From a virus: a stretch of 32,168 nt of DNA. Shown here piece by piece: positions 1 through 32,168 of the stretch. The position numbers were made by a program, and so were the translations under genes. Under the pieces are notes generated by a model that did not search any database, was not told the origin of the DNA, and saw nothing but the letters and a program-made list of their open reading frames with translations. The stretch is from positions 1 to 32,168 of the IMG/VR virus record IMGVR_UViG_3300028610_003763. One strand, written 5' to 3'. Within the stretch, counting starts at the first letter, position 1; each line of letters begins with the position of its first letter.

Positions 1-993
1 TTGAGAAAGGCAACGTTAACAAATAAACCAAAAAAGGCTGTAAAAAAAACAGTCAAAAAAACTACAAAAAAACCAGCAAAGAAAAAAACCAAAGGACCAA
101 AATACATCCAACCAAAACCAGCAAGGAGTAGCGATGTTCCAGTCCCATTTAAGGACACTGAAAACATTCCACACTATCTGCTCAAAAATCTAGTTGACAT
201 TTATTATGATTTTCAGGGGCAACGAATTCAGACACAGCTAAGAATTGGTGCATCTGAGCGAGAAAATTCATTATCAAAAGAGCAGCTATCACTTTATGGA
301 ATAACTACAATTTTTGAAAACGCACACAATTTTGAAAAAGATATAGAGAAATTAATTATAAAACAATTAAAAAATCACGCCCTTTACACTCAATATTTAG
401 TGGATATTCAAGGGATAGGACCACTCCTTGCAGCTGGATTAATTGCATACATTGATGATATTGAAAAGTTTGATCATGTGAGTAGTTTGTGGCAATACTC
501 TGGATATGGCATGAATCGATTCTGTCCTATATGCAAAAAACCAACATCAGTTGAAGTAACATATTCCACTGGAACCACTGCCAAAAAATTACATCCATTT
601 GAAATCTGTCCTGAATGTGATGGTGATACTACACCAATTTTACAAAAAAGAACTGCTGGGTACCAATCAAACTGGAATGACAAGCTAAAGACACTTGCAT
701 GGAAAGCCTCAACATCATTTGTAAAACAATCAGCTGCAAAATCAAAGTACAGAAAATTATATGACAAGATAAAAAAAGACGAGCGGAGAAAACACCCAAC
801 AAAAAAGATAGTTGGGGGCAAAATAATGTTCAATGATGGTCATATTAATAATAGAACCATGCGAAAGGTATCAAAGATATTTCTAGCTCATGTTTGGCAG
901 ACGTGGCGACGACAACAAGGACTGCCTGCCACTGAACCTTATGCAAAACAACTTTTGGGACATTCAGTAATTGAAGCATTTACAGACAAGTAA
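1..993 (+). CDS. IS110-type transposase C-terminal domain protein with zinc-ribbon insertion, no RuvC domain
   Basis: 330 codons from TTG at the window edge, so the 5' end may be cut. Residues 1-45 are a Lys/Pro-rich basic tail and 55-130 are helical, like the coiled coil of IS110 transposases. Residues 136-170 carry the helix-hairpin-helix signature of the Transposase_20 (IS116/IS110/IS902) domain: QGIGPLLAAGLIAYI, then DDIEKF and a YSGYG that replaces the usual YAGL. A zinc ribbon (C175, C178, C203, C206) is inserted next, and YQSN at 221-224 could be the equivalent of the Gln-Ser-Gly that holds the IS110 catalytic serine. The N-terminal DEDD/RuvC-like nuclease domain of true IS110 enzymes is not present. 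It may be a recruited DNA-binding or recombination protein rather than an active transposase. A small zinc gene and a large repeat array follow directly. Confidence 0.72.
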   Translation: MRKATLTNKPKKAVKKTVKKTTKKPAKKKTKGPKYIQPKPARSSDVPVPFKDTENIPHYLLKNLVDIYYDFQGQRIQTQLRIGASERENSLSKEQLSLYGITTIFENAHNFEKDIEKLIIKQLKNHALYTQYLVDIQGIGPLLAAGLIAYIDDIEKFDHVSSLWQYSGYGMNRFCPICKKPTSVEVTYSTGTTAKKLHPFEICPECDGDTTPILQKRTAGYQSNWNDKLKTLAWKASTSFVKQSAAKSKYRKLYDKIKKDERRKHPTKKIVGGKIMFNDGHINNRTMRKVSKIFLAHVWQTWRRQQGLPATEPYAKQLLGHSVIEAFTDK

Positions 994-994
994 A

Positions 995-1210
995 ATGAAG
1001 CCAACAAAACAACAGGCAAAACTAATGCACAAATATTTCAATAAAGTTTTAGGTTATGGCAATAAATGTAACTGCACTAAACAGGCAAGCATACAAAACA
1101 TGACTGGGAGTCTAGTATCGTTTTACTGTAGATATTGTCGCAAAGGGTGGGGATTTGAATCAAAAATTACAATAGATAAAATGATGGGCAAAGTATTGAA
1201 TCTCAATTAA
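995..1210 (+). CDS. Small zinc-finger-like protein, 71 aa
   Basis: ATG at 995 lies one base after the stop of the transposase-domain gene, so the two are probably co-transcribed and translationally coupled. The frame is open upstream to 971, but only as overlap with the previous gene. The protein is basic and has two cysteine pairs, CNC near residue 26 and YCRYC near residue 47, which could bind one zinc. I do not recognise the family. Its position between the Transposase_20 protein and the repeat array makes an accessory DNA- or RNA-binding role possible; that is inference from context only. Confidence 0.65.
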   Translation: MKPTKQQAKLMHKYFNKVLGYGNKCNCTKQASIQNMTGSLVSFYCRYCRKGWGFESKITIDKMMGKVLNLN

Positions 1211-1230
1211 AATATTATAACATTTTATTA
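1208..1230 (+). promoter_or_regulatory. TATA-like segment pointing into the repeat array
   Basis: An AAAATATTATAA segment lies immediately after the small zinc gene. A start about 26 nt downstream would fall near 1243-1246, where the periodic array begins. It could drive transcription of the array, but such AT-rich strings are common in this sequence. Confidence 0.3.
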
Positions 1231-1245
1231 GAATTGGGGAGGAGA

Positions 1246-2239
1246 CACGTCAAGCTATCTATGAAAACTAAAAAAATACATGCGAGTCAATAAGCACTTT
1301 AAACACAACCGTCGGATACGAGTTATTGAAAAAGTGAAAAACCCTCTAATGATTACGAGTCATCACACACAAGAAACCCAAGTCGACTTTGCGAGTTAAT
1401 AATCAATTGAAATCCTACATGGGAAAACGAGTCAATGATGTGTATGAAACCCAACGGGACAAAACGAGTCAGGGGGCATTTGAAAACCAAAAAAGGCGAT
1501 ACGAGTCATCATACAGCTGAAACCCAAAGACGGTGTTACGAGTCAACAATAATTTGAAAACCATGCAAACTATTCGAGTTCAACGTCTCTTTGAAACCAA
1601 TACAGACCATACGAGTCAACCATAGAATGAAACCCCCAAAGTGCTTTACGAGTCACTATAAATCTGAATCCCAAACCATCTGTACGAGTCATTTATACTA
1701 TGAAACCCATTAAATCGTTACGAGTCAAACTCTATAATGAAAACCAAGATACAGATGCGAGTTCATAATACAACTGAAAACCAAAGCGCTATTACGAGCT
1801 ATCATACAGCTGAAACCCATAAACGGTGGTGCGAGTCAGAATACTAATGCAACCCAATTAAATCGATACGAGTCAACATCTCTTTGAAACCCACACAGAC
1901 CATACGAGTCAATAACCATATGAAAAACCATACTGAACTTACGAGTCACTATAAATTAGGAAAACCATTATGATGAAACGAGTCAAATAAGACGTGAAAC
2001 CCATTTAAGAAAAACGAGTCAATCAACATATGAAAACAAAATTAGATTTGCGAGTCACCCATCATGTGAAACCATAAAGAAGAATACGAGCCATCCATAC
2101 TATGATAACGAGAATTTACATGCGAGTCAGGACCCGACTGAAACCCAACGAATCCGTTACGAGTTAGCAGATCAATTGAAATCCAACGTAGAAATATGAG
2201 TTAACCCACGTATGAAACCCAATAAGAGATTACGAAAAC
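1246..2239. repeat. Array of 27 degenerate two-box units, strict 36-37 bp period
   Basis: Box A (consensus TACGAGTCA) starts its CGAG core at 1283, 1319, 1356, 1392, 1428, 1465, 1502, 1539, 1575, 1612, 1649, 1685, 1721, 1758, 1795, 1832, 1869, 1905, 1942, 1979, 2015, 2051, 2087, 2123, 2160, 2197 (TGAG) and 2233. A degenerate copy sits near 1246. Every interval is 36 or 37 bp, mean about 36.5. Box B (TGAAACCCA, sometimes TGAAAACCA) lies 16-17 bp after each box A. Variable segments of 9-10 nt separate the boxes. A second-order repeat of 293 bp (8 units) is visible. The array is non-coding: a period not divisible by 3 and a TGA in almost every box B. It is not CRISPR, because the variable parts are too short. 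Possible roles: protein-binding array (origin, partition, packaging) or a source of small RNAs. Confidence 0.9.
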
Positions 2240-2250
2240 ACTAGAACTTT

Positions 2251-2541
2251 TTATTTTTTCTTTATTTTTTGTTGTCCAATTATTACAAATTGCAAGTTTT
2301 TTGGTTTCATGTTTGGTTCATGGTGAGATAAAATTAATCTCTCTATTTCTTTGGCTGCCTTTATTATTGGAGGCTTGCGTATAATCTGCCCAACTATTTT
2401 TACTGAATTTCTACAAATTGTATCAATAATTACTTGTTGATCTTCATTGTATGGTGGGTGATGTAATATTATTCTAACGTGTGGATATTTGAGCATACCA
2501 CTAATTATTTCCATGTGGTACAAAAATTCATCATTATCCAT
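2251..2541 (-). CDS. Hypothetical protein, 96 aa
   Basis: It starts with ATG at 2541 and ends in a Lys-rich tail, just beyond the right edge of the repeat array. The predicted protein mixes helices and strands and has several His residues (ILHHPP near 25, SHHEP near 72) but no motif I recognise. The gene lies 88 bp downstream of the 45-aa zinc gene and could be read from the same operator-controlled promoter. An AT-rich stretch upstream (AATTTGATAAATTT, minus strand) could also be a separate TATA box. No Cys pairs, signal peptide or membrane segment. Confidence 0.6.
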   Translation of the reverse strand: MDNDEFLYHMEIISGMLKYPHVRIILHHPPYNEDQQVIIDTICRNSVKIVGQIIRKPPIIKAAKEIERLILSHHEPNMKPKNLQFVIIGQQKIKKK

Positions 2542-2629
2542 ATTTTATAAAAAAATTTATCAAATTAATCTTTAGATTCAATATTAAATGAATGGTAATT
2601 GATTTTAAAAATTATATTGTAAACTAGAT

Positions 2630-2767
2630 TTATGCTCTTTCACCACATACTCCGCATTGTGGTCTGTCATGTTTTTTTCCTGCATTTAGATCTTTTCTGC
2701 TTGGATATTCATTATTGCATGGCTTTCCATTAATGGTCCCTTTACATTTGATCCAAGTGCCTTTCAT
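2630..2767 (-). CDS. Tiny zinc-ribbon-like protein, 45 aa
   Basis: The 45-codon frame runs from ATG at 2767 to TAA at 2630. It has single Cys residues at 8 and 17 (CKG... KPC) and a CGVC pair at 38-41, a plausible four-cysteine zinc site in a very small protein. It is the first gene of its operon. The inner palindromic operator ends on the base just before its ATG, so the transcript is probably leaderless. This promoter context is the strongest evidence that such a short frame is real. Function unknown. Confidence 0.6.
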   Translation of the reverse strand: MKGTWIKCKGTINGKPCNNEYPSRKDLNAGKKHDRPQCGVCGERA

Positions 2768-2811
2768 GGTTATTTTATAACCAGATATAATATAAGGGTT
2801 ATTTTATAACC
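2768..2811 (-). promoter_or_regulatory. Dual-palindrome promoter 1 (operators 2768-2782 and 2797-2811)
   Basis: Two perfect copies of GGTTAT-TTT-ATAACC lie 29 bp apart. The TATA-like segment between them reads CTTATATTATATC on the minus strand. The inner copy abuts the ATG at 2767. A protein bound here would cover both the BRE side and the transcription start, a layout typical of archaeal repression. The same layout recurs at 4752-4795 and 6727-6771. Confidence 0.85.
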
Positions 2812-2879
2812 TATACATATTGTATCCTCGATAATTTATTTTTTAATTATATTACAAGTAAAATTACAGAAAATTTGAA

Positions 2880-3005
2880 TTAATCTTTATTCTCTGTTTT
2901 AGGAATTTTTATCACATGTTCATTTTCTTTGTGTCCCTCAGGTAAACCACAATAAAAAATAGAATTGATATGTAATACCCAAAACTTGCATAATTTTTCA
3001 GTCAT
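2880..3005 (-). CDS. Hypothetical protein, 41 aa
   Basis: A short frame from ATG at 3005 to TAA at 2880. Its start overlaps the stop of the upstream 40-aa gene in an ATGA arrangement, the coupling seen throughout this block, and that is the main support. The product has two Cys (positions 6 and 19) and a His-rich, Lys/Glu-rich C-terminal half. No family recognised. It appears to be the last gene of the operon starting at 4751. Confidence 0.5.
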   Translation of the reverse strand: MTEKLCKFWVLHINSIFYCGLPEGHKENEHVIKIPKTENKD

Positions 3006-3124
3006 TTTATTATCCCTATACTTCGTAAGAGTATACATGTTGCGCATTTACAATTACTTGTAATAGCATACAACATTGCAGCTTTGAATTCTTGCGAATC
3101 TTTAACGTCGTTTGACTGGCTCAT
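3002..3124 (-). CDS. Hypothetical Cys-containing protein, 40 aa
   Basis: ATG at 3124 lies inside the last codons of the upstream secreted-protein gene (23 bp overlap), and the stop overlaps the next ATG as ATGA. The C-terminal half has CKCATC (residues 25-30), a possible metal-binding knuckle, followed by a short hydrophobic stretch. Support is mainly the tight overlaps on both sides. Function unknown. Confidence 0.5.
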   Translation of the reverse strand: MSQSNDVKDSQEFKAAMLYAITSNCKCATCILLRSIGIIK

Positions 3125-3671
3125 TTTTTAATTCCATATTATCCAATTCTGGATGATCACGTAACCATTCTAAATCCCAAGTGTAAAATGCTTTTGTTGC
3201 TCTCTTAATTGATCTACAATAACCTTTATCATCAACCCAACGCTCATCCTCATCACATGGAGTGCCATCAGGTTGAATTTTGTAGTAATTCAGTGCACGA
3301 TTAACTAGATCACTTTGTCTTAGATATTTACCTGGATTTTTTTTGACTTCTTCTTCTGAATCTATAATGCCTTGAAGTGCATTTATTCTATTATCTATTT
3401 TATTATTTAATGAATTTAATTCTGGAATGATTTCCAAATTTTCTCCTTGTGAAATTGTTTTTTTAGTCTTTTTTAGAGAAGAAATTTCATCTTGTATTTT
3501 ATCCATGAATACAACTTTAACTTTTTGTTGATGTTTAGAATAGTTTTGATCATTTGATGTCTTTTTGCTAAAATCAAACCAACAAAAAATAGACCAACAA
3601 TTATCATTATCTGCAAAGGCTGCAGACATTGGAATCATCATTATAATGAGAAATAATATAAAATACTTCAT
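3102..3671 (-). CDS. Secreted protein with coiled-coil-like middle, 189 aa
   Basis: Residues 1-20 form a clear signal peptide (KYFILFLIIMMIPMSAAFA), so the product is exported or tethered outside the cytoplasmic membrane. The middle (about 45-110) is charged and helical. The C-terminal part has a Cys pair (C139, C152) in PDGTPCDEDERWVDDKGYC, possibly a disulfide. It starts inside the stop region of the preceding secreted-protein gene (4 bp overlap), so the two are translated together and may act together at the cell surface. No homologous family recognised. A role in host-surface modification or exclusion of other viruses is only a guess. Confidence 0.72.
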   Translation of the reverse strand: MKYFILFLIIMMIPMSAAFADNDNCWSIFCWFDFSKKTSNDQNYSKHQQKVKVVFMDKIQDEISSLKKTKKTISQGENLEIIPELNSLNNKIDNRINALQGIIDSEEEVKKNPGKYLRQSDLVNRALNYYKIQPDGTPCDEDERWVDDKGYCRSIKRATKAFYTWDLEWLRDHPELDNMELKNEPVKRR

Positions 3672-4468
3672 TTTTCTTCAAATCCGTCTACAATATATGA
3701 ATTTGATACATTATTTGATACATCAAATGTATTTACATTTAGAACATTTCTATTTAATGAATCCTCATTTGTATAATTAAACTCCACATACAAATTCATA
3801 CAATCCTCGTTATGACATGGAATTATTTTATTACTCCATGAAATTATATTTATTTCATCGGACTTTATTATTTTATCAATTTCATTATCCCAACCAAAAT
3901 GAAACTCTACTAAACCAAAGCCATCATTTACACTATAATATATTGGCTGTTTTACTATTGAGAACTGTATAACATCTATATGATTTACCCTTGATTCAAA
4001 GACTGTCATGTTTAGTGACAATGATTTAGTCATATCTAGCTCTGGTGGGGAAACCAAATACAACATATCATAATACGTATAATTTAATTCGTATTGCTCA
4101 AATATTGGCGGTGTACAATCATCACATGAACTTTTTTTAGTAACTTTTTCTGTTGTATCCTCAATTGTATCAATAATTACATCATCTACTGTATCAACTA
4201 TGCATGCGCCTTCTGTATCGTCATGACCTAAATGTACAGTCAAGTTTGTTACCCATCTATCCTCACCCTCATGACATACCAATACTTCAACTATTACTAC
4301 ATCAGAGCATGAACCCAGTGGATCATCATGATCTAAATGTCGTTGTAATTTTGGGCCAGTTACATCCTTGTCTTTACCATTATGACACACAATTTCTCCA
4401 TATGCATCAACAGAAAACGTTGAAAATATTATTCCACTGATTAAAAGTAAAATAAATAATTTATTCAA
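3668..4468 (-). CDS. Secreted protein with two CH-x-G...HLxHDD...C repeats, 266 aa
   Basis: Signal peptide at residues 1-23 (MNKLFILLLISGIIFSTFSV). Two adjacent copies of one motif follow: C28-H29-N-G, then HLDHDDPLGSC (44-54); and C65-H66-E-G, then HLGHDDTEGAC (79-89). The Cys, His and Asp spacing is conserved in both, suggesting a small metal-binding or disulfide module. I have seen the pattern CHxG...HLxHGDxxGxC in secreted bacterial and archaeal proteins of unknown function. An acidic linker (90-112), CDDC (115-118) and a beta-rich C-terminal domain follow. There is no obvious C-terminal membrane anchor. Start and stop overlap the neighbours by 4 bp. A surface or extracellular role is inferred. 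Confidence 0.72.
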   Translation of the reverse strand: MNKLFILLLISGIIFSTFSVDAYGEIVCHNGKDKDVTGPKLQRHLDHDDPLGSCSDVVIVEVLVCHEGEDRWVTNLTVHLGHDDTEGACIVDTVDDVIIDTIEDTTEKVTKKSSCDDCTPPIFEQYELNYTYYDMLYLVSPPELDMTKSLSLNMTVFESRVNHIDVIQFSIVKQPIYYSVNDGFGLVEFHFGWDNEIDKIIKSDEINIISWSNKIIPCHNEDCMNLYVEFNYTNEDSLNRNVLNVNTFDVSNNVSNSYIVDGFEEK

Positions 4469-4707
4469 GCTGTTTGTGCCTCCAGCTTTTTTGCTTTTCT
4501 AATTGAGGTATTGATGCGCTTTATTTGCAAAGAAAAAGGGACTTTGTAAAATCCCAAATCTTCGCATACATGTTCAGCACTATCTTCAATGACTTGTTCT
4601 AATATGATTCTGTACTCACAACAGTCATTTGCACCTAAAAAACATCGGTCACATAGAGGAGCCATAACTCGGGCGTTTTTGTTGCCACAACATCTACAAG
4701 TTGACAT
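4465..4707 (-). CDS. Small Cys-rich zinc protein, 80 aa
   Basis: The N-terminal third carries CRCC (4-7), CDRC (19-22) and CC (29-30), enough ligands for one or two zinc ions. The rest is a basic helical tail ending KKLEAQTA. It starts with ATG in a TAATG overlap with the stop of a 14-codon leader and overlaps the next gene by 4 bp. A nucleic-acid-binding or protein-binding adaptor would fit, but no family is recognised. Confidence 0.7.
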   Translation of the reverse strand: MSTCRCCGNKNARVMAPLCDRCFLGANDCCEYRIILEQVIEDSAEHVCEDLGFYKVPFSLQIKRINTSIRKAKKLEAQTA

Positions 4708-4751
4708 TAGTTGCCCATTCCTATTTCTTTTGTTTGTTGTTTTATTTTCAT
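4707..4751 (-). CDS. 14-aa leader minicistron
   Basis: MKIKQQTKEIGMGN, from ATG at 4751 to a TAA that overlaps the next ATG (TAATG). The inner operator ends on the base before this ATG, so a leaderless transcript would begin with this frame. Translation of the zinc gene would then depend on termination and reinitiation. Similar minicistrons head two fibre operons near 24.5 and 32.0 kb. Confidence 0.5.
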   Translation of the reverse strand: MKIKQQTKEIGMGN

Positions 4752-4795
4752 GGTTATCCTATAACCTGCTATAATATTAAGGTTATGATATAACC
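4752..4795 (-). promoter_or_regulatory. Dual-palindrome promoter 2 (operators 4752-4766 and 4781-4795)
   Basis: GGTTAT-CCT-ATAACC and GGTTAT-GAT-ATAACC, 29 bp apart. The AT-rich segment between them reads TTAATATTATAGCA on the minus strand. The half-sites are identical to promoter 1 while the 3-bp centres differ, which points to selection on the half-sites. It drives the leftward operon 4751 to 2880. Confidence 0.85.
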
Positions 4796-4818
4796 CTTAG
4801 TTAAATATAAATAAATTA

Positions 4819-4986
4819 TTACTCGTTAGCTTTATCAAAACAATATTCACAAATAGAATTTTCATTTAAATAATCTGTAGGCACCTCACGTTTGCATTTT
4901 TTGCATTTATCCCAAGAACAATTTTTAGCTGAACAATTATCATGAATAATATTATTTCTTAAACAAAGTGGGTGAGGTTCTGACAT
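4819..4986 (-). CDS. Small double zinc-knuckle protein, 55 aa
   Basis: The frame runs from ATG at 4986 to TAA at 4819 and is the last gene of the operon that starts at 6726. Cys residues at 8, 18, 23, 28, 31, 46 and 49 include CKKC (28-31) and CEYC (46-49), which together form a typical four-Cys ribbon. The gene ends just before the second operator pair. Function unknown. Confidence 0.6.
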   Translation of the reverse strand: MSEPHPLCLRNNIIHDNCSAKNCSWDKCKKCKREVPTDYLNENSICEYCFDKANE

Positions 4987-4992
4987 TATTTT

Positions 4993-5175
4993 TTATTCCT
5001 CATCATTTACATTTTGCATTGCATTTGAAACTTTGGTTATTATATTTTCAATATCATTTAATATTTCTGGACCGATTTCATACAATGAATGTTTTATTAA
5101 ATCAACGTTGTTTGTTTGGGCATCAAATAGCTTGTTTCTCAATTCTGAGAGTTGATTAAATAATATCTCATCCAT
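4993..5175 (-). CDS. Small acidic helical protein, 60 aa
   Basis: ATG at 5175 overlaps the upstream stop (TAATG). The product is almost entirely helical and acidic, ending NVNDEE, with no Cys, signal or membrane segment. It could be a small protein-binding or anti-host factor, the usual content of such viral blocks, but no family is recognised. Confidence 0.6.
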   Translation of the reverse strand: MDEILFNQLSELRNKLFDAQTNNVDLIKHSLYEIGPEILNDIENIITKVSNAMQNVNDEE

Positions 5176-5504
5176 TATTTCATTTCCTCTAACATTTCCT
5201 CAAAGTATTTACTAGCTTGGATTAATTCAGTATGTGTAAATATCTTTGAATATTTTGGAATTTGTTTTCCTTTTGGCAAATATTTCCCATCAATACCACC
5301 TTTAATTCTTATTTGTTTTTCATCATTTTCCAAATAAATAATCACTACAAATTTCTTTTTTCTAGCTGTATCAATAAAGGCACTTTGGCCCTCATTTGAA
5401 AAACCCATTGAGGTTGTTACATTCCATCCCTCTTTTTCTAAAAAATCATGTATTGCAGATTCAATGCTCAATGAATCCCATTTTAATTCAAGATCAAATA
5501 TCAT
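5175..5504 (-). CDS. Hypothetical alpha/beta protein, 109 aa
   Basis: Residues 10-60 look like a helix followed by a beta-meander: SIESAIHDFLEKEGW, a strand pair, then KKKFVVIIYLE. The layout reminded me of small restriction-endonuclease-like folds (helix, E/D..., VVIIYLE), but no D-ExK catalytic set can be assigned with confidence. The C-terminal helix is acidic (KYFEEMLEEMK). TAATG overlaps both neighbours. Function unknown. Confidence 0.62.
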   Translation of the reverse strand: MIFDLELKWDSLSIESAIHDFLEKEGWNVTTSMGFSNEGQSAFIDTARKKKFVVIIYLENDEKQIRIKGGIDGKYLPKGKQIPKYSKIFTHTELIQASKYFEEMLEEMK

Positions 5505-5635
5505 TAGTTATGCTTCTCCAAGTATTCTGTTAGTGCATTGAGACTATGACATCTCTCAGTACAAAAATCCAAAAATCCTAAAATAAAGGATTTTTTGCAT
5601 TGCTGACAAATTTTGTCATTGACTTGGTGAGACAT
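5504..5635 (-). CDS. Tiny zinc-finger-like protein, 43 aa
   Basis: It fills the gap between two larger operon genes, with TAATG overlaps at both ends (ATG at 5635, TAA at 5504). Ligands are C10, C13 (ICQQC) and C25, C29, H30 (CTERCH), a CxxC...CxxxCH arrangement close to FCS/MYM-like zinc fingers. The perfect fit into the overlap chain is strong support that it is translated. Confidence 0.65.
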   Translation of the reverse strand: MSHQVNDKICQQCKKSFILGFLDFCTERCHSLNALTEYLEKHN

Positions 5636-5847
5636 TATTCATCCTCATCCATTGAAATGTTTTCAGGACTATTGATAATTGTATCAAGTGAGTAACCACA
5701 TATACAAATTATAGCATTATCAATTGCCTTTTTTTGTGTTGCAGTAGCTATTTCATATAATGCTTCAAGCTGTTCACTTTGTTTGAATGGGTCTTCATTG
5801 TCTTTACTCATTAGAGTAAAAATTGTTGTAATGGTATTGTCAAACAT
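5635..5847 (-). CDS. Hypothetical protein, 70 aa
   Basis: TAATG overlaps at both ends place it inside the operon. It is mostly helical, with one CICGYS segment near residue 49 and an acidic C-terminus (ISMDEDE). No family recognised. Confidence 0.6.
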   Translation of the reverse strand: MFDNTITTIFTLMSKDNEDPFKQSEQLEALYEIATATQKKAIDNAIICICGYSLDTIINSPENISMDEDE

Positions 5848-6278
5848 TAGTTGCCAAGCTCCTGAATAACTCTGTCTGCAACCATTTCAATCCAATGATC
5901 CAATTTCTCACTTACACCTTTGCTCAAAAACTCTGAACTATTATATCTCACCAAATGGAGTTTTTTTACTAGTTCTGTGTTTGGCATTGCCATTCCTTGT
6001 CTTAACACATCAATTTGATTATGTGTTATTTCATCAGATTGACCATATTTTGTATATGTCTTGACTGATTCCATTTGATTAGCCAAGCTTATTTTTTCCC
6101 AAATCCATCTAAAATTATCGAGTCGAATTTCTAATTCAGGTCGTTTTTCATATTCATGAAGTGCTTCAGCTTTTGCCACTTGTCTGTCTTGGTAGGTATC
6201 AAAAAAATCACCAAAGTTTTGATATAATGAACTGGCAATATCTGAGAGTTCTATTGTACTAAATACACTAACTGACAT
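5847..6278 (-). CDS. Hypothetical helical protein, 143 aa
   Basis: The largest soluble protein of this operon, rich in Glu, Leu and aromatic residues and predicted all-helical, with no cysteine, signal peptide or membrane segment. Starts and stops overlap the neighbours (TAATG). I see no catalytic motif. Its size and the conserved operon order would make it the best query for finding related viruses. Confidence 0.65.
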   Translation of the reverse strand: MSVSVFSTIELSDIASSLYQNFGDFFDTYQDRQVAKAEALHEYEKRPELEIRLDNFRWIWEKISLANQMESVKTYTKYGQSDEITHNQIDVLRQGMAMPNTELVKKLHLVRYNSSEFLSKGVSEKLDHWIEMVADRVIQELGN

Positions 6279-6616
6279 TAGTTAATTTCTCCGCTTAAAG
6301 GTCTGTGCCAGTGTCCAAACTCTTCAATGTTTTCAATATATTCAGGTAGGACCTCAATATTGTTTTGATTGACACATTTCAAACAAATCCAATGTGATTC
6401 AACACCTGATCCAGCTTTTGGCATTACTAATGCTGTACTAGAACAAATTGAACATTTTTCATCATCATTAACAAATTGATTGATGCGTCTTAGTACTTCT
6501 TTGAATCCTGATAATTCACCTTTATGAAATTCAGAGTTAAAATCATTTGAATTATCTTCTCTGTTTTTAATGGCTTTTTCTAACTCAGCTTTGAGTTGTA
6601 TTACACTAATCACCAT
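6278..6616 (-). CDS. Zinc-ribbon protein with N-terminal helical region, 112 aa
   Basis: Residues 1-50 are helical and charged. A classic ribbon follows: CSIC (55-58) and CLKC (78-81) about 20 residues apart. A GHWHRPLSGE tail follows. The ATG at 6616 overlaps the stop of the upstream 38-aa gene, and the stop overlaps the next ATG. DNA binding is plausible for such a ribbon, but the family is not recognised. Confidence 0.68.
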   Translation of the reverse strand: MVISVIQLKAELEKAIKNREDNSNDFNSEFHKGELSGFKEVLRRINQFVNDDEKCSICSSTALVMPKAGSGVESHWICLKCVNQNNIEVLPEYIENIEEFGHWHRPLSGEIN

Positions 6617-6726
6617 TTTAATTTCTCTCCATCATACATCTTTTCAATACTTTCTTCAATCTCTTGCATTGCATTATTTACAAAATTGCCTTGCGTTGAA
6701 TTGTTTTCGCTTTGTGTTCTTGTCAT
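6610..6726 (-). CDS. First gene of the leftward operon, 38 aa
   Basis: A short frame from ATG at 6726 to TGA at 6610, overlapping the next start by 7 bp. It is Asn/Gln-rich at the N-terminus and has an acidic helix, with no motif. The inner operator of promoter 3 lies immediately upstream of this ATG, as at the other two operator promoters. It may act mainly as a leader that couples translation of the zinc-ribbon gene. Confidence 0.58.
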   Translation of the reverse strand: MTRTQSENNSTQGNFVNNAMQEIEESIEKMYDGEKLKW

Positions 6727-6771
6727 GGTTATACTATAACCCTTGCATTATAATAAGGTTATGTCATAACC
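6727..6771 (-). promoter_or_regulatory. Dual-palindrome promoter 3 (operators 6727-6741 and 6757-6771)
   Basis: GGTTAT-ACT-ATAACC and GGTTAT-GTC-ATAACC are 30 bp apart and enclose TTATTATAATGCAAG (minus strand). It drives the eight-gene leftward operon 6726 to 4819. Half-sites are the same as in promoters 1 and 2. Confidence 0.85.
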
Positions 6772-6859
6772 CTTCATTTATTATTTAAATAAACACAGAT
6801 TTGGCTCGCTCAATTAACTAATACACAGTAATAATAAAAATAATCAATTAATCTATACT

Positions 6860-6946
6860 ATGATAACTTGTAATAACTGTGAAACAATACACATCAATAA
6901 TCTAATTAAATGTAATAACTGCAGTAAGTCATTAAATCAATCATAG
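6860..6946 (+). CDS. Micro zinc ribbon, 28 aa
   Basis: MITCNNCETIHINNLIKCNN then CSKSLNQS: CNNC (4-7) and CNNC (18-21) make a complete four-Cys ribbon in only 28 residues. It lies alone in a region of TAATAATA-type sequence, with an AT-rich TATA candidate (AATAAAAATAAT) about 25 bp upstream. The regular ligand spacing supports coding, but the length makes it uncertain. Confidence 0.42.
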   Translation: MITCNNCETIHINNLIKCNNCSKSLNQS

Positions 6947-6993
6947 TAATAATCATAGTAACGATCATAATAATATCTCTAGTAGTAATAATA

Positions 6994-7134
6994 TCAATTA
7001 ACTAGAGTCTTTGATTTGAACATTAGTTTATGATGTTTACAGATATAGAGTAATTCATGTATAACACCGCATCCACAATCTCTAACAAATCCCTCATGAA
7101 ATCTGATCGGCCTTTGTGGTTTATTCAATGACAT
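6994..7134 (-). CDS. Small Cys/His protein, 46 aa
   Basis: ATG at 7134, TGA at 6996-6994. It carries CGC (20-22), C32 and HH (34-35), spaced like a small zinc site (CxC...CxHH). There is no overlap with neighbours and no clear promoter. Composition resembles the other mini-proteins of the window. Function unknown. Confidence 0.42.
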   Translation of the reverse strand: MSLNKPQRPIRFHEGFVRDCGCGVIHELLYICKHHKLMFKSKTLVN

Positions 7135-7139
7135 GTTTT

Positions 7140-7460
7140 CTTTACTGCCTAACATGCATTATCTATTATTCATTATGTCATAAACTAGACGTTTGGCACG
7201 TTTGACAGCTGTTTAACCCCATCCCCCCCTATACCCTTTAGGGCCGTCTGACCCTATAGGTCCTTTCATGTTTAAGATTAAAAACATGGAACATCTACGC
7301 ATAATTCTATTAATCATTGTAAAGCAATGGCTGACTGTAATTGAATGCAATAAAAAAGGAGTGTCATAAGGTAAGGGACTCCTAACGCACATCACACACC
7401 CCCTCCCACAAACGGATTAAAATTGAAGGTACCTACAGTATACCCTTTGATAATCCTCTT
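7140..7460. other. Gene-poor control region with G-quadruplex motif and hairpins
   Basis: No convincing gene for about 320 bp. At 7217-7236 the minus strand reads four G-runs of at least three (GGG-TATA-GGG-G-GGG-AT-GGGG), a full G-quadruplex motif in an AT-rich genome. Overlapping it are a CCC-TTTA-GGG hairpin (7234-7243) and arms CCTATA/TATAGG (7228-7233 and 7255-7260). A second C-rich run lies near 7399-7407. It sits near the divergence of the leftward operons from rightward genes, a usual place for an origin or control centre. Confidence 0.55.
7268..7369 (+). CDS. Possible 33-aa hydrophobic peptide
   Basis: The frame MFKIKN, MEHLRIILLIIVKQWL and a short polar tail give one amphipathic or membrane helix with a basic N-terminus. 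No promoter, ribosome site or overlapping gene supports it. It may be chance in the control region. Confidence 0.2.
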   Translation: MFKIKNMEHLRIILLIIVKQWLTVIECNKKGVS

Positions 7461-7500
7461 TGGTACCATACGATAACTTTTTGAAATTAAAGGCCCCTAG
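7461..7500 (+). promoter_or_regulatory. TGGTACCATA element, copy 1, with CCCTAGGT tail
   Basis: TGGTACCATA is followed by an ACTTTTTGAAATT segment and CCCCTAGGT. The element closely matches the copy at 8815-8857, including the tail. There is no gene directly downstream; the non-coding RNA candidate begins about 70 bp further on. Confidence 0.55.
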
Positions 7501-7569
7501 GTATGTAACTAGATTTACTATGTTAGGTACATACCGAAATTTTAAATAATCTTAAGATAGTATCTAAAG

Positions 7570-7644
7570 GTAGCCATCCCACTGGCGAGCCTGCAAAGCT
7601 TGTTAGATATTATCTGACAGAAACCAGTGAGATGACTGTTTTTT
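7570..7644 (+). ncRNA. Candidate structured non-coding RNA with T-run terminator
   Basis: A TATA-like TTTAAATAAT (7541-7550) predicts a start near 7570. The outer stem pairs CATCCCACTGG (7575-7585) with CCAGTGAGATG (7624-7634): ten pairs and one C/A mismatch, extended by A7572-T7637 and G7573-C7636. Inside is a hairpin with a 3-nt loop, GTTAGAT-ATT-ATCTGAC (7602-7618), containing one G-U pair. T6 at 7639-7644 follows directly. It lacks the cloverleaf and CCA features of tRNA, and I could not fit clear C/D or H/ACA boxes. A viral regulatory RNA is the best reading. Confidence 0.6.
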
Positions 7645-7747
7645 ATTATTAATAACTAGTATTTAATATTCGATATTTTCTTATTAATTTTTTAAATTAA
7701 AGTTAATCAAAAAATATTGATTTTTTTTAAAAGGGTAGATAATTTAA
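7645..7747. other. AT-rich spacer
   Basis: Very AT-rich sequence with A/T runs between the RNA candidate and the convergent 52-aa gene. No gene or repeat is seen. Confidence 0.5.
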
Positions 7748-7906
7748 TTATAATCCAGGTGGAGGATCATTTTTCATAGCATCACCTAAAGCGTTACCTA
7801 TCTCACCCCAGTTAATAGATTTTACATTGTCTTTATGTAATACTGTAGTTTCTATTTTACCATCGTCATTAGTTTCTACTGTTACTTTTTGTATTGTTTT
7901 TACCAT
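7748..7906 (-). CDS. Small acidic protein, 52 aa
   Basis: ATG at 7906, TAA at 7748. The N-terminal 25 residues alternate in beta pattern (TIQKVTVETNDDGKIETTVL). An amphipathic helix (NWGEIGNALGDAMKND) and a PPPGL end follow. No motif is recognised. Its start codon region (ACCATATAGG) resembles the nearby GGTACCATA element, possibly by chance. Confidence 0.5.
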   Translation of the reverse strand: MVKTIQKVTVETNDDGKIETTVLHKDNVKSINWGEIGNALGDAMKNDPPPGL

Positions 7907-7964
7907 ATAGGCCAATTATTTTTTTAAATTTAGGTATTATTCTTTAATTAAAATTAAATCAACT

Positions 7965-7990
7965 TGGTACCATATAGTTTAAATTTTAAA
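7965..7990 (+). promoter_or_regulatory. TGGTACCATA promoter, copy 2
   Basis: TGGTACCATATAG is followed by TTTAAATTTTAAAA (TATA region, 7977-7990). The ATG of the 58-aa gene is at 8013, about 29 bp from the TATA centre, so the mRNA would be nearly leaderless. GGTACC is a palindrome and could be an operator. Confidence 0.65.
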
Positions 7991-8012
7991 ACCAAAATAT
8001 GTTGCATTATGT

Positions 8013-8189
8013 ATGGTTGCTAAAATTATTACTTTTACTGGAAATGCCGTAAAGGATAAAGATTCATGGTTTTGTCGAAAATGTGGGAAAAAATTAAAGT
8101 TGAATACAAAGATAGCATCAAAAAAATCAAAAGCAAACAATACACGCCATTATCATATACTATGTGCAAAGAAAGTTAATTTGCTTTAA
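8013..8189 (+). CDS. Small zinc-finger protein, 58 aa
   Basis: A beta-like start (MVAKIITFTG) is followed by CRKC (21-24), a Lys-rich segment, then H-Y-H (46-48) and C51, giving a CxxC...HxH..C ligand set. The basic character favours nucleic-acid binding. The TGGTACCATA promoter lies at the right distance upstream. An overlapping ATG at 8009 gives only four codons before a stop. Confidence 0.6.
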   Translation: MVAKIITFTGNAVKDKDSWFCRKCGKKLKLNTKIASKKSKANNTRHYHILCAKKVNLL

Positions 8190-8228
8190 AAAAAAGGGGT
8201 ATACCTTGACGTTGCCGTAGGCACTTGA

Positions 8229-8254
8229 TGGTACCATACAGTGTAAATTTTAAA
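8229..8254 (+). promoter_or_regulatory. TGGTACCATA promoter, copy 3
   Basis: TGGTACCATACAGTG, then TAAATTTTAAAA. The next gene starts at 8305, further away than at copy 2. A second TATA-like AATTAATATACATT (about 8273-8286) could place a leaderless start there, so either box may be used. Confidence 0.55.
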
Positions 8255-8304
8255 AATAGAGGAAACTACGGTAAATTAATATACATTAATTTTTGTGAAA
8301 ATTT

Positions 8305-8811
8305 ATGGATTTATTGCAGAAAATTGCTTATGGTGTAGGAATAGGTATTTCTGTGAGTACTTTTATTTTATTTTTGTTTTCGTTTATACCTCATGCGGTT
8401 GATAATAACGATTGGGATAAATTTGAAAATAAAATGGTTGATGCAGACTATTTGAAAAATAGAATTGAATCACATCAAGCTTTTATTGCTTTTATGGAAA
8501 GATACCCCACTGCATTAGGACAATTTGATAAACACAATTTAAGTGGAGGAACCTATGAGATTGCGATAGCAAATTTTACAAGTAATAATTCTCTGACTTT
8601 GAGAATGGATTATAGTTCATATGATGATAAACTAAACATAGATGTACGATGTGTTAAATTTGATAGTGATATAAGAGATTCGCGTGTGCATGGTGTATTG
8701 GCAGTTCAATTCATAAATGAAAATACATGTATGGAAAAAGGATTAACCAAACCTGCAATTGAAACAGGAACAATACATTATGATGAAAAAATACCTGGGA
8801 TTTTAGATTAG
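8305..8811 (+). CDS. Membrane-anchored extracellular protein, 168 aa
   Basis: One N-terminal membrane segment (residues 9-29, VGIGISVSTFILFLFSFIP) preceded by a short basic start, so most of the chain probably faces outward. The soluble part has a helical region (35-65) followed by a beta-rich domain with two Cys (C116, C142), possibly a disulfide. The ATG fits a leaderless or short-leader mRNA from the upstream boxes. No known family is recognised. A role at the host surface is possible but not shown. Confidence 0.65.
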   Translation: MDLLQKIAYGVGIGISVSTFILFLFSFIPHAVDNNDWDKFENKMVDADYLKNRIESHQAFIAFMERYPTALGQFDKHNLSGGTYEIAIANFTSNNSLTLRMDYSSYDDKLNIDVRCVKFDSDIRDSRVHGVLAVQFINENTCMEKGLTKPAIETGTIHYDEKIPGILD

Positions 8812-8814
8812 TTC

Positions 8815-8857
8815 TGGTACCATATAGATACTTTTTTAAATTTGATGTACCCTAGGT
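8815..8857 (+). promoter_or_regulatory. TGGTACCATA element, copy 4, with CCCTAGGT tail
   Basis: It begins directly after the stop of the previous gene. It matches copy 1 over about 42 bp, including ACTTTTT-n-AAATT and CCCTAGGT; the homology fades beyond. The next gene (ATG 8920) has a nearer TATA-like AAGTAAAAATAATATT, so this element may be regulatory rather than the core promoter. Confidence 0.55.
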
Positions 8858-8919
8858 TAACATATGCACTTGTTTACTGTCGAGTGATTTTTAAGTAAAA
8901 ATAATATTGATATTTTTAA

Positions 8920-9233
8920 TGGATTCTGATCTAAATGTAATAGTGTGGTTATTACTTATTGCAGGATTAATCATATCTACAATATTCACGAGTATTGCAA
9001 TTTACGATTATACAGTAAGGGCGGAACACAATGAAACTGTAAGAAATAATAATATTATACAAAATTGTATACCAAATGAAAACTACAAGAACTATGCAAT
9101 AGAAATTATTACAAACAAAACACATTCATTTCAGCCACAGACATGCAAGTGGTTATTAATTCAGGATTCCATTAAAGGTGTAGATGTGGAATCATGGACA
9201 GAATCTCTAAAAAATTCATGGATTAAAGATTAA
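8920..9233 (+). CDS. Small single-pass membrane protein, 104 aa
   Basis: I choose ATG 8920 (MDSDLNVIVWLL) over the upstream in-frame ATG at 8907 because a TATA-like box lies about 28 bp before it and leaderless starts dominate here. Residues 6-31 form a membrane helix. The remaining 70 residues are polar, with two Cys (near 49 and 76) that could form an external disulfide. It resembles the 168-aa neighbour in layout, so both may be surface proteins. Confidence 0.6.
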
Positions 9234-9255
9234 TTAAAAATTAAACACCCTATTA

Positions 9256-9378
9256 TTAGAATCCTGTACTATTATCATAACAAGTCCAGTAATTAGATTC
9301 ATTCCCACAATATTTGCATATTTTTAATATTCCTTTTTTTTCTGATACATGAAAACCAAAGAAACAAAAAAATTTCAT
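9256..9378 (-). CDS. Tiny zinc-ribbon-like protein, 40 aa
   Basis: ATG at 9378, 8 bp after the stop of the upstream secreted-protein gene. The N-terminus is aromatic (KFFCFFGFHV), then CKYC (21-24) and C33 form part of a zinc site with C5. Operon position supports expression. Function unknown. Confidence 0.5.
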   Translation of the reverse strand: MKFFCFFGFHVSEKKGILKICKYCGNESNYWTCYDNSTGF

Positions 9379-9386
9379 TAATGTTT

Positions 9387-9626
9387 TTAGTATCGTAGCC
9401 ACCAAAACCAATTGGCACAAGCAAATTCTTTATGAGTTGCTTTATTCACACATTGTTTATATTGGCTTGGATCTTGAAATTCTTCACATTGTTTTGGAAT
9501 AGAGTCTGCACCATTTCCATTAAAATCAAACTCTGGATGTACTGCATTACACCCTGCAAATATGGCAAATATGCTAAGAGTTGCTGTAACTGATGCAATA
9601 ATAATAATGCCATACTTTATGTCCAC
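9387..9626 (-). CDS. Exported Cys-containing small protein, 79 aa
   Basis: Residues 7-28 are strongly hydrophobic (IIIIASVTATLSIFAIFAGC), followed by Cys, which looks like a signal peptide with a lipobox-like end or a membrane anchor. The exported part has four more Cys (C47, C59, C70 and the anchor), suggesting disulfides, and an aromatic end (ANWFWWLRY). It heads a two-gene minus-strand operon. Unknown family. Confidence 0.6.
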   Translation of the reverse strand: MDIKYGIIIIASVTATLSIFAIFAGCNAVHPEFDFNGNGADSIPKQCEEFQDPSQYKQCVNKATHKEFACANWFWWLRY

Positions 9627-9739
9627 AAAGATAATTATTATTTTAATTATTTAACAGTTGCCGATTTTGGAAAAACGGGTTAAAAATTTAAAGATTTTAA
9701 AGTAGTGTATTTTTCATGTAAAGGGAGTGAAGATAATTT

Positions 9740-9961
9740 ATGGTAGATTATGATATTGTTCCAACAGATGAATTATACAAATTATTATTAATTAATGAAG
9801 AATATCTGGTGAAACTTACACATGAGCATGAAATATGTACAAAAAATACTGAATTATTATTATCAGTTGCAATAAATAGAAAAAATGGCAAAGGGCAAAT
9901 GGGTTTTGATGATTGGGATAAATCTAAAATAAAGAGTAATTGGCGAGAAATAGTTGGATAG
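9740..9961 (+). CDS. Hypothetical helical protein, 73 aa
   Basis: The start is ATG at 9740, with AAGGGAGTG about 12 nt upstream as a weak Shine-Dalgarno and a TATA-like TTAAAAATTTAAAG around 9680. The protein is helical in its first 50 residues, with a short Gly/Asp turn (GFDDWDKSK) and a basic end. No motif recognised. Confidence 0.55.
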   Translation: MVDYDIVPTDELYKLLLINEEYLVKLTHEHEICTKNTELLLSVAINRKNGKGQMGFDDWDKSKIKSNWREIVG

Positions 9962-10013
9962 TGACTCCTACAAATTATAATTAAATAGATGGTCCATTTA
10001 GTTTTAGATATCT

Positions 10014-10112
10014 ATGAAGACAAATTGTAAATGCGGTTGCGATATCCCATTAACTGATTATGAATACAGAAAGTGGGATGGGTACAAGCGCGGTCATGCA
10101 CCGTTACCATAA
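10014..10112 (+). CDS. Micro zinc protein with C-x-C-G-C...RGHAP motif, 32 aa
   Basis: MKTNCKCGCDIPLTDYEYRK followed by WDGYKRGHAPLP. The CxCGC plus a later GH(A/N)xx is a short motif I know from phage and archaeal mini-proteins (CxCGCG...F..GHN), where Cys and His probably share one zinc. ATG 10014 follows a TATA-like AATTATAATTAAATAG by about 30 bp. Confidence 0.5.
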   Translation: MKTNCKCGCDIPLTDYEYRKWDGYKRGHAPLP

Positions 10113-10151
10113 AATGTAACTTAATAACAAGCATTTTGACAAATAAATTTT

Positions 10152-10373
10152 ATGTGTCCTTGTAGTAGTATTTGCCAAAGACACAAAATAAATACAAAAA
10201 CTCCTAATCATCTTCGCTACAAGCTTGGTCAAAAATGGTGTGGTAATTGTTCACTATTCATGTATCATGATGAGATAAAATGCCCGTGTTGTAAAGCAAC
10301 ATTAAGAACCAAGGCTAAAGCTAGAAAGTCAAGATCAATACGACGAAATGATGCATTACTTCAAATGTCATAA
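10152..10373 (+). CDS. Zinc-ribbon mini-protein, paralogue of 11013-11234, 73 aa
   Basis: Cys residues fall in CPCSSIC (2-8), CGNC (30-33) and CPCC (44-47), followed by ATLRTKAKARK. The core pattern (YxxGQKxCxxCxxF...CPCCxxxLRTK) is shared with the gene at 11013 and, more loosely, 15308. I believe this pattern is common in Nitrosopumilus genomes, which is part of the host inference. Basic C-terminus, probably nucleic-acid binding. The stop is followed at once by a 32-bp palindrome. Confidence 0.65.
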   Translation: MCPCSSICQRHKINTKTPNHLRYKLGQKWCGNCSLFMYHDEIKCPCCKATLRTKAKARKSRSIRRNDALLQMS

Positions 10374-10405
10374 TTGGATATAATTTGGATCCAATTTAGA
10401 TCCAA
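10374..10405. repeat. 32-bp imperfect palindrome centred on GGATCC
   Basis: The left arm TTGGATATAATTTGGA matches the reverse complement of the right arm at 14 of 16 positions. It starts on the base after a stop codon and ends just before the GGTACCATA box, so it may be a terminator hairpin or a large operator. Confidence 0.55.
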
Positions 10406-10407
10406 CT

Positions 10408-10442
10408 TGGTACCATATTGTATAATTTTAAAAATACCTTTA
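10408..10442 (+). promoter_or_regulatory. Hybrid promoter: GGTACCATA element plus AATACCTTTAA box
   Basis: TGGTACCATATTG (10408-10420) is followed by ATAATTTTAAA and then AATACCTTTAA (10433-10443). The GTG start at 10465 is 32 nt after the box, the same spacing as the virion-gene promoters. It is the only place where both recurring elements are joined. Confidence 0.65.
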
Positions 10443-10464
10443 ATTAATTCAAACAAAAATTATT

Positions 10465-10755
10465 GTGTCCTCAGATAACACTATAAAGAAATTCTGTACA
10501 ACTAAACATTTTCTTGCAGGACTTGGTATTGGACTGGCACTTCTTGCAGTGACAATACCTATGATGATGCCATTTATTACAATTAATGCGGAAGCGATTC
10601 AAAATAATACAGTAGATGTAGCTGAGATGAATTCTGATGTACAGCATATCAATATCACACTAGATAAACTTGATAGTACTATAGTAAAGCTTGATGAAAA
10701 GATAGACAAGCTTAATTTGATTTTGTGTGATATTTCTTCAGGAAAGCACTGCTAA
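10465..10755 (+). CDS. Single-pass membrane protein with coiled coil, 96 aa
   Basis: GTG start, set by the AATACCTTTAA box 32 nt upstream. A basic N-terminus is followed by a membrane helix (residues 16-40, FLAGLGIGLALLAVTIPMMM), then an Asn-rich linker and a heptad-like coil (55-88, INITLDKLDSTIVKLDEKID), ending CDISSGKHC. Topology suggests the coil is outside. With a late-type promoter it could be a lysis factor (spanin- or holin-like) or virion membrane component; neither is demonstrated. Confidence 0.65.
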   Translation: MSSDNTIKKFCTTKHFLAGLGIGLALLAVTIPMMMPFITINAEAIQNNTVDVAEMNSDVQHINITLDKLDSTIVKLDEKIDKLNLILCDISSGKHC

Positions 10756-10770
10756 TTTGGTAATATTTTT

Positions 10771-10899
10771 CTAATAATTTTGAGTAGCTAGTTTTTCAAG
10801 TATAACTGCCATCTTTACAATTGGAGCGTCTTCGTCCTTTTTATTCATTTTAATTAAATCTCTAAGCCACATTAATTCATCTCGTGTTACTTTATCCAT
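10771..10899 (-). CDS. Small helical protein, 42 aa
   Basis: ATG at 10899, TAG at 10771, facing the previous gene. The product is a pair of amphipathic charged helices (RDELMWLRDLIKMNKKDEDA and a second). No Cys or membrane segment. Support is only the composition and good fit in the gap. Confidence 0.42.
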   Translation of the reverse strand: MDKVTRDELMWLRDLIKMNKKDEDAPIVKMAVILEKLATQNY

Positions 10900-11012
10900 T
10901 AAAAATTCACAAATTACAAGCCATTTAAAACTTTACGTTTGTTTACGACTAAACCCTGTTTCCTGTTATATCATTCAGTGAGTTGATATTATCTTTGTTT
11001 TTATTTTATTTT

Positions 11013-11234
11013 ATGACTTGCAAAGGAAATTGTGAAAAATACAAAGCTAGAAAACCAAGTGATAGCTCTCTTGGCAGATACGCAACAGGACAAAAACATT
11101 GTTCAATATGTGCGTTATTTATCAAATGGGATGGCTTGTGGTGTCCTTGTTGTGGACATTTGTTAAGAACTAAACCTCGAAACACTACAAATCGACAGCG
11201 CCTACAAGAAATTAAACTAATAAAAAGATTGTAA
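11013..11234 (+). CDS. Zinc-ribbon mini-protein (GQKxCxxC...CPCCG type), 73 aa
   Basis: I take ATG 11013 (MTCKGNCEKYK) because the hydrophobic extension from 10983 looks like promoter-derived AT-rich sequence. Ligands are CKGNC (3-7), CSIC (30-33) and CPCC (44-47), with RYATGQKHC, IKWDGLWCPCCGHLLRTKPR conserved relative to the 10152 product. A basic tail follows. It is probably a nucleic-acid-binding adaptor in a family duplicated in this virus. Confidence 0.68.
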   Translation: MTCKGNCEKYKARKPSDSSLGRYATGQKHCSICALFIKWDGLWCPCCGHLLRTKPRNTTNRQRLQEIKLIKRL

Positions 11235-11287
11235 TGATCATAATTGATAAACTGTAATTTAAATAAAAAGATACACTATTTTAATTT

Positions 11288-11569
11288 GTGATAAATAATG
11301 CTGATACTGCTATAGTTGGAAATGGAGTCTTTGTACACTATTGTCACAAGATACGGGGACTAATGGTATTGCGAATACACCATCCGTGTTGCCCAATATG
11401 TTTTCAAAAAAATCCTGACTATATCCAAAACAGACTGGTTCATACTGTAATGGATTTGCAGACAGGTCAAAACGTATTGATATTCAAGGACTTTAACAAA
11501 GCTGTTCAATACATCCAAGATCGTCCTTGGGAGACTTTGGCATTAGGTAATGCTGGATTTGTTTGCTAG
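11288..11569 (+). CDS. Hypothetical Cys/His protein, 93 aa
   Basis: GTG start at 11288, about 27 bp after a TATA-like ATTTAAATAAAAAG, so leaderless; the only nearby ATG gives a frame that stops at once. The Cys/His cluster HYCHK (17-21) and HHPCCPIC (31-38) could hold zinc. The second half is a mixed fold ending ALGNAGFVC. Not recognised. Confidence 0.58.
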   Translation: MINNADTAIVGNGVFVHYCHKIRGLMVLRIHHPCCPICFQKNPDYIQNRLVHTVMDLQTGQNVLIFKDFNKAVQYIQDRPWETLALGNAGFVC

Positions 11570-11581
11570 TGTGATGATATT

Positions 11582-11944
11582 TTATTTTGTATACTTTTCT
11601 TTTAGTGTCTTGTAGATTGCAATCTCTGCTTGTTTCTTTGTTCTGAATCTTTGAAAATCCAAATGACCACATGCCTCATAGTGATGTCCTAAGAATCTGC
11701 CGTCTTTTAATGTAAACTCTAAACCGTGATTAATTCTTGCTAGTCCTACTTTGCCATTTTTATTTTCATAATAATAATACCATTTGCCAAGCATTGGTGG
11801 GAGTTTTTCATAAAACTCATCTCTTACCTTTTTTGGAAGTTTTGCCATCTCTTTCCACAAGTGATGCATTATCCGAGTCTCTTTCATGATTTTTTCAACG
11901 ATATAAACTATTTCAGAATTGGTTTGATGGTTATTGAATCTCAA
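11582..11944 (-). CDS. Hypothetical protein, 120 aa
   Basis: It faces away from the 221-aa gene, with only 30 bp between the two starts, so their promoters must overlap or one start is further in (Met20 is an alternative). The N-terminal half is helical and basic; the second half is strand-rich with Tyr/Gly (GKWYYYYENKNGKVGLARIN) and an FRTKKQAEIAIYKTLKE helix. It may be a small nucleic-acid-binding fold. No family recognised. Confidence 0.6.
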   Translation of the reverse strand: MRFNNHQTNSEIVYIVEKIMKETRIMHHLWKEMAKLPKKVRDEFYEKLPPMLGKWYYYYENKNGKVGLARINHGLEFTLKDGRFLGHHYEACGHLDFQRFRTKKQAEIAIYKTLKEKYTK

Positions 11945-11974
11945 AATAAAAACACCAAGTTTGCATAAAAAAAT

Positions 11975-12640
11975 ATGCTACAATACAATACTACATCTTG
12001 GCATTTTAGACTAGTCCTGTATGTGTTTGGAAAAAATTTCTTTACAGAAAGAGATAGTATAGATTATGATGCAACAGAGAAAACAAATACACTAGTATGG
12101 ACACGCAAACCAAAGATTGTAAATTTTTGCCCATATTGTAGAGGAATCCTGTGGAGTGCTTTGTCTTTGCCATTTGTGTTTGTCTGGCGATTATTTCCAC
12201 ACAAGAAAAAACAATTAACACATGAGGAAACAATGAAGAGACTTAACAGACGTGGTAATATTATGAAAAGTGCATGTGGTATAATACAATTTCCTCTGGC
12301 AGCTCTGAGAATTATTGATGAGGATTACATAACAGCTGCATTTCAGATTACATTTGGTGTAGTGTTAATATTGATGTTTATAACAAAAAGTTCTGGAGGT
12401 ACACCAATAGCATTTCAATATTTTGGTCCACCAGTAAAAAAATATTTTGTACCATTTATTAGAATAGTTATAAAATTTATTGGAAAATATTGGCCAAAGA
12501 GAAAACATACACCAAAAAAAGATTTTATAAAAAAACAAAAGAGCCCAAGTTTGTTTAAAATATATCTTATAGAAAACCATGACAAGTTTTGCCCACCTAT
12601 TGCATTTATTGATCCAAATGACACCAAAGTCAGAGTATGA
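11975..12640 (+). CDS. Membrane protein with CPYC motif, 221 aa
   Basis: An N-terminal soluble part (1-50) ends in CPYC (52-55), either a zinc knuckle half or a redox-like CxxC. Hydrophobic segments follow at about 58-72 and 120-140 (ITAAFQITFGVVLILMFIT), with a possible third at 156-172. The last 45 residues are basic and polar. Leaderless ATG after AAAATAAAAACACC. DUF-like; I cannot name it. The stop is 60 bp from the convergent small membrane gene. Confidence 0.62.
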   Translation: MLQYNTTSWHFRLVLYVFGKNFFTERDSIDYDATEKTNTLVWTRKPKIVNFCPYCRGILWSALSLPFVFVWRLFPHKKKQLTHEETMKRLNRRGNIMKSACGIIQFPLAALRIIDEDYITAAFQITFGVVLILMFITKSSGGTPIAFQYFGPPVKKYFVPFIRIVIKFIGKYWPKRKHTPKKDFIKKQKSPSLFKIYLIENHDKFCPPIAFIDPNDTKVRV

Positions 12641-12699
12641 CCTTTACCATAAATTTCTGCTATTAATCTTGGGCAATCATTGAAACTAGATACTCTGTA

Positions 12700-12897
12700 T
12701 CAATTCCTTCTAACAATTTTTCTCCTTTCTTTAAATGATAATACAATCATACCTCCTAAACAAATACTGCCAATGATGATATTGGGAACTGCTGCCTCAT
12801 GAGCATCAGCACCTGTAGCAATTCTTAGAAGAGTTATTACAGCTGACAAAATTGCAACAACTGCAAATATTGCATAAAGTCTAATCTTTATTTTCAA
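12700..12897 (-). CDS. Small two-pass membrane protein, 65 aa
   Basis: Two hydrophobic helices (residues 6-27 and 38-54) are joined by a short polar loop, with basic ends (MKIKIR..., KERRKIVRRN). This size and topology are typical of holins. The position behind the terminase genes in one minus-strand operon supports a late, lysis-like role, but many small viral membrane proteins look alike. The start overlaps the end of the preceding gene by 17 bp. Confidence 0.6.
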   Translation of the reverse strand: MKIKIRLYAIFAVVAILSAVITLLRIATGADAHEAAVPNIIIGSICLGGMIVLSFKERRKIVRRN

Positions 12898-13069
12898 ACA
12901 GAGTTACACCTGATCTCACAGCTAATTCTTTTGCAAATTCATTCATATCATTAATCACATCACTTGCAGGTTCTGATTCTTTTTGTAATCTTGCAGCCCA
13001 TCCCATCATTAATCCTGAAATGTATGCTCCATCCATATGAGACAATATTGGCTGCTCATTGTTTGACAA
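12881..13069 (-). CDS. Small helical protein, 62 aa
   Basis: It lies 37 bp after the large terminase gene on the same strand and overlaps the following membrane gene. It contains a Gly/Met-rich helix (AYISGLMMGWAARLQK) and an acidic C-terminal helix. A small terminase- or lysis-associated factor would fit the place; no family is recognised. Confidence 0.58.
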   Translation of the reverse strand: MSNNEQPILSHMDGAYISGLMMGWAARLQKESEPASDVINDMNEFAKELAVRSGVTLFENKD

Positions 13070-13106
13070 CTTTGTTAATTGTATAAATTATTTTATAAAG
13101 TGATAT

Positions 13107-14912
13107 TCAATGATTCTTGAACCTAAATTTCTTGTTTACTCTGATTTTAGATATTTGAAATCCTTCAGGATCATATTTTGTTTTTCCAATCATACAATAT
13201 ATGATACTCATAACAGTATCCTTTGGATGATTCCATTCTTTTTTTGCCTTTTGTCTTGGGTCCTCTTTTGCAATTTCTTCATTGTTTTTATCCAAATCCT
13301 TTCGTGTAATATCACAAAAATCATCAAGCAAAAAATCACACTCCCAATCATTTTTCATTGGAATAATTAACTGCGGTGCTGGCTTGCCTGCCTCATCAGG
13401 TACAGTACTACCAACAAAATCCACAAAGTTTTGAATTATCTGACTCTTATCTACTGAATAGTGTTCTTTTTTCTCACCGATAGTTGGTGCATCAATTACG
13501 TCCTGATTTTTGTGTCGCATAGTTTCTTGTGTAATGTTTCCTGATGTCCAGCATCCCTTGACGCTGCCACGTCCAAGACCTGTAACTTTCTCACCAAAGG
13601 ATGTGTAACCTCCGTTTTGCATCATAGTTACCTTGTCTTTTCCATAACCCAAATCAGCTACACAAAAGTCACAACAGTATTGCTTGAAAATTTCCACAAA
13701 GTGGGCTGCCTGATCATACTCGTGCTCCATTGGTCTTGAATCAACAAATGCAATCTGATAGCGGTTAGTCTTTCTCCAGTAAATTATTACAGTGCCAACT
13801 GTTTTAGAAGCTGCTGGTCCTGAACCCCAATCGATTCCAAGAAATATTAGAATCTGATTGCCGTATTGTTTTTTTAAATCACCAATCTCTTTTGGAGTAA
13901 GTAATGCTTTGGTATAATCATAACATGCCTCAACCATTTCAGGAGTTATCGGTCTTCTCATTGCCTTAAAGAAATTCCCATAAACGTGAGCTTGCACAAT
14001 ACTTTTTGGATTGTACTTTTCTTGAAACTCTATGGAATTTTCAGGTCTTGTCTTGTAAAGATTAACTGCATCATGGATTGTTAATGGAATTCTTGCAAAG
14101 ATTGTCTGAGGCATGTGGTATCCCCTGTATTCATTGTTTTCTGGTTTTTGTGCAACCCATTTTCCTGACACAATATTTTCTGGATGCTCATTTTTCAGAT
14201 ACCCATCATCATCAAATCGTAATTTCTCTCGCCAGTTCTTATCATCAAATGTCCATTCTCTCTGATCTGATCTTTTCCACAACTTGTACCATTCAGAACC
14301 AGCCTCACCACCAATTCCTAAATAGTAGCACTGCCCCTTTGTCTGGGTCATAGAGTATAGTGCTGCTGCTCTAAACTGTAATTCCTGATATTGGCATTCA
14401 TCATATACCATCAGCCAGTTAGTCATTCCTTGGACGTTATTGTACTCATTCTCATCAGTTCTAACATACACTACAGAGTTGTTTGTAAGATTGATTTCTC
14501 CAACATTTGCTCGTCCATGCATTAAAAATGGCGTAAGCAAATCATTTCGCAGCATTGTATCTTTACGAAATCTCTGCTTGGACCAAGCAGAAACACGGTC
14601 TTCTCTATCTACGATATACGTTACCTCTACATTATCATGAGATGTGGCATAACATCCAATGATGTCAGTTCCAAATGTTGATTTGAAAGTCTGTCTTCCA
14701 TTAACTATAACAATATTTGGTGACTTGTCTTTGTATACATCAACCCAAAAAGGCTCCCACTCAAAGTTACGTTTTACATTACCAACATATGGTCTGGCTT
14801 TTTTTATCCATTCTAAATTATCAGTTGGCAGTTGTGGTGTTAGTAATTTTTTTTTAGATGGCGTTACAACTTTTTCTGCATCTTCTAATTTTCTCTCAAA
14901 AGATGATGACAC
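13107..14912 (-). CDS. terL: Terminase large subunit (TerL), 601 aa
   Basis: The motor that packages DNA into the capsid through the portal. The ATPase domain has Walker A GRQTFKST (72-79) and Walker B WLMVYDECQ (166-174, D171/E172), with a coupling-motif candidate around SMTQTKG (187-193). The nuclease domain (RNase H-like) shows its acidic residues in LGIDWGSG (D361), CVADLGYG (D420) and NHPKDTVMS (D565). GTG start, 2 nt after the stop of the small upstream gene. Length is normal for TerL. It is on the minus strand, opposite to portal and capsid genes, which is uncommon in head-tailed viruses. Cys- and Arg-rich differences from bacterial TerLs suggest a divergent archaeal branch. Confidence 0.95.
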   Translation of the reverse strand: MSSSFERKLEDAEKVVTPSKKKLLTPQLPTDNLEWIKKARPYVGNVKRNFEWEPFWVDVYKDKSPNIVIVNGRQTFKSTFGTDIIGCYATSHDNVEVTYIVDREDRVSAWSKQRFRKDTMLRNDLLTPFLMHGRANVGEINLTNNSVVYVRTDENEYNNVQGMTNWLMVYDECQYQELQFRAAALYSMTQTKGQCYYLGIGGEAGSEWYKLWKRSDQREWTFDDKNWREKLRFDDDGYLKNEHPENIVSGKWVAQKPENNEYRGYHMPQTIFARIPLTIHDAVNLYKTRPENSIEFQEKYNPKSIVQAHVYGNFFKAMRRPITPEMVEACYDYTKALLTPKEIGDLKKQYGNQILIFLGIDWGSGPAASKTVGTVIIYWRKTNRYQIAFVDSRPMEHEYDQAAHFVEIFKQYCCDFCVADLGYGKDKVTMMQNGGYTSFGEKVTGLGRGSVKGCWTSGNITQETMRHKNQDVIDAPTIGEKKEHYSVDKSQIIQNFVDFVGSTVPDEAGKPAPQLIIPMKNDWECDFLLDDFCDITRKDLDKNNEEIAKEDPRQKAKKEWNHPKDTVMSIIYCMIGKTKYDPEGFQISKIRVNKKFRFKNH

Positions 14913-14913
14913 A

Positions 14914-15189
14914 TTATTTACCCCATACTATTGGTTTGTCTTTTGAATTATTTTCTAGCTTCTTTTCAATTTCTGCTAGTCTCTTTTCATGATCATAAGC
15001 TTTTGCAAGTCCTGCATGAACTTGTGCCATGTATCCCATAGAACCTGAAATCTTACTAAGGTCTGAAATTTTTTCTTTTGAAACATCTTCACCTTTTATG
15101 TAATCATCAAAAAGTTTCTTGTATGCTAGAAAAACTTCACCAACACTTTTGTACATTTTTTCTGTAGTGTTTGAATTCGAATCGCTCAA
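14914..15189 (-). CDS. Probable terminase small subunit, 91 aa
   Basis: TTG start at 15189, exactly 33 nt after a minus-strand AATACCTTTA box, matching the late-promoter spacing. The protein is helical: a polar N-tail, a middle part (VGEVFLAYKKLFDDYIKGED) and a C-terminal coiled coil (HEKRLAEIEKKLENN). It lies immediately before terL, the classical place of TerS, and coiled coils are usual in TerS oligomers. No clear helix-turn-helix is seen, so the call rests mostly on position. Confidence 0.6.
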   Translation of the reverse strand: MSDSNSNTTEKMYKSVGEVFLAYKKLFDDYIKGEDVSKEKISDLSKISGSMGYMAQVHAGLAKAYDHEKRLAEIEKKLENNSKDKPIVWGK

Positions 15190-15209
15190 TGGATTGGAGC
15201 TTTTTTTAA

Positions 15210-15222
15210 AAATAAAGGTATT
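15210..15222 (-). promoter_or_regulatory. Late-type AATACCTTTA box for the terminase operon
   Basis: Minus-strand AATACCTTTATTT begins at 15222; the TTG start of the small terminase gene is 33 nt downstream. It is the only copy on the minus strand that leads directly into a convincing gene. Confidence 0.75.
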
Positions 15223-15307
15223 ATCTCCTTTAAGATTTCTTAAAGGTCATGTATTTATGCTGATAATTCCTAAAAAAAATCGGTAATAACTTGATGGAGA
15301 GTAACAC

Positions 15308-15532
15308 TTGGCAATGTGTTTAGGACACAGATTTGGAACTGGATGCTATCACAGGTCGCGATGCACACAAAAGCGTGTAAACTGGGAAAAGTGGCAACTG
15401 TGTCACCAGTGTGCAAGAATTTTACATCCAGAATATTACAAGGGAAAAAAGAATCACGGTGTTCGTACAGTTACAGAAGGCAAATACAGCAAAGTACCAT
15501 TTGGAATAGTTGAAATGCCTGAAGTAGAATAA
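15308..15532 (+). CDS. Zinc-ribbon mini-protein, 74 aa
   Basis: TTG 15308 has GGAG 8 nt upstream; ATG 15314 is an alternative start two codons in. Cys residues at C4, C13, C19, C32 and C35, with His near them (GHRFGTGCYHRSRC, CHQCARIL), resemble the CPCC/LRTK mini-protein family. A Lys/Tyr-rich tail follows. The gene is divergent from the terminases and directly before the NHL gene, without its own AATACC box. Probably a structural or assembly-associated zinc protein; unproven. Confidence 0.6.
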   Translation: MAMCLGHRFGTGCYHRSRCTQKRVNWEKWQLCHQCARILHPEYYKGKKNHGVRTVTEGKYSKVPFGIVEMPEVE

Positions 15533-15545
15533 ATACCTTTAATCA
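15532..15545 (+). promoter_or_regulatory. Late-type AATACCTTTAA box before the NHL gene
   Basis: AATACCTTTAATC begins at 15532, overlapping the stop of the previous gene. The ATG at 15564 is 32 nt away. Confidence 0.7.
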
Positions 15546-15563
15546 ATAAACCCATTTTCTAGT

Positions 15564-16781
15564 ATGTCAAATGTGCTTACTGCTGGACTAATGTACAGAC
15601 CTACTTCAATAAAGCGTCATATTAATAGTGTATATGTCATAGAACAATACAATCATAGAGTCTCAAAATGGGATTTTGTTGATGATACTTTTGTTTTCAC
15701 ACTAGCTGCAGGACAAGTTACTGCTCTTAGTTTAGATGCCCCTGGTTTTAATTATGTTGCACCAACTTTAGTGTTTTCAGCTCCTGATTTAGATATTGCA
15801 AATCCAGTAACTGCTACTGGAACTATTAGTCAAATGAATGGTAATTTGATTTCTCCTGTTCTTACTGATGGTGGAAATGGATATTCTGTTGCTCCAACAG
15901 TTACTGTAGTTGATTCTGCTGGATCAGCTGGTGCAGTATCTGTTAGTGCTTTTACTGTTCCTTGGGGCAATAATGGGAATGGTACAACAGGTCTTCCTGG
16001 ACTAGCAACAGGTGCCACTGATGACTTTCTTCAATTTCCAACTGGAAGTGCGATTTATGGGGGTCAAGATCGTTTGTTTGTAGTTGATACTCTAAATCAT
16101 CGAGTCAGAATTATTGATTTTACTGATGGATCTTTTATTGGCTCCATTGGTGCTCCAGGAACTGGAGACGATGAATTTAACCGCCCAGCTCACGCTGATC
16201 TGTCTACAGCTGATGGTATACTTGCAATTGCTGATTCTAGAAATCACAGAGTTTCAACATATGATGCCGAATCACCTTATGACTTTATGGCGATTGCTAA
16301 CCCTCCATCACCTGATACATTTCATACACCATATGGTGTAAAACACAATGGTGTTGCTGATAGATTTTATTATTCTGATCTTATTCGTGGTAAACTGTAT
16401 GCTTATAATGATGCTAATGGAACAGTTTATGAAAATCTAGCTATAGGAACTCCTGGAACTAACCCTAGTGACCCAAATCAACTTTTCTATCCTGGCTCTG
16501 CAAGTGGTACCACTGAAACTTCTGGTAGTTCATTTCTTACTGACACTAGAAATAATAAAATTAAAGAATATGATGCAGCTGGTGACATTGTAGACAAAGT
16601 TGTTGGAGCAGGAACTACTGAGGGAAAGTTGTATTATCCACAAGACACAATTGGGTTTACAAAAGAAAATACTGATTATATCCTAGTTTGTAATACGCTA
16701 AATAACAGAATCGAAGTTTTTAACCGTGATAATAATTCATTCCAAAGTACATTTGGTTCTCCTACTCCTGTACTTCCATAA
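15564..16781 (+). CDS. NHL-repeat beta-propeller virion protein with inserted GYxxPTVT module, 405 aa
   Basis: NHL-type blades recur through the chain: YVIEQYNHRVSKWD, FVVDTLNHRVRIID (about 170-185), AIADSRNHRVSTYD, LTDTRNNKIKEYD and LVCNTLNNRIEVFN. They form a six-bladed-type propeller, commonly a glycan- or protein-binding platform. Residues 45-135 interrupt the first blades with two GxxYxxPTxxF/V units (NYVAPTLVF, NGYSVAPTVTVVD), the same unit as in the 26922 product. There is no signal peptide. Its own late-type promoter and place between terminase and portal suggest a virion attachment or spike protein. Confidence 0.75.
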   Translation: MSNVLTAGLMYRPTSIKRHINSVYVIEQYNHRVSKWDFVDDTFVFTLAAGQVTALSLDAPGFNYVAPTLVFSAPDLDIANPVTATGTISQMNGNLISPVLTDGGNGYSVAPTVTVVDSAGSAGAVSVSAFTVPWGNNGNGTTGLPGLATGATDDFLQFPTGSAIYGGQDRLFVVDTLNHRVRIIDFTDGSFIGSIGAPGTGDDEFNRPAHADLSTADGILAIADSRNHRVSTYDAESPYDFMAIANPPSPDTFHTPYGVKHNGVADRFYYSDLIRGKLYAYNDANGTVYENLAIGTPGTNPSDPNQLFYPGSASGTTETSGSSFLTDTRNNKIKEYDAAGDIVDKVVGAGTTEGKLYYPQDTIGFTKENTDYILVCNTLNNRIEVFNRDNNSFQSTFGSPTPVLP

Positions 16782-16782
16782 T

Positions 16783-16795
16783 AATACCTTTAATT
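16783..16795 (+). promoter_or_regulatory. Late-type AATACCTTTAA box before the portal gene
   Basis: AATACCTTTAATT begins at 16783, 30 nt before the first TTG (16813) and 33 nt before the second TTG (16816). Confidence 0.72.
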
Positions 16796-16812
16796 GAGAA
16801 AACAGCTTTTTT

Positions 16813-18474
16813 TTGTTGGCCTTTGGTAATCGAATCAGAAATGGTTTAGCAAAACTTCTTTCCACTGAACCGCCTCCATCAAAGAGATACCATACAAACA
16901 AGATGGATCTTAATAGAACAAGGAGCATGATGGAGAGTCCCTTATTATCTGAAATGGTGCCAGGGCTATCACAACCAGTTTGGGGACCTGAGATTTCTAC
17001 AGTCGGTGCTTATTCTAGGGAAGGATACACATCAAAATCTTTTGATTCACCTACGGTTCCATTTAGATTACAAACTTATGCACTTAGCAGAGACGAGGAT
17101 GTACAGCTTGCAATTAATGACTTGTCATCAAAAATTACAGGAGGTCAGCACTACATCAAAGGTAATTCAGAATCCTTTACTGAATACATGGAGGATTTTA
17201 CACATAACTTACACTTTGATACTTTTGATACAGAACTAGTCAAGGAATTACTTTGGTATGGTAACAGTATATGGAAACCTCGAATGGGGATTAGAAACAT
17301 TCGTGACTTTAATGATCTTATGCATATTCCAATTTCATCCTTTATGAGAATCTGGTGGGATAGACAAAGAGTTCCATACAAGTATGAATTTCGTGGAGCA
17401 GAATACCAAGGGTATCATAATCCAGGAGAGATTTTACATTTCAAGTGGAACCCAGTTGATGCATCAGTGTTTGGAACGGGATTTGGAGTATCAGTTACAT
17501 CTACAAGAGAATTCTCAATGCCTCTTTCAGGTGAGGATTCAGTAGAGTTGCAATTACCATCAATGCTTGATAGAAAATACGGAACACAATTTGTGATGCA
17601 AATAGCTGAGCAACGATATATCAGCAGAAATGTCTGGGTGGCTGATGGAGCATCAGCTGATCAAAGGGCAGTACTACAACAAAACGTAGAGAATGCACAA
17701 ATTGGACAGGACATTATTTCTGGAACTAATGTAGAAGTAAAAGAGCTGGGATCCCAGGCTAGAAATTTCAATCCTGCACAGTTTGCAGACATTACGCAAG
17801 GACCATTATTCAAAGCACTCAATGACTTTAGAGGAAAGCAGGCTGGTGAGTCAACTCATACGTTTGCAAATGCAGAACGTGCAGCTTTACTTGATGAATT
17901 AGGATTAACTGCATTTCCAATTTCAGTACGTGAACAATTAGTTGAAAAACTCTTCAAGCCTTGGTATGATGCAAATCCGTTTTATGATGTAACATATCTT
18001 GGTGGGATGATTCCTATACCTTGGCATCTGGGACGCTTTGATCTAAACTTTGGTCAGGTAGAAAAGAAAGATGTTGCAGTGCAAGACATGATAAAACTAA
18101 TTGAATTGTATTTGCAATCCCCAGTACCAAAAGATCCTAAACAAATACTCAAACTCTTTGAGCAAGCTGGACTTCCAATAGATGAGGATTATCTAGTTAC
18201 AATTGATAATTTCTACAACGACCCTCATGGACAAGCAGCAATGGGTAACTTACAGCCAACAAGTGATGCAGATCCTACTGGAGGATATCTGCCAACTGCA
18301 GACATTGGAGGCGGACCAATATTTAATGATCAAGTGATGGGCTCCCCACCAATGGATAATCCAATTTATGATTCAATGATGATTGACGTAAGAGGTAATA
18401 ACCCATTTGTGCCAACAAACTATCAACGCTCAAACCAATCACAAGATTACGATTATGGACGAAACTACGAATAA
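16813..18474 (+). CDS. Portal protein, about 553 aa
   Basis: Dodecameric gate at one capsid vertex, partner of TerL. The sequence has the organisation of SPP1/HK97-type portals: an N-terminal arm, RDEDVQLAINDLSSKITGG (clip/wing start, about 93-111), VKELLWYGNSIWKP with following beta-strands, WDRQRVPYKYEF and the NPGEILHFKWNP segment typical of portals (about 206-217). A long helical crown side follows (LVEKLFKPWYDANPF, LGRFDLNF). The Gln/Pro/Gly-rich C-terminus is flexible. Two successive TTG codons are possible starts; the second gives exactly the modal 33-nt spacing from the promoter box. The following small gene overlaps its 3' end by 20 bp. Confidence 0.88.
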   Translation: MLAFGNRIRNGLAKLLSTEPPPSKRYHTNKMDLNRTRSMMESPLLSEMVPGLSQPVWGPEISTVGAYSREGYTSKSFDSPTVPFRLQTYALSRDEDVQLAINDLSSKITGGQHYIKGNSESFTEYMEDFTHNLHFDTFDTELVKELLWYGNSIWKPRMGIRNIRDFNDLMHIPISSFMRIWWDRQRVPYKYEFRGAEYQGYHNPGEILHFKWNPVDASVFGTGFGVSVTSTREFSMPLSGEDSVELQLPSMLDRKYGTQFVMQIAEQRYISRNVWVADGASADQRAVLQQNVENAQIGQDIISGTNVEVKELGSQARNFNPAQFADITQGPLFKALNDFRGKQAGESTHTFANAERAALLDELGLTAFPISVREQLVEKLFKPWYDANPFYDVTYLGGMIPIPWHLGRFDLNFGQVEKKDVAVQDMIKLIELYLQSPVPKDPKQILKLFEQAGLPIDEDYLVTIDNFYNDPHGQAAMGNLQPTSDADPTGGYLPTADIGGGPIFNDQVMGSPPMDNPIYDSMMIDVRGNNPFVPTNYQRSNQSQDYDYGRNYE

Positions 18475-18670
18475 CAATATCACTGCTTGGAGTACCACTG
18501 GAAGTACAAGTGATAACTTTACGTTTACTGCATCAACTCTTGCTAATGACAATTTTTGGTTTCCGTATTATGATGAATCAACATGGTTGCCATACAAGTA
18601 TGAGCCATATGTTCCAAAATGGCACATTACACAAGGATACAAGAATCAAATGAAATCCATGTGGGATTAA
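18455..18670 (+). CDS. Small aromatic-rich head-associated protein, 71 aa
   Basis: ATG 18455 overlaps the end of the portal gene by 20 bp, so it is translated from the same mRNA. The N-terminal half is Thr/Asn/Ser-rich and low in complexity. The C-terminal half is rich in Trp and Tyr (WFPYYDESTWLPYKYEPYVP, then WHITQGYKNQMKSMW). It may be a portal-binding or minor head protein. Not recognised as a known family. Confidence 0.62.
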   Translation: MDETTNNNITAWSTTGSTSDNFTFTASTLANDNFWFPYYDESTWLPYKYEPYVPKWHITQGYKNQMKSMWD

Positions 18671-18671
18671 A

Positions 18672-18684
18672 AATACCTTAATTC
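18672..18684 (+). promoter_or_regulatory. Late-type AATACCTTAAT box
   Basis: AATACCTTAATTC begins at 18672, right after a stop codon; TTG at 18705 is 33 nt downstream. One T shorter than the usual core. Confidence 0.68.
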
Positions 18685-18704
18685 TATGATGTCAATAATT
18701 TCTG

Positions 18705-19088
18705 TTGCCAGCTAAATTAGACAGATGTGTATCTGATGTAAAAGCTAAAGGGGACGCTGATAATCCTTGGGCTGTATGTAATGCATCTATTGGAAAAGAA
18801 ACTAAAGAGGATCATAATCCTTTAGATATTCCATTTGGTTATGAAGTAAATAATGATATCAAAGAAAGTATTATTCAAGAAAAAGTTAATGCTAACAGAC
18901 AGGTACCAGTTTTTAACCCACCTATAAAAAAAGGTAAGATAGAACCACAAATTAACAAAACCACAAAAGGAATTGGTGGACTAGAAGGAAAGATAGGTGA
19001 ACCAGTAAAAAATCCAAAACCATCTTTTTTGTGGAAAGATATTCTTGATTCTCAATTGAAGAAAAATGTCAAGGAACCAAACATCTAG
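18705..19088 (+). CDS. Small phage-type head protein with LDRCVSDVKAKG motif, 127 aa
   Basis: TTG start set by the box 33 nt upstream. The N-terminus LDRCVSDVKAKGDADNPWAV followed by CNASIGKE matches a short motif (C..dV...G....AWA.C.as.) that I know from many phage head-gene clusters, usually near MuF/XkdF-type genes; the function is unclear. The rest is polar and Lys/Pro-rich. It overlaps the next gene by 23 bp, so both form one unit. Confidence 0.68.
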   Translation: MPAKLDRCVSDVKAKGDADNPWAVCNASIGKETKEDHNPLDIPFGYEVNNDIKESIIQEKVNANRQVPVFNPPIKKGKIEPQINKTTKGIGGLEGKIGEPVKNPKPSFLWKDILDSQLKKNVKEPNI

Positions 19089-20991
19089 AGATCAACTATG
19101 TGGCAACTGTAAATATTTTGTTGCAGGAGGTTTGTGTGAGTTGGTACGAGGTCAGATTAATTCAAAATCAACTTGTGACTTGCATGAGTTTGGAGACCCA
19201 AAACCAATTGATACTGAGGTAAATCCAACCCACACAAAAAGTGAAACAAACTACAAGCCAGGATTCATGGTAGAAACTACAACTGGAGATGTTGTACAAA
19301 AAGCAATTCAGATGGAACATGAATTGTTATCTCGAGGAATTCCTGAAAATGAAGTTCATCGAGCTGTAATTGATTACTTTTCACAACAAGAACCACCATA
19401 TGCAATGCCTTGGCCTGGTCCCGTAACAGGACTTGATTTGGCAGCACCAATTAACAATGTTAGAGTACCTGATACTGGTACTCCTTTAACTGATTTTACA
19501 GGATTGCCTGCAGATACACAACCATACCCAACACCAAATGTATCGCCATATGGAATCGGTTCTAATCCACCATACCGTACAAACCCAACTCCTGATCCAA
19601 ATAGTATTGGAAATTTATCAAACACCTATGATGTTTTAAATCCTCCATACCCTTACGAGTCTGCTGTCTGGAATGGATTAGCATCTGATGTAAATTCTGA
19701 ACCGTCAATGCATGGAGAGTATGGATTTAATGTTACAAGTCTAATCCCAACATTTCCTGATGACTATGAATCATTGCATTCAGATTCACGTATTCACTCA
19801 AAAGGAATTCAACCAAGTGGTGCAGTAACTGAAGTAAAAAAAGATGATACTAAAAAAAAATTGCTTACGCTATTGGGAAAATGGACTATTTTATTGGGCG
19901 GAGCTGTAGCCATTGATGCAATAATAAAAAAATATTTAGATTCTGGAGTTGATGAGCCACTTGAAATAATTGCAGAGTATAACTATCACGGACACGATAA
20001 AGATGATGAATGCATAAAGTTTGCAGGAAAAAGATTTAATTTACTTGAAACTCACAACAGACCTGTAATTCCAAATGAAAAATTGGGATACACTACTACT
20101 CATCCAAACTGTATATGCACTTGGGATGTAAAGCCAAATGCTAAACCTTTTGTTAATAAAGTAACAAAAAGTGAGCAAGAAGAAATCAACAAAATAGAAA
20201 ATCATATCAAACAATCTGCAAAAGACGGTACCCTACACACAATAAACAAAGACGGCAAGCTTTCTGCCAAGACCACAAAAAAGAATCCAATAAAAGAATT
20301 ATGTGATTGTATGACTGTAACAATTCCTAATATTAATTTAGATTTACAATACTCTGATAAAAACAGAATACCTCAGTTACATAAAAAATCCTTGCAAGAA
20401 GCAATCTCCAATCTTCGCTCAGAATTTGATTGGCTTACTGATGATTATATTGCAAAAGCCAAAGAGCTTACAGATGATGCTGGTGGACAATTATATCTTG
20501 TACGGGCAGCATCTGAATCAATTACTGATCACAGAGGAGAGGGAGAACCATACCGCAGAAAACTCTCAGCTGATGAGCTGAACTCCATGACTAGGACAAT
20601 CATTGGCAAAGGTATGGATATCAACCATCAACCAGAACTACAAACAGATGCTACAATTTTGGATGCAGAGTTTGATAAGAAAAGAAAAGAGATTCAAACC
20701 CTAGTAGTAGAACGGGACCCTCAAATTATTGATGCAATTAAAGATGGAAAGATTACTGCAGTCTCAATTAATGGTGGAATGCCACGTTCTGAAAGTATTG
20801 AAAAATGCAATCATGATTGTGCTGGAAATAATTGTGAGTTGTGTGTTGTCCCACACGGAGTGGTGTTAGGTGAATCTGATGGAATTGGTATGACATGGGT
20901 TATCACTGATCCTGATGGTTTGTATTGGAATGGAAATTTTGTACAATCAGCTGAACCTGGAATTAAAATAACAAGAATTCAAACCTTGTAA
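19066..20991 (+). CDS. MuF-like / prohead-protease fusion with N-terminal Cys cluster, 641 aa
   Basis: Residues 12-40 hold C12, C15, C24 and C37 in CGNCKYF...C...STCDLHEF, a HiPIP-like or zinc cluster seen in some phage head proteins. Residues 100-235 are Pro/Gly/Asn-rich and flexible; 266-287 are hydrophobic. Residues 305-356 resemble the MuF head-morphogenesis domain (DDECIKFAGKRFNL...TTHPNCICTWDVKP). The C-terminal 200 residues resemble XkdF/HK97-type prohead proteases: LYLVRAASES, then GKGMDINHQP (His521) and GKITAVSINGG (Ser568), the likely His/Ser pair. A second Cys group (CNHDC...CELC, 581-593) is inserted before the last strands. It probably matures the prohead and contributes to the head. 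Confidence 0.75.
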   Translation: MSRNQTSRDQLCGNCKYFVAGGLCELVRGQINSKSTCDLHEFGDPKPIDTEVNPTHTKSETNYKPGFMVETTTGDVVQKAIQMEHELLSRGIPENEVHRAVIDYFSQQEPPYAMPWPGPVTGLDLAAPINNVRVPDTGTPLTDFTGLPADTQPYPTPNVSPYGIGSNPPYRTNPTPDPNSIGNLSNTYDVLNPPYPYESAVWNGLASDVNSEPSMHGEYGFNVTSLIPTFPDDYESLHSDSRIHSKGIQPSGAVTEVKKDDTKKKLLTLLGKWTILLGGAVAIDAIIKKYLDSGVDEPLEIIAEYNYHGHDKDDECIKFAGKRFNLLETHNRPVIPNEKLGYTTTHPNCICTWDVKPNAKPFVNKVTKSEQEEINKIENHIKQSAKDGTLHTINKDGKLSAKTTKKNPIKELCDCMTVTIPNINLDLQYSDKNRIPQLHKKSLQEAISNLRSEFDWLTDDYIAKAKELTDDAGGQLYLVRAASESITDHRGEGEPYRRKLSADELNSMTRTIIGKGMDINHQPELQTDATILDAEFDKKRKEIQTLVVERDPQIIDAIKDGKITAVSINGGMPRSESIEKCNHDCAGNNCELCVVPHGVVLGESDGIGMTWVITDPDGLYWNGNFVQSAEPGIKITRIQTL

Positions 20992-20992
20992 A

Positions 20993-21005
20993 AATACCTT
21001 TAAAC
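20993..21005 (+). promoter_or_regulatory. Late-type AATACCTTTAA box before the scaffold gene
   Basis: AATACCTTTAAAC begins 2 bp after a stop codon; TTG at 21026 is 33 nt downstream. It shares the downstream ACAGAA with the decoration-gene promoter. Confidence 0.75.
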
Positions 21006-21025
21006 AGAAATAACACTATTAATCA

Positions 21026-22114
21026 TTGCAACTAATTAAAAAATTACAAGAGTGTGCTACAATAGGACAAGCTGATCCAATTTTAACAAAACTAAATGCT
21101 GGTCCTGCAGTAAAGAAACTAGTAGAAACTGCAATTATACTATCAAATTCCCCAGACCAACAACAAAGAAATCATGCTTATTCATTTATGGAATCAGCAA
21201 TTAGAGAACTAGAAAACGATGACAAAGAAGATGACATTAAAGAAGAAAAAATGGGAATGCATGGTCATGAGGATGGCTTAAACAATCCAACTATTGGTGC
21301 TGACGGAGATAAAACAGTAAGTGAAGAAGAAGATGATGATAAAAAAGATCATCAAATACATGAAGAAGAATTATCAAATCATAATCAAGGTCAAAGAACT
21401 GAAGGTTCTGATCAATCTACTGATAACACAGAACCATATTCAGGTGAAGGATCATCTACACTTGATGGTGAAAAACCTGCAAAAGATATGGCAGACACTG
21501 TAAACCAGTGGAGTGAAACTAATGGAATGCCACCTGGACCACCAGGAGGAATGCCACCAGGAGGAATGCCACCTAATCAGATGGCAGCACCACCCCCAAA
21601 TGGTGGTGGTATGATTATGCCTGGATTAGCACCTGATATTGCCCAAGAGATGGGAATGGGAATGCCTGCACCACCTCCAATGGATACAAGTCAGATGATG
21701 AGACAGATGCAATATACTGTGAGAAACATCATAAATGATTATCATAAAAAAGTAACTGCTCCAAATAATGAGCGTCTAAATACAACAATTAAACAACACA
21801 GAGAAGCAATTACTCAACAAAGAAATACTATAAACCAACAAAAAGAAGCAATCAAAGAACTTTCTAATACATTGCGAGAAACAAATGCAACAAATGGTTC
21901 TATGAAACTAGACCTTGATACTTTAAGAAATAATGCAACTGCAAAGTTTAGAGAAACAGTACCTGCAGAAAATGCTCCAACATTTAATGGAATGCCAATG
22001 ACTGGAATACAACCATCTCCAAGCATAAAAAGAGACAATATATCTATGGCAAGATCACAAATTACTGAGATGGATAAAATACTCCGTACAAAAACTTTAG
22101 ATATTTACCATTAA
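21026..22114 (+). CDS. Scaffold-like protein, 362 aa
   Basis: Located between the protease and the decoration/capsid genes, the usual scaffold position. A helical N-terminal domain (1-65) is followed by a very acidic and His-rich segment (70-150, EEEDDDKKDHQIHEEEL) and a Met/Pro/Gly segment with tandem GGMPP units (168-215). A long coiled coil follows (about 225-300, with RINTINQQKEAIKEL-like heptads), then a basic C-terminal end that could dock to the capsid protein. Low complexity, coil and Lys/Arg-rich tail are usual for scaffolds. TTG start, 33 nt after the box. Confidence 0.68.
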   Translation: MQLIKKLQECATIGQADPILTKLNAGPAVKKLVETAIILSNSPDQQQRNHAYSFMESAIRELENDDKEDDIKEEKMGMHGHEDGLNNPTIGADGDKTVSEEEDDDKKDHQIHEEELSNHNQGQRTEGSDQSTDNTEPYSGEGSSTLDGEKPAKDMADTVNQWSETNGMPPGPPGGMPPGGMPPNQMAAPPPNGGGMIMPGLAPDIAQEMGMGMPAPPPMDTSQMMRQMQYTVRNIINDYHKKVTAPNNERLNTTIKQHREAITQQRNTINQQKEAIKELSNTLRETNATNGSMKLDLDTLRNNATAKFRETVPAENAPTFNGMPMTGIQPSPSIKRDNISMARSQITEMDKILRTKTLDIYH

Positions 22115-22329
22115 TCTTTTTAAAATTTTAATTTAAAAATTATTTTTTTACAAATATTTTTTTGCATAAATTCTTTTTCATAAATAATTTCTTTGTATAA
22201 ATTATTTTTTTACACATAAATTTTTTTATTTTTTTTATTTTTGAAATAAATATTATACAATATTTTATTAAAGGTATTTTCAAATTTTTTTGTTTTTATT
22301 TTTTTTTAGAAAAAATTATTTTTTGTAAA
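22115..22329. terminator. T-rich multi-tract terminator region
   Basis: About 215 bp of nearly pure A/T with at least seven T-runs of five or more on the plus strand. Several runs form loose repeats (T6-7 followed by RCATAAAT). Archaeal RNA polymerase terminates at T-runs, so this should separate the scaffold and capsid transcripts. A reversed late box (AATACCTTTAAT on the minus strand, from 22278) lies inside, with no convincing gene behind it. Confidence 0.65.
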
Positions 22330-22342
22330 AATACCTTTAAAC
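22330..22342 (+). promoter_or_regulatory. Late-type AATACCTTTAA box before the decoration and capsid genes
   Basis: AATACCTTTAAAC begins at 22330; TTG at 22363 is 33 nt downstream. It should give the most abundant late transcript. Confidence 0.77.
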
Positions 22343-22362
22343 AGAATAGACATTATCTTACA

Positions 22363-22857
22363 TTGACTAACTTTTATCTCGGACTTGCAAGAGGACCAAT
22401 AGATCATCAATCAAGTTCTGTAATTAACGTAATTTCATCTGATGCAATTACAATGGGGGATGCAGTAGAATTAGATGTTTTTCCATCTATTGAACTTTTA
22501 GCTAGAGTAAAACCTGCAGCTGCTGCAGCACAAGGAACCCCTGTTTACGGTATTGCAGTTGGTGGTGACACTGATGGAGTTTATGGTGATGGTGCAGTTG
22601 CAACTGATGATTCAACACAAGCAACTGCAGGTGCAGGACAAGGAGTTGTTGTTGTTACTCAAGGAAGATGTCTTGCTAGAGTTAATGGAACAGCTGATAT
22701 TACTATTGGTGATAAATTAACAAGATCCGCAGCTCTAGGAGTTTTAGAACTTGCAACTACAGATGATGATGTGATTGCTATTGCATTACAACCATTAACT
22801 GATGATTCAGATAGTATTATTGCAGTAGATGTGCAGAGAGGAGGCTTAGCAGCATAG
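22363..22857 (+). CDS. Capsid decoration (cement) protein, 164 aa
   Basis: TTG start set by the late box. The protein is beta-rich, Ala/Val/Gly/Asp-rich and lacks Cys. Its pattern is typical of DUF2190-like or head-decoration proteins: ISSDAITMGDAVELD, then GTPVYGIAVGG, VVVTQGRCLARVNGTADITI, GDKLTRSAALGVLE and DDVIAIALQPLTDDS. Such proteins bind the outside of HK97-type shells and stabilise them. The next gene, 2 bp later, encodes the capsid protein, which agrees. Confidence 0.75.
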   Translation: MTNFYLGLARGPIDHQSSSVINVISSDAITMGDAVELDVFPSIELLARVKPAAAAAQGTPVYGIAVGGDTDGVYGDGAVATDDSTQATAGAGQGVVVVTQGRCLARVNGTADITIGDKLTRSAALGVLELATTDDDVIAIALQPLTDDSDSIIAVDVQRGGLAA

Positions 22858-22859
22858 AC

Positions 22860-24059
22860 ATGGCATCTCCTAAACCTAAACACAATCGTTCAACTATTTT
22901 AGCATTAAAAGAAATGGCACATGTCCAAGAGGCTCTAGTTGCCAGTGCAGAATATCAACAACAACAAGGAAAACCATTTGACTTATTCCGTCCGATTCGA
23001 GAAACCCCGCTATCTGTATTCTTTGATAAATCCGCAGGTGCATTTGAGGAAGGTCGTCTTAATCCCCACTTGCCAACTATCTGGAAACACCGCTATGGAA
23101 TCAGAATTGGTGATGAGGCAAAGGGAAACATGCGAGTTGGAGGCAAAGAACTCAAAGAAACAGTTTCTGTTCCAAACTCACTATCTGCATTAAAAATTGC
23201 AGATGAAATACTAGAGGGAGCAGAACCTTGGAGTGATTGGAAACAATATTCCCGACTCATTGATATGGAATCACCAAAAGTTAATGTCCCATTAACTAAA
23301 TACACTGACACAGTTGGTGGTTCACCAACTGATCAAAAAGGACTTGATATTTACAAAGAAGCAGGCGGAACTCCACCACCAATTGGCGGTAAGGTGACTA
23401 CTGTAGAACTTGACACTTCAGGTACAAATAATTCCTATAGAGGAACTATTGCTATAAACAGAAACGATGTCAAGGATAATAATTTCTTATCTGTTGAACA
23501 ATCCCTCAAGAACGCTGGTAACGAGTTTTACTTTATGATTGGAGTAAAAATAATTGATAATTTAGTTACTACCACTACTACAAACACTGCAACAAAAACT
23601 TCTCTTGCAAATGTAACTCCAGTTCAAAAAGAGTTAGAAGCTCTAGTTGAAGTGATTAGAAGTAGATTCCCAGGTACACAAAGAAACAGGGCAGACACTA
23701 TGTTTATGCATCCATCTGATGCTGCAAGGACTGTAAAGACTGCATCTACTGGCGGATTCTATCCATTCTTTAGTAGATTTGAATTAGGACCTACTGATGA
23801 TACAGATGTAATTAACAATTCAGGATTAGCACAATCACTAGGACTAAGAAATGTTTGGGAAACCCCACAGATTGAGGCAGGAACTGTGATGATTACTAAA
23901 CGTGATATTGCACAAGTAGTTGGTTTGAGAGAAGATCTTACAATTGAAAACTTTGACCTTTCAGTTGGCGGATTATATGAATCTGATTTAGTTGTTAGAC
24001 TAGATGTTCAACAGGCTCATGAAGAAGGTGCATTCAAGATTACCTCATATGAATCCTAA
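22860..24059 (+). CDS. HK97-fold major capsid protein, 399 aa
   Basis: ATG follows the decoration gene by 2 bp, so both come from one mRNA. N-terminal 1-75 form a basic arm, then FDKSAGAFEEGRLNPHLPTI and an E-loop-like strand region. The C-terminal half has the recurring HK97-fold end: RNRADTMFMHPSDAARTV, then SLGLRNVWETPQIEAGTVMI and AQVVGLREDLTIENFD, and a final beta-strand pair ending RLDVQQAHEEGAFKI. Length fits. No covalent cross-link residues are assignable. The chain is full length and begins with no obvious delta domain, in agreement with a separate scaffold. Confidence 0.88.
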   Translation: MASPKPKHNRSTILALKEMAHVQEALVASAEYQQQQGKPFDLFRPIRETPLSVFFDKSAGAFEEGRLNPHLPTIWKHRYGIRIGDEAKGNMRVGGKELKETVSVPNSLSALKIADEILEGAEPWSDWKQYSRLIDMESPKVNVPLTKYTDTVGGSPTDQKGLDIYKEAGGTPPPIGGKVTTVELDTSGTNNSYRGTIAINRNDVKDNNFLSVEQSLKNAGNEFYFMIGVKIIDNLVTTTTTNTATKTSLANVTPVQKELEALVEVIRSRFPGTQRNRADTMFMHPSDAARTVKTASTGGFYPFFSRFELGPTDDTDVINNSGLAQSLGLRNVWETPQIEAGTVMITKRDIAQVVGLREDLTIENFDLSVGGLYESDLVVRLDVQQAHEEGAFKITSYES

Positions 24060-24187
24060 AAGTATTTTTTAATTTTTAAAAATAGTGTTGTAATCTTTAA
24101 ATTACATAATTAATGATGCCATCTTTGTAATTGTACATATGGCTGTCTCTTTTTAGAATGTTTAGTTCCACATTTTACTAGTAGATT
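24060..24187. terminator. T-rich end of the capsid transcript and short gap
   Basis: TATTTTTTAATTTTTAAAAA right after the stop includes T6, T5 and a small A/T hairpin and should terminate the capsid mRNA. The remaining ~100 bp hold no supported gene; the minus strand has a short Cys/His-containing open stretch without a start codon. Confidence 0.5.
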
Positions 24188-24200
24188 AATACCTTTAACC
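24188..24200 (+). promoter_or_regulatory. Late-type AATACCTTTAA box
   Basis: AATACCTTTAACC begins at 24188; ATG at 24219 is 31 nt downstream. Confidence 0.68.
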
Positions 24201-24218
24201 TGTAAATCATAGTTTACA

Positions 24219-24515
24219 ATGAATATGATTACAGCTAAATGTGATAGATGTGGTGGAACTGCAACAGGATTAACATATGAGGAAGCATCTGCAAAAATTA
24301 ATCATGGAGTAGGATTAGGTAAGGGAATAAAATGTGGTGCTTCTTATAATAAAGTACATGAAGTAAAACCACCTGTACCAAAAGAACCACCAGTAAAACC
24401 AAAAGCTCCAAAACCAAAACAAGTAACGCCTCCAAAAATTACATTAGATAAACCAGTATCTGGCACTAATTCTGAAACATTAAAACCTACAAAACCAAAA
24501 CCTACCAAACAGTAA
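24219..24515 (+). CDS. Zinc-ribbon protein with Pro/Lys-rich tail, 98 aa
   Basis: Residues 1-45: CDRC (8-11), then EEASAKINHGVGLGKGIKCG (C at 39), giving a treble-clef-like CxxC...H...C site. Residues 46-98 are a repetitive PPVPKEPPVKPKAPKPK-type extended tail, which would reach across surfaces and bind acidic partners or DNA. A late-type promoter indicates synthesis with virion proteins. Possibly a minor head or connector protein; no family named. Confidence 0.65.
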   Translation: MNMITAKCDRCGGTATGLTYEEASAKINHGVGLGKGIKCGASYNKVHEVKPPVPKEPPVKPKAPKPKQVTPPKITLDKPVSGTNSETLKPTKPKPTKQ

Positions 24516-24546
24516 AAATACCTTTAATCTGAAATGGTAATTTTTT
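24514..24546 (+). promoter_or_regulatory. Late-type promoter, 33-bp exact copy of 26886-26918
   Basis: Box AATACCTTTAATC begins at 24517; ATG of a minicistron at 24549 is 32 nt downstream. The 33 bp from AAAAATACC to the T-run are identical to the promoter at 26886, including the part between box and start. Confidence 0.78.
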
Positions 24547-24548
24547 TC

Positions 24549-24599
24549 ATGTTCTTATTTGTTGTAAATATTTCCTTTATGATTAATCGGAGTTTGTAA
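24549..24599 (+). CDS. 16-aa hydrophobic leader minicistron
   Basis: MFLFVVNISFMINRSL, ATG at 24549, TAA at 24597-24599. It is in the exact place where the identical promoter at 26886 has its gene start, so a leaderless mRNA begins with this frame. The next ATG is 2 nt after its stop, and reinitiation would translate the fibre operon. Confidence 0.45.
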   Translation: MFLFVVNISFMINRSL

Positions 24600-24601
24600 A
24601 A

Positions 24602-24889
24602 ATGGTTCTTTTTTACTCCCCTCAGCATTTTAAATCAAGTATTCAAACCAATACCAATTATCCTCCACAATCATTTCTTTTAGAGGCTGGTGTAGGTCCT
24701 CCTCCATCTGGTGATAATGAGTTAATTGAAGAAACAGGTGGGATTTTTTCTAATTTGTTGTATGATCAAAATGGTGGTGCTCCTGATGGATTTGTAATAA
24801 TCAATGAAGGTAGTTTTGAGATGTTGTATGAAGATACAGACGATATGAAATATGAGGATGATACTACGTTTATGGAGTATGAGGGATAA
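24602..24889 (+). CDS. Acidic repeat protein of the fibre operon, 95 aa
   Basis: Begins 2 nt after the minicistron stop, and its stop overlaps the ATG of the large propeller fibre (TAATG). The second half is very acidic with short repeats of the type LLYDQNGG, FEMLYEDTDD, MKYEDDTTFMEYE. It is similar in style to the LLLETGD repeats of the 31763 product. Possibly a small fibre-associated or tail-tip protein; no named family. Confidence 0.62.
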   Translation: MVLFYSPQHFKSSIQTNTNYPPQSFLLEAGVGPPPSGDNELIEETGGIFSNLLYDQNGGAPDGFVIINEGSFEMLYEDTDDMKYEDDTTFMEYEG

Positions 24890-26838
24890 TGTCAGCCAGA
24901 TGGTCAGCTAAGGGAGAAAAGAGCACAGCAGTTGATGACGATGAATTAATGATGATAGATTCAGAAGATAATACTCCTTCAACTACAAATAAACGAGTAA
25001 AGTATTCTACACTAAACACAAATGTAAATGACTTTACAATGGGTGGTGAATTTTTACAAAACGCAGGTGATCCAACACTTGCAGGTACTACTTCGGGTGA
25101 TGTACGACTTGCTGCTGCTCATGGTTTGTATGTTGTAGGTGATTATGCGTATGTGGCATCTAATACAAATAATAGATTAACAGTTGTTAATATTACAAAT
25201 CCATCAAATCCAGTAATAGTTGGTTCTATTGCAGATGGTACAAATCTTTTAGGTGCTGCTGGAACTTTTGTTGTAGGACAATACGCTTATGTTGTATCAA
25301 ATACTAATCACCGTCTTACAATAATTGATATTTCAGATCCTTCATCACCATCTTTTGTAAGTTCAATAGCTGATATGACAAACATGAATGGTCCTAACTG
25401 TGTTTATGTTGCAGGAAAATACGCATATGTGGCATCAGGTGGTAATGATTCTTTATCAGTTTATAATATTACAGATCCTAATAATATTACCTTTGTAGAT
25501 GTTATAGAAAGTAATTTAGATCTTGATGGTGCTTTTGATGTTTATGTTACAGGTAATTACGCATATGTATCAGGTAATTCTGGTAAATCCATAGCAGTAG
25601 TTGATGTAACTGATCCTACAAATATGAGTATAACAGATGCTATAGTAGCTGATAATGATCTTGATGGTGCTGCTGGAATTCATGTTGGAGGCAGATACGC
25701 ATACGTTGCATCTCAAACTGCTGATTCTTTAACAATAATTGATGTTAAAGATCCTAATGATATACTCAAAGTTTCATCAATAACAGATACTAGACTTAAC
25801 GGTGCTCGAGGAGTATTTCTTGCAGGACGATATGCCTATGTTGCAGCAGCAGATGCAGACAGTGTTACAGTAGTTGATGTTACTGATCCTGCAGATATGA
25901 TAATTGTTGGAAGTTTACAAGATTTTTCTGCTCTTGAAACACCTTTTGATGTTTTTGTTGCAGGAAAATATGCATACACTGCAGCTTTTACAGGTGATCA
26001 ATTAACTGTTCTTAGTGTTACAGGAATAGATTCACCAACTGGAAATATTGGAAATATGGAAGGTGGACATTTAACAATTAGAGATAATGCTGTAATTAAA
26101 AATGATTTGCAAGCAGGAACTCTCAATGTTGGAAAAGATGCTCTAGTTAGTAATGACTTGGCAGTTAGTAATGATTTAACAGTTGTTAATGACTTGGCAG
26201 TTGGTAATGATTTAACAGTTGGTAATGATTTAACAGTTTCTGGTAATGCTAGTATTGTTGGCACACTTGATATGAATTCGAGTTTAATTAACAATGTAAC
26301 TGATCCTGTTTCTGCACAAGATGCTGCTACAAAAAATTATGTTGATGGTGCAGATACTACACCTGCTCATATATCCGTGGCTTTAGATCAAGATATCGTA
26401 ACGCCTGACACTTCTGATATTACTGTTACTGGAAGTGCTGGTGATTATACTGATTTTACAGGTTTTGGAGCTGGTGCTTTTGAGACAGTTGATGCAGGTA
26501 GTGGTACATTAAATTTTTCATTATCTGATGATACTATTGGTCAAGTAACTTATAATGGAACCCCTACGATTAAAGTCTCAATTAACTATATGGTAACTTT
26601 TGGTGGTACAACACTTGGAGATTTATTGGGTTTGCTAGTTGTAAAAAATTCTAGTGTAATAGATAATTCTTTTGTTTTTGCTGATACTTCTGTTGCATCT
26701 CAGAAAGTCACTCTTTCAGGAAGTATTATTATTAGTCTAGCTAATGCTGATACTTTGAAATTACAAACAACAAATTACAACAGTACTGGTGCTATGAAGA
26801 TGTACTCTATGCAAATGTCAGTTACTTCTGTTTCTTAA
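24889..26838 (+). CDS. Fibre protein: N-terminal anchor, seven-bladed LVIVD propeller, C-terminal beta head, 649 aa
   Basis: Residues 1-45 (SAKGEKSTAVDDDELMMIDS, then TNKRVKYSTL) are an anchor segment shared with the two following fibres. Residues about 75-385 contain seven YAYVAS blades with LTVVNITNPSNP-type ends, a LVIVD/choice-of-anchor beta-propeller. Residues 415-450 have hexapeptide steps (SNDLAVSNDLTVVNDLAVGN), a beta-helix stem built on 18-bp DNA repeats. TDPVSAQDAATKNYVD (about 470-485) is the phage fibre motif found before receptor-binding heads. The last ~150 residues form a beta-sandwich-like head. A host-recognition fibre is likely; ATG is in a TAATG overlap with the previous gene. 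Confidence 0.8.
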   Translation: MSARWSAKGEKSTAVDDDELMMIDSEDNTPSTTNKRVKYSTLNTNVNDFTMGGEFLQNAGDPTLAGTTSGDVRLAAAHGLYVVGDYAYVASNTNNRLTVVNITNPSNPVIVGSIADGTNLLGAAGTFVVGQYAYVVSNTNHRLTIIDISDPSSPSFVSSIADMTNMNGPNCVYVAGKYAYVASGGNDSLSVYNITDPNNITFVDVIESNLDLDGAFDVYVTGNYAYVSGNSGKSIAVVDVTDPTNMSITDAIVADNDLDGAAGIHVGGRYAYVASQTADSLTIIDVKDPNDILKVSSITDTRLNGARGVFLAGRYAYVAAADADSVTVVDVTDPADMIIVGSLQDFSALETPFDVFVAGKYAYTAAFTGDQLTVLSVTGIDSPTGNIGNMEGGHLTIRDNAVIKNDLQAGTLNVGKDALVSNDLAVSNDLTVVNDLAVGNDLTVGNDLTVSGNASIVGTLDMNSSLINNVTDPVSAQDAATKNYVDGADTTPAHISVALDQDIVTPDTSDITVTGSAGDYTDFTGFGAGAFETVDAGSGTLNFSLSDDTIGQVTYNGTPTIKVSINYMVTFGGTTLGDLLGLLVVKNSSVIDNSFVFADTSVASQKVTLSGSIIISLANADTLKLQTTNYNSTGAMKMYSMQMSVTSVS

Positions 26839-26885
26839 TAAGAAATTGTATAATGGTAAATCAAAAACACTTCTTTTCCAATTTT

Positions 26886-26918
26886 AAAAATACCTTTAAT
26901 CTGAAATGGTAATTTTTT
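26886..26918 (+). promoter_or_regulatory. Late-type promoter, 33-bp exact copy of 24514-24546
   Basis: Box begins at 26889; TTG at 26922 is 33 nt downstream. Identity with the promoter at 24514 stops exactly at the start codon region. Confidence 0.8.
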
Positions 26919-26921
26919 GCA

Positions 26922-27509
26922 TTGACTTCATCTATTTATCCACTTACAGCAACTACATCAGTTACAGTTGCATCTATAACTGTAGGTGCGGGGGGGTCTG
27001 GATACACTTCTCCACCAACTGTTACAATAGATGCGCCTCCTAGTGGTACAACTGCAACAGCTACTGCAACTCTTTCTGGAGATGCTGTTGATACTATTAT
27101 TGTTAATGATCCAGGAAGTGGATATACTACAGTACCTACTGTTACTATTACTGGAGGAGGTGGCTCTGGTGCTACTGCCACTGCTGTTCTTAGTACTATC
27201 GTAACTTCTAATGATATTTTATCATCTGATATTCCAATTACTAATGATCATGTGTCTCCTGGGGGTGGAGGAATATTGAGATTGTTATTTGGATTTGAAT
27301 TTGCTGCATCTACTGCAGAAGTTTCAGTTTTTAATAATGATGCTCTTAAAGGCACCCTTAATTCAGATAATTCCAATGAAATAGTTACTGATGGTTATTA
27401 TAGATTTGATATTGATGTAGAAGCTGGAGATAATATCAATTTAACAGCTAGTCAAAATATTTCTACGGTTCGTTTTTTGAGGGCACATCTAGTTCAGTTT
27501 GGAGCATAA
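26922..27509 (+). CDS. Fibre/adhesin protein with GYxxPTVT repeats, 195 aa
   Basis: TTG start set by the promoter box. Residues 18-95 hold two GSGYTxxPTVTI units followed by Ala/Thr runs (GATATAV), the same module that interrupts the propeller of the 15564 product. It is a known short beta module of phage and bacterial surface proteins. Residues 105-195 form a beta-rich C-terminal domain ([20 protein letters not shown]...[18 protein letters not shown]), similar in style to the head of the previous fibre. Probably a short fibre or chaperone-like head. Confidence 0.7.
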
Positions 27510-27570
27510 TTTATATGATTTTTACTCAAAAGATTATCGCATCCATTCAAAGTTTGTTTAGGAGAATTTA

Positions 27571-30500
27571 ATGGCATTAATTCCTTGGAGTGATAAAGGT
27601 CTTAAAGGAATTCCCATAGATGCTGATCAATTATTAATAATAGATACTGAAGATAATAATGACAACAAAAGAATTACACTTGGAAGTTTGCCCAGTGCTG
27701 CTCTTCCAGTTCCTGACACTACTTCAATAGTTGAGGGAAGTTCTGATTCTAGTAAACAATTAAGATTTGAGGTTGATGGATTTTCTGGTTCAATTATACG
27801 CGTTCTTACGCCACCAGATGCTGATGGTGTTATAGTTTTACAAAATTTTACACAAACACTAACAAGCAAAACCATAAACCTTACCAGCAATACATTAACT
27901 GGAACTGCTGCTCAATTTAATTTAGCACTAAGTGATGATACTTTTGCTTTTACATCAGATAATCTTTCAGTATTTGCATCAACCACATCTGCTCAATTAG
28001 CTGGTATAATTTCTGATGAGACAGGTTCTGGTCTTTTGGTATTTAATAATTCACCAACTCTGATAACTCCTGCACTTGGTACACCAGCATCAGGAATCTT
28101 GACAAATACGACAGGTCTGCCCGTATCTGGATTAGCTGATGGTACAACTGGAGAACTAATAACTTGGGATGCCACTAATGACGCAGCTACTGTATCAAGT
28201 GGAACAGCAGGACAAGTCTTAACGTCAAATGGTTCATTATTACCACCTACATTCCAATTAGCAGCTGGCTCTCAAACTCCATGGACATCTAACATTGATG
28301 CTGCAGGATTTAATTTACAAAATGTTGGATTACTTAATCTAAAAATTGATGGTGCTACTGCAGTTTTAGAATTAGAAGCAAACCATGCGGTACCAAATAG
28401 TCAAATTATTGGTCAGTTAGATTACATTGATGATAACAGTGTTGGAACTAGAATAATTTATGGGCAAATTCAAGTTCTAATTGAAACACCAACTTCTGGC
28501 AGTGAAGATGGTGAGATGTTTTTTAATGTAATGAAAAGTGGAGTATTAACTGATTTCATTAAAATTAATGAAGCAAATGATGGCGTAGTATCATTTGGTA
28601 GTGATGTTGATACAAGTAATAATGATTTAAAATTGGGTACTGGTGAACTTTTCTTTACAACTCCTAACACTAACATTCACGAAACAACAAATGATATTGA
28701 AATTGATGTTGGTAATAGTGATTCAGTTAGAATACGAATTGGTACTGGTTCACCTATGACTGAATATGAATTTGATGATGCACAAGCAGATTTCCAAAAT
28801 AACAAACTAGCAAATGTAAATCCAACTACAATTACAGAATTCACAACAGTTACAGCAGCTGCTGGTGACTTTGTTTGGATAATAGATGCAGATGATGGAT
28901 TAAGTAAGAAAGTAAATGCTTCAGACTTTCTAAGTGGTGCTTCTCAAACCCCATGGACATCTGACATTGATGCTGCAGGATTTGATTTACTAAATGTTGG
29001 TGGAATACAAATTAACAACCCAGCTGACACATTCCAATATATTATTACTCCATCAGCAATTATAGCTGATAGAATAGCTACTATCCCATTACTAACAGGA
29101 AATGATACATTTGTCTTTGAAGCATTTGCACAAACATTAACAAATAAAACAATTACAGCTGCTGGTAATGACATTACAATAGCATCAACTGATTTATCAG
29201 ATAGTGCCATAATTGCAAGAAATACAAATATTCTATCATTCTTTTCTGCTACTACTTCTGCCCAATTAGCTAGTGTAATTTCTGATGAAACAGGTTCAGG
29301 ACTTTTAGTATTTGGTACTTCTCCAACTTTAGTCACTCCAGCTCTTGGTACTCCATCAGCTCTTGTTCTTACTAACGCTACTGGACTCCCACTCACCACT
29401 GGTGTCACAGGTACATTAGCTACTACAAATGGTGGTACTGGATTATCTGCAATCGGTACATCACTTCAAGTTTTACGTGTAAATGCAGGTGCTACTGCGT
29501 TAGAATATGCCACCATTTCAGGTGGAGATATGGTGCTAGCCAATGCTCAAACCAACACAGGCATCAAAACATTTGAAGATACAACTATGAAACTTAGAAA
29601 TGTTGCAGATTCTTTTGATGGCTACTTTGTAAATACAAACACTGCTGATAGAGTTTACACATTACAAGATTCATCTGATGTGTTAGTTGGTAGAGATACA
29701 ACTGACACACTAACAAACAAAACACTAACCACACCAACAATTGGATCCTTTGTAAATGCTGGACATGACCATGCAGATGCTGCAAGTGGTGGTCAACTAA
29801 CTAATACTGCACTTACTAGTGGCGTATTTGGTTCTATCACAGGTGTAGGAATACAATCACAAGAACTCAATATGAATTCTAATAAAGTTACAAGTTTAGG
29901 TACACCAACTGCTTCAACTGATGCTACTACCAAAGCATACGTTGATGCAATTGCAGCAGGCCTTGAATGGAAGGAGGCAGCTTTGGCTGGTACTACTGGA
30001 GATATTACACTTACAAATTCACAGACTATTGATGGAGTTGCAGTAGTCAATCCTGATAGAGTATTAGTTAAAAATCAAAGTGATGCTGCTGAAAATGGTA
30101 TCTATGAAGTTGTAAATGCAGGGAATTGGACTAGAACTATTGATGCTAACACTGGTATTGAGTTAGAACATGCAACAATCTTTATTTCAGAAGGAACTAC
30201 TAATGCAGGTAAAGCATTCACTTGTACTTCAACTAATATTATACTAGATACAACTGATATTGATTGGGTAGAAATTTTTAGTACCGTTCTTGAAGCTGGG
30301 GATGGTTTAGTTGTTTCAGGAAATGTTATAGATGTTGGTGCTGGAACTGGAATTACAGTTAATACTGATGATGTAGCACTTACTATCCCTGTAGTTGTGT
30401 CTAGTGGAGGAACAGGTGCAACATCATTAACTGATGGTGGAATACTTTATGGAAATGGAACTAGTAACATTTTAGCTACTACAGCTCCTACAACCGGACA

Positions 30501-31761
30501 GATTATAGTTGGAAATACTACAGTTCCAGCATTTGTTACAATGAGTGGTGATGCAACCATTGACAATACTGGAGCAGTTACAGTTTCAATAGCATCAACT
30601 GATTTGACTGATACTGCAAATATTGTATTAAATAATCAAACAAATACATACACAGCTGGTACAAGACAAAACTTTCTTGGAGATACTGCTGGTACTTCTG
30701 GTCTTAATGTTGGTGGCATTGCAGGAAATCCAACAACACAAGTTGATGGTGATATTTGGCTAAACACATCAAATAATATATTATTTGCAAGAATTAATAG
30801 TGCAGATGTAAATATTAGTACTGCAGGTGAAGTATTCACCTGGACTGCAGATCATGATGCTGCAGGATTTGATTTACTAAATGTTGGTGGAATACAAATT
30901 AACAACCCAGCTGACACATTCCAATATATTATTACTCCATCAGCAATTGCAGCTGATAGAGTAGTAACATTACCATTACTCCCAGCAGCTGATACTTTTG
31001 CATTTGTTGGTTTTGCTCAATCATGGACTGCAACTCAAACTTTCCAAGATGATTCCATTGAAATTAGTAATCCAGCTGACACATCCCAGTATACCATCCA
31101 AGCAGCAGCCATTATAGCTGACAGGGTTTTAACATTACCATTATCAACTGCAGCTGACACATTAGTTAGTGTCGGTGTAGCAAACAGTTGGGGAACTGTA
31201 AACCAAAACATTTCAACAACTGGAAAATGGCAAGAAAGTGGTGTGGCCATCTCACCTATCGGAGTACAACAGCAATGGCTTCCTGCAGGAACATGGGGTG
31301 CAGTAACAACAAACGGTGCTGTCTTCAACGAATTGGAATTAACAACTAATGATATCATGTTGCAGTCATTTAACTTTGATAGTACCACATCTGAGAAGAT
31401 ACAGTTCTGGTGGCATCCTCCATCTGCTTGGGATGCAGGACCTATAACTTTCCAAACATATTGGACTGCAGCTAGTGGTAGTGGTACTGTAATATTTACA
31501 CTAGAGGGAAGATCCTTGGCTGATTCTGATGCAATAGATGCTGCATTTGGAGGAACGTCTGCTACTACAACTGATACACTAATTACTGCAAATGACATGC
31601 ATATTTCCCCCCAATCCTCATCAGTAACAATTAATGGCGCAACAAAAAATGAACCTATCATACTACAAGTCTCACGAGACATTTCTGATACTCTAGCAGT
31701 TGATGCCAAGCTTATTGGTGTTAAAATATTTTATACCATAGATACGGCAGTGACGACTTAG
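27571..31761 (+). CDS. Long tail-fibre-like protein, 1396 aa
   Basis: ATG 27571 has AGGAG 7 nt upstream, one of the few good Shine-Dalgarno sites here, and no late box of its own. N-terminus DKGLKGIPIDADQLLIIDTE plus NKRITLGSL is the shared anchor. Then come long repeats well known from bacterial phage fibres: TTSAQLAxxISDETGSGLLVF, SPTLxTPALGTPxxxxLTN, TGLPLTTGVTGTLATTNGGTG and a VAVVNPDRVLVKNQSDAAEN domain. TNKTLTTPTIGSF and TDATTKAYVDAI steps also occur. A NPADTFQYIITPSAI unit occurs in tandem variants, two of them on a 93-bp exact DNA repeat. The C-terminal ~170 residues form a beta head (FWWHPPSAWDAGPITFQTYW). Likely receptor-binding shaft. Confidence 0.82.
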   Translation: MALIPWSDKGLKGIPIDADQLLIIDTEDNNDNKRITLGSLPSAALPVPDTTSIVEGSSDSSKQLRFEVDGFSGSIIRVLTPPDADGVIVLQNFTQTLTSKTINLTSNTLTGTAAQFNLALSDDTFAFTSDNLSVFASTTSAQLAGIISDETGSGLLVFNNSPTLITPALGTPASGILTNTTGLPVSGLADGTTGELITWDATNDAATVSSGTAGQVLTSNGSLLPPTFQLAAGSQTPWTSNIDAAGFNLQNVGLLNLKIDGATAVLELEANHAVPNSQIIGQLDYIDDNSVGTRIIYGQIQVLIETPTSGSEDGEMFFNVMKSGVLTDFIKINEANDGVVSFGSDVDTSNNDLKLGTGELFFTTPNTNIHETTNDIEIDVGNSDSVRIRIGTGSPMTEYEFDDAQADFQNNKLANVNPTTITEFTTVTAAAGDFVWIIDADDGLSKKVNASDFLSGASQTPWTSDIDAAGFDLLNVGGIQINNPADTFQYIITPSAIIADRIATIPLLTGNDTFVFEAFAQTLTNKTITAAGNDITIASTDLSDSAIIARNTNILSFFSATTSAQLASVISDETGSGLLVFGTSPTLVTPALGTPSALVLTNATGLPLTTGVTGTLATTNGGTGLSAIGTSLQVLRVNAGATALEYATISGGDMVLANAQTNTGIKTFEDTTMKLRNVADSFDGYFVNTNTADRVYTLQDSSDVLVGRDTTDTLTNKTLTTPTIGSFVNAGHDHADAASGGQLTNTALTSGVFGSITGVGIQSQELNMNSNKVTSLGTPTASTDATTKAYVDAIAAGLEWKEAALAGTTGDITLTNSQTIDGVAVVNPDRVLVKNQSDAAENGIYEVVNAGNWTRTIDANTGIELEHATIFISEGTTNAGKAFTCTSTNIILDTTDIDWVEIFSTVLEAGDGLVVSGNVIDVGAGTGITVNTDDVALTIPVVVSSGGTGATSLTDGGILYGNGTSNILATTAPTTGQIIVGNTTVPAFVTMSGDATIDNTGAVTVSIASTDLTDTANIVLNNQTNTYTAGTRQNFLGDTAGTSGLNVGGIAGNPTTQVDGDIWLNTSNNILFARINSADVNISTAGEVFTWTADHDAAGFDLLNVGGIQINNPADTFQYIITPSAIAADRVVTLPLLPAADTFAFVGFAQSWTATQTFQDDSIEISNPADTSQYTIQAAAIIADRVLTLPLSTAADTLVSVGVANSWGTVNQNISTTGKWQESGVAISPIGVQQQWLPAGTWGAVTTNGAVFNELELTTNDIMLQSFNFDSTTSEKIQFWWHPPSAWDAGPITFQTYWTAASGSGTVIFTLEGRSLADSDAIDAAFGGTSATTTDTLITANDMHISPQSSSVTINGATKNEPIILQVSRDISDTLAVDAKLIGVKIFYTIDTAVTT
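28969..29061. repeat. 93-bp exact direct repeat, copy 1 (copy 2 at 30856-30948)
   Basis: Identical over 93 bp to 30856-30948, in the same reading frame, 1887 bp (629 codons) apart. It encodes DAAGFDLLNVGGIQINNPAD and the following FQYIITPSAI. Recombination between the copies would delete a whole in-frame portion of the fibre. Confidence 0.85.
30856..30948. repeat. 93-bp exact direct repeat, copy 2
   Basis: Second copy of the unit at 28969-29061, inside the same fibre gene and frame. Flanks diverge at once on both sides. Confidence 0.85.
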
Positions 31762-31762
31762 A

Positions 31763-31972
31763 TTGTCATATTATTCAAACGTATCATATGCAAGAACTAC
31801 GATAAATCGCTCAGATTTTCTGCTGTATACTTTTTTTGATGATAATCTACTTTTGGAGACAGGTGATAACTTGCTTTTGGAGACAGGTGATTTGCTAGTA
31901 TTAGAAACAAGTGGAATTGGTGAGGGATTTTTGTTACAGTCCGATGATAGTAAACTAATCATCACACAATAA
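31763..31972 (+). CDS. Small fibre-associated repeat protein, 69 aa
   Basis: TTG start 1 nt after the stop of the long fibre, so it is coupled to it. Residues 28-50 have three repeats of NLLLETGD / LLVLETSG, on a 24-bp tandem DNA repeat (31850-31891). Similar LLLE repeats occur as short C-terminal partners in phage tail genes, and the style matches the 24602 product. Function unknown; probably fibre chaperone or tip. Confidence 0.6.
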   Translation: MSYYSNVSYARTTINRSDFLLYTFFDDNLLLETGDNLLLETGDLLVLETSGIGEGFLLQSDDSKLIITQ

Positions 31973-31977
31973 ATCAT

Positions 31978-31990
31978 AATACCTTAATTC
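31978..31990 (+). promoter_or_regulatory. Late-type AATACCTTAAT box
   Basis: AATACCTTAATTC begins at 31978; a TTG minicistron starts 30 nt downstream at 32008. The core is the same one-T-shorter variant as at 18672. Confidence 0.65.
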
Positions 31991-32007
31991 TAAAAATCAG
32001 CTATTTT

Positions 32008-32034
32008 TTGAGGCAAGTGGGACGTGAGGTATAA
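32008..32034 (+). CDS. 8-aa leader minicistron
   Basis: TTG-started MRQVGREV ends in a TAA that overlaps the next ATG (TAATG). It occupies the leaderless start position relative to the box. Same arrangement as at 4707-4751 and 24549-24599. Confidence 0.42.
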   Translation: MRQVGREV

Positions 32035-32168
32035 TGGTTGATAGTACAATAGAGGATCTAACTGAGCTTACAGATCCTGTAGTGACAGACCTTACAGTTG
32101 CAGTCGATGATCCATCAGGAACACCTATTACAAAAAAACTTACCATAGATAATCTGCTTGCAGTGTAT
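32034..32168 (+). CDS. Next fibre protein, N-terminal part only (cut by window edge)
   Basis: The open frame from ATG 32034 reaches the window end (45 codons). The segment STIEDLTELTDPVVTDLTVA, then DDPSGTPITKKLTIDNLL, matches the acidic anchor segments at the start of the 24889 and 27571 products (DDDELMMIDSED...KRVKYSTL and IDTEDNNDNKRITLGSL). It is therefore likely another fibre attached to the same virion site. Confidence 0.65.
   Translation, partial: MVDSTIEDLTELTDPVVTDLTVAVDDPSGTPITKKLTIDNLLAVY

What the first reader, a model, noticed from the sequence alone, without database searches (positions are those of the whole stretch)
1246..2239. 27-unit non-coding array with strict 36-37 bp period and two alternating conserved boxes
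Box A cores lie at 27 positions from 1283 to 2233 with every step 36 or 37 bp (mean ~36.5, close to 3.5 helical turns). Box B lies 16-17 bp after each. Box sequences are degenerate, but spacing never slips, so selection acts on geometry as well as sequence. That is what a cooperative protein filament or a nucleoprotein core needs. The 9-10 nt segments between boxes vary. I know no described viral element of this form in Nitrososphaerota. Candidate roles: replication origin, partition/centromere site, packaging site, sink for a host factor, or a precursor of many short RNAs.
Basis: seen in the sequence. Interest (0 to 1): 0.88.

Follow-up and report, generated by a model that had tools for sequence, protein, structure and literature searches.

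The report
Viral RNA-guide array against rival transposons
The repeat array is a store of 27 short paired RNA guides (a TIGR array beside its Tas protein) in a virus of ammonia-oxidising archaea, and some of its guides match mobile-DNA integration machinery and conserved sites in host chromosomes, which bears on the open question of what these newly found systems target in nature.

Summary
The array is real and regular: 26 consecutive 36/37-bp steps, where shuffles reach 3. It is a TIGR array (tandem interspaced guide RNA). The ORF just upstream is a Tas protein: NCBIfam TIGR_Tas 167 bits against a cut-off of 100; best PDB match 9mty, E 1e-30, which I identify with the published TasR structure. 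It lacks a nuclease domain, so it is TasA-type. In eleven relatives a ParB-like gene precedes tas; this window starts just after it.

The new part is the targets. Spacer pairs are shared between viruses. Tested as A8-N-revcomp(B8), the dual-strand TIGR geometry, they match a Nitrosopumilus chromosome 9 times against 0.35 for shuffled pairs. Related arrays hit the casposon casposase gene at two sites, the casposon's terminal inverted-repeat tip, and the att site of an integrase-bearing element. The window's own units match the casposon tip (1 mismatch), a conserved C/D sRNA gene, a tRNA-Arg 3' half, and that att site (1 mismatch).

Best reading: RNA-guided interference with rival integrating elements, without DNA cutting. 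Targeting is well supported; the purpose is inferred. Most spacers are still unassigned. The system class is known (2025); I found no published targets.

The parts
1..993 (+). tasA: 330-aa Tas protein (Nop/IS110-like C-terminal region, Lys-rich tail, zinc-ribbon-like insertion aa 175-207), no nuclease domain; contig begins at its start codon
   Evidence: NCBIfam NF052498 167 bits; PDB 9mty E 1e-30 and TasH 21kl; PHROG 4285 E 7e-40; 64-83% identical relatives, none with an N-terminal nuclease
971..1210 (+). 79-aa ORF with two cysteine pairs between tas and array, overlapping the tas 3' end; role unknown
   Evidence: weak zinc-ribbon match; not tested in relatives
1209..1222 (+). A/T-rich TATA-like stretch upstream of the array, candidate promoter
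   Evidence: sequence; not tested
1244..1252 (+). 5'-truncated first edge repeat (GACACGTCA)
   Evidence: array parser; truncated first edge expected for TIGR arrays (PMC12045711)
1244..2239 (+). TIGR array: 27 units of edge repeat TACGAGTCA - spacer A 9-10 nt - loop repeat TGAAACCCA - spacer B 9-10 nt
1463..1499 (+). unit 7: spacer A 1472-1480 GGGGGCATT, spacer B 1490-1499 AAAAAGGCGA; 1 mismatch in the 17-bp core to casposon terminal inverted-repeat tips (GGGGGCTTTGCCTTTTT, GGGGGCGTTGCCTTTTT)
   Evidence: the 18-bp reading was not found
1500..1536 (+). unit 8: spacer A 1509-1517 TCATACAGC, spacer B 1527-1536 AAGACGGTGT; exact 17-bp match to a conserved host C/D-box sRNA gene
   Evidence: site in 185 of 240 Nitrosopumilaceae genomes; Rfam sR20 below gathering score
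1537..1572 (+). unit 9: spacer A 1546-1554 ACAATAATT, spacer B 1564-1572 TGCAAACTA; 1 mismatch to the att-like site 3' of argS (exact in relatives L010, L028)
1793..1829 (+). unit 16: near-duplicate of unit 8 (same spacer A, diverged spacer B)
2121..2157 (+). unit 25: spacer A 2130-2138 GGACCCGAC, spacer B 2148-2157 ACGAATCCGT; exact 17-bp match to the 3' half of a host tRNA-Arg(gcg) gene
2231..2239 (+). 3'-truncated last edge repeat (TACGAAAAC)
2250..2272 (+). T-rich stretch, candidate transcription terminator of the array
   Evidence: sequence

Best explanation
The array is a TIGR array transcribed from just upstream of 1244 and cut into ~36-nt tigRNAs, each with two 9-nt spacers held by a dimer of the neighbouring TasA protein (inferred from the homologous, experimentally studied systems). 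Spacer A pairs with one DNA strand and spacer B with the other over about 17 bp (A8-N-revcomp(B8)); this geometry is shown here statistically. The targets found are of two kinds: parts of casposons (casposase gene, inverted-repeat tip), and sites in the host chromosome, one of them a mobile-element att site with flanking direct repeats. As TasA has no nuclease and comes with a ParB-like partner, the most likely action is binding, DNA bending and occlusion at integrase/casposase genes, element ends and attachment sites. This would keep competing integrating elements from moving into, or being expressed in, the virus's host. That last purpose is inferred.
For: Membership: and arrays beside tas in relatives. 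Targets: against 1.2 Mb of one Nitrosopumilus chromosome only the A+revcomp(B) order gave an excess, at 1-bp overlap and gap 0; exact 17-mers 9 against 0.35 for shuffled pairs (max 3 of 20 shuffles). CGAAAYGT-N-TCRTAYTG found in 17 of 250 Nitrosopumilaceae genomes, reversed control 0; all 15 loci read fall in cas1 at codons QYDTFR with only synonymous changes. TCTTGAAC-N-GAYTTCAA found at 12 sites in 10 of 250, control 0, 6 sites in cas1 at LKSVQEIT. The cas1 loci are family-1 casposons: PolB DNA_pol_B_2, terminal inverted repeats and a target duplication at EF-2 or purD 3' ends, as described for thaumarchaea (PMC6563490). GGGGG-family spacers match the outermost 17-18 bp of those repeats. The unit-9 family matches a site duplicated 7.9 kb apart in G007 beside an integrase-like ORF, and beside an intact Phage_integrase gene in L324.
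Against: Most spacers of the window (22 of 27) have no target yet. Two of the window's assigned targets carry one mismatch, and a third unit is only a diverged near-duplicate. The sRNA, tRNA-Arg and leuS sites are host loci; that elements integrate there was not shown (second copies of the sRNA site in G065 and G113 were a paralogue and a contig overlap). The 185/240 count shows that the locus is conserved, not repeated targeting. The casposon loci were picked with the family-1 pattern, so only the other families count as independent there. No RNA, binding or infection data. In E. coli TasR did not block phage or conjugation (PMC12045711).
Confidence: 0.6

Rival explanations
1. The guides serve the virus itself: TasA (with the ParB-like protein) bends or marks conserved chromosomal sites so that the virus integrates there or is tethered and segregated with the chromosome.
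For: Targets include tRNA, sRNA and gene 3' ends and an att site, the usual thaumarchaeal integration loci; an integrase-aid role for TasA was proposed in PMC12045711; a ParB-like partner is encoded with tas.
Against: Two sites lie inside the casposase gene and one at the casposon tip, in elements seen here in only a small minority of host genomes (17 of 250 with the cas1 site), which suits an attack better than a landing site. No integrated copy of this virus at a target site was found.
Confidence: 0.2
2. Host take-over: the guides silence or block host genes (sRNA, tRNA, aminoacyl-tRNA synthetases) to redirect the cell, and casposon hits are secondary.
For: Host loci tied to translation are hit: C/D sRNA, tRNA-Arg, leuS 3' end, downstream of argS.
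Against: Sites at the last codons of leuS or downstream of argS are poor silencing sites; the most widely shared spacer family is against a casposase gene absent from most hosts.
Confidence: 0.15
3. A DNA element (origin, centromere or filament seed), with the ParB-like protein binding the repeats.
For: Strict period; ParB-like neighbour in relatives.
Against: Spacer pairs are conserved as pairs between viruses in changing order and match external DNA in one specific geometry; a filament site would not need this.
Confidence: 0.04

Closest known systems
TIGR-Tas systems (Faure et al. 2025, PMC12045711), TasA type with ParB-like partner
   Same: Tas protein next to an array of two alternating ~9-nt repeats and 9-nt spacers, truncated edge repeats at both ends, T-run after the array, loop repeat starting TG and ending CCA, A + revcomp(B) target order.
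   Different: 27 units (typical 5-15); zinc-ribbon-like insertion in Tas; edge repeat ends TCA, not CCA; the best-supported target has a shared or skipped middle base (17 bp) where TasR uses 18 bp with 0-2 bp gap; targets identified here.
Box C/D sRNPs
   Same: Related Nop-domain protein logic and two guides per RNA.
   Different: No Rfam match in the array; targets found are DNA loci.
IS110 transposases with bridge RNA
   Same: Homologous C-terminal domain and two-guide RNA.
   Different: No N-terminal DEDD transposase domain recognised; many guides in an array; no element ends seen.
CRISPR-Cas arrays
   Same: Repeat-spacer store of guides against mobile elements.
   Different: Two alternating short repeats; no cas genes beside the array; spacer pairs act on opposite strands.

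Membership tests
TIGR-Tas | Tas (Nop-domain) protein | tested here: met
   NCBIfam NF052498 167 bits, cut-off 100; PDB 9mty E 1e-30. AlphaFold model was too poor to add support
TIGR-Tas | Adjacent array of two alternating 8-12-nt repeats with ~9-nt spacers | tested here: met
   also beside tas in most relatives
TIGR-Tas | Truncated edge repeats at both ends, terminator after the array | tested here: met
   1244 and 2231; T-run 2250-2272; terminator judged by eye only
TIGR-Tas | Box D (UG) and box C (CCA) in both repeats, covarying | tested here: inconclusive
   Loop TG..CCA in most units; edge T[AG]..TCA; no clear edge covariation
TIGR-Tas | Spacers A and B pair with opposite strands of one target | tested here: met
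   Only the A+revcomp(B) order gives an excess of matches; computed, not shown biochemically
TIGR-Tas | Processing into 36-nt tigRNAs bound by Tas | not testable with these tools
   needs small-RNA sequencing
TasA subtype with TasParB | No nuclease domain | tested here: met
   No RuvC/HNH match; N-terminus is a Lys-rich tail plus helical segment in the aligned relatives
TasA subtype with TasParB | ParB-like gene in operon with tas | tested here: inconclusive
   Present in eleven relatives with ParB/Noc/Srx fold matches; in the window the contig starts after it
CRISPR array | Single 25-36-nt direct repeat and cas genes | tested here: not met
   two ~9-nt repeats; no cas gene beside the array
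IS110 transposon | DEDD transposase domain | tested here: not met
   only the C-terminal Transposase_20 stretch matches
Family-1 casposon (the target) | Cas1, protein-primed-type PolB, inverted repeats, target duplication at EF-2 or purD | tested here: met
   not all features in every locus; no CRISPR array or cas2 noted nearby

The most novel reading that the evidence does not exclude
Archaeal viruses carry a compact, nuclease-free RNA-guided 'integration immunity': one TIGR-TasA-ParB locus programmed against the enzymes, end sequences and chromosomal docking sites of rival integrating elements, with guide variants tracking synonymous and strain differences in those targets. Casposase, a relative of the CRISPR integrase Cas1, is a recurrent target.
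Probability: 0.45. Interest if true: 0.93.

Novelty: new variant of a known kind. Interest (0 to 1): 0.84.

Why it matters
The discovery paper states that genuine TIGR targets were difficult to identify and that the role of nuclease-free TasA is unclear. Here the spacers of one virus group are matched to defined DNA: casposons, an att site and conserved host loci, in the predicted two-strand geometry. That turns the function of TIGR-TasA into a directly testable question (does TasA/tigRNA block casposase or integrase action?) and gives a search rule (A8-N-revcomp(B8)) for other arrays.

Tried and rejected
Self-targeting in related virus DNA: none. Targets in amoC-bearing marine AOA viruses: none. 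A 220-kb and a 171-kb phage contig with single hits: read as chance. Gap 0-2 searches in host DNA missed the signal because the best geometry overlaps by one base. tRNA genes as a general target class: only unit 25. CRISPR-locus targeting: cas1 is in casposons, not CRISPR loci. 18-bp casposon-tip pattern for unit 7: 0 of 250. TerL relatives in host genomes: none. AlphaFold model of Tas: mean pLDDT 49, not used. Codon-phase counts of spacer variants over all families were only suggestive.

Full report
OBSERVATION. CGAG cores run from 1283 to 2233 with every step 36 or 37 bp. The chain of 26 intact cores compares with at most 3 in 2000 shuffles of the region and 2 elsewhere in the window; autocorrelation peaks at 36/37, 73/74 and 110. 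Parsing gives an edge repeat TACGAGTCA, spacer A of 9-10 nt, a loop repeat TGAAACCCA and spacer B of 9-10 nt. A truncated first edge repeat lies at 1244 and a truncated last one at 2231, followed by a T-run. That makes 27 units.

IDENTITY. The ORF just upstream (1-993) matches NCBIfam NF052498 'TIGR_Tas' at 167 bits, cut-off 100, PDB chain 9mty at E 1e-30 and TasH at E 4e-10. The molecule name of 9mty does not say Tas; I take it to be the published TasR structure (331 aa, dimer). Faure et al. 2025 (PMC12045711) describe the TIGR array: alternating 8-12-nt edge and loop repeats, 9-nt spacers, truncated ends and 36-nt processed tigRNAs. Here the loop repeat starts TG and ends CCA as they describe; the edge repeat is a looser fit (TCA), and I found no clear edge covariation. 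No nuclease domain is present in the window protein or in the aligned relatives, so it is TasA-type. It has a zinc-ribbon-like insertion. In eleven relatives the gene ending at or just overlapping the tas start is a 284-304-aa DGQHR/ParB-like protein, with weak ParB family matches and best fold matches to ParB, Noc and sulfiredoxin. The window contig starts right after where it would be.

HOST. A relative of this virus encodes PCNA, which suggests an archaeal host. One of 250 Nitrosopumilaceae genomes carries a tas homologue (351 bits, with two stop codons inside) and a long TIGR array. The spacer matches below point to the same host family.

SPACER FAMILIES. Relatives from IMG/VR carry arrays beside tas. 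In 235 parsed units, 33 spacer-pair families recur, nearly all between viruses; both halves are kept while unit order and loop repeat change. This suggested shared targets.

FINDING THE TARGETS. Searches with gap 0-2 in virus and host DNA gave nothing. Against 1.2 Mb of one Nitrosopumilus chromosome (G007), the order A + revcomp(B) alone showed an excess: at 1-bp overlap 9 pairs with at most one mismatch against 1.7 expected, and at gap 0, 7 against 2.0. With the rule A8-N-revcomp(B8), exact 17-mers number 9 unit-sites at 6 places against a shuffled-pair mean of 0.35, maximum 3 in 20. The rule was found on this chromosome, so the next tests on other genomes matter more.

CASPOSASE. The most widespread family gives CGAAAYGT-N-TCRTAYTG. 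It occurs exactly in 17 of 250 Nitrosopumilaceae genomes and its reversed control in none. All 15 loci read encode QYDTFR in one protein, with only synonymous differences; that protein is Cas1 (PF01867, E 1e-42 to 1e-46 in the two tested). A second family gives TCTTGAAC-N-GAYTTCAA: 12 sites in 10 genomes, control 0, of which 6 are in the same cas1 at LKSVQEIT. These cas1 genes are not in CRISPR loci. They lie in elements with terminal inverted repeats, a target duplication (seen in L283) and a PolB of the DNA_pol_B_2 family (seen in L282, L294), next to EF-2 or purD 3' ends: family-1 casposons as described for thaumarchaea (PMC6563490).

CASPOSON ENDS. A third family, including unit 7 of the window, begins GGGGG and matches the outermost 17-18 bp of these inverted repeats. 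Unit 7 has one mismatch to the known tips; its exact 18-bp form was not found in 250 genomes.

OTHER SITES. Unit 8 matches exactly a conserved C/D sRNA gene: 185 of 240 genomes, control 1; Rfam sR20 at E 2.5e-4 but below its gathering score. This count shows conservation of the locus, not repeated evidence. Unit 25 matches the 3' half of tRNA-Arg(gcg). The unit-9 family matches a site 3' of argS. In G007 its core is a ~20-bp direct repeat, 7.9 kb apart, beside an integrase-like ORF fragment; in L324 it abuts an intact Phage_integrase gene; three other genomes have the site after argS without an integrase. I read this as an attachment site. Another family matches the last codons of leuS.

MECHANISM. 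Shown: a Tas protein, the array, shared spacer pairs, and target matches in one geometry. Inferred: transcription, processing to 36-nt guides, TasA binding and DNA bending (from the homologous TasR work), and the purpose. I favour occlusion of rival integrating elements because the casposase gene, the casposon tip and an att site are all hit. The sRNA, tRNA and leuS sites could be attachment sites, but this was not shown. The main rival is an aid to the virus's own integration or tethering.

NOVELTY. The system class is published. I found no published native target for it, and no paper in the searched library links TIGR with casposons. Most papers of subscription journals are not in that library.

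Noticed in passing
window 1793-1829 and 1867-1902: Units 16 and 18 are diverged near-copies of units 8 and 10, suggesting units duplicate and then drift or track target variants.
   Followed up: partly
window 24889-26838: 649-aa protein with five LVIVD beta-propeller repeats and a 94-bp tandem repeat (18/36-bp unit) at 26145-26238.
   Followed up: no
window 13107-14912: Terminase large subunit on the minus strand 12 kb from tas; in L004, L005, L011 it lies just upstream of tas on the same strand, so two genome layouts exist.
   Followed up: no
L144 (Nitrosopumilaceae genome contig), whole: Long TIGR array with loop repeat TGAAGAACA next to a tas reading frame with two stop codons; likely a virus contig binned with or integrated in the host.
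   Followed up: partly
L029 2172-3269: Distant Tas (28% identity) with a short 7-unit array using the same repeat model.
   Followed up: no
L008 1715-2047 and 7356-7615: Two separate TIGR arrays on one virus contig, one on each side of tas.
   Followed up: no
L054 2950-3675 (Microcystis phage Mvi-JY20): Annotated hypothetical protein is a Tas relative (26% identity), upstream of the terminase gene.
   Followed up: no
L321 site at 7001: A second C/D sRNA-like gene in the same host genome carries the same 17-bp guide element that unit 8 targets.
   Followed up: partly

Follow-up and report, generated by a model that had tools for sequence, protein, structure and literature searches.

Twin Palindromic Sites and the Gene Runs Behind Them

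An exact scan of the window (the whole 32,168-base virus record) for GGTTAT-N3-ATAACC recovered six sites, at 2768, 2797, 4752, 4781, 6727, and 6757. They form three pairs, all located at promoters, in agreement with a preliminary description of this DNA that had listed six perfect 6-3-6 palindromes in three pairs. No further exact match was found in the record; the next best, at 31125, has two mismatches. The features of the region are listed below.

2251..2541, minus strand: 96-aa ORF, 88 bp downstream of the zinc gene; homologue in G001 only
2630..2767, minus strand: 45-aa Cys4 zinc-ribbon-like protein, first gene of promoter 1; best candidate regulator
2768..2782: putative inner operator of promoter 1, GGTTAT-TTT-ATAACC; last base adjoins the ATG at 2767 (minus)
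2783..2796, minus strand: AT-rich, TATA-like spacer of promoter 1, CTTATATTATATCT
2797..2811: putative outer operator of promoter 1, exact motif match at the expected BRE position
2880..4751, minus strand: gene run of promoter 2; ORFs of 14, 80, 266, 189, 40, and 55 aa, end to end or overlapping
4752..4766: putative inner operator of promoter 2; last base adjoins the ATG at 4751 (minus)
4767..4780, minus strand: AT-rich spacer of promoter 2, TTAATATTATAGCA
4781..4795: putative outer operator of promoter 2, exact motif match
4819..6726, minus strand: gene run of promoter 3; ORFs of 38, 112, 143, 70, 43, 109, 60, and 55 aa
6727..6741: putative inner operator of promoter 3; last base adjoins the ATG at 6726 (minus)
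6742..6756, minus strand: AT-rich spacer of promoter 3, TTATTATAATGCAAG
6757..6771: putative outer operator of promoter 3, exact motif match

The distances between centers within the pairs were 29, 29, and 30 bp, and on the minus strand the last base of each inner site directly precedes an ATG, in line with the spacing of 29–30 bp and the abutted start codons given in the earlier account. The half-sites are invariant, while the central triplets vary: read on the plus strand, they are TTT, TTT, CCT, GAT, ACT, and GTC. Thus, the main element of that account, twin operator-like sites around a TATA-like segment at the start codon, common to three promoters, was borne out.

The gene runs led by the three pairs comprise 16 ORFs in total. 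The ATG of the middle pair opens a frame of just 14 codons, and the stop codon of this frame overlaps the start codon of the 80-aa gene. The ORF at 2251–2541 may have a promoter of its own; its G001 homologue lies in the opposite (convergent) orientation. The proposal of one regulon uniting all leftward genes, about 14–16 of them, held for the three runs and their number; however, “all leftward genes” was too wide, because sites are absent at the leftward ORFs 6994–7155, 7748–7915, 11582–11944, 13107–14912 (terminase), and 14914–15189.

Recurrence of the Layout in Other Viruses

The layout consists of a pair of 6-3-6 palindromes, each 15 bp long, at a spacing of about three helical turns, with an AT-rich box between them and the inner palindrome at an ATG. 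It was scored uniformly (maximum 24) over 23 virus records totaling 824 kb. Eight promoters in five records reached a score of at least 23: three in the window (G000), two in its nearest relative G001, and one each in G040, G041, and G042. The half-sites of the five carriers are GGTTAT, GGTTTT, TGCTAT, and TTGTAT, mostly unlike the letters of the window, with GGTTAT shared by G001; between viruses, the two halves of every site vary together. Matches to a virus's own operator within one mismatch fall at promoters only in all five carriers. The spacers between paired sites measure 12–15 or 19 bp, and most centers lie 27–30 bp apart, slightly short of three full helical turns. One of the G001 pairs heads the sliding-clamp operon (PCNA_C, E 6e-12).

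Since reversal keeps palindromes, reversed-sequence controls are invalid here, and they were replaced by block shuffles and Markov resamplings. In twelve Markov resamplings of the whole 23-record set, no pair scored at least 23, and a score of 22 occurred 0.08 times per set; the block-shuffle control returned 0–1 against 13 observed. In 100 dinucleotide shuffles of the window, no half-site occurred more than twice and GGTTAT palindromes numbered one in total; no recurring 6-3-6 half-site other than GGTTAT was present in the window itself. The AT-rich composition of the genome might suggest chance palindromes, or else RNA hairpins at the 5′ end; however, the shuffles and resamplings exclude chance numerically, and the AT-rich box found between the two sites in every case places them in promoter DNA, which leaves this explanation with a negligible probability. 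In this virus group, TATA-like words were enriched about twofold 26–35 bases before ATGs (59 versus 26–30 per ten positions in three neighboring blocks), as estimated with a weak profile from 485 mechanically chosen ORFs.

Several weaker candidates were set aside. The GGTCAT pair of G015 scored 20, which is noise by itself; the G003 pair GGTACGTTGTACC / GGTGTACAATGTACC, with centers about 38 bp apart, was excluded from the counts, and AT-rich palindromes in G005 and G015 were not included. A G001 site at 45488 with two mismatches appears to be part of a repeat array beside a transposase-like gene and was also left uncounted. A scan of viral contigs for the single site GGTTAT-N3-ATAACC-ATG returned 88 stretches, which we judged to be mostly chance matches, given that one remained in the twin scan. 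With degenerate letters, the twin scan gave nine matches, two of which were real (G001 and G040); the palindromes of the other seven were poorer, and six of these matches fall in apparent coding repeats.

Possible Origin and Identity of the Regulator

Palindromes of 15 bp with a 6-3-6 structure are common for winged helix-turn-helix dimers of host cells. The virus might time its early genes through a transcription factor of the host, such as an Lrp-, MarR-, or ArsR-like dimer, in which case no viral regulator would be needed. The failure to find an HTH or RHH gene in the window, or in G001 and G015 with the HTH_5 and RHH_1 models, agrees with such a scheme. However, the exact twin was absent from all archaeal contigs in the GTDB collection (its eight matches were all Bacillota MAGs), close relatives with MCPs 81–86% identical lack such sites, and the half-sites differ among viruses of the same layout. 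A host factor is therefore unlikely, and a virus-borne regulator fits better, because the exact twin is missing from the GTDB archaeal genomes and from those MCP relatives.

The earlier remark that no obvious HTH gene is encoded was upheld by Pfam over 20 window proteins and by HTH_5 and RHH_1 over the whole record; Pfam scans of chosen proteins revealed no Lrp-type regulator. On the other hand, the suggestion that the regulator is one of the zinc proteins stood only in part. The three proteins named for this role have homologues in site-less relatives, or none, and for that reason they were rejected: the protein at 6278–6616 has a 75% homologue in G024 and that at 8013–8189 a homologue in G005, both records without such sites, and for 4465–4707 no homologue was found among the compared relatives. 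A fourth zinc protein, encoded at 2630–2767, proved to be the better candidate.

This 45-aa protein belongs to the sole family shared by the six records G000, G001, G015, G040, G041, and G042, although G040–G042 were fetched through the zinc protein itself. Pairs scoring at least 23 were present in five of seven zinc-positive records versus none of the 16 others (hypergeometric 21/33649 = 6e-4, calculated by hand over 23 records that include the three so fetched). In G000, G015, and G040, a site or pair lies at the zinc gene or operon itself, as does the inner site alone in G001. The clean pairs of G041 and G042 stand kilobases away from the zinc gene, and G003 is a zinc-positive MCP relative without a canonical pair. 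The protein has a Cys4 pattern and an AF2 pLDDT of 85. Its best VIA-align Z was 2.2, with no NrdR chain among the matches listed; no match below E 0.001 was obtained against the PDB or in a search of the viral fold library. The zinc match L217 was false. Of single proteins, this zinc-ribbon-like one is the most likely regulator, albeit with a chance well below even, and it would be autoregulated.

A different viral repressor, lacking a recognizable domain or encoded outside the sequenced fragment, has a comparable chance, also below even; the zinc gene would then be no more than a passenger that the early region often carries. The virus records, including the window and its relatives, may be fragments from which an HTH repressor is missing, and an ArsR-like HTH_5 protein is encoded in one of the five significant pair carriers (G040). 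In addition, zinc-protein similarity and operator similarity do not go together: G001 and G040 share 62% and have different half-sites, whereas G000 and G001 share 54% and have the same one. Against this alternative, no other non-structural family is common to all carriers. The early ORF at 2251–2541, common to the two GGTTAT viruses only, was rejected as a repressor: its predicted structure is alpha/beta rather than HTH (one of five models was confident) and had no PDB match below E 0.001.

Proposed Mechanism

The arrangement of the sites suggests that the pairs are probably operators of a virus-borne dimeric repressor acting on leaderless early promoters, where it would block TBP/TFB and the start site. 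The three presumably leaderless promoters would belong to the early region, concerned with replication and host takeover, in a tailed virus whose promoters are of the archaeal type and whose hosts may be ammonia-oxidizing archaea. A dimer on the outer site would cover the BRE position and the upstream border of the TATA box, and one on the inner site the starts of transcription and translation. Jointly, the two dimers would keep TBP/TFB and RNA polymerase off the promoter, so that all three gene runs are switched simultaneously. In G001, the early promoters under such control would include that of the sliding-clamp operon. Since the layout is kept while the half-sites change symmetrically, in both halves and at both sites, the viruses may each encode a different form of a homologous regulator.

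Activator sites or start-site elements are an improbable reading of the pairs. Positive control can be imagined for these viruses, in which a separate motif, GGTACCATAYAG, lies upstream of rightward promoters, a position that would suit an activator site; however, an inner site over the start region and an outer one over the BRE position usually result in occlusion.

A further possibility, less likely than not, is that stand-alone zinc ribbons of about 45 aa form a new class of self-regulating viral repressors. They would bind paired palindromes that flank the TATA box in leaderless archaeal promoters, like NrdR zinc ribbons devoid of the ATP-cone, with half-site specificity split into immunity-like groups (GGTTAT, GGTTTT, TGCTAT, and TTGTAT) among related viruses. 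Neither these sites nor the 45-aa protein were described in the literature that our search listed. To our knowledge, gene control in tailed archaeal viruses outside thermophiles and halophiles is little explored, and the search yielded nothing on it. The present analysis provides a specific putative regulon in which the operators and the early operons are defined, among the latter one with a clamp gene in the relative, together with a candidate 45-aa regulator. The naturally diverged operator series bears on specificity and superinfection immunity.

Comparison With Known Systems

F55 of SSV1 is a small viral ribbon-helix-helix protein that binds tandem direct repeats ATAGATAG; T5, T6, and Tind each carry two such sites, which overlap the TSS and BRE, and F55 represses the early genes and its own gene (PMC5569661). 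The viral pairs likewise have two sites per promoter, one over the BRE and one over the presumed start. Unlike the F55 repeats, the window sites are inverted 6-3-6 repeats, and PF01402 (ribbon-helix-helix) had no match in the six records searched (G000, G001, G015, G040, G041, and G042), which may be fragments.

Bacterial NrdR is a zinc-ribbon repressor with an ATP-cone that regulates ribonucleotide reductase genes; it acts on two 16-bp palindromes that are spaced by three turns and overlap the promoter, and both boxes are needed (PMC12051234). A palindrome pair about three turns apart over the promoter is found here as well, and the candidate protein has a Cys4 pattern. However, the viral candidate has 45 aa, no ATP-cone match, and no NrdR match up to E 10. 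The NrdR boxes are 16 bp long and 15–16 bp apart, whereas the viral sites are 15 bp long with spacers of 12–15 or 19 bp; in most viral pairs, the two sites lie a few bp nearer to each other than the NrdR boxes.

Stf76 of pSSVx and its homologue ORF80 have two 15-nt sites (TTAA-N7-TTAA) in their own promoter (PMC4027180). Two 15-nt sites in its own promoter, one overlapping the BRE, are what Stf76 shares with the viral pairs; unlike them, its sites are 60 bp apart and the protein is a winged HTH. The viral system appears to resemble SSV1 F55 in mechanism and bacterial NrdR in box-pair layout, being a member of neither.

Paired palindromes in putative early promoters

Exact matching confirmed the preliminary description of six perfect GGTTAT-N3-ATAACC palindromes arranged in three pairs, with the inner site adjoining the ATG; no further perfect copy was found in the 32,168-base record. 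No other recurring 6-3-6 half-site was detected in the window, and the maximum recurrence of any half-site in 100 shuffles of the window was two. Downstream of the pairs, small ORFs formed runs, mostly end to end:

2768 and 2797, promoter on minus strand: centres 29 bp apart; behind it (2767), one or two ORFs, the first (2630–2767) encoding a 45-aa Cys4 zinc-ribbon-like protein ("zinc protein")
4752 and 4781, promoter on minus strand: centres 29 bp apart; behind it (4751), six ORFs, the first only 14 codons long
6727 and 6757, promoter on minus strand: centres 30 bp apart; behind it (6726), eight ORFs

The order on the minus strand was outer site, AT-rich spacer of 14–15 bp (CTTATATTATATCT, TTAATATTATAGCA, and TTATTATAATGCAAG), inner site, and ATG. 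The TATA-like box of the spacers lay approximately 20–29 bases ahead of the ATG, which would fit leaderless transcription beginning at the ATG; given such a start, the BRE position would fall in the spacer-side half of the outer palindrome. Leftward ORFs without a site, terminase among them, were also present. Thus, the proposed single regulon of all leftward genes could not be upheld, and the regulon corresponds to the early region.

Ahead of rightward genes (at 7462, 7966, 8230, 8816, and 10409) lay another motif resembling a promoter element, GGTACCATAYAG or a close variant with an AT-rich box after it, and four copies of this type occurred in the related virus record G001 (36307–37184). 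The non-coding stretch at about 7490–7650, with a possible hairpin (CCACTGG...CCAGTGAGATG) seen by eye only, may be a small RNA. The gene at 1–993 matched the IS110-type Transposase_20 model only weakly, narrowly missing the cutoff (E 5e-4), and had homologues in G001, G006, G024, G032, and G040; it was followed at about 1255–2240 by a long array of irregular ACGAGTCA-N10-TGAAACCCA units, and the G001 copy was also adjoined by similar repeats.

Distribution of the paired sites

A major capsid protein scan of viral contigs yielded 39 loci in 39 records, only one of which, G001 (48 kb, capsid 90% identical), carried the exact palindrome. Homologues of the early genes were next encountered in the close relative G024 (clamp gene 58% identical). 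Two of its early promoters, at 44386 and 47490 (L151), one of them that of the clamp gene, shared TTATARTGSGTAACA...CTGATAC and lacked the palindromes; the regulatory element of this relative is of another kind.

In further viruses, this layout was recovered with different half-site letters, both by a general paired-palindrome search, with 13 loci in 23 records (823,584 bases) versus 0–1 in five block shuffles, and by a uniform score (maximum 24) for a pair of 6-3-6 sites ahead of an ATG. Scores of at least 23 were reached at eight promoters of the 23 records (three in the window, two in G001, and one each in G040, G041, and G042) and never in 12 whole-set resamplings. The five pairs outside the window, and a single inner site in G001, were:

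G001: perfect pair ahead of a 55-aa gene at 37844
G001: second pair, ahead of a PCNA-type sliding-clamp gene at 41964 (Pfam PCNA_C, E 6e-12); the inner site includes the A of the ATG
G001: inner site with one mismatch, ahead of a homologue of the 45-aa zinc protein at 43404
G040: GGTTTTTTAAAAACC-13-GGTTGTAATAAAACC-ATG
G041: TGCTATAATATAGCA-19-TGCTATAATATAGC-ATG
G042: TTGTATAAAATACAA-12-TTGTATATTATACAA-6-ATG

Half-site changes between viruses were symmetric within a site and common to both sites, apart from a single deviating letter in G040; at the sequence level, this points to a putative binder that is a symmetric protein dimer with diverged specificity. A score of 20 was at noise level (31 per resampling), so that the GGTCAT-like pair preceding the zinc-protein operon in G015 is no more than suggestive. 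Two more G041 pairs, mutually alike and located before the zinc gene (30125) and before 38783, scored 21, which arose 2.75 times per resampling; therefore, as operators they are likewise only suggestive. AT-rich repeated palindromes (ATACT...AGTAT, ATAGT...ACTAT) near gene starts in G005 (22186–22235) and G015 (27463–27500) are perhaps another operator type.

The exact twin was absent from the archaeal genomes of a GTDB-based collection, in which all eight matches were in Bacillota. Several of these sat between the same two gene types, which we take to be a hemolysin-III-like protein and a DUF1836-like regulator; thus, the Bacillota twins look unrelated to the viral operators. In several Erysipelotrichaceae-type MAGs (L177–L184), the same 15-bp palindrome was paired in a divergent promoter region next to a conserved regulator-like gene, probably by convergence.

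Candidate regulator

Pfam scans of 20 window proteins and searches with the HTH_5 and RHH_1 models found no HTH or RHH domain in the window, in agreement with the earlier remark that no obvious HTH repressor is encoded nearby, and among the five pair-carrying records an ArsR-like HTH protein occurred in G040 only. An all-against-all comparison revealed one family in all six of G000 (the window's record), G001, G015, G040, G041, and G042, a Cys4 protein of 40–47 aa. This stand-alone zinc protein was present in 7 of the 23 records, the seventh being G003. Longer zinc proteins, with the ribbon fused to a basic N-terminal region that suggests nucleic-acid binding, were encoded as follows:

G002, 8882–9253
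G003, 29727–30083
G006, 26037–26393

Pairs scoring at least 23 occurred in 5/7 records with the stand-alone protein versus 0/16 others (6e-4, calculated by hand), or in 5/9 versus 0/14 (0.004) when G002 and G006 were counted as carriers; however, G040–G042 had themselves been retrieved via the zinc protein. In addition, the clean pair lay far from the zinc gene in G041 and G042, and resemblance among the zinc proteins did not track that of the operators. The structural model of the zinc protein was fairly confident (pLDDT 85), and no solved fold matched it significantly. On the basis of the association counts, these three limits, and the fold result, the zinc protein is a tentative candidate for the regulator; another viral protein is about equally plausible, and a host protein is rather less likely than either.

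Proposed mechanism and known systems

Judging from the site positions, a dimer at the outer site would block TFB/TBP and one at the inner site would block the start, so that both together would close the three gene runs. Low levels of the protein, following entry or upon induction, would allow these runs to open. Were the zinc protein the regulator, the system would be self-limiting. The switch may serve lysogeny or an early-to-late shut-off; a Phage_integrase match was present in only one of the 23 records (G032).

F55 of SSV1 has two sites per early promoter, covering the TSS and BRE (PMC5569661); this layout is like that of the viral pairs, whereas site type and fold differ. NrdR is a zinc-ribbon repressor requiring two palindromic boxes three turns apart (PMC12051234); unlike the viral system, it has an ATP-cone and different targets. 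By analogy, the viral pairs would work like SSV1 F55 and NrdR while being members of neither system.
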